Assembly (NCBI RefSeq): GCF_964204865.1
Contig: NC_135253.1
Location: 21,674,001 to 21,738,000 of the forward strand
Direction of reading: 5' to 3'
DNA from: Styela clava
Taxonomy: Eukaryota; Chordata; Ascidiacea; Stolidobranchia; Styelidae
DNA: 64,000 bases
Shown: positions 1 through 64,000 of the stretch, in pieces
Layout: each line of letters starts with the position of its first letter
Position numbering within the stretch: position 1 is the stretch's first letter
Notes under the pieces: model-generated
Seen by the model: only the letters and a program-made list of their open reading frames with translations
The model's database searches: none
What the model was told of the DNA's origin: nothing
Program-made: the position numbers and the translations under genes

Positions 1-2210
1 TTCACCGTATGTCCATGACCACCTGCGACAGAACCGCTATGCTCAAGTTTTTTTTGTGTAGAATTTCACCTCTTCTATTTACTTTCTTTCTAGCTGTTTA
101 TCTATAAGTTACCACGTATCTGCTGGTACTTGATAGCGTCTCTGTCGTCACAATCATGTTACCGGATTTCGGAACCGCATTACATTATTTTATGGGAAAA
201 TGAGGTCAGAAGTTCAAGTAAATGAAATCATATTTATCAGAATTCAGCTTGTACTTCCCTCGCTCAGCTTAGAAAATTGGGGGAACTAAATGAGAGAAGT
301 AGACAAACTAGTAGAAGGTTGTTCCCGACTTCTTCAGCTAACCGTATTGGAATTAAAACTACGGTAATCAAACTACCTAATCTAATTTCCCGCCTGGAAG
401 AGCTAGCACGTTATTCACCATATGATCAAGCCGTATCAATCGTATTTTTCCCCTGAGATAATTATTGAATTCTATTCTGATTGATATGTCTTATGTTTTT
501 GTTCAGCCACGTTAGGAATTCCACTTACTTCCGCGATAGAATTACTCCTCTATAGGTTTTTCACGAATGTTTTGCTATTACTAATTCTTGATTCGATGGG
601 TACTAAATAAGTTTTGTTAACATTTCTTATTCAAATCATAAAGTAGAAAGTCTTGTGTACGGTTTCACTTGACTGTTTGACTTTACAATGAGAGTGAAAT
701 CATTTGCGATATCAGGATCAGTTTTTCACTAAGCCATGTTGTAGAAAGAAGTTAAAATTATCTCCTCTAGGCGCTAACCACGTCAATGCACTGGAATGAA
801 TAAATTAAAATCGCGAATCATTCCCGGCCTCGACTTGTAACTGGACAAGGTAGCGTTGTTCGTCAATATGATCCAGCCCTTCTATCGCATTTGTTTCCCT
901 TGAGATAAATATTGAATCCTATCCTGATTGATAAGCCGCTAGTTATTGCTCAGTCACGTTACAGTTCCACTTGCAACAGAACTTCTATGCTAACTTATTT
1001 CTTTTGAAAACTTCGACTTTATCGAGTTTGCCGACTTTCCAGCTGTTTTCCAAGTCAGTAAGTCTCGATTCGACCGGTACTAAATTAGTTTTGTTATTTG
1101 ACATTTTTTTTTCAAATTAGAAGATAGTATAAATTTTGTAAGATTTCATATCACAGTCATACTTTGTAGCGTGAATGAAAGTCATATAGTCAGGATAACT
1201 TTACTTTACCACACTCGTTGAGTTCAAAAATTCTGGTTGATTTTTAAAAGGTATTGAAAACTATTCGACTGTTAGAGCGGGTCTCTTAGTTGTAAGTGGT
1301 TTGCGACTTTCTCCGCTAATGGTTTTAAAAGCCTAATCCCCTTTTCGAATTGTACGAAGACGAGGTACTTTGTAGCAAGAATGGAGTCGTATACATTAGA
1401 ATCAGTTCAAATTTAAAAGAATCTGGTAGACCTAAAAAGGGGAAATATTAACTCAGACTACCAGTTTTTGAGGGCTATGGCAAAACTCTTCAAACAGGGG
1501 GTTCCGACCCCAAAGTGAGTCAAGAAAGAGTTCAATGGGCGTTTCGGTAAAATCTTTTTCGACACTAACTTATGTTAACCAGTATTGAGACCGACCGTCA
1601 CCTAAATGGAGTCGAGATTTGATCTTTTGTACGAGAATATACAAGTCCATCGGTCTTATTGAAAGTAATGTCAATTTCATCATTTTTTTCAAATGTTTTG
1701 GGAGTATTAAATTTAGTTCCTGGAGATCGCGGAAAAATTTGGCCCTGCCAAGTGGGTCGTGATGAAAAAGTTTGTAGAAAACTGAGCTAGATCACCCGTT
1801 TAAGCCACAGAGCTGCAATTTGTTTACGAGTTTCGCTGTTAGCCATATGCATTGAAACGAATTGCACTGGCTAATCCTATTAACGACCTTGACTTGTTAC
1901 GGTACAGTGTGCAAGATACGGTCACGCTGTTCATATTATGATTAAATCGTTCTGTTCCCCTGAGATATAGATTAAATCCAAACCTGATTGATAAGCCGCT
2001 ATTTCACATTAAGTCACGTTAGAGTTCCACTTGCGACCGAACTATACTATGCTAAAGTTTTTTTCGACTTCGTCGAGTTCGCTGCCTTCCTTGCTACAGC
2101 AGTGAGTTACTTCACCGGTATTTAGTAGTCTGTTTGTCGTCACAATCACGTTAAAGGTCGCCTGCAAGAATGCAAGTCTTATAATAGTAGCGTTGCCAGA
2201 CTTCCGCGAG
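1..2210. repeat. Diverged long repeats, no gene seen
   Basis: No open coding exon is recognisable. Related segments recur at about 1-170, 490-690, 940-1160 and 2000-2160. Each carries a version of a 'gttccacttgc...aactatgct' core, followed by a 'tcgattcgaccggtactaaa' or related stretch and a 'gtcgtcacaatca' segment in some copies. Two copies also share the preceding 'gagataaatattgaatc...tgattgataagcc' segment (900-945 and 1960-2000). This looks like a decayed tandem or segmentally duplicated repeat of roughly 0.45-1 kb. The family is not recognised. Confidence 0.5.
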
Positions 2211-2220
2211 AGTCAGGGCC

Positions 2221-2365
2221 GTGTTTTGAATTAGGATAGGATTTACATATTTATCCCGGGGAAAGGTAAGCCGATATGGCTCTGGCGAACCACAGTCTCC
2301 CGTCCGGTTACCAGTCCATGTCGGATATGGGATTAGTTAGTCAGTTATTTGTTTCAGATGCATAA
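2221..2365 (-). repeat. Fragment of tRNA-derived SINE tail
   Basis: The stretch with 'atttacatatttatcccggg', 'gccgatatgg', 'ggcgaaccacagtctccc' and 'tgggattagttag' matches the non-tRNA end of the full SINE copies at 47.3 and 62.0 kb. The tRNA head is absent. Other fragments of the same body lie near 20895-20945 (same sense) and 38590-38660 (opposite sense). Confidence 0.6.
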
Positions 2366-4241
2366 ACTATGCTAATAAAAGTTCAGAAAGCCTTGACATT
2401 GTATAAGATGTGTTGGCGGTTATGAACTGTCTACCATTACTGACTTTACAGAAAAATGACGCTCCTAAAAGGCATTCAAATTTATTATAAAGTTTGATGT
2501 GAAAATACTGTGAACAGTAAGAGGTTTTACTTATACTTCTCATTTGTTATTTCACTGACAGCGTTGACTTGAAATCTCCCGCGAGTTGGCATCGACTGGC
2601 ATCTGTACTAAAAACAATATACAGTAGTTAAATATATTATCAGAGATAGCTTAAACGAGCTTGTAAGTGAGAATGAAAACATTATCGGAACAGGTATTCT
2701 GCGACATAACTCCCACTCACCTCGACCAAGACTCGAAATGGACTGTTTCAGAATAGGAAATGTTTTGATCCACTTAAGTCGGCATTTTCTGGCGCATAAT
2801 GCACATTCGTAACTATGTATTGTAGCTTTTGGGTTATTCAGGTTTTGCTTTTAACTTAGCTGAGAGATGGGTTGAAGTGATCTCTGAGGAAGTGTGTAAA
2901 CTTGTTTAAACCAAAATCTCCTAAAAATCCACGTCACCCGTTTATCATATGCTTAGCATTCAAGTCCGTATTACCTTACAATGATTATATCAAGACTTTC
3001 GGCAATTCATGCATATTTCATAAGATCGTAATGAATTTTTGTTCTGGCTGTTTACATTTGAAGACTTAGTAATTGTACAGTTCTTTACCAAAGTTATTAC
3101 TGAAAAAATGAATATTCCTAATATTGTTCCACAGGGCGATTTTAACCACGAGTGTTTTCCCGATCATGGACTTCCGCGTTTTTGTCCGTAACAATGACCA
3201 ATCAGCAATAATTCAACAATGATTTAACAATTAGAATATTAGCATCCACTCAAGCACTTTTTACGATAGGACAGATTTTCATGAATAGTTGTAAACATTG
3301 GTGATTCGTTTTACCTTTATCGGCTTTCATTTGTCATGTCAGTTTATTTATCAATGTGAAACGGATTGCGCGAGACTCAGTCTGAATAGAAATAGCGAAA
3401 TTGACCTAAAATTCAGATTTAATATGGGAAGCAAAATATTTTTTATTTTGAGTGCAAAATCACAATTAAAGTGAATTTACCTTGCGTGCCTCGTGCAAAT
3501 CTGAAATATATTAAGTTTTTAGGTAATGTTACCCTCATTTTCAGCAGCATCATAATACTTCTGTAACCTTTATCGTATCATTTGACTCATCTCGTTAATG
3601 TGTTTTTGGCAACACGACGCCGAAATTTTGTGGACCATTAGTTGCAGTGAAAAATAGTTGTCAATTTAGTGAAATCACTCCTGTTACTGCTCTATCACTG
3701 ATCTGTTTTTCGTGAACATGTCTATCTTAGGCTAGAGCAGTGGGTCGCGAAGCTAAGGGGGTAGCGAAGTATTTTCAAATGTTACATACAGTTTTTGATT
3801 AGATCAAGAAATTGTGGCAGTATAATTCTGGAACGACGTAAAAATATAATTATGCGTCGTTATCCGACTTGATCTGATAATGTCTAATAAGCAAGATCGC
3901 ACTTTGCACCAATAGTAAATTGCATTTTTTCTCATATATTAACATCTCATTGTTGGTCGCACAGAAAATAATTGCAATAAAAGTGGGCACGAACTGAAAA
4001 AGATGGAAGCACTGGGTTGGGTACAAAGAAAAAAGTGAATACAGGACGCTAGGTACCAGACACTAACCGAGGCAGAAAATTGTATATCTGGTCCCAGAAA
4101 ACACCATTTGATTAAAATTTCCAAAACCGTTCTAAATCTAGTTCCCGCTTCGACGTCGCGCAAATAAATCCCGCGCGTTAATTAACCTATCGGATAGAAT
4201 CAGGGGTGAGCAAGGTTTTTGTGCCCCGTCAAACATTTTGC
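2366..4241. other. Intergenic, no gene recognised
   Basis: AT-rich sequence with only short random ORFs. I see no splice-linked coding exon, RNA gene or clear repeat boundary. The minus-strand 74-codon ORF at 3939-4163 has no recognisable composition or partner exon. Confidence 0.4.
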
Positions 4242-4462
4242 GGGGCTCCCGAAGTATGCGAAACCAAGATGGCGGACATCGGAATGTAATATGTGTACTA
4301 GGTTAGGGTTAGGCCATAATTTTAGGTATAAATACTACGGGAGGCTCTTGGCTAGTCTTCGAACTGATACTAGGACTAAAACAAGGAAAATTGTAAAGAA
4401 ATTATCGCTTAACCCTAACCTGTTACCCATGTTACGTTCCGATGTCCGCCATCTTGGTTCGG
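4242..4462. mobile_element. MITE family A, 3'-truncated copy
   Basis: It begins with the family A terminus 'ggggctcccgaagtatgcg' and contains the internal 'ggttagggttaggcc' and 'ggctcttggctagtcttcg' segments. It breaks off inside the 3' inverted repeat ('ccatcttggttcgg') and runs straight into a fragment of repeat family I (4468-4600, reversed). Intact copies of this family are exactly 236 bp. Confidence 0.85.
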
Positions 4463-4467
4463 GCCAA

Positions 4468-4600
4468 GTTTGAAATCAACAATATTTACAGTGTTGCAAA
4501 CGTGGAAAACAATAAGCCTCATGCCAAAACTGAATTTAATCGCAATCTGAACAAATTCCTTCGAGTTATTTTTTAGGTAAAATATCAAAATTGGTCCAGC
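4468..4600 (-). repeat. Repeat family I fragment (reverse)
   Basis: The reverse complement matches the central part ('aaggaatttgttgaaatcgcg', 'gaggcttattgttttccac', 'gcaacactgtaaat') of the ~300-bp repeat at 19313, 46370, 57895 and 58925. Confidence 0.6.
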
Positions 4601-4619
4601 ATTCTCATTAGATTTATTA

Positions 4620-6087
4620 CCTCCCACCTAGTAACACTCAACAGTGGGATGACAAGAGTATCCCTAATGCTTAGAAAGACGCCTCAATATTAGATCAACA
4701 ATTTTTGATATACTTACTGACGACTGTTAATAGTGTTGGCCCGATAGTCTGCGGGTTCAAAGTAATTTTCGCTGATGATTTTAAAATCGTTTTGAGGAAA
4801 GTGGACAAGACGTTATTACCGTGAAATTGCTTTTTTCGTAATTGGACGTTTTAAAATCACTGTTATATATTGATCAGACATGGCCGGCCGTCCTTTTTCA
4901 TGCCCATGGTTTCACCATGCGAGGGCGCAACTATGAATTTTCAAAAAAGGGGGGGGGGGGGGAGAGTATGAAATTTCTAATTGCGAAGTTAGACCGTAAC
5001 AGCTTGAGGCTTCCCGGTTGGAAAACGTGGAGTTCCAACAGTCTTGAGGGTCTTGCTTTTTTACATTTCAAAGGGCGGGGGTGAGGCCACAATAAAATGC
5101 ATAACAGTATATTGCCGGACCGTGTGGATTCTGTTTAAAATCGTAGCTCGTTACGTAACAATGGCTGCTTACACATGTTATTGTTATGGAAGAAGATGCG
5201 AAAACGTCACAAATATAAAAATGGCCTCACTAAAATGCAGATTTGGTATACAGTAACAATTGTAAGGAAATTCAAAGCACATTCTAGCAAGTACCAGATC
5301 GATATTATGTATTAACTAGATCACGTTTATTGAGGCTATAACCATGATAAAAATAACAAGTTTATCAACTCGAATTTCACAGTTGTTCAAAGAGTTGTTG
5401 TAAATCCGGGTGTAGACTATCTTATACGTGGTTTATCTGTATCGGTTATTAGTATTTTGAATCATTTTTTAAATAACCCGCAAATATAAAATTTGCGACT
5501 TTTTTCCGAGTGGCGCAACGATCAAACGAATTCTGACATTACATTCTGATGTCATGCGTTATTTTGCATGTTCGATCAACAAAGTGTTCCCCCTCAAATT
5601 TTTATTTATAGTTGCCTTTAATATTCAAATTCACAGAGATAAATATTCTTTGAAGTCGTTTAAATAACTGAAGAAGCCACCTTTAATGCTTTGAACAGTT
5701 TTAGTTATATATACACAAAAATATAAGTTTCTATTTCTTTCAAAATTCATGTGGAACACTGTTTACTAGAAATTCGTCCCATGAGGTTTCAGTATCTCTC
5801 ATCGCTTAGTTTGTTTATGAAAGCTTTTGCTAAAACGTTATGGTTGGCTTCTGTTGACAGTTATGCTATGTTGTTAAGAAGCGAAACGGAATTTTTGGCT
5901 AGACTTGAGGAAAACCACCAATCTTATTATGTACGGTTAAAAGCATGTTTGCTTTTGCTCCGACCTATGATGGTCTAGTCTATTTTCAGCAGATCTCAGC
6001 ATTTTAGTGAGTTAGGAAAGCGTGAGACGATCTAGAAAGAATAGTAATTCCTATTCAGGTTCAACTTTCATGCCAATTAGTTTACTC
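4620..6087. other. Intergenic with family H fragment
   Basis: No gene is recognised. A poly-G tract sits at about 4950-4961. The segment 4900-5090 (bases 'tttctaattgcgaag', 'gaccgtaacagc') belongs to a dispersed repeat also seen near 7890, 15950, 44990 and 50270. Bases 5815-5925 match 9295-9400 as a dispersed repeat ('aaagcttttgctaaa', 'tttttggctaga'). Confidence 0.45.
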
Positions 6088-6295
6088 GGCGCTCCAGAAG
6101 TATGTGTACCAATATGGAGATAACTCATTTTGTTCGCCCACCCAAGTTGTGTAAAGGAATTGAAACCTATGAGCAGGGGGTATATTCACTTGGCTAACAC
6201 AGACAGTCCCCGAACTCGTAATAGAACTAAAATAAGGAAAATCAGAATAAAATTATGGCCTAACCCTAACCTGGTACACACACTACGGCAGTGCC
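6088..6295. mobile_element. MITE family B, near-complete copy
   Basis: Starts 'ggcgctccagaagtatgtg', ends 'cactacggcagtgcc'. Internal hallmarks of family B are present: 'tatggagataac', 'agttgtgtaaagg', 'ggctaacacagacagtcccc' and 'cctaaccctaacctgg'. Flanks 'gtttactc' and 'gtttaccc' are a 7/8 match for an 8-bp target-site duplication. Confidence 0.85.
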
Positions 6296-6566
6296 GTTTA
6301 CCCGTGGTGAAGTAAATTGAACAGACAATGTACAACTGCTAAAACTAGATTTCTCCAAATATTAAAACATTTTGCTTACTTATTTAGAATAGTAAATGTT
6401 TTTCATAACCCTGTTTGCGGTAAGTGACGTGTTTATTGATGCAACTTTGTTATCAAGCGAAAAGAGATTGCAGGTTTCCCTTGTCTGTGAAAAGCCGAAA
6501 TTTTTCTACGAAGTTTCCGATGGAAGTGTCTTTTTTGCTCAGTTGCAGATAATATAAAAAATTGTT

Positions 6567-6678
6567 GGCGCTTTCGTAGTATTTGTACCAAGATGGCGCA
6601 CAACCTGCTAACCCTAACCTGGTACACATACTACGTTCAGGTTGTGCGCCATCTTGGTACAAATACTACGGGAGCACC
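6567..6678. mobile_element. MITE family C, palindromic copy
   Basis: Almost perfectly palindromic ~110-bp element. The left arm has 'gtaccaagatggcgcacaac'; the right arm is its reverse complement, with 'gttgtgcgccatcttgg'. The centre is 'cctaacctggtacac'. The transcript would form a long hairpin. The ORFs through it are translations of the repeat. Confidence 0.85.
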
Positions 6679-6689
6679 AATTTCTTAAC

Positions 6690-7224
6690 CTGTATCTTCT
6701 GGCAATGCGCTGTCTACCGTATTTTTGGCAGTATAGCGATTATTCGTGTTTGCTCGATGAGGGTTTACCCTTCTTTGAGCAAATTTTCTGAGAAAAAAAA
6801 TGCTTTTCATATCTGAAAGCTCCAATTTGGTTTCAATAGCTTTCGATGTTTCAGCAGCCGCATGTGACTTTGCTTGAAGTTGTGTATTCTTTTACTTGCA
6901 ACCCTATACTCACCTTTATTCTATTTATCATGTTCTGATAAACATATTGGACTTTCCCAAGGGTGCCCCCTCTCGATAACCAATATTGGTTTTCGGCGTT
7001 TCCTTTTACCCTGAAAGGCGATTTTTTTTTTATTTTCTTCAATTTGTGTATGTATAGTTCGTGTTTTCAGCATGGTGAAGAAATAAATTACTGATTACTG
7101 AAGTAATCAGCATTCGACTATATGTTCTTCGTTCAGTGACATATATAAATTCGTTATAGAATAATTACTAAGATTGTATTTTCATATTTATTCTGGGGGA
7201 AAAAGCGATAACTCAAGTTAATGA
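6690..7224. other. Intergenic, nothing recognised
   Basis: AT-rich, with short ORFs on both strands that lack coding signs. I see no repeat with clear ends. Confidence 0.35.
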
Positions 7225-7523
7225 TAGAGATGTATCGGTATCGACAATATCGGCCAATTTATCGGCATCGGCTAGATTTAGACCGATATTTCCGATATAT
7301 TTAGCTTTTCAATATGATCAAGAATGTTTTAAAAATTAGGTTAGAATAAAGATCTTGAAGTTATTTTTTCTCGGAAAGATCGTGAACTATGAGCCATGCA
7401 CGTCCCCACACCCGCTAATAGAAACGGGAATCGTATCGGTCGTTTTCGAATATCGGTGCATCGGTATCGGCCTTTTTAGCTGGTATCGGTATCGGCGACA
7501 AAAGTGGTATCGGTACATCTCTA
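7225..7523. mobile_element. hAT MITE with TATCGG-type ends
   Basis: 299-bp element with terminal inverted repeats 'tagagatgtatcggtatcg' (left) and, on the right, the reverse complement of 'tagagatgtaccgatacc'. It is flanked by a perfect 8-bp duplication 'gttaatga' (7217-7224 and 7524-7531). The interior has many 'tatcgg' repeats and no coding capacity. The 8-bp duplication and short TIRs are typical of hAT elements. Confidence 0.92.
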
Positions 7524-7677
7524 GTTAATGATATGGTGAACCACGGCTTATCGTGTGATTACCAACTCATATATTATATAAGAACAATTAGACAGTGATT
7601 CGTTTCAGATGCGCGGAATTCTAAAATTTACTGGTAAAGAAATAGGCCGTGCATAATAATTTCGCTATATTGAGACC

Positions 7678-7789
7678 GTTGCTCCCGTAGTATTCGTACC
7701 AAGATGGCGCACAGCCTGAACATAGTATGTGTACCAGGTTAGGGTTAGCAGGTTGTGCGCCATCTTGGTGCGAATACCACGGGAGCGCC
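7678..7789. mobile_element. MITE family C copy
   Basis: Palindromic ~110-bp element with 'accaagatggcgcacagcc' in the left arm and 'gttgtgcgccatcttgg' in the right, around 'accaggttagggttagc'. Confidence 0.85.
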
Positions 7790-7869
7790 TTGATACCCAT
7801 TTGCCCAGCTTCCATCGTTCCCCAAATCTGAGTTGATTCAACTTGGGATCGTCTGAACAGGCGTGTAGC

Positions 7870-8240
7870 TAGGAATGTTCTAGCTAGGGGCTAGGGGGAG
7901 GGGGTTCCGAAATTTCTAATTGCCAAGTAAGACCATAACAGATTGCCGGTCTGGCCAAAGACGTGGGTTCTCAAGAGCTTTGCGGGTCTAAACTATGGTT
8001 GCCAAACCGTCCGGAAAATTCTGGACATGTCCGGAATTTAGGGTTAAATTTTGCGTCCGGGAAGAATTTAAAAAATGCTCAAATGTCCGGAATTTTACTG
8101 CATCTGCAATCGTACTGTGCACACTGCTAATGAACATTGTTAATTCGTACCGTGCGCATATTTTTTACTACGAGGTCATGAAAATAGTCATGCACTGTCC
8201 GGAATTTTGCTTTTTCAAATATGGTGACCCTAGTAAACAG
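7870..8240. repeat. Family H fragment and 'tccgga'-rich element
   Basis: 7870-7985 matches dispersed family H ('tttctaattgccaagt', 'gaccataacag'). From about 7991 to 8236 lies a stretch with five 'tgtccgga'-type motifs. It begins 'tatggttgcc' and ends 'atatggtgacccta', as in degenerate non-autonomous DNA transposons. The 94-codon ORF starting at 7995 is a translation of this repeat. Confidence 0.5.
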
Positions 8241-10706
8241 CGTTTTGAGCCACGGAAAATTGCTATGTATGACACTTAAAAGCTTTCGCCACCTGGGTAC
8301 GCTCGTGCCTTGTGTGTCTGAAGAAATCCACGCATAAAAAAATTTACAACGCGAAAGCGATGCTGTTGTATGCAGACATTGTAAAAACTACATTCAGTCA
8401 CACCTGATCAGACATGATCACGTGACATCCAAACCGCCGAATACTGATGGAAACATTAAATATTTATCTGTCTAAATCCGATCTGAGAACGCTGGTAAAT
8501 TAGGTTACCGTAAGTGAACTGAAGACCTTTTGATAAAGAATGAGGAAAATGGGCAGGATTTTCATATGACGTTTCGTTGGACTAAAATACTAAATCCTGG
8601 TATCACAATAATCGTGCAAAAGGGAACGACAGAGCAATCAGAGTCCGAATACAACCTTATGCAAGTAAGGGTTCGCGAGTGTATTCGTTTTGTAAAAGAG
8701 ACTACCAAACTAACATTTTTTCAATTTTGCTAAAGACGATTGATATAACTAAAAGCACAAGTCTTAAACGTTGTAACTGTATTGTCAATGAACTCGGTAC
8801 CTAGTGGAAGCTAGCAATAGACAAGGAGAAACGGGGAATTTTCTTCTAAAGTGGAAAAGTAAAATTAGTTTTGCGACTGGTATTGTGGGGCTCCTGGTCG
8901 TGAACCGCTGCCGTAACCGATCAGCAATTAGGTGAACCATGGCGATACGTAGCGTGGCCCCCATTGGACTCCTTGTGTCTTCTTGGTGGGAGCTCATTGG
9001 GGAAAATTCTGCTTCAGTTTGCCTTCGATGAAACGTAATCTAGCTCACGTCGCTTAGAGCTTGTTGTTTACGCTTCTTGTCTTTCACGCTTCCGTTGGGC
9101 CCGCCTGTCATAGCTTGCTAGACTTCCTTGAAAAGTATCTAAATTCTAAGGTATTAAATATGGCTGGATAACATTTTTAATGGTTATTCCCTCTATATTG
9201 AAAGCAATGGCCCAGGGGTCAGCGCAACTGTTATCTCCTTATTCGAAGAGTAGTTAATATTATATTCGTCTTACAATGCATTGTATTTCTTTACGTACAA
9301 AAGCTTTTGCTAAACTTTATGGCCGGCTTTTGCTGACAGTTATGCTGTTAGCAAGCAAAACGGATTTTTTGGCTAGATTTGAGGAAAATCAGCAATATAC
9401 GTGTTGGGAACATATTTTCTTTCGCTGAGTGTGTGTATATTATGAAAGTATAGGGCGCCTTTTACAATTTTAGTCTTTTGCGCGGGGCAGTTTGAGACCA
9501 AGTGTAAACGTGCATATCCCAATAGCGTTAGTAGGCCCTAGTGTACACACACTACGTTCCGCTGTCCGCCATATTGGTTCACATACTTCGGGTGTACCAC
9601 GACAAGTCCGGTCTTCGAATACAGAGTAAAACCGACATATCAATGGCCTGTTGTACATGTTCCTTCTTGAGCAAAATTACCTTAAAATGGCAGTAAATTT
9701 TACATGTTTTTGCTGGAAAAAATTCTAACTTTTGACAAACAAGAAAAACTAATGACAAGTTTCAAATCAGTTACTCGTAAATGCGTTTTCTATCGATTTT
9801 TCGCAAATAGAGTTTACACATGTTTACTCAAAACAAAGTACCGAATTCTCAACTTATAATGGAACAGTGCGGATCAACAGTCATAACTCAAGCTTTATTC
9901 TTGCGACCAATGAATCGAGAGAGAGAGAGAGTTTATTATTTCGTCAACCAGAAAACACATATTATAAAAAATAATAACAACAGCATAAGTAAATCAAAAG
10001 TTTTCGATATGACTGGGAGGTAACTTTAGGACCAGTTACCACCAAACAAAACGAACCCTATAGTGACAAATTTCAAAGCAATTACATCTCCATGTATTTT
10101 GTCTGTAGAAAAAACGTGGCGGCGTCTCCATAATCATCTATCAATCTGCGGTTCATGATACGATGCATTGTGTGTACTTTGCGTTTTAATTTTTAAAACA
10201 TAGTACAGCCTTGTTCGAAGCGAAACGGTAGAAAAATAGCAAGATTGGGGTATGGGGATTGCATGTACTTTGGAATTCTTTCTGAAACAAAGTGGCTCCT
10301 TCATAGTGGACGAGAAAAAAGTTTTCTAAGTTTTTTACTTGGAATCTTATGTTTATGGACGCTGAAGTAGGGGTGTGGATTCTGATACAATGTATTACTT
10401 GTAGAATTCATAACTCAGAAGTTACGCTGAGCGTTCACAAACAATAAGAGAACATGTTTCATCAATAGCTCACTAGAAAGAGAAAAGTCATATATCAGAA
10501 TTGCATTATAAAAATATGGCTCCAATAAAAAAATTCACCCCGATCTTGTCGTTCAAGTAAAATACAAGATGGCGGCGATTCAAAATTTTCGTCTGAACCA
10601 ATTCGAATAATTTACTATTCGATTTGATATGCCCAGCCCTAATAACTGGTAGATTGGAATTCTAGCCTAAGTCAGCATCAAGCGCAGATAAGATTTTCTA
10701 AGCATA
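8241..10706. other. Intergenic with repeat fragments
   Basis: No gene is recognised. 8880-8960 holds a SINE-like fragment ('gccgtaaccgatcagc', 'aggtgaaccatgg'). 9295-9400 matches 5815-5925. 9539-9598 is the 3' end of a family A-like MITE ('gtccgccatattggttcac', 'acttcgggtgtacc'). 10390-10640 is a fragment of the 'gcccagccct' hAT MITE seen complete at 15388-15746 (shared 'aagatggcggcgattc' and 'aattcgaataatttac'). Confidence 0.5.
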
Positions 10707-11210
10707 TTTTATACCTTGTATTTACAGAAAAAGTAAAATGTACTTACCGTAATATAAATAGATAAAAAATTATCACAATTTTATCAATTTAAATGGGGAA
10801 CAGTACGTCATACATATATACGTCAGATGATACGTCATCAAGTGCTTCTACGTCGTCAACGTTTGAAATGATAAACATAATTTATACCTTGTTTTAACAG
10901 ATTATATCTACAATGCACTTTATATAAATAGATTAAAAATTATATTTTTGTCAAATTAAATGGGAAACAGTACGTCATAAATAACTACGTCAGATGATAC
11001 GTCATCAACTGCTTCTACGTTATAAACGTTTAAAATGATATTCATATTTTATACCTTGTTTTCACAGGATAACTACCATGCACTTAATATAAATAAATCG
11101 TAACTTATCATAATTTCGCCAATTCAAATGGGGAACAGTACGTCATACATAACTACGTCAGATGATACGTCAACGACTGCTTCTACGTCATCAACTTTTG
11201 AAATGATGCG
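10707..11210 (+). repeat. Triplicated promoter/start-codon unit (~168 bp x3)
   Basis: Three tandem copies, start codons at 10793, 10960 and 11128 (spacing 167 and 168 bp). Each copy has an 'ataccttgt..tacag'-like tract, a TATAAATA box about 37-40 bp before the ATG (10753, 10923, 11088), then 'atggggaacagtacgtca' and repeated 'tacgtca' motifs. Copy 1 stays open for 29 codons and then meets a stop. Copy 2 is stopped at codon 7. Only copy 3 continues into the full exon of the downstream gene. Regulated alternative starts or simple decay of extra copies both fit. Confidence 0.85.
11088..11095 (+). promoter_or_regulatory. TATA box of the 11128 gene
   Basis: TATAAATA lies 40 bp before the start codon, which leaves a 5' leader of only about 10 nt if transcription starts ~30 bp downstream. 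The same box is at 10753 and 10923 in the two upstream copies of the repeated unit. It is the only core-promoter signal I can point to for this gene. Confidence 0.5.
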
Positions 11211-13663
11211 TCAACTTAGTTACGAAAGTGACGTTTTTTATCCAGATCCTACACTACAACACGGAATGAACTTTGAAAAACCAAGAGTTCCGGATTTGAC
11301 TCCGGAGCATTTCCCAACGTGGAGAGTCAATGAAATGAACCCGGTATTATTGAAGGTGAGCTGTGACTAGTATTGGTATCCTTATATTATTTTAAACTGC
11401 TTCTTGCGTCAGCAGATTTAGATCGTGCTGTAGGTAAGGGTAAGATAAGTATAGTGCATATAGCAGGGGTAGGCAATCAATCACTTTTTTGAGTGGACCA
11501 GTTACACGTAATAGGATTGGTTACTGGGCCGGAGGCTCAAAATTATTATGAATAACTATGAATGGGAAACAGTTTATTTACTAAAACTAGTCCTCCGTGT
11601 AGTCTAGGCTAATGTTTATATAATAATAAGAAGCACAATGTAACAATCGGCGACATTATGACGTGATTTTTATCGATATTTTGAGCGGAAATTTATATCC
11701 AAAAAAATATAGTCGTAATTCCAGCAGACACAAGTGCGCCAGATCAGCTTCCCTGATCATATTGACCTGTTGGTCTCCAAGTGGGACCGTGTTTACTGTC
11801 GTATATTGCACCATTATATTCCTATATGATTTTAGTAGCTTTTAGCAATTCAGAAGTTTACTGTAACTTTGCTCGGAGATGGATCTTTTTTTAAATATTA
11901 AATTATTGCCCCACGTTTCTCTGTTTGTTTTACTGATGGTTCTGTCTGATCATTTTTTTTAAAATTAATTCGGTTTATCTTAAGACAAGTTTGGTTGACC
12001 AACTAACAGTTGCTTGCTAATACAGACATAGAAATGTCTGTTCTAACCTAACCTTTAGTGGTGAGGCAATTGGCATACACCCCAGATGGTTTTTTTCAGC
12101 GTTAAATATCGTCACAAATAACAGCTTCGTCGTCCTTCATATGACAAAACCGGTCGGTTTTTCAAATATTGGAGTATTACTATTTGTCGACCTTGGCAAA
12201 ATTATAATTAGAGAAGAAATAGTAGCGATGACACAGCACTAACACTATATATCATTTCTTATTATACTGAATTATAATCTCTCTTTTCCAGTACATGAAA
12301 CGATCATATCGGCCTTGTCCAGCAACATTCAAAGCATCGGCGAAGAAACTGGCGGAAATCTCTGCCGCTCAGAAAATTCCGAAGTTTGTAAACACAATGG
12401 GAGGATCGCAATGTGCTAAGTTACATTGGGCTTGCTTAGCTGGTTGGTGTATGTGTGAGTGTATTATTGACTTGAATATCTGAATTGTTACTTTTGTTCG
12501 TTTGTTGTTGATGTTCAGAAAATCGATTATCTCCGCAACTAATATAAATAAACTGTTTGCATGATTAAAAACCATCATTTTGATTCAAAACATTTGACAA
12601 TTTATCGTACAAAAGTTCAGCCAAGATTATCACAGCTATTTCTAGATTAACTTTTGCCTACTGCAAGTAAACTAAAAAGACATACTTAAATTTCTGAAAC
12701 ACACCAGAAAACCAACAAATAGCATGTAAAAACGTAATAACGAGGTTATGTTCACAACCGTGCCTGAAAATCTATTTGAGTGACGAAGGTGTCTGAGCTG
12801 CTGCTGAAACCTTTTTGATGGTCGCGCGAACTTGTTCTAAGCGCAAATTTTAAAATTAACTAATTTGTTAAATTTGAGTTGGGTTGCGCGAGACTAACTT
12901 CCTATCTTTTCTCTATGCCTTTATGCTAGTGGATCCGTATGCGTATACTGCAAGGATACTGTAGCTGGAATAAACATGACTATTCTATCCAATTAAAGAG
13001 TCCAGCAATTTATTTCTTGCCATTATTGTAAACTGCTTGTCTGAGGAAGTCTGACTCTGGTCGGACAAAACGTTACAGAAATCCATTTGTGTTAGTGTGC
13101 AGCTGGACTCTTTACTCTGAATAGAATAACCAATCTGTCATCGACTTCTATTCAATAAAAACGCGGATCATAAAAATAATAAGGAAATGAATTCTTTTTG
13201 AGATTGTGGGGCGATGGCCTATCTAGTGGTTATAGCGTTGGTCTTGACTTATTTAAATTGGTATCACGCTAGCGCAGAGCGTAGACATCCCATTTTTTTG
13301 TTGTTTGGGGGGGGGGGGGGATAATATAACTATAACTTAACACATTATAACTTAAATTAACAATTTTTCACGGAATCTTTTTTTTTCTCAGGCAAATACC
13401 AATACCAGCCATTGACGCCTTTACATTTACTGCCACACACGAGACTCACTTCAAGTAAGGTAATTCCGAGCCAGTCACGTCTTCCAGGAAATTCACGAAA
13501 CAGTGTTGATATGTCTCCTGCTGTTTCAAGTAATGACGTCACGATTGATGATGACGTCGGGGAACTTTATGATGACGCAATAAAGACTTTTGACAATGAT
13601 GATTATAACGTCACTGATAATGAGAATATTATACAAATTATGAGCAAAGAATCGACGGTTTAG
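11128..13663 (+). CDS. Unrecognised three-exon gene, ~218 aa, MGNSTS start
   Basis: Exons inferred from splice sites: 11128-11355 (donor gtgagc), 12292-12448 (donor gtatgt; alternatively 12454 with gtgagt) and 13392-13663. All phases agree: exon 1 ends in phase 0, and the 2/3 junction makes a Cys codon with either donor, giving 218 or 220 aa. There is no signal peptide or membrane segment. The N-terminus MGNSTS fits an N-myristoylation consensus (Gly2, Ser6), which would anchor it to membranes; this is inference. Residues 1-40 are Ser/Thr-rich. Exon 2 encodes a basic, Cys-containing patch (RSYRPCPATFKASAKK; CAKLHWACLAGWC). The C-terminus is acidic (DDDVGELYDDAIKTFDNDD). Coding DNA is strikingly rich in 'acgtca'. 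I do not recognise the family; homologues or transcripts would be needed to name it. The extra start-codon copies upstream are described separately. Confidence 0.62.
11468..11600. repeat. Degenerate hAT-like fragment in intron 1
   Basis: The stretch from 'ggggtaggcaatcaatcac' to 'tactgggccggaggctc' resembles one end of the 'gggccgg'-type hAT MITEs of this window. No second end or duplication was found. Confidence 0.35.
12870..13130. repeat. Dispersed repeat family F
   Basis: Contains 'gagactaacttcctatc', 'ggatccgtatgcgtat', 'tgaggaagtctgactctgg' and 'tgtgttagtgtgcagc'. The same modules recur at 33930-34190, 37540-37700, 40010-40085 and 61580-61670, in either orientation. No terminal structure identified. 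Confidence 0.65.
13205..13320 (+). repeat. tRNA-like A-box segment and poly-G tract
   Basis: 'gatggcctatctagtggtta' resembles a pol III A box with flanks, as at the head of a tRNA-derived SINE, but no B box follows. A G-homopolymer of about 13 nt is at 13307-13320. It lies inside intron 2 of the 11128 gene. Confidence 0.3.
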
Positions 13664-13966
13664 TTCCCGTCAGAAAGTTTCGGATATCCTTCACTATAAT
13701 GAGCTAACTTATGGTACTCTATGAGGTGTCCAACACTCTCGCTCAGTACAAGTTACCACATATATTTAGGAAGTTACTGTATTTTGAAAGAACAGAAAGG
13801 GCTGCATACTCACTTGAACACTGGATATGTCCAACGTTCATTGCCAACATAGACAGATAAGAAGAACCGGAGATCTTTCTGGTTTGGCTTACCCCATCCA
13901 ATTTATCACAAGCTGCTTGGCATGGGCTTTGACTAGAACTCTCAAAGTAAATATATAGTCTATTAC

Positions 13967-14100
13967 AGTGGTTCCCAAACTTTTTAGGCCACGTCCCCTT
14001 TTTTGAATTTGAAGTCTCGCGGCTCACTTAAAAAATAACTAGCTAACAATAAGCTACAAATAACAGATAGTAAAGCGAAAGTATGTTTTATTAAAAAAAC
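13967..14100. repeat. hAT-end fragment 5' of family A MITE
   Basis: 'acagtggttcccaaactttt' is the common hAT terminus. The element is then interrupted by the family A MITE at 14101 and its far end is not recovered. Confidence 0.5.
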
Positions 14101-14336
14101 GGGGCTCCCGAAGTATGCGAACCAAGATGGCGGACATCGGAATGTAATATGTGTACTAGGTTAGGGTTAGGCCATAATTTTAGGTATAAATACTACGGGA
14201 GGCTCTTGGCTAGTCTTCGAACTGATAATAGGACTAAAATAAGGAAAATTGGAAAAAAATTATCGCCTAACCCTAACCTGTTACCCGTGTTATGTTCCGA
14301 TGTCCGCCATCTTGGTTCGCATACTTCGGGAGCACC
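14101..14336. mobile_element. MITE family A, full length (236 bp)
   Basis: Begins 'ggggctcccgaagtatgcg', ends 'cgcatacttcgggagcacc'. Terminal inverted repeats of ~40 bp contain 'aaccaagatggcggacatcg'. Flanks are A-rich ('aaaaaaac' / 'caaaaaac'), consistent with an 8-bp duplication. The two ~80-codon ORFs through it are shadows of the repeat. Confidence 0.92.
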
Positions 14337-14339
14337 CAA

Positions 14340-15387
14340 AAAACACGTTGAAAATAAAAAAAAATTGTCTGAGGCTCGCCGTTTGAGAATAAATAAAGGA
14401 CTAAAACATTTCTGACTTGCCATATCTAATTTAATGCAGTTTGTGTGAGATCGCCATGGAGATTGAACTGAATATCTATAACTTATAATACCAATATAAT
14501 CCAGTTCAATTGTTCATTCACCATCCTCTGCATGGCTGGATGTGTTTTGTTTATTTTTCTATCTGTATTTACTCTGCTTCTTCATTTTTTATTCAAATAA
14601 TTTTCACTGTGCCTTTTTCATGAACTTTTATCAACGCAATATTTAAACTTAATATCATCTTAGACCATTTTTTTTACATTCTTTTACGATAGAAAGATGC
14701 TGATGTGCCAGGAAAGGTGGTTCAGAGAGGTATTTGCTTTCTAGTCTAGCCAGTGATGAGCTGGAAAAATCGTAACAACCGGAACGCACCTAATTCGCAA
14801 AAATGTAATATATTCACAACACGACGCGGACGTTTACAGAATTGCAAAGAAATTATATGAAATATGTTTGTGTAAAATTATAAGAGTATTCATAGCAATT
14901 CAATACAAATCTTATTATTAGAATAGTATAGGATGAATTTTCATGGGGTCAAAGGTCGGAGAAACATCTATTACACGTTACTGCTGTACTAATTATTTGC
15001 GTTATGTGACGTAAAAAGACTTACTATGATGTAATAAAACATATTTTATTAACTAAGCATACCAGAGAAACTAGACTTTTTGTACCATAATTTTTTTTCA
15101 ACAACAAGAACGCAAATGCAGTAAAATGTCTAACAACCGGAACGCCGTTCCGGTGCGTTCCGGCTACAGCTCATCACAGTTCCAGACTCATAATTCGCGC
15201 TTTCATTATCACGGCAAGATAGAGAAGTCAGAAATTGGCGTTTTTCGATTGATATTGACGTTGTATTTTTAAATTTCTCGCAGATTACACTCAGAATTAA
15301 AGAACTTCCAATACAGGGGCGTAGCCAGTGGTCGGACCTGCCCTTTTTTAAATGAAAAACTGACACCTAATGAGCGAGACTTGCCAG
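14340..15387. other. Intergenic, no gene recognised
   Basis: AT-rich. 15115-15175 carries 'aacaaccggaacgc..gttccggtgcgttccgg', and a related 'aacaaccggaacgcacc' is at 14773: the two ends of a possible ~400-bp inverted-repeat element whose limits I cannot fix. Confidence 0.35.
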
Positions 15388-15746
15388 TAGGGCTGGGCAT
15401 TTCGAATCGAATAGTAAATTATTCGAATCGGTTGAGAACAAATTTTCGAATCGCCGCCATCTTGTTTTACTCTTTCCGCCAATGGTCGAGGTAAATTTCT
15501 CAATTTTTTATCATTGAAGCCATATTTTTTCAACACAATTCTGACATATGACTCTTTTCTGTATTGAGGTATTGATTTTTATTGTCAGTGATGTATTCTA
15601 TGTTTTCAGTAATTTATGTCTGGAGGACCTAAAATAATATGAACGTTACATACAATTTCATACCTTTCAAGTATTCGAGATTCGATTCGAAAAAATTATT
15701 CGATTCGATTCTGAAATCATCAGGTATTCGAAAATGCCCAGCCCTA
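15388..15746. mobile_element. hAT MITE, 'gggctgggcat' ends
   Basis: 359-bp element. The left end is 'tagggctgggcatttcgaat'; the right end 'attcgaaaatgcccagccct' is its reverse complement with few differences. Perfect 8-bp target duplication 'cttgccag' (15380-15387 and 15747-15754). The interior is rich in 'attcgaatcg'. A related copy is at 53548-53892 and a fragment at 10390-10640. Confidence 0.93.
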
Positions 15747-15759
15747 CTTGCCAGGCTGT

Positions 15760-16277
15760 AATTCTGCCCGATAAGCTCACAAAACTATACCGATGAAGCT
15801 GCTTCGACGTTTTTAGTTACGAGACCATTTCCTGTATCATTCATAACATTTTTTTCGTAGCTTGAAACCCGTTTAGACCCTAAAACTCTTGAAAACTCAC
15901 GTTTTCCGGCTTAACAGCACTCCCCTAGACTCTCTATAGCTGTTACGGTCTAACTTCGCAATTAGAAATTACAGAACCAAGACCTTTTGGAAATTCCTCG
16001 GCTATGTCACTATTCTAATATTCTGAGTCAAAATTTGATATTGAAGACGAATCAGCTTTATACGCCAAAGCTTTTTACCGAGAGTCGGAGCAGAAAATTT
16101 CAAAGCGTTAAAAAATAGCCGAATGTAATTTTTTTCCGCCTTCACTGACCCAATCGTGGCCGTTAGCGCCAACCCGGAGCTAAGAAAGGAATCAAATATT
16201 TGGAGTCGTATTTCTTTCTAGTGCACGAAGCTGAAGTTTCATTTACACTCCACCGGAGCATGAGTCAAGAATATGGT
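15760..16277. other. Intergenic with family H segment
   Basis: 15930-16010 matches dispersed family H in reverse ('gttacggtctaacttcgc', 'aattagaaatta'). Nothing else recognised. Confidence 0.4.
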
Positions 16278-16285
16278 GTATCTGG

Positions 16286-16990
16286 TAGGGCTGGGAATTT
16301 TAGGGAAAACATTTTGACCGTTAACCGGGTAAAATTAACCGGTTAACCACCGCGTGACGTTTGACGTAATATTTATAATTTCAGTTTGTTACGTCACAAT
16401 GGTTATAAAGCAATTTCACGTGTTCTTATCCCGGTTTCGATCAAAATTATTCACGAATCGAGATAGTTTCATGATTCCTCTGCTGCAAAAGATAGGCAGC
16501 GTGGTTCGGGCGTGTGGAAATATTTTAGAAAACCTGATTCCGTTGTTAAACGTCATTTATGTGACAAATTTTGAGTGTTCTATGTGCAAATTTTACTTCG
16601 AGATATATATCATATGTAGAAAAACGCCATCAACTGCGCACTTATTGTATGACATTGAATATCCGATTTTGCAATGAAATCGTGAACAATATATTTCGAA
16701 ATCGACCGAAAACTGATTCTGAATTCATCATTGTAAATTTTCATTATTAGCAACCTTGGCGCTTCCATTATTTTTTACATTTATCGATTCCTTACTCACA
16801 CAGTTAGTAATATTTTTTTGAATTAAACGCCGCAAAAAATAAATTTGCGATGACGTAATCATGTTTAACGAAATTGTACGGTATAAAGATGATTTGTACC
16901 TGAGATGTCAGTTAACGGTTAAAATAAATCATAACCGTTAACCAAATGAAATCGGTTAACCGGTTAATCGGCTCACTTTTCCCAGCCCCA
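16286..16990. mobile_element. hAT MITE, 705 bp, 'gttaaccggttaa' ends
   Basis: The left end is 'tagggctgggaattttaggg' and the right end is 'cacttttcccagcccca'; subterminal 'ccggttaacc' repeats lie at both ends. Perfect 8-bp duplication 'gtatctgg' (16278-16285 and 16991-16998). It contains a 107-codon ORF (16354-16677) with no transposase features, so it is treated as non-autonomous. Confidence 0.92.
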
Positions 16991-17024
16991 GTATCTGGAT
17001 TATTATCCTAAATTGAAACCGTAT

Positions 17025-17560
17025 CCGGAGTCTATAGACCTTTTTCAAAAATATACTTGTTATATTTGATGTTGTTTACTTCTTATCCGGAGTAGTGATC
17101 AGAGTCACGATTTAGGGTCATCCGGATTTTTAGTCAAAGTTGGAAACGTTGTTCGGAGCTATAAACCTTTTCAACGACGTAGTAATTGCAGTTGATCTTG
17201 TTCACTCAGTATTATGAGTTGTGGTCAGAGTCAATATTTTGGTTTATCCGGATTTTTAGTCAAAGTTGGAAACGTCTGTTGTTCGGAGTCTATAGGCCTT
17301 TTAACGATATAGTAATTGCAGTTGATATTGTTACTCATTATCCAGAGTAGTGATCGGAGTCAAGTTTTTGTTTTATCTGGATTCTTAGCCTAAGTTAAAG
17401 ATACCTTTGATCGGAGTCCATAGCCTTTTTCAACGACGTAGTAGTTGATTTTGTTCACTCAGTATCATGAGTTGTGGTCAGAGTCAAAATTTTGGTTTGT
17501 CCGGATTCTAAGTCAAAGTTGAAAAAGTCTTCGGAGTCCATGGGTCTTTCCAAATATACA
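17025..17560 (+). repeat. Tandem array, ~125-bp unit, ~4 copies
   Basis: The unit start 'cggagtctatag' recurs at about 17034, 17155, 17282, 17412 and 17531. Each unit also has 'atccggatttttagtcaaag', 'gtggtcagagtcaa' and 'aacgacgtagtaattgcag'. Units differ by substitutions and small indels, so the array is old. No open reading frame spans it. Confidence 0.85.
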
Positions 17561-17659
17561 GGTTGTCTCAAAAGTAAGTATACACTTTTGATCAGCTTTT
17601 CAGGTACTCATCACAGAGCTTTCATTTCGAGTGAGCGTCGTATCACGTCATTATAAAAT

Positions 17660-18537
17660 ATATTGGACTGGCCCAAAATAAATTGCCCCCCCTCCCCCCC
17701 AAAAAAATTTGGCTACGCTATATTTAAAAGTGCAAATCGCAATATTCTGACATTCCTTTCGGAGGAAAAATATTTTTATTATACTTCGGGGCTTTAGTTA
17801 TATATTTTGCTAATTCGATCGCATATAGTCCTTGAAATTAAGAGGCTCAGTCAATAATAAATCTATCCCTATGTATATCTGTGCTGGATTATTGATTAAG
17901 CAAAATAAGCACGTGCTTAGGGCACCAAGGGAAAAGTGACACCACAGGAACTTCCATAGACGATTTTCCATTGTTGCCTTAGTGTTAATGAACCAATTCG
18001 AGTGGTCAGACGACGCAGACTTCAAAAGTTCAGTCATTCATGTTATACCTCTATCTACATTAATGTTTAATCAAGTTAATCAATGTATATAAAGTATAAG
18101 AACTGTTTCCAAAAACATTAGTTAAATTATCGTGACTTGGCTCACAATTAGCAATAGGCCTGATTACATGTCCGCTGGAACCGGTCTAGCAGACCACTTA
18201 TTCACGCTTCAATGGTTCGCCTGCGATTCAATGAATACTGGAAGTTACTTATCCATTTCCGAGATAACATGGAACACCAGTTTTATTATTATCATTTTTT
18301 ATACATATATAGGCCACCAAAGTGCTGAGGGCCTCTATAGCTGACCCAGTCCTGATATACAAGTATCAGTTAGTGTGTCGGCGATCGCTCACATCTCTAC
18401 GACCAATACTACCCTTAGTTAGTAGTGTGAGACCTTAGATTGGTAGCGTTATATCAAATATGATATTATCTATAATTCCACCGCCTTGTTGCCACATTTC
18501 GGGACTACTTTGTTGATATGTTTGTCAAGGTTCCATT
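17660..18537. other. Intergenic, nothing recognised
   Basis: C- and A-rich tract at 17688-17708. Only short ORFs, and no coding exon pair with splice signals. Confidence 0.35.
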
Positions 18538-18726
18538 ACATTTGAACCCACGTACATTTGAACCCATGACAATTGCACCTGTATGCTATTGCACCCATGG
18601 AATTTTTTTGGTTTCACGGATAGTTAAACCCATACTAACCCTAACCCATGGGTTTTAGCACCCGCATATAGATTGAGCCCGTGGATATACGCATGGATTC
18701 AAATGTACATGGGTTCAAATGTACGG
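18538..18726. mobile_element. Foldback element, 'catttgaaccca' ends
   Basis: The left end 'acatttgaacccacgtacat' and right end 'atgtacatgggttcaaatgt' are inverted repeats. Further 'cacccatgg' and 'ccatgggttttagcaccc' segments pair inside it. About 189 bp, non-coding, able to form a long imperfect hairpin. Confidence 0.75.
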
Positions 18727-18985
18727 TCACCGTTTGTCAAATATCAAATTTGTATGGCTCCGTAAATAATAGTCAAACTCTCCATGGGCTCCAGAACGTC
18801 AAAAGTTTGTGAAATTCTAAGGTAGTGTGTCAGCGATCGCTTGCACCACTACGATCAATACTTTCTTCCCGTTCTTCAGTTAGTAGGTCGGGACCTTGGA
18901 TACATTTGATTATTTTTCATTCATTTTTCTGCTAAAATTTTTCCGGTTTGGGCCAATATCAATGACAGGTTGCAGCTGTCTTTTC

Positions 18986-19193
18986 GGCGCTTCAGAAGTG
19001 TTTGTACCAATATGGAAGGTTTTTGTTCGCCTACTTTACATCAAGTTGTGTGAAGGGACTGAAAGATATGAACAGGGGTATCTTTACTTGGCTAACAGAG
19101 ACAGTCCCCGAACTCGTAGTAGAACTGAAATAAGAAAAATCGGAATGAAATTATGGCCTAACCCTAACCTGGTACACATACTACGGGAGTATC
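18986..19193. mobile_element. MITE family B copy
   Basis: 'ggcgcttcagaagtgtttg' to 'cacatactacgggagtatc', with the internal family B markers 'agttgtgtgaaggg', 'aacagagacagtccccg' and 'cctaaccctaacctgg'. The overlapping 106-codon ORF is a translation of the repeat. Confidence 0.82.
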
Positions 19194-19312
19194 TTTTTTC
19201 GACACCTTACTTTTAGTTAGCAGTTCGAGATCTTGAAAGTGGAACATTGATATGTGTATATAGACCGCATTTTCAATTAATTTTTCATGTATAATCTTTA
19301 GCTACGTTCTAG

Positions 19313-19620
19313 GACTGACATGGACAAACTGCGGTCTGCAGGCCAAATCCAGCCCGTTGGGTAAATCAATCTGGCCCGCCTGATGGCGCCAAAACCAAAC
19401 TAAAACCGAATTTTTACGTTTTCGATAAAAGATAGCTGAAGGAATTTGTTGAAATCGCGATTAAATTTAGTTTAGGCACGAGGCGTATCGTTTTCCACTT
19501 TTGCTTTTGCAACACTGTGATTATTGTTGAAAAAATGTAACTGTCCGCGTCACACTTACATGGCGCGCCAGTCTAGGTGGGCAAAACTTTTGGTCCCTGG
19601 TACACAAACCTTGCCCCCCC
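19313..19620 (+). repeat. Repeat family I, near-complete copy
   Basis: 'ctgacatggacaaactgcgg' through 'caaatccagcccgttggg', 'gaatttgttgaaatcgcg', 'cttacatggcgcgccag' to 'ggtgggcaaaacttttgg'. Other copies are at 46370, 57895 and 58925. The ends have the look of the 'gggcaaac..ggcccg' class of hAT MITEs ('acatgggcaaa...tttgcccacc'), but no target duplication could be fixed. Confidence 0.7.
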
Positions 19621-19624
19621 CCCG

Positions 19625-21404
19625 CTCTAGAGTCTAGTCCTAGTGTTTAAAAATTCAGTTCACTCAGAGACAAATATGCAAGAATATTAATTTCCCATCA
19701 AAATAGCTTTCACACGTCCCGATTCACATTATAACACGAAATAATTCTCTTGTCGGACCTTGTTTTCACGATCAACGTGTTTCACTTCCTTTCATGATTG
19801 CTTTACATTCGAGGCGCATTTTTGATTCATATGTCCCTAATGTGGCCCATATATAATATACACGATTTAAGTATCCCCATAAATGGCCTGGATTGTTTAA
19901 TACATAACAGTATAGTCGGGCGATACAATTTAAATCAAAGATCTAATGGTCTTAGAAATGTAAAATATTCCCATTCAACAAAAAGGTTTATTAGTGTAAG
20001 CAGGGTTTTCTCAGCCTAGAATTTTTTGCAGCAACAGAGGAGGGTTTTTATATTTACATATATTAGCTAAGCAGCAGATTGTTGCTGCCAAAAAGACTGC
20101 GATTTAAAAGATCTAAAAATAGAATGATTCCTTTGTAAGATTAGTAGCTATTTTTATCTAATGAACGGCGCAGAGAATAATTTTACGTTTAGCATTTGGA
20201 AACGCTGTTAAATTTATTTTATTAATGTCAAATAGTTCAAATGAATTTTTTTATGCGCCAAAAATATACTATGATAATACATATAATGTAATGTTATTGT
20301 TTTTTTCGCTTCTATTCGTCAAGTTACGTATATTTTTTTTATCCATACTTTTCAAATTTGTGAATTGTAAAAAACGGTAATGGCTAAAATGCGCAATGAA
20401 AAATTGCATTGCAAATTGATGGATAGAATTCCATGACCATTTTATTGCCTCTATCGATATTGTTAGGCCCGGACATGGAGTCGGGCCTTTCCTTCTTGTT
20501 ATAGTTTAGGAGCCGTGGTTAAAGCTGTATTTATAAAGTCGAAAAATTTTAATAATGAACTTTCAGGATCAGGAGGGAAATTTCACTTTTTCCCCCAGGC
20601 ATGGAATTATTAAAAAATGGCAATTTCATTTGCCATCAATTTGTCCCAAAGTGAGCACCACAGTGGGTAGTCGGCATGGATTTGTTAAAAAAACTGGTAA
20701 AACATACTCATCTCTCACTCAACAATCCTCGTTTTACATTATTCCACACAATTTTATAAAATAATTCAAGTTTTTATTTCAACAGTTGTAAATTTATAAT
20801 ACGGTTGACACCAAGCAGGTTTTTAAAGAGACAACTGCTGATTTTGGTAAGTCAATTTGAAGTCTTCTTTAAGTTTAGGTTCCTAATTTATATTTCAATA
20901 TCCCGGGGGAGAGAAAACCCGACAAAGCGGCTCAATCACATAACTAACTACACCTTTTGCCTGGTCTTCAGTCAAGACCAGGCATTACTCGTTTTTTGAA
21001 ATAAATAAATGCGTGGGTTTAACGAAGCCATGACCAACTAAAACTTCAGTAATGTTTACTCACATAATCATCGAATTCGGACCTTCATATCTTTTGCACT
21101 TGCCGCAGTGCGCTCATCATAGGATATTGTATGTAAATCTGGATCTAGATAGTCTGTAAATTTATTCACGAAGTACTCAATGATACCAAATAGCAATGAG
21201 AAGGCAAACTGAAATGCCAAGAATTCCGTAACATATACAGAGCATGATGCAAGGGTGACGTTTTAGGCGTTATCAAATGCTGATGGACTCGAGATTTAGA
21301 GCAGGTTTAGTATTTCTTCGGTTTTCTATTTTCAACCGTTTTCAGAAATTAAATGCCTATCTGGTGTTATTTAATTGTTTCGAATTTTTCGTAAAAAGCC
21401 TAAG
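19625..21404. other. Intergenic, no gene recognised
   Basis: Includes a 7-bp-stem hairpin 'aggcccg...cgggcct' near 20466-20489, a SINE fragment at 20895-20945, and a perfect 11-bp hairpin at 20958-20984. The 69-codon ORF from 20555 contains an internal repeat ('ggcatgga.tt.ttaaaaaa') but no domain I recognise. Confidence 0.4.
20958..20984. other. Perfect 11-bp hairpin, 5-nt loop
   Basis: 'tgcctggtctt' - 'cagtc' - 'aagaccaggca'. Stem pairing is complete. It could be a small RNA structure or part of a repeat; no gene adjoins it. Confidence 0.6.
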
Positions 21405-21600
21405 CTCCGCCAAAAACACCCCCGACCACACCCCGCCAACGCTCAGAATGAGAAAATTATTAATTATCCAGTTAGGGTTAGGAATGCAGATTGCGCTTGG
21501 AGATCAAATTTTCAAATCATTCCTAACCCTAAGCCCTACTGGATACTTGCTAATTTGTTTTTTTTTTAAATGTATTTTTCTCAAATCTCACATTTTTGAA
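21405..21600. repeat. Repeat family E (copy 1)
   Basis: Contains 'gccaaaaacacccccgacc', 'aattatccagttagggttag', 'ggaatgcagattgcgcttgg' and 'aatcattcctaaccctaa'. Reverse-orientation copies are at 41540-41765 and 49840-50060. The 164-codon ORF at 21277-21771 is fortuitous. Confidence 0.7.
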
Positions 21601-21806
21601 TTAGCGGCGTTGGCTTCGTACAAAGGATCCATTGCTTCTAATGTCTATTTAACTAATCAAATTAAATTGTCTAATCTATTTTTGATTACTTTTTCCAATA
21701 CACGGGATTGCACTACGCTGTCTGGAAGATTTATATCAATTTCAATATTCAATTTAGCCTCAGCAAGCTAGAAAATTTTTCAGGAATTTGGTAGAACTCT
21801 TTAACA

Positions 21807-22125
21807 CAGCGGTTCTCAACCGGGGGCCCTCGGCTCCCTAAGGGGGCCGCAGAGGAGTTGGAGGGGGGCCACAAGGATGGGCTGGAATCTGAATTTACTT
21901 TTCACTTTAAAATAAATCTCACAGTTTTTCCTAGTTTGCTGCTCAACAAGATTATTTCGCAGGGTGTTTTCGCTCTCTTTTGTGCAAATTGTTTTAACAT
22001 AATGGGATTTGGAATCCATCAATGAAAATAACCCTATTAATACCTCTGCAATATTAAAGTGGGGGCCATGAGTGCTAAAAGCCTCCGAAAGGGGGCCACG
22101 AGTCATAAAAGGTTGAGAACCACTG
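21807..22125. mobile_element. hAT MITE, 'cagcggttctcaacc' ends
   Basis: 319 bp. Left end 'cagcggttctcaaccgg', right end 'ggttgagaaccactg'. Perfect 8-bp duplication 'ctttaaca' (21799-21806 and 22126-22133). Interior G-runs 'agggggccgc' and 'gggggccacgag' sit near both ends. Confidence 0.94.
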
Positions 22126-22169
22126 CTTTAACAGCTATTTTTGTAAAATTCACAATATTTTTTATACAG

Positions 22170-22276
22170 ACTTTTTATGCAAGTTTGAGAAAAACAAGGT
22201 CACAGATTTTCACCTGAAACTGGAAAGAGCACAGATAGAAGAGTTGGGAATGACTACTACAAAGACACTTATAGAT
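22170..22276 (+). pseudogene. Open type 2 module (coiled coil), 35 codons
   Basis: Acceptor 'tttttatacag', donor 'gtaaga'. After two bases it is open for 35 codons and includes DFHLKLERAQIEELGMTTT. The heptad-like Leu/Ile spacing suggests a coiled coil. Paralogous bodies are at 22439, 25444 and 26355 (shared 'aaggtc.cag' and 'gaagagttg'). Confidence 0.5.
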
Positions 22277-22438
22277 GTAAGACCTTTGTATAGCATTGTA
22301 GAGTATTTATTATATTAATTCAAATAAATCGCAGTCGTACTTTGCTTTTTCGAAATAAAAAAAAGTTGTGATTCAAGGCTTCAGATAATCTAAATTGCTG
22401 ATTTTTATACAATTTTGTAAATACATTTTTTATACAAG

Positions 22439-22510
22439 ATTTCATAAACAACAAGGTGATGAGCCTCAAACTAAAAGAAGAAATAGCACTAATAGAAGAG
22501 TTGACTTTTT
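22439..22510 (+). pseudogene. Type 2 module cut by a repeat
   Basis: Acceptor 'tttttatacaag'. The body is open as NNKVMSLKLKEEIALIEELT, and then sequence from the 63.1-kb repeat begins with no donor. It is a truncated paralogue of the 22170 module. Confidence 0.5.
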
Positions 22511-22830
22511 TGTGTGCTTATCGTTACTTATCGATCTTTAGATCTGTAAATATGTTGATAGGTTAGATGCACGCGATACCTCACGAAGGCGAGGTTGAAT
22601 CTGCTCCAAATTTTCCAAATTTTCCTCCAAAATGTGTATTCATCATATCTCGGACCAGAAGCCTATTGATTTTGAATAAATTATGTCGTATAAATAGCGA
22701 GTTATTAAATAATTAGTGATGGGACACGCGGTGTCACTATAGAGTCATGAATCGAAACCGCAGTTTGGATCGATAAGTCTTCGGTCTCCGACCGATATTC
22801 TCGTTTCATTTCTGATGAGTGAGTACGTAC
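22510..22830. repeat. Dispersed repeat shared with 63.14-63.45 kb
   Basis: 'gttagatgcacgcgatacc', 'tctcggaccagaagc', 'attatgtcgtata', 'gtgtcactatagagt' and 'gatcgataagtcttcgg' occur in the same order at 63140-63450 with about 85-90% identity by eye. Unclassified. Confidence 0.75.
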
Positions 22831-23014
22831 TTGTACGCTTTTAACTTTATTTTAAGTTATGTCCGCCTCCCAGGTATCTCTGCATTTTGTTTGTCTGTTT
22901 GCTTTATGTGTTGTTTATGTCAGAACACCGAAATAAAATGATTGATTTATTGTGAGAGATATTATAGCAATCGAAAAATGTCCATTTTTGTAAAATTTGC
23001 CATTATTTTTATAG

Positions 23015-23105
23015 GGTCTTGCTCGAAGCGAGGTATCTTGTGCCCAACCGAAAGAGCGACTCATGATTGAAGAGTATTGAGAGACCATTGACGCACCACT
23101 CAAAG
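23015..23105 (+). pseudogene. Module with one stop
   Basis: Acceptor 'ttatttttatag', donor 'gtacat'. Reads GLARSEVSCAQPKERLMIEE and then a stop. The paralogue at 26199-26261 shares 'gcttgctc.aagcgaggtatc' but has early stops. Confidence 0.45.
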
Positions 23106-23593
23106 GTACATATAAAGCATTCATTGCAATGGATTGAAATAAATGTAAGTAACAATTTTCCATAAAATTTAGTTAGTCAGTTCTTTTCACCCTTGATTGT
23201 TGATCGTAGTTATTTTTATACGGCGTTTATTCGACCATTTCGCTCCGTACAAATGGCCATTGATATCTGATTGATACACATAGATCTAGTATTGAAATTA
23301 AAAGACAATATTCAGTCCGTTTTAGTTTTACTTACCCAATTTGCTTCGTTTTTTATTCTCCATTGTCTTCTAAAATTAAAACTACATGGTGTAATGCGAG
23401 CTTCAAATATTGATACCACTTATTCCATTATTTAAAAGTACAGAAGGCAACGCACTGCCTCGTAAATTCTTGGTCCTGCTTATATTCAATCTTGCTTTTG
23501 CAAGTTAGAAAACTTATTTTTTAGGAATTTAATTTAATAGTTTATTAATCATTTTTTGTAATATTTGCCCATAATTTTATACATTGGTCACAG

Positions 23594-23659
23594 TCTCTCA
23601 ATTAAAAGTAGAAAATATACTGAAAGAAGAGTTGGAAACAACTGCAAACACCAAAAAAT
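23594..23659 (+). pseudogene. Open coiled-coil module, 21 codons
   Basis: Acceptor 'ggtcacag', donor 'gtaagt'. Open as SQLKVENILKEELETTANTK. It is one of the best-preserved bodies of the array. Confidence 0.5.
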
Positions 23660-23846
23660 GTAAGTAAAATATGTAAAGCATTGTAAGATCGATCACGGAT
23701 CTCCTGTGTTGGAACTCTTCGTATTTCTTATATTAATTTAAATTAATCTCAGTCGTACAGGAGGTATCGCCCTGTCTCGCAAATTCTTGGTCCTGCTATA
23801 TTCAATCTTGCTTCTTCAAGCTAGAAAAGTTATTATTCAAGAATTT

Positions 23847-23923
23847 GGAGCTCCGGAAGTATGTGCACCAAGATGGCGCACAACCTGAACATAGTATGTA
23901 TATCAGGTTAGGGTTGGAGCGCC
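23847..23923. mobile_element. MITE family C, deletion derivative
   Basis: The left arm 'ggagctccggaagtatgtg' and centre are present; most of the right arm is missing before 'ggagcgcc'. Flanks 'aagaattt' and 'aagaattc' are a 7/8 duplication. Sits inside the exon-module array. Confidence 0.8.
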
Positions 23924-24419
23924 AAGAATTCACATAATCGAAATTGTCATTTTTATAAAATTTGGTAGGCTGTTTACTTCATCCAGGGTGTAATTAAAAT
24001 AGGCTGTAACGAATCTAAAAGATTCCTGATTTTCAAAACTTTGTAGCTCTGTACATTTTAGTACTTTTTCACTCCGAGCCTTGATATATTTTGAATACGA
24101 GATTTTTTTTGTAATTAAGTCAGCAAAAAATATGTAAATTAATGATGATATTGAATTTGAAGGCTTATTGTTTTTTTTTAGGTTGGTTTGTGCAAAACAC
24201 AAAGACTGTAATGAAGCTAAAAGATTCATGTTTTTCTTTCAAAACCTTGAAGCCTCTTGCGTAACAGTGTTTTCTTATTTAGAGCCTTGTGCGGCACGGA
24301 TACAATGTTTTTTCGTGACTCGAACTCGGGATTTTCATTGTAATAAAAATAACCAGAAAACAAATATGTAAATTAATGATGATATTTATATTTAATGACT
24401 TATTAGTTTTTTTTTTCAG

Positions 24420-24473
24420 GTTGGTATGCACAGAGCGACGCCGGAAAAATAACGAATAGGGGAGAATAAATAA
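24420..24473 (+). pseudogene. Type 1 module, WYAQSDAGKITNRGE
   Basis: Acceptor 'ttttttttcag', donor 'gtaagt'. Open for 15 codons, then TAA. Same body as 26041, 27109 and 27797. Confidence 0.5.
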
Positions 24474-24489
24474 GTAAGTAAAATTGTAG

Positions 24490-24720
24490 AATACAATGAA
24501 AATGAGCGTTGAATTATTCTACATTGTTTCATAACAAACCATTGCAATTGCATCGACACAATATATTGTTTTGGCCCTCACAGATGTATTAAATGAAGTA
24601 AAAATACTTAACAATTAGTGATTGAAAAAAAAAAACTGGTTGAGATATATTGAGAACTGACTTCATAACAAAATTGAAATTGTAAAGAGACTTTATGGAT
24701 ACTCTGCATAGTTTTCATAC
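24490..24720 (-). repeat. Repeat family J (reverse, partial)
   Basis: Contains 'ttttggccctcacagatgta', 'gaagtaaaaatactt', 'gagatatattgagaactg' and 'attgtaaagagactttatgg'. Family J is a ~190-bp repeat ending in 'gggtgtccataaagtc'. Other copies: 27200, 44371, 50865, 51248, 56735 and 62450. Confidence 0.75.
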
Positions 24721-24779
24721 ATGAAGTAAAAGAATGTAACTTTAATAATAAAATTTAATTTCCTATATTATTTTTTCAG

Positions 24780-24848
24780 GTTTATTTTCTCAAAGCAACG
24801 TCAAAGAAACAAGAGATCTATACTCAAATATATGGCCACATCCTTTTG
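24780..24848 (+). pseudogene. Type 1 module, LFSQSNVKETRDL
   Basis: Acceptor 'attattttttcag'; open through LFSQSNVKETRDLYSNIWPH and beyond. No clear donor; sequence continues to 'tgatgacgtcatag'. Paralogue at 27485 ('caaggcaacgtcaaagaa'). Confidence 0.45.
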
Positions 24849-25443
24849 ATGACGTCATAGAAAAATAAAAGTAATAGCCCTCTGGAGAAAAATTCCATCT
24901 TTAACCTCTGAAAATTTCAAAGCAATTGGTCCAGTAATCAAAGAGAAAGGCGGTTTCTTCAAAACGTGTCAAAGAACAAGAACACCAAAACGATCGTTAT
25001 GTCCACTACGTGTCCGATAACACATAGGGAACATGAAACCGACCACTATAAGGTACTGCATTCAAGTATTTCCAAACCTATATGTCGCGACCAAAAACTG
25101 GGTTGCCGAAAAAATCATCTTCATCGCTTTTTTTTTCAAGAAAAACTAAAAGTTGCCGATTTTATTTTCTAGTAGATTGTATTGGGGATCCTATATTCAG
25201 TTTTGAAGTGTTGCTCAATAGTAACTGCATATATATGGTAAATGTCACAGCATAGAAACTTGGCTGCATCTATCTTGCTTGAGTGAACTCACGCCACATC
25301 AGGCGGGACAGATTGAATTACCTAACGGGTCGATTTTGATCTGCAGGCCGTAGTTTGCTCATATCAAATATAGAACATCTGCATTGAATTTGAATAAATG
25401 TAGTTATCAATTTTCTGTCAAATTTGCTGTTATTTTTACACAG

Positions 25444-25521
25444 GACTGTTCGAACTAAGGTCGCAGAATTATTGCTAAACGTTGAAAGATTGATGGAAGA
25501 GTTGGAAAGAATTACTAACAT
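25444..25521 (+). pseudogene. Open coiled-coil module, 25 codons
   Basis: Acceptor 'tatttttacacag', donor 'gtaaga'. Open as TKVAELLLNVERLMEELERI and flanking residues, with clear heptad spacing. The frameshifted paralogue at 26355-26422 keeps the same splice sites. Confidence 0.55.
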
Positions 25522-26040
25522 GTAAGAGAGTTTTTTTTATAAATATATATATTTGCGATATTTTATTATTATGAAAGTTGGCTCAAAGCAAACAAAGCTC
25601 ATTTCAGATCAATATAAGATGGTGGAAATGAGTGCCGGGGTCAGAAAACTTTTCAAGAAAATTTTCCCCAAAGCAAGGTAACACGCACTCACTCTGAATT
25701 AAAGGAAACGCTTCTCTGAGCAAATTTTCATGCAAAAATGTAAATGTTTAGACATCCTGAATCTCTAGCATTTGCTGTTAACGCGCTAAGCTACAAATTC
25801 AAGTCTTAAAAATTCACCTAAAGAGGAGTATTGATAAGAGAATTGCAGCTGACCACTGATACACTAAAACTCACAAGCGGAACCCGAGGTACGTGATGCA
25901 TAAAAGTCAATACAAGTTTGCCCAAAGCGTGATATTTCGACTAAGGGTGAAGATTTGCAAGCAATTACACATTAGAAGTCAGAAAAAATATGTAAATTAT
26001 TGATGATATTTAATAAAAATCTTTATAATTTGTTTTTCAG

Positions 26041-26105
26041 GTTGATCTGCTCAAAGTGACGCCGGAGAAATAACAGATAGAGATATAAAACAACTTTAAG
26101 AAACT
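26041..26105 (+). pseudogene. Type 1 module with two stops
   Basis: Acceptor 'tgtttttcag', donor 'gtaagt'. Reads (stop)SAQSDAGEITDRDIKQL(stop). Confidence 0.45.
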
Positions 26106-26198
26106 GTAAGTTATCAATGACATAGATGGTGGAAATGATACTAATAAAAGAGCTGTAGTAAGTATTATAACATTTTAAATTTGCCACTATTTTTAAAG

Positions 26199-26422
26199 GA
26201 GCTTGCTCAAAGCGAGGTATCATGATAGAAGAGTATTAAGAGTCCATCGACACACTCAAAGGTAGATATAGAACAATCATACAGAAGATCTGTATTAAAT
26301 TTCAATAAATGTAGTTATCAGTTTTCTGTGAAATTTGTTATTATTTTTATGCAGGGTTGTTTAATGTAAGGTCGCAGACTTTTTACTGAAAAATTGGAAA
26401 GAGCGGAAACGACGACTAACAT
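26199..26422 (+). pseudogene. Two adjacent decayed modules
   Basis: 26199-26261 (acceptor 'tttttaaag', donor 'gtagat') is a decayed copy of the 23015 body. 26355-26422 (acceptor 'ttttatgcag', donor 'gtgaga') is a decayed copy of the 25444 body. Their spacing, with intron 'aaatttcaataaatgtagtta', repeats that before 25444, so pairs were duplicated as a block. Confidence 0.45.
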
Positions 26423-27108
26423 GTGAGATGGTTTTTTGAAATCTAAATATTTGCGATAATTTTTTTTCATAAAAGTTGGCTCAAAGCAAGACGTTCAACC
26501 GAATCTCAGAAATGCAACTAAAAGGGAGTATTGATAGAAGAGTTGCTTGCAACCACTGAAACTTACGAGCGAATAATGTTACGCTAAGAGGTACGTGCTG
26601 CATAAAAGACAATACAAGTTTACTTAAAACGTGATATTCATTGTGGTCTGAGCATAATGAAGCTGTCTATACCGGCGTCGAAGTTTAAATATCACGGTTG
26701 CACCCGAGATGTAATAATTCAAGTTGGTTATAACGAATCTAAGAGATTCTTGTTTTTTCGAAACTTTAAAGCTTCTCGCGTAACATTATTTTACTATTTA
26801 GCCTTGATAATTTTTGTGACTCGCACTAGAGATTTTCATTGTAATAAAGTAAAGTAAGCAAAAAATATGTAAATTAATGATGATATTTAAATTCAAAGAC
26901 TCATTAATTTATTTTCAGGCTGAAACAAATCTAAAATGATTCTGTTTTTTTTTTCTCAAAACCTCGAAACTCTTTGCGTAACAGTGTTTTCTTATTCCAA
27001 TCTTTGCTTGGCATGGATTCAACAATAGTTTTTCGTGACTATAACTCGGGATTTTCATTGTATTAAAGCCAAGTTAGTAAAATTTAAAGACTTGGTAATT
27101 TTTTTCAG

Positions 27109-27175
27109 GTTGTTTCGCACAAATCGATGCCGGAGAAATAACAGATAGAGGAATTTCAAATACCTCTAAGAAACC
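27109..27175 (+). pseudogene. Open type 1 module, CFAQIDAGEITDRGIS
   Basis: Acceptor 'aatttttttcag', donor 'gtgagt'. Open for 21 codons: CFAQIDAGEITDRGISNTSK. Best example of the type 1 consensus. Confidence 0.5.
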
Positions 27176-27199
27176 GTGAGTTAATATATCAGAGATATA

Positions 27200-27410
27200 T
27201 AGGGTGTCTTTAGAGTCCTTTTACAATTTTTTAAAATTGCAAAAGATAATTTATTGATACCATATATTGTTTCGGCCCTCACAGTTGTATTGAATGAAGT
27301 AAAAATACTTGAACAATTACTGATTAAAAAACAACAAACCTGGTTAAGATATATTGAGAACTGACTTCATAACAAAATTAAAATTGTGAAAGAACTTTAT
27401 GTACACCCGC
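27200..27410 (-). repeat. Repeat family J copy
   Basis: 'tatagggtgtctttagagtc' at one end; 'cggccctcacagttgta', 'gaagtaaaaatacttg' and 'attgtgaaagaactttatg' follow as in the other copies. Confidence 0.75.
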
Positions 27411-27484
27411 ATAGTTCCATTACATGATAGTAAAATAATATAACTTCAATATTCAAATTTAATTTTTTTTTAAATATTCTCCAG

Positions 27485-27864
27485 GTTAATTTCCTCAAGG
27501 CAACGTCAAAGAAATTCCAGATAGTGAAATTGAAAGCGATCATCAAGGTACTATAATCATTGTTTTCCAACCTATGAGTCGCGACCCAAAACTGGATCGC
27601 CTGGAGATCTTTTTTTTTTTTCATTAATTGATATCTATACTGTCGTCGCAGTTTAATTGTCAAACACCACGCTGTTTATTTTACCCGGAGTGTGATAATC
27701 GAACTCAGGATTTTCATTGTAATAAAACCAAATCAATAAAAAATATGTAAATTGATGTTGATATTCAAATTTAAAGACTTATTAACTTTTTTTCAGGTTG
27801 GTTTGAACAAAGTGACGACGGAGAACGACAGATGAGAATGAATTTCAAACAACTCTGATAAACT
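27485..27864 (+). pseudogene. Two further type 1 modules
   Basis: 27485-27547 (acceptor 'attctccag', donor 'gtacta') reads FPQGNVKEIPDSEIESDHQ after an initial stop. 27797-27864 (acceptor 'ctttttttcag', donor 'gtgagt') reads WFEQSDDGERQMRMNFKQL then stop. Confidence 0.45.
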
Positions 27865-28789
27865 GTGAGTTATTATAACAGATATATATAGCTATAAAAC
27901 ATGATAGTAACATAATGTAACTTTGATATTAAAATTTATTTTTTTATAATATTTTCCAGATTATTTTACTCATTGCTACCATTGAGTTAAACAACCAAGT
28001 GTTTTTTCAAGTGGGTGGCGACCCAAAACTGGGTTGGTGGAGAAGTAATCCTCAACGTTTTGTGAAGTAATAATCAATCAAATATAAATAAAGCAATAAT
28101 AATGACGTTGTAAATATCATCTTACATATAATATACTCTTCTGAATATATACTCTTCTGAAATTGTTACAAAATCTTCTTGTTCTTTATTTTAAAGCAAG
28201 CCTGTGTCTGTGGAATTCTCAACTTTTTCACTTTGAACAAGACCCTGAACACCAGTGTTCAGCGAATATTGACAAACTGGTTAGCGAAAAACAGAACCAA
28301 CATTCACAGTTAAATATCTACGTGTACTGTACTTTATCTTCGTTTTTTTTATTGTTCTTATTGTCGAGAAAGTTTGGTGCAAGGGTTTTGTTTGTTTTTT
28401 CATTAACTTTTAGTCAGTGTAGCAAAACTAGAAAATAATTACCATGTTAGGTGGCCCGCGCAATCATTAGTAAACTAAACTTGGCCCGTCGGCCAAAAAG
28501 GTTGGCCGACCCTGGTGTACACTAACATGTGAGAAACTACAATATTTTTGAAACTTTTTCGAAACAACTCTAGAATAAATCCAATAGAAATACAGTAATA
28601 TTTACGTTTTTTTTTTATCTTAATCCGATCCTGTAAAAAAATATATTTTATTAAGTAAAATTAAATTTGGTTCTCTTATTTTTTCAGGCAAGTTTATTCT
28701 AAGCGCAACTACAAATGGGAGAATTCGCATGTAACCAGTGAGAAGCTGAAAGCAATGTATTTGATATTCTTCCGTAAGAAACTCTAGTA

Positions 28790-29081
28790 TAGTGATTGAC
28801 CGAGGGCCAAAATAAGAAGCGGAAGAATATTCGCGGGCCGGTAGAGGGCGCCCGCAAGGGACCAATGCCGGAACCGGTACGTATAATTAAGATACCGATA
28901 TAATTGAATTATTAGAAATATACACACGTGCTTAAACTGTAATAATGACGTAACAATTGGCGGTATTTAGACCGCAAAAGGTAAACATAAAATGCTAAAA
29001 CATTTCACTCAAGTTCGGCGGGCCATATTGAATTGTCACACGGGCCATAATTGTCCGCGGGCCGCGGTTTGGGAACCACTG
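28790..29081. mobile_element. hAT MITE in module array
   Basis: 292 bp. Left 'tagtgattgaccgaggg', right 'gcggtttgggaaccactg'. Flanks 'ctctagta' and 'ctctatta' (7/8). Same family as 35653-35944 (shared 'atattcgcgggc', 'gacgtaacaattgg' and 'ggcgggccatatt'). Confidence 0.88.
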
Positions 29082-29161
29082 CTCTATTAGATAGAATTTT
29101 GTGCTCTTCATTTCAACACAAGTCTGTAGCAGCATTATTGATTAATCAAATTAACTTTAGG

Positions 29162-29340
29162 CGGTGGTGGGATTCAAATTTTTTGTCAGCCGGTTCCTTC
29201 ACACAAGTTATATTTTCAGACGGTTCTGTTACAAACAGAACATTGACAGTAACCAGTAAAGCTAACCGGCTCGCTGATCTAATAAAATTCCGTGAGACGG
29301 TTCTATATAACCGGTGCAAACCGGTTGAATCCCACCACTG
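29162..29340. mobile_element. MITE family G inserted at a splice acceptor
   Basis: 179 bp. Left 'cggtggtgggattcaaat', right 'ggttgaatcccaccactg'. Perfect 8-bp duplication 'actttagg' (29154-29161, 29341-29348). The duplicated target contains the 'ttag' acceptor of the module that reads KFPQSIAEVIADRNK at 29348-29400, so insertion duplicated a splice site. Confidence 0.93.
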
Positions 29341-29457
29341 ACTTTAGGTAAGTTTCCTCAAAGCATAGCCGAAGTAATTGCAGATAGAAACAAATTGCAA
29401 ATATGCACGGACGTGGGGTTTGGACCCGAAATCCGTAATCTGGGATAGCAACTTAGT

Positions 29458-29693
29458 GGGGCTCCCGAAGTATGCGAACCAAGATGGCGGACATCGGAAT
29501 GTAATATGTGTACTAGGTTAGGGTTAGGCCATAATTTTAGGTATAAATACTACGGGAGGCTCTTGGCTAGTCTTCGAACTGATAATAGGACTAAAATAGG
29601 GAAAATTGGAAAAAAATTATCGCCTAACCCTAACCTGTTACCCATGTTACGTTCCGATGTCCGCCATCTTGGTTCGCATACTTCAGGAGCACC
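29458..29693. mobile_element. MITE family A, full length (236 bp)
   Basis: Same sequence as the 14101 and 41842 copies with few differences. Flanks 'aacttagt' and 'gacttagt' (7/8). Confidence 0.93.
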
Positions 29694-29788
29694 GACTTAG
29701 TTAATTAAGTCTAACGCTCTAACATCAAGTCATCGTGCCCATGAAACTCATTAAAAATAATTAAAGGTAAATATCTCTTATTTTTCAG

Positions 29789-29834
29789 ACAAATTTGCAC
29801 AAAGAAGGACAGATAGAGGACTTGCTGAAAAACC
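29789..29834 (+). pseudogene. Open short type 1 module, KFAQRRTDRGLAEK
   Basis: Acceptor 'ttatttttcag', donor 'gtgagc'; open for 14 codons. A five-codon shorter relative of the type 1 consensus. Confidence 0.45.
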
Positions 29835-29995
29835 GTGAGCTATGTATAATAGAGGTGTAAAATTTCATTACATATTCCTTTCAGATCGGATTCAAAAAAG
29901 TTAATGAATAAGAGATGGATTTTGAAAATAATTTCGCGACAATCCAGTAAAAATGTAACAAGCGATCTATTTGTATTTTTTTTATATCCAAAAAC

Positions 29996-30470
29996 AGAGT
30001 GGTCCGAACCCAGGCCCACGAACCACATGTGGCCCGCGCTTCATTATCTGTGGCCCGCGTCACATTCGGAGAGTAATCAAAAAATCGCATTTTGTGTTGT
30101 TTTGTCATAAAATTAATCAGAAAATTTTTTTTGACATATCGTCATCACTATTGTCACTGAATTGAATAGTGTTATGGATAGCTGGGGAAACTAGCGAAGT
30201 TGAATGATGTGCTTGGCAGTCTAAATTGTTATCTGGCTTTCTAACTTTTTGGTCGGATTATATGCAAACAATATAGGCATCATAGAAAACTAAAAATCGA
30301 ATGCGGATTCTATTAGCCTAGAATGGCTATGCCTGATAACTATGTGTTTGCACAATGAGGGTGTTTGTTTTGTATTGCACTGTTTACCTATTCTTGGCAC
30401 TATTGTGGCCCGCAAACAATGCAAAAATAATTTTGTGGCCCGCGGAGCCGACAACCTTGGACCACCCTGT
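29996..30470. mobile_element. Probable hAT MITE, 'gtggcccgcg' rich
   Basis: Left 'agagtggtccgaacccagg', right 'ccttggaccaccctgt'. Several 'gtggcccgcg' blocks lie near both ends. Target duplication not convincing. Confidence 0.6.
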
Positions 30471-31226
30471 TCTAAAGCAAGCATGTATTAGTGAATTTAT
30501 TTACCTGACAGGTAAATTTTAAATCTGAATATATTTTTCAGGTTAATCGGGGACATTACAGGAGATATCCTCTCTCCCCAAATTATTTCACCTTGAGTAT
30601 ATACAGTTATACAGTATAGATAGGCAAACAAAATGATTTTGAAGTCTAATAATAGTGGCATATTTAATATTTATTTGATTATATTTAAAAAGTATACATG
30701 TATTATCATTGTATTAAAAGATAAATAAACTATTGTACAGGTGTTACTCAGGCCTTGGGAATGTTTCATTAAACTCCCGTTTTATCAAAAAGTTTAAAAA
30801 CCGCGGGTCCAGAGACTTGCTCGAAGGTATTTAAGAGAGATCACCAAATGAACGAGGCCAATCCGTTACCAAAAAGAAACCTCCATAATTTCGGGTCTAA
30901 TATATTGTTGTACTACAAGTACTTCCAGTGGGCGTAGCATAACGAATTGCATATGTTATTACTAACTCCCACCTGGTTATGCCATCCAAACATTACGTCA
31001 TTACGACGTCACAATCGCGTCATATAGCTTGTTAAAGTATAGCTATGATTGCCCAAAAAATGATGTAATTTTTTTGTGACGTAGTCAGGTGGGGGTTAGT
31101 TATGACATATGTAAAAATTGTTGAGCCATTTCAACTAGAAGTGCATGTGGTACTAAACTATACCAGACCCTACCATTTCAGACTGCCTACGTCAAACATG
31201 CAGTCGGTTTGGGTTGTCAGTTTTAT

Positions 31227-31235
31227 TATAAATAA
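31227..31235 (+). promoter_or_regulatory. TATA box of FReD gene 1
   Basis: TATAAATAA, 48 bp before the start codon at 31275. Predicted initiation near 31257 leaves a leader of about 18 nt. No splice acceptor is needed upstream, which argues that the module array is not part of this transcript. Confidence 0.5.
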
Positions 31236-31274
31236 GTTCTATTTGACAGATTTAGAAATAAGAGGCCCGTAAGT

Positions 31275-34200
31275 ATGAGGCCATTAGTTATTTGTCTTTT
31301 ATCTTGCCTTCTTTTTGGCCACATAATTCGCGCTCAAGATGAAAATGGCGGCGACAGCAAGGACGCCACAAGTGACAGTGGCGTTGAAGAATCTGAGAAT
31401 GGAGAAGGCGCCACGGAAAACGAAGAAAATGCCACAGAAAATGCCACTCAATATGAAGACGATGACGACTGGTACTATTATGATTACGATGTTGAAAACA
31501 GAGCAGGAAGATACAAAAATAGAAATAAAACTAAAAACAATAAAAACAGCGAATCTAATAATGACACCGAAAGTGGCGATGGTGCCACCGAAAGTGGCGC
31601 CACCGAAAGCAGTGGAGATGTCACCGAAGGTGAAGGCGAGGCCTCCGAAAGTAGTGGAGATGTCACCGAAAGTAGTGGAGGTGACGCGGAAATGAGTGTA
31701 GATGTCACCGAAAGTAGTGGAGATGTAACCGAAAGTAGTGGAGATGTCACCGAAAGCAGTGGAGATGTCACCGAAGGTGATGGGGATGTCACCGAAAGTG
31801 ATGGAGACGCCACAGAGGGTGACTATGGTGACGCTGAAAGTTCGACTCAGGGCACTGAAAATGGAGACGATAATGGCGAATCTGCGAGTGAAGACGATAA
31901 CGCAGAAAGTGACAGCGAAGACGATGCTGGAAGTGATGCGGGAGATAGTGCCGAAGATAGCAGCGAAGAAGCGGCCGGCGACGGTCAAAACGACGAATCT
32001 GATGCTTCAGACAGCGCTGGGAGTGATAATTCGGGCGGAGATGCCCAAAGTGCCAACGATGCCCAAAATCAATACGACGGGGCAGAAAACTATGGCGCAT
32101 CGGACAGAGGCGGAGATGATTATAGATATGAAGATGGTAATGGATATACAGATGGCAGCGGTGAAGGGGAAAGAGGAGGTGAAAGTAATTTGGACGATAC
32201 CGCAAGAAGTGGCGATGCTTCTTATGATAGCATGCAGTTTGAAGGCGGAGAGTATTTCGACGACCTTTCATATGATGCTGACGGGCAATGGTATGGCAGC
32301 GGTGAAGAGCAAAGAGGAAGTGAAAGTAATTTGGACGATACCGCAAGAAGTGGCGATGCTCCTCACGGTAGCAAGCACTTCAGAGGCAAAGAATATTTCG
32401 ACGATCCTCTAGCTAATGTCGACGGGCAATGGTATTACGCTAGAGACGGTGATTATTACCAGAGCGATTATTATGATGAATTAGATGTGAATGAGCTATA
32501 TGAATACTTTGGAGCCGGCGAACACGGCTATGCACGTATAGATTCTCCGCGTGCGCCTAAAAGCTTTCACGGGCCCGGGAGCGAGAAACAAGAAAGGCGT
32601 GAAAAGCACGACAAAGATGACAAAAAAGCTGACTTGCCAGTTGGCCCCCGTGCTGTCCCCCCACGAAGTCGAAACCAGCGCCCCAAGTCTGTAAGACCCA
32701 AGCCAGATGGTGACTCTTACGACTTTGCTTATGACTATATTGTAGCGGCTGCAAAGGCAGGATTAATTGGGAGCCAATTAGAGGCAACAGTTAAAAAAAA
32801 TTTGAAAGCCGATAACTACTACCCTGTTTTTGTGAAAAATAGTGGCCAAGAAGGAAAAAGATATGATGGCAGTAGATATTATGGTGGCGATGGAAAATAT
32901 GGCGATGGCGGATATGCCGGGGAGAGATCGGGTGGTGGCGGGGCGTACAATGATTACGGAGCACGGAATTACTATGGTGACAACGGGGGTTACAACAATA
33001 ATGGCGGCGGCGAGAAAGGTGCTGGCAATAACTATGGCGGCTATGCCAATAATTATGGCCGTAATGCCAATAATTATGGCGGCAATGCAAATAACTATGG
33101 CGGCAATGCAAATAACTATGGCGGTGATGCTAATAACTATGGCGGTGATGCCAATAACTATGGCGGTGATGCCAATAACTATGGCGGTGATGCCAATAAC
33201 TATGGCGGTGATGCCAATACCCATGGCGGCGATGCAAATGGTGAGGGTCAAAATGCAGCAAATGACGGCAATGGTGGCGGTCGAAGTGGAGAGTACGGTG
33301 CCTACGACTGGGCAGACGCAGAAAGTGACGCTGCAGACGCAGAAAGTGACGCATCAGACGGAGAAGGTGACGCAGCAGACGCAGAAAGTGACGAATCAGA
33401 CGCAGAAGGTGACGCTGCAGAAGCAGAAGGTGACGCTACAGAAGCAGAAGATGACGCAGCCGAAGCAGGAGATGACGCTGAAGACGCACAAAGTGACGCG
33501 GCAGACGCAGAAGGTGACGCAGCCGACGCAGAAGATGCAGAAAATGACGTAGCAGATGATGCAAGTAACGATGGTAATGCCGAAAGCAGTGACGTGGCTG
33601 ATGACGACAGCAGTGACGCAGAATACGAGGGCAGAGAAGGACAGTCAGATTCTGGTGACGACGCCACGCAATCAGACGACATTCTCGCAGCTTTAGAAGG
33701 TAAAGTACTATTCTAGCAAACTCATTTTTATTAACACTTCACCCCGTGCAGAGAAATTTAAATTTACTACAGTACACTGTAGTACTACAGTACCACAGTA
33801 CACAGTACAGTACATGTATATGACGTCGTAATATACTTCGATTCTCAAATTGTTTAGCTTCCAGTCCTCAACAAAGCATGGAAATTTGTTTACAAAAGAG
33901 TTAAAATAAACGCAAAGTATTGAGTTAACTTGCGCTAATGATTTGGTTTCTGCGAGACAAACTACTTATCCTTCTTCTATGTTTTTGTGTCGGCGGATCC
34001 GTATGCATATAGTGCAAGGATGCTGTAGCAAAAGTAAAGATAACTATCCTAAGTGATTCAATAGTCTTGCTGCACACTAACACAAATGCATTTCTGTAAT
34101 GTTTTGTCTGACTGGCCACACGAAATGTTACACAAATACATTCATTTGTGTTAGTGTGCAGCAAGACTCTTGAATCAAAAAACATTGAGCTAATGTCGTA

Positions 34201-37200
34201 ATTATTAACTCAACTTGTCCTAATCCAAACAAAGAGAATCAAGAATTCTTGATGAGGTATAACATGATATCACTCAGATTGGTAAAAATTTCAATTCTAT
34301 TTCTCAGGTATACAAAGTACGCTGGAACAACACAGCACAAAATTAGAAGCCCTGAGCAGCAGAATCGAAGGTAAATTTATGTAAATTGTCGCCCTGAACA
34401 TATTTTTAGACATGCAAAGTATATTGATATTTTTGGCGCCACTATGTCATGAAAGTGCAATTACTATTTGGCGTTTGGCTCAATCATCTGATACACCCCG
34501 AAAAAGGCGCTCCAGAAATGTGTGTGCCAATATGGAGATACTAATTTTGTCCGCCTACTTTACATCAAGTTGTGTAAAGAGACCTATAAGCAGGGGGTAT
34601 ATTCACTTGGCGGTGCTCCAAAAGAATGTGCACCAAGATGACACACAACCTGAAGCCTAACCTGGTACGCATACCATGTTCAGGTTGTGCGCCATCTTTG
34701 TACACATACTTCGGGAGCACCGACTTGGCTAACAATTGATAACGATAACGATAACCCGAACCTGATAACCTAACGTCTTGGTGCACATACTTCGGGAGCA
34801 TTAAAGCCTCTACTTATGCTCCTTCTCTACTTAAGGTTTTATTAAGGCGTATAATTTAGGCCTATTTTTCTATCATGTTCTAAAATTATAATATCAGTTG
34901 GCAACCAAATTTGTTACACAATGGTTGAGGTATTTTGCACAACTTTTTCTGGTTTGAACTGGTGTGAACCGGTTTAAGCTGGTATTTTTTACAGGCTCGA
35001 AACGGTATTTGACAAACAATAAAATCGCACTCGAAATCTTTAATCTATGGTGTGATAATTTATCATTATAAAATGACTGAATTTGCTTTTTTGTGTTCAG
35101 CTCTCAATGACGAATTCACCAGTCAGTATTTCAGTTTGAAGGTTGTGCTGGACATCGTGGAAGAAGAAATTGGACGTAAGTGAATTTACCAGTGTTATGG
35201 AGTCAAAAATGATTATATCCGGATCCGAATCACTTAAGAAAAACAAAAATTATGAATTAGCTATCCGCTATGGGCTTTAAACTACTCAAAACCGCCTACA
35301 GCCGCCCACGGCTTTTTAGTATAGGTTGACTTATGCATTTGAGTCCCGAGTAAGTAGTCATGTAACCTGGAATATGTTTAACGAATGATCGATTCTAACA
35401 CCTGGCACGTTAGGAGTTATCGTATTCTAAGAAGTGCCGGAATGCTAACCCAATATAATTTGACTTACCAAAATTATTGCTCCCTTGGTGAGTGTTGTGA
35501 GCAATGTTTAAATCAATGTTGTAAAGAAGTCGTAAAACTTCGAGTCATGTCGAGTCATCCCGATCCTGAATTAATCCCGAACTCGTAAAAATCAACGAGC
35601 TTAGTTTCACTGCTGGTTAGTTGACGACGAGTTCGAGTCATTTCATTTAGATCAGTGGCACCCAAAGTTGATTGGCCGGGGTCCAAAATTAACAGCGCAG
35701 GGATATTCGCGGGCGGGTGAAGCGAGCGCCTTCTAGGGGCCATTACCAGTATCGTCATGTGAAAATAAAAATGCCGGTGTAATTGAATTGTTACGACTTT
35801 ACACGTGCTACTGCGACGATGACGTAACAATTGGTATCTAGAACGTAACAAAAGAAAAAAGTAAAGTGTTAAACTATTTCACTATTAGTTCGGCGGGCCA
35901 TATTAAATCGTTACGGAGCCGTAATTGGCCCGCGGGAAACACTGATTTAAATAATCCAAGTCATTTCGAGTCTATGATGAATAGTGACTAGTGTTCAACA
36001 CGATTCGGAGCAATGACTCAAGCTTGCCTAAAACCCGCGCGATCTTAACTTAAACGTACTTTTGTGTCAGCAATGAAATAAATCCCTTTTTACTTTCAGA
36101 TTTTGCGTATCCAACTGGCTGTAATTCCGTGCAATCGAATAATTTGCAAGACTTCGATGGGCGCGGAGGAATTGCCACAGTCTATGACGAACTTTTGATG
36201 GGGACCTATCAAGTGTTTTGTGACATCACAAGTGATGGAGGCGGATGGACCGTGAGCATTGAAGTTTTTATAAACGGGGTTTTCCGGTTTGGACTGGTCT
36301 AAACTGGTTATAACCGAGTACCGACTGGTTTGGCTTGGGCGAAAAACGATTTAATTTTCTTCTCTTAAAATATTTTACATACTCTCATGATGAAATATAG
36401 TTACTGATTACACCAGTGGTTCTCAAACTTTTTATTTTTAATTAGCTTCTGGCCCCCTCAAAAAATTGCCTACTCCCCTTATGTGGGGCGCACGCCAGCG
36501 TTTGAGAGCCACTGAATTAAACAAGATGAATATTACTGTTAAAACTTTTATTTCAGCAGGCTTTTCAATTAATGATAAAAACTTTCCAGGTATTCCAAAG
36601 ACGTCTAGATGGCTCGGTCAATTTCACAAAATCTTGGGATGAATATGTTTCCGGATTCGGGGATTTGACGGGAGAGTTTTGGCTTGGTAAGAAGATTTAT
36701 TTTATTATTTTTTTCTGGGGATAGCAAAACTCTGATCATATATGACGACCAGAGGGGGTTCGCTTGCGGGTCGCTAGCTGTTGCCGTCCAACTTGGCAGG
36801 GAGCAATCGGAATTTTCACCATTGTGTAAATACACCTTCTACAAACAAAATAAACAACAACGCAAAAATGGCATCTCAGGGTTAGGGGAGGCGCAAAAAC
36901 TAATACCGGTTATCATGAAGCGACACCCAATCCAAAATTTCACCCCCCCCTCCCCCCTCTCATTGAAAATTCATGATTACGCCCCTTATGACGACTCGGA
37001 TCAAATTTTGATATTTTCTTGATGACTCGAATTAGAAAACTTGACTCGAAACATACGCGGGAGATGTAAAATTTGACTCGACCATCTTTGAGAAAACTCG
37101 GATTAACTCGACTCGGATCAGACATGACGACTCGATGTTAGCCGAGTCAATTTTTCAACTTTTCAAATAACTTATTTAGTATTTCCAAAAAAATTTGCTC

Positions 37201-39185
37201 AAAGCAAAGTCACGCACACTCAAGGTAATTGTTCTCTGGGTGATTTATATATTTGAAATGTAGGCGACCTCAAAAGTGTCATATGCTAATAAGAGTCTGA
37301 GTTTAGTTCGATGACGAGCACTGAACATGTTTTTATTGACCCGTGTCTCGATCAAAGTGCGGGGTTTAAACCTAAGATATTAGCCTATAACACCAGTGTC
37401 ACAAATCGGACCTCCTGAAGTATGCGCACCAAGATGGCGCACAACCTGAACTCAGGTAGTGTATTAGGTTAGGGTTCAGGTTGTGCGACATCTTGGTGCG
37501 CATACTTCAGGCGTACCCACAAATCTAACTATCGGTAGAGGTTGCGCGAGACCAACTCCCAATTCAAAGGTATTTATAAACAGTATGATCGTTCTTTTCT
37601 TGTCATTGTTGCAACTGTTTGTTTGAGGAAGTCTGATTTTGGTCGGACGAATCGTTACAAAAACACATTTTGTGTTAGTGTGCAGCAGGACTCTTGAATT
37701 GGATAGGACCAGCGGTGGGATTCAATTTATTTGTCAGCCGGTTCCATCACAAAAGTCATATTTTTCAGCCGGTTCTGTTACAAAAAGTCATTGAGAGTAA
37801 CCAGTAATGCTAACCGGTTCGCTGATCTCATATAATTACGTGAGACGGTTAAAAAAAACGGTGCAATACGGCTGAATCCCACCACTGGATAGGACATGTC
37901 ACGAAGCTGTGAATTCGGCTGCCCCATCAAGTTTCTGAACAAATCGTTTCAAAATAGCTTTATATTGCTCACAGGATTAGAAAAGCTTCATTTACTGACC
38001 GAAAACGGAGAATATGAGTTGATGGTCGAGATGTCAGATTGGAATGATACCGTTTCATATGCTTATTATGGGTAAGTCAACTCATCACTCCATGGGATGA
38101 CTCGGCGTAGGGCTAATACTCCTACCGGCGAATTCGACTCGAAATTGAAATAAATAAGCAGTGAAATTTGGGTAGGCTCGACTCATTTATATCAATACCA
38201 ACGACTAAAAATAGAGAAATATAGAATATGACCCGGTTTTGCTTGATTTAATTTTTGACCGAGTGAGACTTGATTTAATATTTTGTATCTACTGGTTCAA
38301 TTCGACTTGGAGAATGATTTGAAGCATGTCTCGGCATGAGAGTGATTATTGATAGATTCCGCTTATTTTAGGGTAGAAAAACATGGTCCTTTTTTAAAGA
38401 ATCTTCTTCGAATAAAATACAAGAACATAAATCGGAAACAAATTACTTGTTAACTATCACGATACCCGACATCGTTAACCTATTTACGATTAGTCGTTGT
38501 TACGAGTAAAACAAAAAGGATGATGCTCATTTAAACGACCATTATGCTTACTAGTTAATCCCTTGATCGTTGTGGATTAGTTCTCTGACGAGAGGCCGTG
38601 GTTTGCCACATGATTGAGCCGCTTTATCGACTCTGCTCTCTCGGGTCGAATATAAATCTCATTTTAAATTTAACTCAACTATGGACTACAGTTTCACTCT
38701 GGTTCAACCAGTATGAGTAAAATTCTATAAACTCGACGTCGAGTAATCCGGAGTCACAAAAATTTGATCCCTAAGTCAAATCAAGTCACTGCACTCTTGA
38801 GTCACAAGTCAAGTCGAGTCATAATTGGAAAGTCTAATTCCTTACTTTTTCTCGTTTTAGAATCTTCAATGTTGGATCAGAAGACGAACAATACGAGCTT
38901 CGAGTTGACGGCTACGATGGCGACGCTGGAGATTCATTGTCAACGCATAATGGAATGAAATTCACTACTTATGACGTAGACAATGATGCGAACGAAGACG
39001 ATAACTGCGCTTCCTTAGTGTTTGGTGGATTCTGGTTCAGCGATTGCCAGCAAGCAAATCCCAATGGTGTTTATATTTGGGGGGGAATACCCGAGCAAGC
39101 TGGTCAAGGAGTGACGTGGGATTCGTCTGCGGAGGATTCAACATCTCTGAAGAAGATAGAAATGAAATTTAGACAAAAAAATTAA
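31275..39185 (+). CDS. FReD gene 1: secreted, giant low-complexity N-terminus
   Basis: Seven exons: 31275-33699, 34308-34370, 35101-35175, 36100-36251, 36590-36686, 37975-38071, 38861-39185; all phases agree, 1077 aa. Residues 1-20 are a signal peptide ([20 protein letters not shown]). Exon 1 encodes Glu/Asp/Ser-rich sequence: VTESSGD heptads (~109-186), a 47-residue duplication (~294-387, shared [13 protein letters not shown]), a Pro/Lys/Arg-rich linker, NNYGGDA heptads (~584-655) and DAESDA-type hexads (~678-762). Exons 2-3 read as coiled coil ([30 protein letters not shown]). Residues ~859-1077 are a fibrinogen C-terminal domain: Cys862/Cys895, VFQRR, FWLG, NGMKF, Ca2+-site DVDND (1008-1012), Cys1019/Cys1032, terminal IEMKFR. 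By family this domain binds glycans or acetyl groups outside the cell. Architecture suggests an oligomeric matrix or innate recognition protein; inferred. Family differences: GGFWF and PNG replace the usual GGWWY and LNG. Confidence 0.88.
31600..31830 (+). repeat. 21-bp coding repeat, VTESSGD
   Basis: 'gtcaccgaaagtagtggagat' type units encode VTESSGD and variants ([14 protein letters not shown]). Variation is mainly in single bases, indicating slippage or unequal exchange within the exon. Confidence 0.85.
32158..32434 (+). repeat. 141-bp coding duplication
   Basis: Two copies, 32158 and 32299 onward, share 'gtgaaagtaatttggacgat' and 'accgcaagaagtggcgatgc'. They encode [13 protein letters not shown]...EYFDD...DGQWY. 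The copies diverge in the middle ([11 protein letters not shown] against [11 protein letters not shown]). Confidence 0.85.
33025..33240 (+). repeat. 21-bp coding repeat, NNYGGDA
   Basis: About ten units of 'aataactatggcggtgatgcc' type encode [14 protein letters not shown]. Several adjacent units are identical, so copy number may vary between alleles. Confidence 0.9.
33307..33560 (+). repeat. 18-bp coding repeat, DAEGDA
   Basis: Units 'gcagacgcagaaagtgac' and variants encode ADAESD/AEAEGD. Highly acidic and alanine-rich, likely extended or helical, potentially Ca2+-binding. Confidence 0.85.
33930..34190. repeat. Repeat family F in FReD1 intron 1
   Basis: Shares 'ggatccgtatgcatat', 'ggatgctgtagc' and 'tgtgttagtgtgcagcaaga' with 12870-13130. 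Two nearby inverted 'cacaaatgca'-type segments. Confidence 0.6.
34506..34800. mobile_element. Family C MITE nested in family B MITE
   Basis: Family B begins at 34506 ('ggcgctccagaaatgtgtg') and is interrupted after 'attcacttggc' by a family C element at 34612-34721 with flanks 'cacttggc' and 'gacttggc' (7/8). Family B-like sequence resumes ('gacttggctaac') but its tail is degenerate; 34772-34800 is a last family C-like terminus. Lies in FReD1 intron 2. Confidence 0.85.
35653..35944. mobile_element. hAT MITE in FReD1 intron 3
   Basis: Left 'cagtggcacccaaagttg', right 'gcgggaaacactg'. Flanks 'atttagat' and 'atttaaat' (7/8). Same family as 28790-29081. Confidence 0.88.
36414..36513. mobile_element. 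Short hAT MITE in FReD1 intron 4
   Basis: Left 'cagtggttctcaaactttt', right 'gtttgagagccactg'; ~100 bp. Flanks 'gattacac' and 'aattaaac' match at 6/8 only. Confidence 0.75.
36690..37400. other. FReD1 intron 5, 'gactcg'-rich segment
   Basis: Contains a C-rich tract (36941-36957) within a family H fragment in reverse. 37000-37140 has about ten 'gactcg' or 'actcgg' motifs in both orientations; similar stretches occur at 38090-38290 and 38640-38830. Probably degenerate DNA-transposon ends. No coding exon seen. Confidence 0.4.
37408..37517. mobile_element. MITE family C, perfect 8-bp duplication
   Basis: 110 bp. Left 'ggacctcctgaagtatgcg', right 'cgcatacttcaggcgtacc'. Perfect duplication 'cacaaatc' (37400-37407, 37518-37525). 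Reference copy for family C. Confidence 0.95.
37710..37887. mobile_element. MITE family G, perfect 8-bp duplication
   Basis: 178 bp. Left 'cagcggtgggattcaattt', right 'gctgaatcccaccactg'. Perfect duplication 'gataggac' (37702-37709, 37888-37895). FReD1 intron 5. Confidence 0.94.
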
Positions 39186-41040
39186 TTTTGTTCGTTCATG
39201 CGGTGGCGTATTTACATTTGACATTGAGTATTCAAAAAGATAGACGACGTCATAAATGCTGATGTCACGAACATTGATCCCCTTACTAAAAAAAATTTTA
39301 AAATTTTTTGCTGTCTTTTTATTGCATTTTCAAAATTCAACCGCATCCTGGCTATTTTACTTTAATATTATGAAGCTACGATTCATTAACATTTAGAATT
39401 TATTGTCAAAAAATACATGACGTCATATATCATGACGTCACGAATCTTGAATAACCCCTTAAAAACGATAATTGAATACGTTACCGCTATATGGACTTAA
39501 TATTTTACGATGACGGACTGATGGAAACGTATAGACGACGAATACTCGACGCAATTTTCAGATGCATTTTGTTACGTCACAATTTTTTGACGACCCCATT
39601 ATGTGCCAAGCATTTTGAAAATTGTTCTTTTTATTTATTAAACTGCATGCATGACACTATACATTTGATTCGACTTTTCGTTTTTGGGTGGGGGTGGCGG
39701 ATGGAAATATAGAGTCAGAGCCGAAATTGTTTGGGAACAATTTTTTAATAATCGTTTTCGCATTCGGTATTAATTTTTCTTCTATTTCAAAGCACTAATT
39801 AGAGTAGCACGATAGGAAAAGGTATCATTTTATCACTGAGCCTGGGGTAGATAGGCGGCGACTAGCGGTGGCCTTCATACAGAGTCTTTACGTTGCGAAG
39901 ATATGCGACGCCATATAACCAAGGTAAAAGAAACAGTTCCGCCAAATATATGGAACTTTTTAGAATTCCCCGAGCTCAGAGTAGGTGCAGTTATAAGCAA
40001 ACTATAATCATCAGCAAAGGTTACGCGAGACTAACTCCCAATCCTTAATGCCTTTGCGTTAGTGTACCGCAGGATCCTTCAATTGCATAGTATAAAGCGA
40101 AATGTTCGAACTAAAGCACAGTTCAAGTTACTTATAAATAAAAAAAATTAGTAACACTACGGCAAATAAAACATAAAATTCTACCCCAAGAACACCCTCC
40201 TCTCTTTCTTTCCGGTTGGGAAACGTGGGTTCAAAGTTGAAAGATTTTCGCCACATCGACCCAAAACAATTCTCTTTGTGTCGCGTATTTCAAACCAGTT
40301 GATTTCAGATTTAGCAAATATACATGAATCGTTTGACCCATTTCGTGAGTCATATTTCAATGTTAAAAACGAAAAATCATGTTTTAGGTATTTTCATATC
40401 CTTTATGACTTGCTTCTTCGGAAACAAAGAAAATTTCATGTGCCGTTCTCCGACTGGCTTTGTCAGATCATTTGTTCTTTCACTTTGGTTAGGCGTAGAC
40501 AGATTTAGCCGACGGCGATTTCAAGCAAAACTTTTGATATTCTACGATACCAGATACACGGTAAAATGTTAAATGTTTATTTTTAAATATTATAGCGATT
40601 TATGGACACGGTAAAATGGTAAAATCTTTATTTTACAATATAGTGTACCATAGAAACGGTAAAATGAAAAATTGTTTATTTTTCTAAATATGGTGTTTAA
40701 TAGACACGGTAAACTGTTAAAATGCTTATTTTTAAATATAATGAATTAATGGACAGCACGGTTAATCGTTGAATATTTATTTTTAAATACAATGGTTTTT
40801 AGAGACGGTAAAATGGCAAAATAATTTATAACCTTATCAAGTAACGAAACTAGGGAGAATGGACAATTATATTATAAAGAGAAAAGTGAAATCAATTTTT
40901 GCGCTCAGCATAGTGCCCCCCCCCCTCTAACTGCCATGTGGTCCTTTAGGGCGTACCTTCGCCGTACCTTCGCTCGGAGATCGTTTAAAAAAATACTAAC
41001 CCGAACATAAAATTTTTTTTATTTCCAATTCCAGGCAGAT
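39186..41040. other. Intergenic between FReD genes
   Basis: No gene recognised. 39240-39280 and 39415-39440 carry 'gacgtcat' motifs. 40010-40085 is a family F fragment. A tandem array is listed separately. A C-homopolymer lies at about 40918-40925. Confidence 0.4.
40555..40825 (+). repeat. Tandem array, ~60-bp unit, ~5 copies
   Basis: 'gacacggtaaaatg' plus 'tttatttttaaatat' recurs at about 40557, 40609, 40655, 40705, 40755 and 40805. AT-rich, degenerate. Confidence 0.8.
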
Positions 41041-41045
41041 TCAAT

Positions 41046-44000
41046 ATGAAGTCTCTCATAATCTTGATTTATTTCTGCCTGTTGGCGACCTTCGTTGCTT
41101 CCCAAGATGACGTAGTTGATAACGAAGATGGAGTGCCAGAGAAAGAGGATGGAACAACTGATGATGCCGCCACCGAAGAGGTAAAATATGATTTATTGGA
41201 TGATATTTTGTCCTCGTAAAATGGAGAAGAGGGCCGATGCCGATGCCGATGAAAAGGCATAATAATAGGGATGCTTCCGTAGTATTCGTACCAAGATGGC
41301 GCACAACCTGAACATTGTATGTGTACCAGGTCAAGGTCAGAAGGTTGTGCGCCATCTTAGTTCGAATACTTATGAGCGCCGCCTTACGTGCCCTAGTGGG
41401 GTGATTTGATTTATCACAACCTGAAATGGCGGGAATAGGATTTGAACAAGGAATCTCTGAACTGTGGTGCCAATATCGTTAAATCAAGTACATTAACTGC
41501 TAGGCCAGCGCGCCCACTAAAATAGATCTCTTTTACAAAGCCATCGTCACTAATGCAAAAATGGGAATTTGAGAAAAACGAACCTTGTTTTAAAATACCA
41601 AATTAGTAATTATCTAGATAAGGTTCAGATTAGGAATGATTCGGAAATTTGAATTTCCAGTGCAATCTGCATTCCTAACCGTAACTGGATATTTACTATT
41701 TTTTTTTTTGAGCGGAGGTTGGGTGCTTTTTTTGGCGGAAGCTCTAAACAAAAGATTCAGGGATTTTTCCATGATTTCGTATCTCCACTCCTAAAGCACG
41801 TACAATCTCTACTCTTTCCATAATAAATATAAAAAAATTTAGGGGCTCCCGAAGTATGCGAACCAAGATGGCGGACATCGGAATGTAATATGTGTACTAG
41901 GTTAGGGTTAGGCCATAATTTTAGGTATAAATACTACGGGAGGCTCTTGGCTAGTCTTCGAACTAATAATAGGACTAAAATAAAGAAAATTGGAAAAAAA
42001 TTATCGTCTAACCCTGACCTGTTACCCATGTTACGTTCCGATGTCCGCCATCTTGGTTCGCATACTTCGGGAGCACCAAAATTTATCTTATTAAATTAGA
42101 TTTGTAAGTTTGTGAAAGCATATCTGAACTATGAATATAAAATCGATGGCATGTACATTAACAACAGGATACTTACTAATTGTCACAAATAAAGTTATTT
42201 CATGTGATTATACCGTGTTAACGGCATTTCTGTTGCAAAAATAAGTCTTTAATTCTCGTACTTTTATCAGCTTCCTCTCTCGGATGAGGACACAGACACA
42301 GACACCGTATTCACAAAGACAAAAGACGAACCAGAGGAGGAAGGAGGTATTTTTGAATGATATATATGTTTTTTGAATCGCAAGAAATTTACAGAATCGA
42401 TGGCGCTCTAGAACATAGGTTCTCAAAGTGCTCCGTACGGAGCCCCAGGGCTCCGCGAGAGAAACCCAGGGGCTCCGCGAGCTATTCGATTGCTCTTCAA
42501 AATACTGACTCAAAATTTTGTAACTGATCAAAGAAGCAATAACAGCTTTGATAACATCTGACAACAATATAGCCTCGAAATATGGTAAAGGGCCGGAATT
42601 AAAAAATGACATTATTTATGAGCAGTAGCGCAGCCGGGATTCTTAAGAGGGAGGTGGTTCAAAATTGGAATCGGAAATTTCTGCGCAACATTTTTCGCGA
42701 TTAAAAAAACGGATAACGAGATTTCTGTTGCGTAAAATATTCAATCCAAGACCGATGGAGCATTTGACGTGTCTCGTCGGTATAATGTAGTTGTGCTCAT
42801 CGTTACTCACGTTTGATTCGAGATTACTATTAGGATTACTAAAATGAAAGAATACTATTCTAAGATAACATAAAATATGTGATAAACTGCCAACTATAAA
42901 TAAATTGGTGTCGTATTTTTGCGATTTGTCAAACTTGATTTGTTCTTTCGCACTTGAGATTATTTTTAAGCAAGATATCGCTGTTTAAAAAATCACAATG
43001 TCTGGGGAAAATACGAACAAATGAAAATTATTTTATTGCATTCAGCTCCGTCGGTAGTTTCAGAATGAAAAAAGGTACATCGCGGATCGCGCGCACCATT
43101 GATTGCGTGCGGCTGCGTCGGTAGCTTCAGAATGAAAAAAAAAGGTAAATCGCGCGCACAATTGACTGTGTTTCGATTTCGCAGCTACTACGATGAAAAC
43201 CTAACATAACACCAAATTTTGTGATTTACAATGTCTATAGAAGCGTTTTCAATCTGAGGTGAGTCTGCTGAAACCAAAGTGTGATCTTCCATTTTAAGTT
43301 TCAGTTTATAAATACTTTAGAATGCCGCTTTTCAATCAAGAAATTTGAGTTGTGGATTTACCTTTTATCGATTATTATTTTTAGCATTTCGTCGCCGATG
43401 ACTATAATATGGTAACATGTTTTTCACATTGAACTCATAATTCCCCACGAGAACAAAAAAGCAATTAACGTCGTCATTGTGTAACAATACATGTATATGC
43501 CGAGGGAAATTTTTGATTTAGGGAGAATAAACAGCGGCGTAAAGATGTTTAAAACACGCCATGCTGACGGAAAAGAATCGGCGATTGTAACAAAATGAAA
43601 TAGCGCACGTTACTAACGGCCTTTTAATTAAGTCTTCCAAAAATGTCAAAAAAGAAAAGATTCGATCCCTAATTTATTAATATGTTCGTCAAGTGTCAAA
43701 TTTACAGCTTTAGTATAAAATTTAGATTTATTTATGACTTGTGTTAACCCTATTAAAAAAGGTTCAGCATTTAGAATAAATAAAGTACTTTTAACTTGCT
43801 CGGGAATAATAATCTGAAAGTAACAATTTTAACATTTATTTTGGGGCTCCGCGAATAATATTCAACCTTTCAAGGGCTCCGCAACACCAAAAGTTTGAGA
43901 ACCCCTGCTCTAGAAGTATGTGTACCAATATGGAGGTAACTAATTCTGTTCGCCTACTTTTCATTAAGTTGTGTGAAGGGACTGAACCTAGGGGCAGGGT

Positions 44001-47000
44001 GTATATTCACTTGGCTAACACAGACAGTCCCCGAATAAATAATCGTAATAAAACTAAAGTAAAGAAAATCGGAATGAAATTATGGCCTAACCTGGTACAC
44101 ACACTACGGGAGTACCGTTTTTACAGCATAATCAAGAAGGCATTGAAAATGATAAGTTTCTCGTTATTGTTTTGTAATCGGTAGATGTATACGGAGTCTA
44201 TTTTTATTCAAATCCGGAGCATGGATCCATTGAATTGTTTTTTATTCTCCACAATCTTAGAACGGTCCAATCAAACCTACAATATAGATCGTTTTGCCGA
44301 GTTGCTGTGTTGTTAGGGGAAAAAAATGATTTTTGCCTAATTCAAATTCGAATTTTCAATTCCTAAATATACAGGGTGTCTATAAAGTCTCTTTACAGTT
44401 TCAATTTTATTATGAAGTCATTTCTCAATATATCTTAACCACGTTTGATGTTTTTTAATCAGTAATTGTTCAATTATTTTTACTTCATTTAATACATCTG
44501 TGAGGGTCAAAACCATATATGGTATCGATAAATTCCCTTTGCAATTCCATATATTTTTAAAACGCCATGGTGATCATTTATAAGAAATCACTAGAAAGCT
44601 ATTACTTTTATATTTTTTTCCGTATTTTTTCTTATGTAGTTTAATGAGGCCTAATGTTTCTTAAATCCCTTAATTTTGCAGTTTCCTTTTTATATTTGGG
44701 AACATTTTTTATATATTTAGGGGAACACCCCATTACGTCACATTCTCTCATCGATCTTATTAGCAAACTTGATGCTCAGTAAAGGCTTTACTAGTAACAA
44801 TACTCAAACACCGTAATAGTATATTTCAGAATTTTGCTTTCGTTCGTTTTCTCGTAGATGGGCGTGCTGAACGCTAGGAACGTGCACCTTCACGGGTACT
44901 ATGGGGGGGGGGGGGGTGATTATGTGCGAGAGGCTAACTGGGGGCTTGATCGTCGGTGGTTTAAACCAAAGGCGAAGTCATCAAAGGGAAGGGGAATTTT
45001 CAATTACGAAGTTAGTTAGATCGTAATAGCTAGCGAGAAAACGATGGGTTGCGAGAGTTCAGGGTCTAAGAAGCGTTCCAAGCTAAGAAAATTGCTATAT
45101 ATGATACAGAAAAAGGCTCTTTTTTACATTTCAAAAGGGGGCGGTCCGACTCCAAAACAGGTACGCCTCTATCCGCGGGTTTGAACCGAAAACTTCAACG
45201 TCCAATGCCTATATAAATATCTCATGGTAATCAATTTTGCATGGGTATATTATATATTAATATATTATATGTATCACAGTGTAGCTTCCATTTACCTTAT
45301 CTACACGACATACCGTTGCGAAACCTTGGTGTATTTATATTTAAACATTATCTTTTTTTTTCGCAGATGACGTCACAAATTTTGATGAATCGGAGAAACA
45401 CCCAAAAAACAAAAAAACACCCAAAGCTAAAAGCGATAGCAAGAAGGCCGGAGACGATACGAAAGCGCGGCATTATTTCGGTTCTGGCTCAGGGTACAGC
45501 GGTTCTGGAGACGGTCATCATCATCATAAACACCATAAGCACGACAAACATCATCACGGTCACCATTATGAGCACAATCACCATTGCAGTAGCTGTTCCT
45601 ATTATGACGACCATCATTACTATGACTACCACCATAGACGTCATGGACATCGTCATCACCATCACCATCACCATGATCATGATCATTCAGGATCAGGATC
45701 TGGCTCGGAAGCACCCAGCCGATTCAGAAGGGCTGCAAACAAAGGTAATTTATTTTGGTTCTAAAAAAATTCGCCGCAGGAAATTTCAGGCGATTTTCCA
45801 CGCTATCACAAATACTTGTTTTACAACAAAATGTTCTTGCGGCGATTGTTCATGCGGCGATTTTCCTATGCGGCGAAATTATCTGCGGCGAAATTTCCTG
45901 CGCGAAATTTTTGGACACTTTTCAATTTTAGTCCGCATCATTTTATGTTCAGAGTCGCAACCATTCTCATCAATCATTTCCATTTGGGCTCTCTCGTAGT
46001 ATGTGAACTAAGATGGTGGACACCGAAACGTAGTTTGTGTACCAGGTTAGGGTTAGGCCATAATTTCATCCGAATTTTTCTTATTTTAGTTTTATTACGA
46101 GTTCGGAGATTCGCCGTTGTATTTGTATCTGAAATCATGACCTAACCCTAACCTGGTACCCATGCTATGTTACGGTATCCGCCATCTTGGTTCACATACT
46201 TCGAGAGTATTCTTATTTGTTTCAACTATAATCTCTAATTATATGTTTTTGTGACAGGGGCTGACAAAGGAAAGAAAGATGCAAAAAGTAAGTACGAATT
46301 ATGTCTTAATAATCTCTATATATAATTCTCCTTACAGCCAGAAGTTTTTTATTGAATCTCTGGAATTGACATGGGTAAAGAACATCCAACGGGCCAAATC
46401 CGGCCCGTTTTGTAAATTGATCTGATCTGCCTGATGCTGCCACAACCAAACTAAAACCAAATTTTGATGTTTAGCTAAAAAATAGCTTAAAAAATTTGTT
46501 GAGATGGCAATGAATTTAGTTTTGTCACAAGGCTTCTGCTTTTGTAACACTGTAAATATTGTTCATAAAATGTAACTTCAACGTCATACTTACATACCAG
46601 TATAGGTGGGCAAAATTCTTGGCCCCCGGAGTTCTTGAAGTATGTGCCCCTAGATAGCGCATAACCTGAACCTATTAAGTGTACCAGGTTAGGTTTCAGG
46701 TTGTGCACCATCTTGGTGCACGTACTTCGGGAGCACCACAAAAACCTTGACCTCCTCTCCTATGCAATGGTTCTGATCCCCCAGAAAGAATAAAAAATAA
46801 CGCTGAAATATTCCTCACTGACTAAAAATATGAAAAACATAATCTCTTCCCACGAAATAGTAAGTTTATTTATGAGCTTTCGTTAAATTCGCTTTATATT
46901 AAGCCATATCATGTTTTGTCTGAAGAAGTAAGAGTATGATCTAACGAAAGCTCATAAATATACTTGGTATTTCGTGGAAAGAAATTATGTTATTTATCTT

Positions 47001-50000
47001 TATAATACTATCTCGCTCAAGCATTCTCGTGGCTACTGACACATACGGATTCGCAATAGAAAGTAAACAAGGAGGAAGGACTTTTGCGTGGATCATTTTG
47101 ACATTATCCATTTTTGCTTTTGAACCCAGGCTGCTCTGATATCGACCAAAGCACCGTCACCGGATTTGATGGAGTGGGCGGAGTCGCAGAAATCACTATT
47201 CCTAAATCAAAGGAGACGATGAATGTCTACTGCGATGTTACAACTGATAATGGAGGATGGACGGTTAGTGTTGACTTGACAGAGTTTGCGTCGCCTGAAA
47301 ATTAGGATTTACATATTTATCCCGAGAAGAAGAAAGCCGATAAGACGGCTTAGCCACATGGCGAACCATGACCTCTCATCCGGTTACCATTCCATGTCGG
47401 AAATGGGATTAGTTAGCCAGGTATTTGTTTTGAAAGGATGGACTTGATGGTGGAGGAAGCCGTAACCGACCAGCGGTTACGTGAACCACCCTACGGCGGC
47501 GAGGAGTCCCGCAATCCTCTCGCACATAATCATCCTCGCATGGGATTCGAACCTGCGAACCCACGCAGAGTAATTAGAGGTGCGGTGGCGAGCGTATTCT
47601 TAACGCTTGGCACGATGAGCCACACCGCCGCGGTGGTTTTCTTGGATCGCATGTTTTTTCAGCAAACCCAAAAGTTACTGATTTTATTTTCTTATTTTAT
47701 ATCTGAGTTTAATTGTTTATTTTATATTTGCTATTGAAGTGTTACTCAAAAGTAGTTGTATACGTGGAAGCAACAAATTGAAAACCACGGTATCATGAAA
47801 AATGAAAATATAGCAAAATTTCGGATGATATTAATGAATGAGAACGACGATTTTTTAAACATCAACTTAATAACAAAATAAACCATAAGTTCAGTTCGTC
47901 CGTAAAAATGTGCAAACCTAGGGTGGCCAACACGTCCATCGCCAGGTCTCGGGGTAATCTACTCTATCGCATTTGATGATGAGTAGGTAGGCTTCATTAA
48001 ATATCCTAAAAAATGCCCTGAATCAGTTCCATTTGATCTGAATGAAATGATTCGAATAAATCTCTAATAAAAGATGAAGATTTACTCCGGGTACATTTAC
48101 GTAATCAAATTAGCAAATTAAAGAGAACATAAAAAATGTGTAAAGAAACATAAAAGATTTCAGTCGATCGCGGTCAAAAGCGGGTTGGCCACCTCTGGCA
48201 TAGAGAAACAAAAACTCTCATAAAAATACAGCAGCAGTCAATTTACTTATTACCATTTCTCTTTTAGGTTTTCCAAAGACGAATGTTTAATAGCACTATG
48301 AGTTTCACCAAAACATGGAATGAATATAAGGAAGGATTCGGTGAATTTGACGAAAGTTTCTGGCTAGGTAACCTTTGACTTTTGACAGTTGACCAAAAGG
48401 TTTGCTTTGAAAAAAATAAATAAACATGCAGCGCCAGAAAAAAAAATTAACGCAACTGATCCGCCTCAACTGATTCGAATATTTAATATTCGATTCGATT
48501 CGAAATCACTCAGGGGTAAGAAGCTGTCGTGTTTCTTAGAAAACCGATAATATTATAAGTTCAAAATAACTTCCTAGATTCATAACAGTTAAATAATAGG
48601 GCTAAGAACGGCGTTTAAACTTGAGAATTTTTACTTACGACATCTACAGAATTAGGTATGACCAGTGGTGTGATTCAGCCGGTTCGCACCGGTTCTATAG
48701 AACCGTCTCCTGGAATTTTATGAGATCAGCGAACCGGTTAGCATTACTGGTTACTGTGAATGTTATGTTTGTAACAGAACCGGCTGAAAAATATGACTTT
48801 TGTGAAAGAACGTTCTGAAAAAAAATTTGAATCCCACCAATGGATATGACTATTGGTGAGGGATAGACATGTGTTTCGAAGCCTATACATTAAATCTACA
48901 ACACATATTGTTAGTTTCCTCTAGACTATGATTAAAAAAAGAAAATGGAAATGGTCATCGCACACAAAAAAAACGAATCCCTCAATTAAGAGCTCATGAA
49001 ATGTTTAAAACAAAAGAAAGTAATAGCGAAACTTTAACCACTGAAAATTCCAAAACAATTGGTCCATTAGTTGGTACTCCCGAAGTGTGTGTACCAGGTT
49101 AGGGTAAGACCATAATTTTATTCTGAATTTCCTTATTTTAGTTCTATTACGAGCTCGGGGACTGTCTGTGTTAGCCAAGTAAATATACCCCCTGCCCATA
49201 GGTTTCAGTCCCTTTACACAACTTGTGTAAATTAGGCGAACAAGTTAGTTACCTCCATATTGGCACACACACTTTTGGAGCACCCATTAGTGAGTGATAA
49301 AACAGATTTTTTTCATAAAACAAGAAAAAGAATTCTAACAACAAAACGATTCATTTGTACACCTCGTGTTCAATAATCATTTTTTCTTCCGTCATAGGTC
49401 TAGAAAACATGTTCAAACTGACTCGCAAGGAAAAATGCGAGTTAAGAGTCGACATGACTGATTGGGACGGTGTGAAGACATACGCCACGTACAAGTAAGT
49501 AAATGTTTGGTGTTTAACGGTTCTAGGAAAATTTGCGGCAGGAAATCTCGCCGCAGGAAATTGTGCCGCGTAGGAAAAATCGCCGCATGAAATAACCTAA
49601 CTGTTTTTATTACAAATACTTCTCCTATGCGGCGAAATGTCCTACGGCGAAATTACATGTGGCGAAATGTCCTATGGCAAAATTTCCTGTGGCGAAATGT
49701 CCTACGGCGAAATTACCTGTGGCGAAATTTCCGGACACGGTTTATAGAAAGCTAGTGCTTAGTGTTGATTGCCATATTTAGGGTTTATTTCAAGCACGGA
49801 GCTAGAGTCATATCGACAGTTTGGATCTTTTGTACAAAGCCACTAATGCAAAAATGTGAGATTTGAGAGAAATACCCTCGCCACGTTTTAAAATAACAAA
49901 TTAGTAATTATCCAGTTTAGGTTCGGGTAATGAATGATCTAAGAATTTGAATTTACCAGCGCAATCTGCATTCCTAACCCTAACTAGACAATTACTACTT

Positions 50001-50679
50001 TTCTTATTTTAAGCGTTGGCAAGAGCGTTTTTTTTTTTTTTTGGCGGACTTTATATAAAATCTCCTCCAGTTTATACCAGAACTCATTACCGTAGTCGGA
50101 CGATGGTCTGGGTTAAAGTCGCATAGAAGTCGTCCTCGGTAGATTGTAGTTGAGTACCGGCAATTATTAAAGGAAGGCTGGATCTAAACTCGCTGGATCT
50201 AACTCGTCCGACTCGCTCGCTCAATGCCATTTATACAGGGGCATATTCGGGAATTTTAAAATTGAAGGGGGGGGGGGATTTCTAATTGCCATGTTAGACC
50301 GTAACTCGACTTGACCTTTGACCCCAAAATAACCAAATTTTTTGTTTCATCAAACAGGGATTTCAAAATAGGCAACGAGGACAGCAAATACCAGTTACAA
50401 ATCGGAGAATACAAGGGAACGGCAGGAGACGCATTAGTCGACCAAAACGGAATGAAATTCAGCACGCATGATTCGGACAACGACCTGAGTTCCATAAATT
50501 GCGCTCAAGTTACTAACGGGGGCTTTTGGTTTAACGATTGTTTCGATTCAAACCCAAACGGTGTCTGGGTGAAAGATGGCGGCCCGCTCAACCCAGGAGA
50601 AGGCATAGTGTGGGAAGTAATTGAAGGATACGCTGAGGCGTTGAAGACTATAGAAATGAAATTTAGATTGAACAAGTAA
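41046..50679 (+). CDS. FReD gene 2: secreted His-rich fibrinogen-related protein
   Basis: Eight exons: 41046-41180, 42271-42346, 45367-45744, 46258-46287, 47130-47263, 48268-48367, 49398-49494, 50358-50679; all phases agree, 423 aa. An acceptor (ttccag) at 41030-41035 implies a 5' UTR intron or trans-splice site. Signal peptide at residues 1-19 (MKSLIILIYFCLLATFVAS); acidic stretch 20-70; Lys-rich 81-97; His-rich 121-177 with 30 His including seven in a row (167-173) and a CSSC (144-147); Gly/Ser spacer; RFRR (189-192), a furin-type consensus; then a fibrinogen C-terminal domain from about 207. Landmarks: Cys208, VYCDVTTDNGGWT, VFQRR, FWLG, NGMKF, DSDND plus NCA (Ca2+ site and Cys), GGFWFNDC, IEMKFR. 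FReD introns match gene 1 in place and phase. The His block should bind Zn2+ or Cu2+, as in His-rich glycoproteins (inference). Donor at 47264 is the weak 'gttagt'. Extra Cys in KEKCELRV. Confidence 0.9.
41269..41380. mobile_element. MITE family C in FReD2 intron 1
   Basis: 'gatgcttccgtagtattcg' to 'cgaatacttatgagcgcc', palindromic, with 'aagatggcgcacaacctg' in the left arm. Begins 89 bp after the exon 1 donor. Confidence 0.8.
41395..41518 (-). repeat. tRNA-derived SINE head (minus)
   Basis: The reverse complement begins 'ggcgcgctggcctagcagtt' (A-box-like) and has 'ttgttcaaatcc' (B-box-like) about 60 nt later. Distinct from the 47.3/62.0-kb SINE. No intact cloverleaf, so not called a tRNA gene. 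Confidence 0.55.
41540..41765. repeat. Repeat family E (copy 2)
   Basis: 'cactaatgcaaaaatggg', 'accaaattagtaattatc', 'cagtgcaatctgcattcc' and 'ttttttggcgga' occur in the same order in the 49840-50060 copy. Confidence 0.75.
41842..42077. mobile_element. MITE family A, perfect 8-bp duplication
   Basis: 236 bp, 'ggggctcccgaagtatgcg' to 'cgcatacttcgggagcacc'. Perfect duplication 'aaaattta' (41834-41841, 42078-42085). Reference copy for family A. FReD2 intron 1. Confidence 0.95.
42403..44118. mobile_element. 1.5-kb hAT element nested in family B MITE
   Basis: Family B starts at 42403 ('ggcgctctagaa') and resumes at 43908 ('ctctagaagtatgtgtacc'), ending near 44113 ('ctacgggagtacc'). The intervening 42414-43907 begins 'cataggttctcaaagtg', ends 'agtttgagaacccctg' and is flanked by a perfect 'ctctagaa' duplication (42406-42413, 43908-43915). 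At 1494 bp it is the longest element here. It has 'ggggctccgcga' blocks near both ends and an internal ~75-bp duplication (43046-43165), and no transposase ORF. FReD2 intron 2. Confidence 0.92.
44371..44575 (+). repeat. Repeat family J copy
   Basis: 'acagggtgtctataaagtc', 'ttattatgaagtcatttctc', 'ttttttaatcagtaattg', 'tacatctgtgagggtcaaaa' and 'tatggtatcgataaattccc'. Most complete plus-sense copy. Starts after 'tatA', so a TA target is possible. Confidence 0.8.
44575..45366. other. FReD2 intron 2, 3' part
   Basis: Contains a G-homopolymer (44906-44916) and a family H segment (44985-45150). The long plus ORF starting at 45241 reads the exon 3 region in the wrong frame. Confidence 0.4.
45985..46210. 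mobile_element. Family A-like MITE, diverged
   Basis: 'gggctctctcgtagtatgtg' to 'tcacatacttcgagagtat'. Internal 'accaggttagggttaggcc' and 'cctaaccctaacctgg' as inverted segments. FReD2 intron 3. Confidence 0.8.
46370..46760 (+). repeat. Family I repeat with nested family C MITE
   Basis: Family I runs 46370-46627 ('aaatccggcccgttttgt', 'agtataggtgggcaaaattc'). A family C MITE at 46628-46737 ('ggagttcttgaagtatgtg' to 'cgtacttcgggagcacc') interrupts it, and the repeat tail 'aaaaaccttgacctcc' follows. FReD2 intron 4. Confidence 0.8.
46858..46985. repeat. Inverted repeat, 'atgagctttcgtta'
   Basis: 'tttatgagctttcgttaa' (46871-46888) and 'taacgaaagctcataaa' (46942-46958) are inverted copies; 'acgaaatagtaagt' and 'acttggtatttcgt' extend the arms. 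Foldback-like element of ~125 bp. Confidence 0.7.
47300..47640 (-). mobile_element. tRNA-derived SINE, full copy (minus)
   Basis: On the minus strand the head carries a pol III B box 'ggttcgaatcc' (47546-47556) and an A-box-like 'gtggctcatcgtgccaagcg' upstream. A ~200-bp body follows with 'cggttacgtgaacc'-type and 'tgggattagttagccag' segments, ending near 'atttacatatttatcccg'. A second full copy is at 62028-62367 in the same orientation. No cloverleaf-forming tRNA is intended. FReD2 intron 5. Confidence 0.82.
47650..48262. other. FReD2 intron 5 remainder
   Basis: AT-rich; no repeat with clear ends, no exon. Confidence 0.35.
48663..48842. mobile_element. MITE family G in FReD2 intron 6
   Basis: 180 bp. 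Left 'cagtggtgtgattcagcc', right 'ttgaatcccaccaatg'. Flanks 'ggtatgac' and 'gatatgac' (7/8). Confidence 0.92.
49073..49284. mobile_element. MITE family B (reverse) in FReD2 intron 6
   Basis: 212 bp. 'ggtactcccgaagtgtgtg' to 'cacacacttttggagcacc'. Flanks 'cattagtt' and 'cattagtg' (7/8). Confidence 0.9.
49520..49745. repeat. 'ggcgaaat' minisatellite-like segment
   Basis: Repeated 'tgcggcgaaatgtcctacgg', 'cggcgaaattacctgtggcg' and, at the start, reverse-sense 'aaatttgcggcagg' and 'aaatctcgccgc'. A similar patch is at 45770-45915 right after exon 3. An inverted-repeat element with 'ggcgaaattt' subrepeats is likely. Confidence 0.65.
49840..50060. repeat. Repeat family E (copy 3)
   Basis: Shares 'gccactaatgcaaaaatg', 'ataacaaattagtaattatc', 'gcgcaatctgcattcctaac' and 'ttttttggcgga' with the copy at 41540. 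FReD2 intron 7. Confidence 0.75.
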
Positions 50680-50718
50680 AAAGCGTATTGTTTGCATTAA
50701 GTTTTAGGTAGAAATGTA

Positions 50719-50828
50719 GGACTTCCAGAAGTATGTGCACCAAGGTGGCGCACAACCTGAACATAGTTGTTGTACCAGGTTGGGGTTCAGGTTGTGCGAC
50801 AATTTGGTGCGCATACTTCTGGAGCACC
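50719..50828. mobile_element. MITE family C just 3' of FReD gene 2
   Basis: 110 bp. 'ggacttccagaagtatgtg' to 'cgcatacttctggagcacc'. Starts 39 bp after the stop codon, so it probably lies in the 3' UTR and would add a hairpin to the mRNA. Target duplication unclear. Confidence 0.88.
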
Positions 50829-50864
50829 ATTATATGTATATTTTAAATATTAGTTTTGTTATGT

Positions 50865-51330
50865 ATTAAAAAATTTCAAATTGCAAAGGGAATTTATCGA
50901 TACCATATATTGTTTTGGTCCTCACAGATGTATTATATGAAGTAAAAATACTTAAACAATTACTGATTAAAAAAAAACTGGTTAAGATATATTGAGAACT
51001 GACTTCACAACAAAATTGAAATTGTAAAGGGACTTTATATACATCCCGTATTATTATAATTATTATTTTCTCTAAATATTAGGTTTGCTTTTATATATAT
51101 TTGTAGTTTATACAACTCATCTAACAGCCTGACAAGTATTACTCAAGGGTTCTTTGAACCTTTGGAATGTTTCATTAAGGTCCGCTTCACCAAGAAGATT
51201 AAAAACCACTGGCAAGGCGGGCCGAAGTCTTTACTATACCCATATGTACAAGGTGTCCATAAAGTCTCTTTACAATTTCAATTTTGTTGTGAAGTCAGTT
51301 CTCAATAAATCTTAACCAGGTTGAGGACCC
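50865..51330. repeat. Two family J repeats, facing
   Basis: 50865-51050 is a reverse copy (ends 'aagggactttatatac'). 51248-51330 is the start of a forward copy ('caaggtgtccataaagtctc', 'gttgtgaagtcagttctc'). Confidence 0.75.
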
Positions 51331-51334
51331 TGTA

Positions 51335-51870
51335 TATCATTTCATATTTAAATTTAAAATGGATTGAAAACAATTTATTCTGTTCTTTCTGTCTTAAAAC
51401 TTAATGCTTTTAATATTCCATTGCTTATATTGATGACGGACGGTCGACAGCCACAAAGTTTATGACTTTTTCAAACACAATGTATTTATTAGTTGGTGTT
51501 TGAAATCTTTTCTATTTCTCAAATATAACCCGCATGTCAAGATGTTCTTTTGTAATGTTTTGATTGGTGAAAATAGCGGAAGACTATATATAATTTGAAG
51601 TGTTAAATAAGGGGTCAGGAAAACGGCAAGCAATAGTGTGACTAGAATAAGTATCCAGTAGGCATAGTTTAAATTTCGGCGAAGTCAAAAATACACGACA
51701 CACTTGTACTTAAATCGGATTTAATGACATGTTCTGCTGTTATAGTAGGTATAGAATTGTAAGCAAATGGACTTTAAGATTTATGACAAAATCGCGGTCG
51801 CGCATCATACTTTCTTTTTTAGCGGACAAAAATATAGAATAATTCCCTTTTTATAATATTCGAGCAGGTC
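51335..51870. other. Intergenic, nothing recognised
   Basis: AT-rich spacer between FReD gene 2 and the convergent minus-strand gene. No exon or RNA gene seen. Confidence 0.4.
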
Positions 51871-51877
51871 ATAAATT

Positions 51878-52090
51878 GGTACTACCGTAGTATGTGTACC
51901 AGATTAGGGTTAGGCCATAATTTCATTCCGATTTTCCTTATTTTAGTTCCATTACGAGTTCGGGAACTGTCTGTGTTAGCCAAGTGAATATCCCCTTGTC
52001 CATAGGTTTCAGTCCATTTACACAACTTGATATAAAGTAGGCGAACAAAATTAGTTATCTCCATATTGGTACACATACTTCTGAAGCGCT
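51878..52090. mobile_element. MITE family B (reverse), perfect 8-bp duplication
   Basis: 213 bp. 'ggtactaccgtagtatgtg' to 'cacatacttctgaagcgct'. Perfect duplication 'cataaatt' (51870-51877, 52091-52098). Reference copy for family B. Confidence 0.94.
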
Positions 52091-52125
52091 CATAAATTTT
52101 AGGGTAACATAATATGTAAAAACTA

Positions 52126-52361
52126 GGTGCTCCCGAAGTATGCGAACCAAGATAGCGGACATCGGAACGTAACATGGGTAACAGGTTAGGGTTAGGCGAT
52201 AATTTTTTTCCAGTTTTCCTTATTTTAGTCCTATTATAAGTTCGAAGACTAGCCAAGAGCCTCCCGTAGTATTTATACCTAAAATTATGGCCTAACCCTA
52301 ACCTAGTACACATATTACATTCCGATGTCCGCCATTTTGGTTCGCATACTTCGGGAGCCCC
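52126..52361. mobile_element. MITE family A (reverse), perfect 8-bp duplication
   Basis: 236 bp. 'ggtgctcccgaagtatgcg' to 'cgcatacttcgggagcccc'. Perfect duplication 'aaaaacta' (52118-52125, 52362-52369). Lies 36 bp beyond the family B element and 75 bp downstream of the minus-strand stop codon at 52437. Confidence 0.95.
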
Positions 52362-52436
52362 AAAAACTATATATACAAACATATAAGACTATAACACATA
52401 TAGTTTTATATACACGCACACAAACTGATAAATCAA

Positions 52437-55400
52437 TTAGACATTTTCAATTTCAGTCGTCTCTTTAGTGTCTTTATTTTTTTTCTTCTTCTTATTTTTC
52501 TGCAATTCTTTCGCTTTTTTCCTTATTTCGAAAGTATAAGTTATTTTCGGCTTTTTCTTTTTGACGTGCCGTACTTTCTTACATTCGTATTTTTTGCAGC
52601 ATGTGCATAAGCTCGTTACTGCAACTGAAATACCGATGATAGATAAGAGCGCGACCCCGAATCCTTCTGCAAATCCAGTCCTAAAAATATAATTTGAAGA
52701 AAATATTGATAGAAGAATTAAAATTGCTTTAGTTACTTAGTGCTGTTTGTGGTATACTATATTATGGCTCTCATTGTTAGATACATGAGTGGGCGTTCCC
52801 GTAGTATGTGCACCAAGATGGCGGACACCGGAACGTAGTGTTTGTATCAGGTTAGGGGTAATGCCATAATTTTATTCCGATTTCCCTTATTTTAATTATA
52901 TTGCGAGTTTAGGGACTATAGCCAAAGGTATATGTGTTATGGCCGAACCCTAATCTGGTACACACACTACGTTCGGTGTCGGGCATCTTGGTTTACCTAC
53001 TTCGGGAGTACTGACTAGTTTTAGAAAATTTTACTTAGGTGGTCGTGAGAATGATCGTTCAGTATTGTTTGTTGCAACCAATTACGACAGACAGTTTTAC
53101 TAGCACTGATAGAAAACAATGATACTTAGCCACTGGCTACTGAAACCGACATCAGGGGATATAAATTGCTTCCCTAAAATCCTCAAAATAAAATCAATCG
53201 AGAACCATATTCTGTTCTAAAAAAGGAGCGTATTTATCTCCATTACATTTCTCCATACATTACGATAGTAGATCCATAAATATCGAAAAGGTCGAGCTAG
53301 CATGTTAATTAAGGTTTAAATAAGGATTGCAACTAACTTTAGTAGCATTTATAGCGTAGTTTTATGGTGTGTTGTTGAATTAAACAGGCGTGATATATAT
53401 CGTCCATTACGATCTTTCCGTTGCCATTACGGAGCGTAGCCCGTTCGGTTGCTCGTTACGAACCCACTTCTGACCCCTGACCCCATACGAGCGCAAACAC
53501 GACACAGCAGCTACGTGAACATCGGGCGGATCGAGTTAGTTTTGCAATAGGGCTGGATATTTTCGAATACATGAAAATTTGAGAATCGAATCAAATATTT
53601 TTTCTAGAAGACTCAAAAAAAAATTCAATTGTACTCCAGATGCATAAATTACTGGAAACTGGAAACAATCACTCAGGAAGTTCGCTGAGTGTTCGCACAC
53701 AATAAGCACAATTGTTTCATCAATAACCAACTAAAGGAAAGAGTCATATGTCGGAATGACATTACAAAATTATTGCTTCATAACATAAAATTTGGCAGCA
53801 AAATATAAAAAAGATGGCGGCGTATCGAAATTTTTGTTTGTTAATTTACTATTCGATTCGGTTCGAATATTCAATTCGAAGTGCCAACCCCATTTTGTAA
53901 TAAATTGTAATTGGAGCCAACTTCACTACTGATATAATAAAATTACTTACGCCATTGGATAAATGTGGTTATATTCAGCCAAACTGCAACAAGTGCTCCC
54001 ACAATAGTACATAGGACAACTGCAATCTAAAGTGAAAATATACATTCACGTAATTTAGACTTCAATGAAACAGAAATTGGTACTCCTGTAGTATGTGAAC
54101 CAAGATGGCGGACACCGGGACGTCGTATGTGTACTAGGTTAGAGTTAGGCCATAATTTTAGGTACAAATACTACGGGAGTCACTTGGCTAGTCTCCGAAC
54201 TCGTAATAGATCTAAAATAAGGAAAATTGGAATGGAATTATAGCCCTAACCTGGTACGCATACTACGTTCTGGTGTCGGCCATCCTGGTTCACATACTTC
54301 GGGAGTACCCAGAAATTCAAAGGAATAGCTGCTATTGTTACAGCGCATTTACAATATTCTCATACAGATCAACCAGTGCATAGATTTAATACTTTTTTCA
54401 ATCACAGGTCCATTGGAAAACTCGGTAATGATCTCTGACATACTATGAAGTCATGTCCGGGGACGTCACTTTTACCAAATTATTTTAAATTCCTTGATAA
54501 TCCAAATTAATTAGTTCAGAGGGGGGGGGGGGTATTTCCGACCACTTTTGGAAACACCTCCTTAGAGAAAGGATGCTGGTTAATTATTCACGTGTACAGC
54601 ACAAATGTTATTAAGTGGCACAGTCACTAGTTTGCGAAGACCTACAGTTTTTGGGAGAACCGGGACCTTTCCAGCTAGGTTTCATGTACTTTATTTATTA
54701 CACTTTGGGCGAGGGGATAGCAACATATTCACTCTATATCAGCGGCTCCCAAACTTTTTTTTCGTGCGGCGCAAATTATCAGGAAAAAAGCTTACGCCGC
54801 ACTTGCACGAAAAAGGAATTTGCTGCTTTTACATAAAACTCAATTTTTTTATCGTTAATGTGTATTATCGTTAATTAGTCACGTGTATAGCACCAATGTT
54901 ATTAAGTGGGGTTTTCGTACAACAGTCACTAGTTTGCGAAGACCTACAATTTTTGGGAGAACTGGGACCTTTCCAGCTAGGTTTCATGTACTTTATTTAT
55001 TAGACTTTGGGTGAGGGCATAAGTATCAGGTTAGCTTCAGAGATCTTTAAGATACGACACAAACACAGTTAGGTCAATGGTAGGCAAGAAGTTTCCAGAC
55101 TAGCAACATATTTACTCCATATCAGCGGTTCCCAAACTCTTTGTTCGTGCGGCGCAAATTATCAGGAAAAAAGCTTACGCACTTACACGAAAAAGAAATT
55201 GCTGCTTTTAAATAAAACTCAATTTTGTGGTCGTTAATTTGTACTTTATCCCCTTTAAAGGGTGCTCCCGAAGTATGCGAACCAAGATGGCGGACATCGG
55301 AACGTAACATGGGTAACAGGTTAGGGTTAAGCGATAATTTTTTTCCAATTTTCCTTATTTTAGTCCTATTATCAGTTCGAATACTAGCAAAGAGCCTCCC

Positions 55401-55777
55401 GTACTATTTATACCTAAAATTATGGCCTAACCCTAACCTAGTACACATATTACATTCCGATGTCCGCCATCTTGGTTCGCATACTTCGGGAGCCCCTTTT
55501 AAAGTTTGTAAACATGCAGGCCTGAGTAATAAAGGCAAAAGGTCAACTCTCCTTCCTCATCTCTGTCTGATTTTTCTTTAAAATTTCTTGTATTCGCGCA
55601 CATAAATGAGTATAATACTACTGACTGTCCGATATAACCAGTCGTATTTTTTTCTCAAAGTTGGTCTGAAAATTTTAGATCAAGTTCCAAACGCATATTA
55701 ATATACTTACTTGTTGCAAAAATCGTCGGAAGAAGTAGGAAAGATAGAAGCACAATGGAGTGCGTTTTTCTCAGCAT
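52437..55777 (-). CDS. Small Cys-rich type I membrane protein, 128 aa
   Basis: Three exons on the minus strand: 55777-55711 (start), 54026-53951, 52680-52437 (stop). Donors are gtaagt; phases agree at both junctions. Signal peptide MLRKTHSIVLLSFLLLPTIFA, then a 27-residue ectodomain with Cys24, 26, 31, 35 and 36 (NCSCPMYYCGSTCCSLAEYN). The membrane segment is about 54-73 (GFGVALLSIIGISVAVTSLC), followed by juxtamembrane CTCC and a long Lys-rich cytosolic tail (KKVRHVKKKKPK; LQKNKKKKKNKD). The layout (Cys-rich stub, single span, CC motif) resembles CYYR1- and Shisa-like small membrane proteins, but I cannot claim homology. Introns are full of MITEs. The strand is opposite to both FReD genes and it converges with FReD gene 2. 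Confidence 0.78.
52792..53011. mobile_element. Family A-like MITE in intron 2 (minus gene)
   Basis: 'ggcgttcccgtagtatgtg' to 'acctacttcgggagtact', internally diverged from the 236-bp subfamily ('atgtgttatggccgaacc'). Confidence 0.8.
53548..53892. mobile_element. hAT MITE, 'gggctgga' ends, in intron 2
   Basis: 345 bp. Left 'tagggctggatattttcgaa', right 'attcgaagtgccaacccca'. Flanks 'ttttgcaa' and 'ttttgtaa' (7/8). Same family as 15388-15746 ('aagatggcggcg'). Confidence 0.88.
54079..54309. mobile_element. Family A-like MITE, perfect 8-bp duplication
   Basis: 231 bp. 'ggtactcctgtagtatgtg' to 'cacatacttcgggagtacc'. Perfect duplication 'cagaaatt' (54071-54078, 54310-54317). Ends 50 bp upstream of minus-gene exon 2, in intron 1. 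Confidence 0.93.
54580..55250 (+). repeat. Tandem duplication, ~310-bp unit, in intron 1
   Basis: Copies about 54580-54870 and 54880-55250. Shared in order: 'gtatagcaccaatgttatta', 'agtcactagtttgcgaagac', 'gggacctttccagctagg', 'cccaaactttttt', 'gtgcggcgcaaattatcagg' and 'ataaaactcaatttt'. The second copy carries an extra ~90 bp. Both include a hAT-like 'cagcggttcccaaactctt' terminus. Confidence 0.85.
55261..55496. mobile_element. MITE family A (reverse), full length (236 bp)
   Basis: 'ggtgctcccgaagtatgcg' to 'cgcatacttcgggagcccc'. Flanks 'ctttaaag' and 'ttttaaag' (7/8). Confidence 0.93.
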
Positions 55778-55859
55778 CTTTAGGCAAGCGACAGTCCGAT
55801 GCTATTCATAAACGCTAAATAACTATAAAAAATAACCAAAAAAGGATGTGAGACATTTA

Positions 55860-57413
55860 ATATGGATTTATTATTTTAATCCATGATAGATATTAGAACT
55901 AACACGAGGAAATTGCGGAAATTGTGGCCACTTGTAACTAACTCTTTGATATGTGCTATCTTTAAACTGTGACGTCATATTACAACCAGGTTATTATGTT
56001 CTGATACAAAACCCAATAACTTGTCTCAAATAGCTTTTCTACCCAGCTTGTGCGGATCTGCCAACTTTTGTATGTACACGACGTCAATAATAATATGCTA
56101 GTCATAGATTTTTAGTCACAAACGACCCGGTAATTTCCAAGCCGAAAAGAATTCTTTACCTCAGAGACCAACAGAGACAAATGAGTTCATATCACGTACG
56201 CTCAGCTACTGACAATCCAATATTTTTAATCCAAACACTAATCGAAACCGGGACTTCTCTCTTATGGAGGTACTCACAGATAGGGTTGCCACATTTTCAG
56301 CTTCAATTAGGATTTTTGTATGAGAATAGTCTGTTTTTTCGAAAGACTGTTTTGGGAATTAAGTTAAATTTTTACCCAAGATTTTAGTAATTTTCGTGTA
56401 ACGGTGTTTTATGATTGAAAACGTTTAAGTTTGTCCTATATAAACAAAATTCGAAAATAAAGTCATAAAAAAAACTGGCAACGCTGGTTCTCAGCCCAAA
56501 TAAATTCCGTGTTGAAGTTTGACTCATCATCGTTTGTGAGATATTTCCTCGGCGAGACGATTCTTTTGTTTCTCATTTTAATAAAAACAGGATATTTTGT
56601 TTTCACTTTATACAACTTTCTAGTCGATAAGTTCGAGTATTTAAAATAGAGAATTCAAAAATTAAATGGCATATCACAGTAACTTGTGAAGTATGTTCAT
56701 TTTGGTGATGCTTACTTTATTGTTATCCGGGTGCCCATAATGTCCTAAAAAAATTTAAAATTGTAAAGGAAATTTATTGATATCATATATTGCTTTGACC
56801 CTCACAAATGTACTAAATGAAGTAAAAATACTTGAACAATTACTGATTAAAAAACAACAAATCTGATTAAGATATATTGAGTATGACTTCATAACAAAAT
56901 TGGAAATGTAAACGGACTTTATGGACACCCTATATATCGATTACCCACTGTTCGGAAACTTTTCGATTTAGTATTTCAAGTTATTACATCCGCCGTGGAG
57001 TGATGTACATGCGCATTCAACGAGACTAGATCTTCAGCTTACATTGCCAACGGGGCTGGGATCGACGCTCTAACTACGGATCCTATGAAGAGGTTAGTTA
57101 CGGAATTAATCAAATAATTACACAATGAATAAAAACAACTTACTTAGCAATTAATGTTTCTGATTAAATTTAAATTACTTCATTTCTTGACCCATATGCG
57201 TTTATTGCTTCTTTGGACAGTTACAAAATTAGATAATTGTCAGTATTTTAATAGGTAAACGAATTAACTCACGGAGCCCCTGGGATTCTCTCACGGAGTC
57301 AGGGGCTTGAATGCCTATGCGACTAATTAATAGATCTTCGCTTAGTAGGGACATTAAAAAGCGCTCAATTTCATACCGTCGTTAATAGCGATGATTGTAG
57401 CATTAATATGAAT
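55860..57413. other. Intergenic with repeat fragments
   Basis: 56281-56485 begins 'tagggttgccacattttc' and ends near 'aactggcaacgctgg', possibly a degenerate element. 56735-56932 is a reverse family J copy. No gene recognised. Confidence 0.45.
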
Positions 57414-57720
57414 CAGTGGCTACCAATCTTTCAGCTCTCGTGGCCCGCTTCCGGAGGGTTTCAGCACCCATGATCCCGATGTATATTATTCCAGTTGTAT
57501 TTATATTGTTATTATGATCGTATGATTCCAAATTCCATTATGTTCAAACAATTCGTGCTCAAAAATGTGAAAACTCATTGTGAAATAACCTTATAAAGCA
57601 ATGAAACTGGAAAAAACGGGGAGTTAAAAGTAAATCAGTTTTGCGCCTAGCATTGAGGCCCCCTTTAAAAATGCTTTTTAGTCCCTTTGGGGGTCACGGG
57701 TCCCAGGTTGGGAACCGCTG
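57414..57720. mobile_element. hAT MITE, 'cagtggctacc' ends
   Basis: 307 bp. Left 'cagtggctaccaatctttc', right 'caggttgggaaccgctg'. Flanks 'atatgaat' and 'atataaag' match 6/8. Related to 21807-22125 (internal 'tcaaacaattcgtgc', 'gggggtcacgggt'). Confidence 0.82.
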
Positions 57721-57759
57721 ATATAAAGCTCACAAGTTTTTTTTAACAGTATAAACCAA

Positions 57760-59470
57760 AGGCTAGAGTTTCTTTTCATCGTGGTGTCGAAAGAGAACAC
57801 AAAGAGACTAACAATTCAGTGGTTTGGGGATTTGAACTGTGTTTGGATCGTTTTACTTCTGTCGCACAAGAATAATTCTGTTCCTTCATATCATACATGA
57901 GCAAACTACGCCCGCGGGTCAAATCCGGCCCGTTGGGTAATTCAATCTGACCCACCTGATGCTGCCACAACCAAACTAAAACCAAATTTTGATGTTTTAG
58001 CTTAAAATAACTCAAGGAATTTGTTGAAATTGCGTATGAATTTAGTTTGGACACGAGGTTTATTGTTTTCCACTTTTCATATTGTTCATAAAATGTAACT
58101 TTTAAATTCATACTTACATGGCCCGCCAGTCTAGATGGGCAAACTTTTTGGCCCCCGGTCCGGAAACTTTGCCCACCCCCACTTTATACGGTCATCTCTT
58201 GTAGAAGTAAGTACAAGATGTTTTTCACACTTTCAACAAAGATTGTACGAGCGCCACTAATACGTAGGAAGCGACGAGTTTTTAGAGGAAATGGGATTTT
58301 ATAGTTTTGTATCGATTTATGACGGACTGTAAAATTAATATCAAACTTACAGGTTTTCTTAACAGCGTAAATCTATATCTGAGATACCATTTCATATGTG
58401 TATTACACGTTTCCCCAAACAGGGCTTCAGATAAGCATTCCCTGACATGGGCGTAGAGCCAGAGGACGGCTGAGCCCCTAACCCCCATTTTTCAACATTT
58501 TTTTAGATGCAATTTTGCGACATTTGCAGTGATACATAAATTATACGGGATTTTTGTTTTCCATTTTTGTAACACTGTTAGTGTTGTTCATAAAATATAA
58601 CTTTTTACGACACACCACTTACATGGCCCGCCAGACTAGGTGGGCAAAATTTTTGGCCCCTGGTAAAAAAATATTGCCCATCTCTGCGGTCTAACCACTA
58701 AGGCAACGTTTACATCGCCATGTAAACAAAATTTAAAAATTATTTTATTTTATCGATAGATGCGATGACTGTAAAATTGATATAAAGTTTTCAAAACAAC
58801 ATACCAAAGGCTGACGTTCCTTTTCATCGTGATGTCGAAAGTGAACACAAACAGAATGACAATCCAGCGGTGTGGTGAGTAGAACCACTTCTTTCACTTC
58901 TGTCGCAAGAATAATTTTGTTCTTTCATACCAGACACGGGCAAAATACGGCCCGGTGGGTAATCTAATCTGGCCCACCTGATGCTGCCACAACCAACTAA
59001 ATCCAAATTTTGATATTTTAGCTTAAAATAGCTCAAGGAATTTGTTGAAATTGCGATTAAATTTAGTTTTAGCACGAGGCTTATTGTTTCCCACCTTTGC
59101 TTTGTAACACTACAAATATTGTTCATAAAATATAATCTTGTACGTCACACTTGCATATCCCGCCGATCTAGTTTGGCAAAACTTTTGACCCCTTGTCCAG
59201 AAACATTGCCCATCCTTGCGATTCCAACCACCAAGGAGGCATCGCTTACATCGCCAAGTAAACAAAAGTTAAAAATCATTTTATTTCGTCGGTGGAAGCG
59301 ATGTCTGTAAAATTTATATAAAGCTTTCTAAACATTATAAACTAAAGGCTAGCGTTCCTTTTCATCGTAATGTCAAAAGTGAACACAAACAGAATGACAA
59401 TTCAGCGGTGTGGTGAGTAGAACCACTGTGTTTGAATTGTTTCACTTCTGTCGCAAGGAAACACCTGTCT
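57760..59470 (+). repeat. Triplicated block of family I repeats
   Basis: Three related blocks, 57720-58185, 58320-58700 (degenerate) and 58750-59230, with a fourth start at 59285-59450. Each has 'aaccaaaggctagagttcc'-like and 'ttttcatcgtgatgtcgaaa' segments before a family I body ('caaatccggcccgttggg', 'aaggaatttgttgaaattgcg', 'acatggcccgccag'). Local segmental duplication of ~0.5-1 kb is implied. ORFs here are shadows. Confidence 0.75.
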
Positions 59471-59691
59471 ATATTATTTCCTATAGCTTTCAGACGCCTA
59501 GCTGAGTTTTATTTAGTTTTTCTGTGTACACAACGAAAAAAAAAATTAGCGAAAACCAGAGCGCCGCGGGAAAGGCATGAGAAGAGTTATAAAGGCACCG
59601 GGCAATACAGCTAGAGATTTAACAACGACAATAGTTAAGATAAAAACGCAGGTCAGAAATCCGGGAAAAGGGTCAAAATGAGACATAAAAG

Positions 59692-59894
59692 GGCGCTCCA
59701 GAGATGTGTTTGTACTAATATGGAGGTAACTAATTTTATTCGCCTACTCTACATCAAGTTGTGTAAAGGGACTAAAGCCTGTGGGCAAGGGGTATATCCA
59801 GTTGGCTATCACAGGCAGTCCCGAACTAAAATAAGGAAAATCGAAATAAAATTATGGCCTAACCCTAACCTGGTACACATACTACGGGAGTGCC
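59692..59894. mobile_element. MITE family B, perfect 8-bp duplication
   Basis: 203 bp. 'ggcgctccagagatgtgtt' to 'acatactacgggagtgcc'. Perfect duplication 'cataaaag' (59684-59691, 59895-59902). Confidence 0.93.
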
Positions 59895-60224
59895 CATAAA
59901 AGCATTATGCGTGTTCTGCCAATAGTATTTAATAAATGATTACCAAAAGAAGGTGGCGAGGCCTCAACTTAAAGTGGAAAGAGGACTGATACATAAGTTG
60001 CACGCGAACACGCCAAGAGCTGTGTATGACTTATAGATAGCTGAAGCAATTTATGCCAATACGGGCCATGAAGGATAGAACTTTATATCGAAGGTCTCAC
60101 GGTAAAAACAATGCGTGATTTACCATTAGGCAAGGTGGGATGAACATTATACGAGCCATGTAGAATATGATTTTAAATTGATTCCGACACATCGGCAGGC
60201 TACTTTTGCAAGCATAGGTTCCTA

Positions 60225-60545
60225 TTAGAGGTAAGATCATGCCCAAAAATTCCAGGCCTACCCGGGCCCGTGAATATTAAACCCGACCCGAGCCCGACTA
60301 AACAACTGGATTTGCAGGCCCTAGTCCGGAGAAAACCCGAAATTTCATATTTTATTTAGGAGTTCTTCGAATTCCACACATAGATTTAGTATATATTTTT
60401 TATAAACATATATTTATTTTTAAAAAAAAGTCAGCGATAGAGAAGCCCGACCTGACCCGAACGTAATGATTGACATTTCAGAACCAAATTTCGGGTCGGG
60501 TCGGGTCGGGCTCGGCTTCGGATCTTAGTTCTAGTTCCTATATGC
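60225..60545. mobile_element. Probable DNA element, 'gggtcgggtc' ends
   Basis: Left part has 'cctacccgggcccg' and 'aacccgacccgagcccgac'; right part has 'cgacctgacccgaacg' and 'ttcgggtcgggtcgggtcgg'. These are subterminal inverted CG-rich repeats in AT-rich surroundings. Ends and duplication not fixed. Confidence 0.6.
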
Positions 60546-61737
60546 GCTATCAGCGGAGCATCTGAGGACCAGGTGAGACGAAGGGGGTAGCCATTATTCA
60601 AAAAGTGTATATGAGGCTGACCGTAACACGTGACGTCATGATACTCATTTAAAAAAAGGCGTGTCGCACTTCTCACCAATATCACAACAGTGAATATGAA
60701 CATGATAGATATAATATGCTGCACAATGACTTTTGAATTGCATATCGTCACGCTAATAACCGAATTGCGTAAGTCATTTTTAGCAGTTTTGAGAAAAACG
60801 TGAAAAACTTCCTAATGATATTGCTATGCCATTGAGAGTCAATAATTTGCCATAGTTCAATTTTTTGAATGTAGCCGGATTTAAGTTAATTTGTATGACG
60901 CAGTCATATGACCTCATAATGGCGCAATGTGACTTAGGCAGAAATGTGATTTGGGAACATACGCATTTTGCAACTTGACTATGTGCACCAGTCCTGAAAA
61001 CCAAACAATCCAAAAACGAATGTAATTCTTAGTATCTACGATGTCTAATCCTCAAAATAGCTAATCTGTTTCAATTACATTATTTTTTATGTTTAAAAAT
61101 ATATATTTCATCACTATACCACGCTCTGCACACCCATCGAAATAAGACTAAGATTAAATTTAAAGAATAAAACATCAATGTACCCTTATGTAGTAGCCAA
61201 CCAAGGTGAATTGGACGCAGACAGTGAATATTACAAGTGCACGCCTTCCTATACTGTAGTATATATTCAAATTTATAAGCGCTAAACTAGAATCTGAGAT
61301 GCAAAAACTCGAAAATCCTTCGCCGAGGTTATTTTGTCTTTGTGACGTCACAATAGTTCTGCGTTAACAATGATAATTCATTATGACGAAACAATTGAAC
61401 AAATTTGCATGTCATACAAAATCTCAATTTTTATGGGTTTCGGAATTCCTAAAATAAAATCTGAGTTAACAGACAGGTGCGCAGCATTACATAAATACCT
61501 ATTTTATTAAAAAATCGAAACCGACAAAAATGACTTACGCAATTCGATTATTAGCGTGACGATAAGGTGGTACGTTTATTCCTGTTACAGCATCCTTGCA
61601 ATATACGCATACGTATCGAATAACGCAAAGACATTAGGGAAGGGTTGAGAGTTAGTCTCGCGTTGCCTCTACTGATAATGATAGATTTCTATGTCGAAAT
61701 GATGCCATAATATATCTGCCTTTTTTCTAGATATCAG
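60546..61737. other. Intergenic, no gene recognised
   Basis: 'cgaattgcgtaagtcatttt' at 60757-60782 recurs inverted at 61532-61560 ('aatgacttacgcaattcg'), together with flanking 'atcgtcacgctaata', bounding a ~800-bp inverted-repeat interval (possible DNA transposon without recognised ORF). 61580-61670 is a family F fragment in reverse. Confidence 0.5.
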
Positions 61738-61745
61738 TATAAATT
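61738..61745 (+). promoter_or_regulatory. TATA box of the 61805 gene
   Basis: TATAAATT, 67 bp upstream of the start codon at 61805. Confidence 0.4.
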
Positions 61746-61804
61746 AGTGTTGTTAAAAGTTGTAAATTCGGTACTTACAAACGGAAGAAATTTCATTTCC
61801 ATTT

Positions 61805-63917
61805 ATGACGGAAGAGATGCAGCTCTACTCATCGACAGTAGTACTGATTTTCCTGATTACTCAAACAATATCTGGTAAGTGTAATCCTATCAAAATATCG
61901 GAATCCTATCAAAATATCGGAATCTAATGGTTTTCAACTAAATCGGAAAAGATTGGTCAATTGAACCTGTTTTGTAGTCCAAACTTCTTAAAATACCTTT
62001 GCCAGGATCTATCAAGAATAGAATACAATTTACATATTTATCCCGGGGGAGAAGAAAGCCGATAAGACGACTTTGATCGTATGGCGAACCACGGCCTCTC
62101 GTCCGGCTACCAGTCAATGCCGGGTATGGGATTAGTCAGCCAGTTACTTGTTTTCAGATGCATGGACTCGATGGCAGAGAAAGCCGCAACCGACCAGCGG
62201 TCACGTGAAACACCCTATGCCATATGGTGACGAGGAATCCAGCAATTCTCTCGCACATACCCATCCCCGCATGTGATTCGAACCTGCGAACCCACGCAAA
62301 GTAATCAGAGGTGCGGAGGCAAGCGTATTCCTGATATATATACATAACACGATGCGCCACACCGCAGAGCCTCAAGAACGTGCCTTTGGTTGAACGAGTG
62401 TGATTTTAAAATGGGCCGGATTTGTTCATTCAAAAATAAAACATGTATAGGGTGTCCATAAAGTCTTAAAATTTTACAAAATTGCAAAGGAAATTTATCG
62501 ATACCATAAACTGTTTTGGCCCTCACAGATGTATTAAATAAAGTAAAAATACAATTACTGATTAAAAAACAATAAACCCGGTTAAGATAGGCAATGAGAA
62601 CTGACTTCATAACAAAATTGAAATTGTAAAGGGACTTTATGGACACACACTTCTTATATATATATATATATAAGAAATGTCATAAAAAAATTTCTTTTCT
62701 GTCAATTTAGAATGATTTTAAGATAATTTTGAGGAAGCAAACATATGAGTTCCGCATTTGACCGCATGTGTCGAGTTCTTGTTTTGAGCGAATGTGTAGG
62801 ACATCGTATTGAAAGACATATTTAATAAGCGGAATAAAAGTTTACTATTAAAGTCAATCAAACAGACAGAGCACATGCTCAACATATCAGACAGTTCCTT
62901 TACAGCTGAATGAACAGTATTTATACTAGTGAATATTGGGGCATGCAATGAAATAATGACATGATAATAATGATTACCGTAAACAAAAACATAAAATTCA
63001 TGGAAAACTATTGAACTACTAATATACTATATATATTTTTTTTCACAGCTCATGGATGCTTCTACGACACAGATCGGGGGTGAGTTGTTCAATAATTTCA
63101 ACAAATAATAAAGTATGCCTTGTAAGGTTAAGTAACTGCGACTTATTACTTATCGATTTTATTATCACTTATCGACTTTAATAAGTATGTTGATAGGTAT
63201 TTGTCTGTTAGATGCACGCGATATCTCACGAAAGTGAGATTGGATCTGCTGCAAATTTTGCATGTGCATTCATCATATTTCGGACCAGAAGCATATTGAT
63301 TTTTGGCGAATTATGTCGTATAGTTAGCGAGTTATTAATTAATCAATGAGGAGACACAAGGTGTCACTATAGAGTAATAGCGCTGTTTTGGGGATCACCT
63401 AACTTTTGATCGATAAGTCTTCGGCCTCTGACCGATATTCTCGTTTTATTCTTTTGATTGAAACGCATTGAAAGCGTAACTAGGTATTCTTAGAGAAAAC
63501 CGGGACCTTTAAAGTTACATCAATAATCCTCTCCCATCACTAATATACGAATACTCACACTCACTAATGAAAGTATTTTGTTTATGAGTCCCATTCATCT
63601 TTATCCATACATTCACCATCATTTGTTTTTTGCTTGCTGTGTTGTTTTGGACTGCGTAAAACCCTTCGAAATTACAAATTAAAACAACTCTAACATCCAA
63701 AACAAAAAGGGTTTCGCTGATTAAAACGAACTAGTTCGCGTGAATCCGCCGAATACCACCACCTTTTTCTTCATCTTACAGACAAGGGCAGATAGGAGGT
63801 GGCTCACTTGCGCTGATCCTGACGGTCATTGCGATAATCATCGGGACTGCATACTACTACAAACAATGTTGTTTTGCTCCACCAATCAAAGTCGATCCTC
63901 ATGACGTCATCACTTAA
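61805..63917 (+). CDS. Small single-pass membrane protein, 78 aa
   Basis: Three exons: 61805-61874 (donor gtaagt), 63049-63079 (donor gtgagt, acceptor tttcacag), 63782-63917. Phases agree: exon 1 leaves one base, exon 2 leaves two. Signal peptide MTEEMQLYSSTVVLIFLITQ then TISA (Met5 is an alternative start with a more standard signal). A very short ectodomain HGCFYDTDRGQGQ with one Cys follows, then the membrane span SLALILTVIAIIIGTAYYY and a short tail KQCCFAPPIKVDPHDVIT. It shares with the 128-aa minus-strand gene the three-exon layout (signal / ectodomain / TM+tail) and phases +1, +2, and a post-membrane CC pair, so the two may be distant paralogues. Function unknown. Intron 1 holds a SINE and a family J repeat. 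Confidence 0.7.
62028..62367 (-). mobile_element. tRNA-derived SINE, full copy (minus)
   Basis: Same order of segments as 47300-47640: 'atttacatatttatcccgg', 'ggcgaaccacggcctctcg', 'gggattagtcagccag', 'gcaaccgaccagcggtcacg', B box complement 'gattcgaacctgc', and head complement 'acgatgcgccacaccgc'. Intron 1 of the 61805 gene. Confidence 0.82.
62450..62645 (-). repeat. Repeat family J copy
   Basis: 'atagggtgtccataaagtc' at the left and 'aaagggactttatggacac' at the right are inverted, so family J has ~16-bp inverted termini. Interior 'ttttggccctcacagatgta'. A (TA)n microsatellite follows at 62657-62672. Confidence 0.8.
63140..63450. repeat. Dispersed repeat shared with 22.5 kb
   Basis: 'gatgcacgcgatatctcacg', 'tttcggaccagaagcatatt', 'ggtgtcactatagagt' and 'gatcgataagtcttcggcc' match 22510-22830 in order. 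In intron 2 of the 61805 gene. Confidence 0.75.
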
Positions 63918-64000
63918 ATGACGTAAAATGTAGATGACGAAGTGTGTTTAATTTTTTTCATTTTTGAGTGTACTAATCAAATATCTTGACGTCATCAGTT

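Follow-up and report, generated by a model that had tools for sequence, protein, structure and literature searches.

Genomic context of the array

In the window (the whole 64,000-nucleotide stretch of Styela clava DNA that was analyzed), exon-like units of two types recur together with their introns from about 22.1 to 30.6 kb. This array is flanked on one side by a C3orf70-like gene, which ends at 13663, and on the other by a FReD gene (gene A), whose signal-peptide exon starts at 31275. The bodies of the units are of two kinds, type A ("FAQSDAGEITDRG") and type B ("QLKVERxLIEEL"). Gene A is laid out as follows:

31275..39185, + strand: complete-looking FReD gene, downstream of the array
31275-33699, 34308-34370, 35101-35175 and 36100-36251, + strand: FReD gene exons
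36590-36686, 37975-38071 and 38861-39185, + strand: further FReD gene exons, the start of the last one placed by eye

No Rfam families or tRNA genes were found in the window. A Pfam search of the six frames of 20005-31207 (with X at stops) returned no family at E 0.1, the best two matches having E 0.13; upstream of the array, one plus frame was scanned. The consensus bodies of types A and B had no Pfam match at E 0.5. Relatives of the last FReD exon were sought in IMG/VR, where none of six pattern matches was confirmed, and one repeat of this genome, used as a tag for contaminant contigs, had no match in viral_contigs or genome_contigs.

Identification of the exon-like units

The units of the array, all on the + strand, are listed below; lead and trail refer to the open frame.

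22170..22276, +: B1, type B, open in the shared frame (lead 2, trail 0), AG and GT present
22424..22517, +: B2, type B, truncated by a repeat beginning near 22518
23015..23105, +: B3, type B, without an open frame
23564..23659, +: B4, type B, open from an internal AG at 23593 (lead 2, trail 1); ancestral acceptor lost, as judged by eye
23988..24190, +: A1 stub, intron and acceptor in a tandem duplicate (~240 bp), body truncated at the join
24420..24473, +: A2, type A, without an open frame
24781..24852, +: A3, type A, no donor recognisable by eye
25444..25521, +: B5, type B, open (lead 1, trail 2)
25563..25703, +: B5b and B5c, weak type B fragments; within B5c, 20 nt (25658-25677) contain no stop in any of the three frames
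25804..25880, +: B9, type B, 10.0 bits, acceptor unclear by eye
26041..26105, +: A4, type A, two stops
26199..26261, +: B6, type B, internally deleted, with a stop interrupting the shared frame
26355..26422, +: B7, type B, without an open frame
26476..26590, +: B8, type B, without an open frame
26715..26918, +: A0 stub, block-duplicated partner of the A1 stub
27109..27175, +: A5, type A, open (lead 2, trail 2), both splice signals
27485..27547, +: A6, type A, open solely outside the shared frame
27797..27864, +: A7, type A, frameshifted, without an open frame
28688..28737, +: A8, weak type A stub, 6.7 bits
29343..29406, +: A9, type A, 23.6 bits, 5' side replaced by a repeat (29165-29340)
29789..29834, +: A10, shortened type A, 9.0 bits, open (lead 2, trail 2)

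Profiles were built from six type A and eight type B copies, with 40 simulated order-3 Markov windows and the reversed window as controls. The best simulated scores were 12.4 bits (type A profile) and 8.5 bits (type B profile); in the reversed window the type A profile gave no match and the type B profile two, each of 6.3 bits. Within the array, the search added A9 and B9, for a total of 16 profile-supported copies. The 14 profile-building copies match by construction, and were independently repeated in the repeat-family analysis, which recovered the type A acceptor and body as families of 60 and 61 nt (D1 and D4) and the type B copies as families D5, D7, D18, and D19. About nine more stubs were recognized by eye (A0, A1, a trace near 27960, A8, A10, A11, two B fragments at 25.57-25.70 kb, and one at 26129). 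Those picked up by the first profiles scored below the best simulated score, and A0 and A1 rest on intron matches. The figure of about 18 modules given in the preliminary description was a fair one.

Type A units are bordered by recurring polypyrimidine-CAG acceptors and GTRAG donors, and GTRAG is still present in 10 of the 15 scored donors. This retention fits decay less well, though such donors would also follow from inheritance from one ancestor.

Local segmental duplication

Within the array, blastn matched 23991-24809 to 26715-27514 (70.8%, E 3e-118), 25368-25591 to 26279-26489 (77%, E 1e-41), and 27075-27202 to 27762-27891 (80%, E 4e-23), the copies being spaced by about 0.24, 0.9, 2.7, and 3.2 kb. 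Adjacent copies comprise acceptor, body, donor, and intron, as in tandem exon duplication or a pseudo-exon array: the exon-like units and their introns were copied together within this region, as segments of genomic DNA. These pairs and the repeat families bear out the earlier account of repeated acceptor-body-donor units with two body types and co-duplicated introns. The motor of this growth would likely have been unequal exchange or replication slippage between copies.

A MITE-like repeat is common to both copies of the largest block:

24527..24713, +: MITE-like repeat, after A2; the other copy, 27181-27423, lies at the same site after A5

This repeat is absent from the otherwise similar A7 copy, where the intron after A7 represents an empty site (27075-27202 matches 27762-27891, and 27411-27504 matches 27888-27979). 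The insertion is present in two copies and the A7 site is empty; therefore, duplication continued around the insertion of the repeat, which is also scattered elsewhere in the window. Between the block copies, the repeat is identical at 154 of 172 positions (89.5%) and is better kept than the surrounding sequence, a pattern not expected had the repeat simply inserted before the duplication; it may reflect gene conversion or some other exchange.

Type B copies outside the array

Type B also occurs at 59.9, 18.9, 18.4, and 9.8 kb, and weakly at 37.2 kb. Four of these copies, two of them on the minus strand, score above every simulated match:

59928..60032, +: type B copy, 25.7 bits
18827..18900, -: type B copy, 15.4 bits
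18355..18442, -: type B copy, 15.1 bits
9813..9864, +: type B copy, 10.8 bits (E 0.015 over the window)
37177..37217, +: borderline fragment of type B in a FReD gene intron, 8.0 bits, short of the simulated maximum of 8.5

For type A, no match above the simulated scores was found outside the array in the 64-kb window. Type B units also occur outside the interval 21740..30600 proposed earlier.

Decay and possible earlier constraint of the bodies

The copies carry stops and frameshifts, some have lost splice sites, and repeats have inserted into others; the decay noted in the preliminary description is supported, including by the neutral-looking divergence of the bodies. In the largest block (23991-24860 versus 26715-27560), bodies are 79.6% identical (39/49 and 43/54) and introns 80.1% (366/457). 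A smaller duplication has a type B body better kept than its intron (55/63 versus 85/113), and another shows the reverse (52/68 versus 121/143). Mismatch rates at codon positions 1, 2, and 3 were 0.229, 0.201, and 0.236 for type B (16 copies, 11 in the array and 5 outside) and 0.155, 0.164, and 0.196 for type A (nine copies); a stiffer gap cost gave 0.247, 0.189, and 0.250, and 0.152, 0.163, and 0.202, respectively. With the first gap setting, no overall excess at third positions was detected (one-sided p 0.28 for type B and 0.24 for type A). Neutral evolution, which the preliminary description had named as evidence against its reading, appears to describe the bodies overall. Among A2, A4, and A5, third positions make up 8 of the 12 variable sites (p 0.019), an excess that suggests coding constraint at an earlier time. 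The contrast between the A4 body and its flanks is weak evidence, because flank identity at fixed offsets, a crude measure, is as low as 0.57 for A2 and 0.62 for A5, which are known block duplicates.

Among the 15 units that have an acceptor as well as a donor border, five keep the shared frame open (B1, B4, B5, A5, and A10), and the 20-nt fragment B5c is open in addition to these. Their phases permit only the joins B4-A5, B4-A10, or B4-B5c, so that one message could hold at most two open units. The open-frame scoring also took in one candidate outside the array (20786-20846).

The units could instead be pieces of an ordinary dispersed transposable element, nested and duplicated here, with splice-like borders by coincidence. 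This we consider possible but rather unlikely. The type B copies on both strands of the window, the overall neutral divergence of the bodies, and the many other repeats nested in the region all fit such an origin; within the 64 kb, scatter of the kind that had been said to argue against the array as first described is seen for type B but not for type A. The confinement of type A to the array within the window, the recurrence of acceptors and donors around its units, and the third-position excess in three of its copies are less easily accommodated. No transposase domain was found in the six frames across the array, and a non-autonomous element would need none. Type B resembles known dispersed non-autonomous repeats in recurring on both strands outside the array; the present units differ in that type A is local in the window and no transposase match lies across the array.

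Relation to the FReD gene

The array does lie upstream of the FReD gene, as first described, but it is not part of that gene, because the latter has its own signal-peptide exon at 31275 and appears complete on its own. A search of the array for remnants of FReD exons found none (best match E 0.68). When the stalk of gene A, rather than that of the second FReD gene, was used as the query, the best tblastn E was 1.7 against the array and 0.63 against the whole window, self matches aside; the type B consensus matched a gene A stalk exon with E 7.7. The two stalk exons of gene A have no recognisable kinship with the array units. Gene A has symmetrical phase 1-1 exons, and the lead/trail values of the open units are 2/0, 2/1, 1/2, 2/2, and 2/2; B4 alone is of phase 1-1 (2/1), by way of its substitute acceptor. 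Beyond proximity, the suggestion that the array was a stalk gene of the FReD locus finds no support.

A conserved block in the introns

Five type A acceptors are preceded by a 25-nt block that has changed far less than the sequence around it:

24128..24152, +: conserved intronic block; further copies at 24362-24386, 25986-26010, 26863-26887, and 27741-27765

Only three mismatches occur over the five copies (three perfect, one with one mismatch, and one with two), a conservation reached by none of 5000 column shuffles. All copies lie in the array on one strand; no minus-strand match with up to three mismatches was found, and 100 window shuffles produced none. This conservation is not explained by simple neutral decay. 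We take the block to comprise an octamer-like ATGTAAAT and TTAATGA, as a candidate motif reading.

A block of this kind could mean that the array is kept for its introns, the repeated element acting as a tandem enhancer close to the FReD gene or helping to control splicing while the bodies decay, which we think very improbable. That the array specifically regulates the FReD gene in cis as a tandem repeat, with the block under selection and the exons as bystanders, is likewise very improbable in our view: the near-identical copies, confined to the array and one strand and unmatched by shuffles, would suit it, but A5 lacks the block, ATGTAAAT occurs eight more times in the window beyond the block copies (counting both strands), and gene conversion could yield the same pattern.

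The preliminary description had also proposed a reservoir of alternatively used mini-exons at the FReD locus. Were such a reservoir still living, a few units at a time would be spliced either into the FReD gene or into a transcript not yet recognised. In its favor are the five open units with splice borders and the block upstream of type A acceptors. In mutually exclusive exon clusters of the Dscam1 type, similar short exons likewise lie in an array, several of them preceded by a conserved block in the intron. Here, by comparison, most units are closed, the phases are unmatched, and a docking partner was not found: no RNA partner stood out in 13664-39185, the best duplex having -15.3 kcal/mol against a median of -13.8 and a best of -20.8 kcal/mol for 60 shuffled queries. 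With stops and frameshifts in the units, splice sites missing, phases that do not fit together, and the FReD gene's own signal-peptide exon lying downstream, a living reservoir is very improbable.

Origin and significance of the array

We consider it probable that this is an old pseudo-exon array, grown by local segmental duplication and most likely devoid of a present coding role. The ancestral units would have been real coding exons of a small repeat-bearing protein, since lost, which for type B may have been coiled-coil-like; type B would also have spread past the array within a dispersed repeat. The third-position excess in three type A copies and the 25-nt block fit such an array less well. 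Tandem exon duplication with degenerate exons (PMC12343006) similarly involves local exon copies with flanking introns, some of them broken; by comparison, the present case has no living host gene found in the window, many copies, and two body types. Among openly licensed papers searched with a few terms, no such array was found.

The array is a readable fossil of exon multiplication, recording segmental steps and how some 25 units decayed within 8 kb, and the MITE-like repeat insertion and its empty site help to order the duplication steps. If the 25-nt block is functional, it would be an intronic element that has outlived the exons it once served. The locus also calls for caution, as splice-like units repeated beside a lectin gene of the immune type do not necessarily form a repertoire of exons.

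Setting of the array

The 64-kb window is intron-containing DNA (GC 0.374, no N), and the array interval sits between two complete-looking genes, both on the + strand.

~11206-13663, +, C3orf70-like gene (UPF0524), on the upstream side of the array; start and splice junctions assigned by eye
31275 (signal-peptide exon) to 39185 (stop), +, FReD gene, downstream of the array
~47129-47263, 48268-48369, 49394-49492 (domain exons), end at 50679, second FReD gene

The upstream gene, its exons joined by eye, matches UPF0524 above the cutoff (PF15823, E 6e-10). The domain of the downstream FReD gene matches PF00147 (E 2.7e-65), and among PDB chains the last exon of this gene is similar to those of FIBCD1, MFAP4, tenascin, and ficolin. 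The array is not part of this gene, which has its own signal-peptide exon. This long, acidic, repetitive exon (31275-33699) encodes a secreted N-terminal part of ~800 aa joined to the FReD domain; it carries short GD- and NNYG-type repeats and gave no match in a Pfam search. An isolated exon-like stretch with acceptor, donor, and one open frame lies upstream of the array (20786-20846). On the minus strand, 52437-52736 holds an open frame of 99 aa in which a hydrophobic segment precedes a lysine-rich tail and for which Pfam returned only weak matches, all below cutoffs.

Detection of the units within and outside the array

Two methods detected strong repeats inside the array. Profiles built from six type A and eight type B copies, with 40 simulated windows as a control (maxima of 12.4 bits for A and 8.5 bits for B), added one array copy of each type above the simulated scores, namely A9 (23.6 bits) and B9 (10.0 bits). 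About nine weaker stubs were picked out by eye. A FAQS-like stretch (TTTGCTCAAAGC-like) stands at the start of the bodies of both types; it is too short to prove a common origin. Type B was also found outside the array.

59928-60032, +, type B copy, above every simulated score
18900-18827, -, type B copy, above every simulated score
18442-18355, -, type B copy, above every simulated score
9813-9864, +, type B copy, above every simulated score
37177-37217, inside a FReD intron, weak type B match (8.0 bits, less than the simulated maximum)

No type A copy outside the array exceeded the simulated scores in the 64-kb window. Thus dispersal, which the preliminary description had set against an exon array, holds at this one-window scale for type B and not for type A.

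Growth by segmental duplication

A block comprising stub A1, unit A2, a MITE-like repeat, and unit A3 is present twice, at 23991-24809 and, 2.7 kb away, at 26715-27514; in the second copy the members are stub A0, A5, the repeat, and A6. Segment 25368-25591 is likewise paired with 26279-26489, and 22993-23198 with 26177-26362. In addition, 23988-24190 and 24190-24428 form a tandem pair (67%); this tandem step of ~240 bp fused an acceptor to the next intron, yielding stub A1.

27181-27423, MITE-like repeat
24527-24713, MITE-like repeat
44365-44562, MITE-like repeat
50874-51051, MITE-like repeat
56729-56944, MITE-like repeat
62429-62740, MITE-like repeat

The repeat, possibly mariner-like, occupies the same site after A2 and after A5, whereas in the A7 copy that site is empty: segments 27075-27202 and 27411-27504 match 27762-27891 and 27888-27979, respectively, and the latter two abut. 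The duplications thus acted on genomic DNA rather than on messages. Outside the array, the repeat is scattered in the window at 44.4, 50.9, 56.8, and 62.5 kb, and some copies have complementary ends (GGGTGTCC... and ...GGACACCC). Because it is 89.5% identical between the block copies vs ~80% for the surroundings, later exchange between them is possible.

A palindromic repeat of ~236 bp (29458-29693; 81-nt arms, 90% complementary) has six relatives, 83-98% identical to it, at 4237-4461, 14101-14336, 41842-42094, 52121-52362, 54078-54309, and 55261-55496; the family may be of the foldback or MITE kind and may have been active recently.

A conserved intronic block

24128-24152, 24362-24386, 25986-26010, 26863-26887, 27741-27765, 25-nt intronic block

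Five type A acceptors (A1, A2, A4, A0, and A7) are preceded by this block at a distance of ~29-57 nt; it is absent at A5. Its five copies show 3 mismatches in 125 cells, and the surroundings have drifted. In the alignment of the introns, the best window of 25 columns has 3 mismatches, a value equaled in 0/5000 column shuffles. Candidate explanations for the block are a branch-site region, a factor site, and a gene-conversion trace. No RNA pairing partner for it was evident.

Possible coding past and present state

Among A2, A4, and A5, 8 of the 12 variable sites fall at third positions, with a p of 0.019 that is only indicative because these copies were selected for gap-free alignment. The A4 body is 79-83% identical to other copies, its flanks being near the level of unrelated DNA by a crude measure. 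The position-by-position comparison in four type B copies gave 37 differences at first, 39 at second, and 47 at third positions, which is no clear excess, and no significant third-position excess was found across nine type A copies (p 0.24) or 16 type B copies, five of them outside the array (p 0.28). A coding past is suggested, not proven.

Divergence in the main block is equal for bodies and introns (79.6% and 80.1% identical); two smaller duplications disagree with each other in this respect. Frames were scored in the 15 array units with both borders, leaving out units with no recognizable border (e.g., B2, A3, B5b, B9, and A9). The shared frame is open in five (B1, B4, B5, A5, and A10), in B4 only via a substitute acceptor; B5c, a 20-nt fragment, is open in all frames. 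Phase-compatible joins are limited to B4-A5, B4-A10, and B4-B5c. With so few open units and phases allowing only two-unit joins, the suggested reservoir of exons is not plausible. The accompanying suggestion of decay agrees with the main block, in which bodies diverged like introns. The identity of the MITE-like repeat slightly lowers our confidence, in favor of the alternative explanations; we nevertheless consider that the array is probably a decayed, locally multiplied set of pseudo-exons, one component of which, type B, is found beyond it as well.
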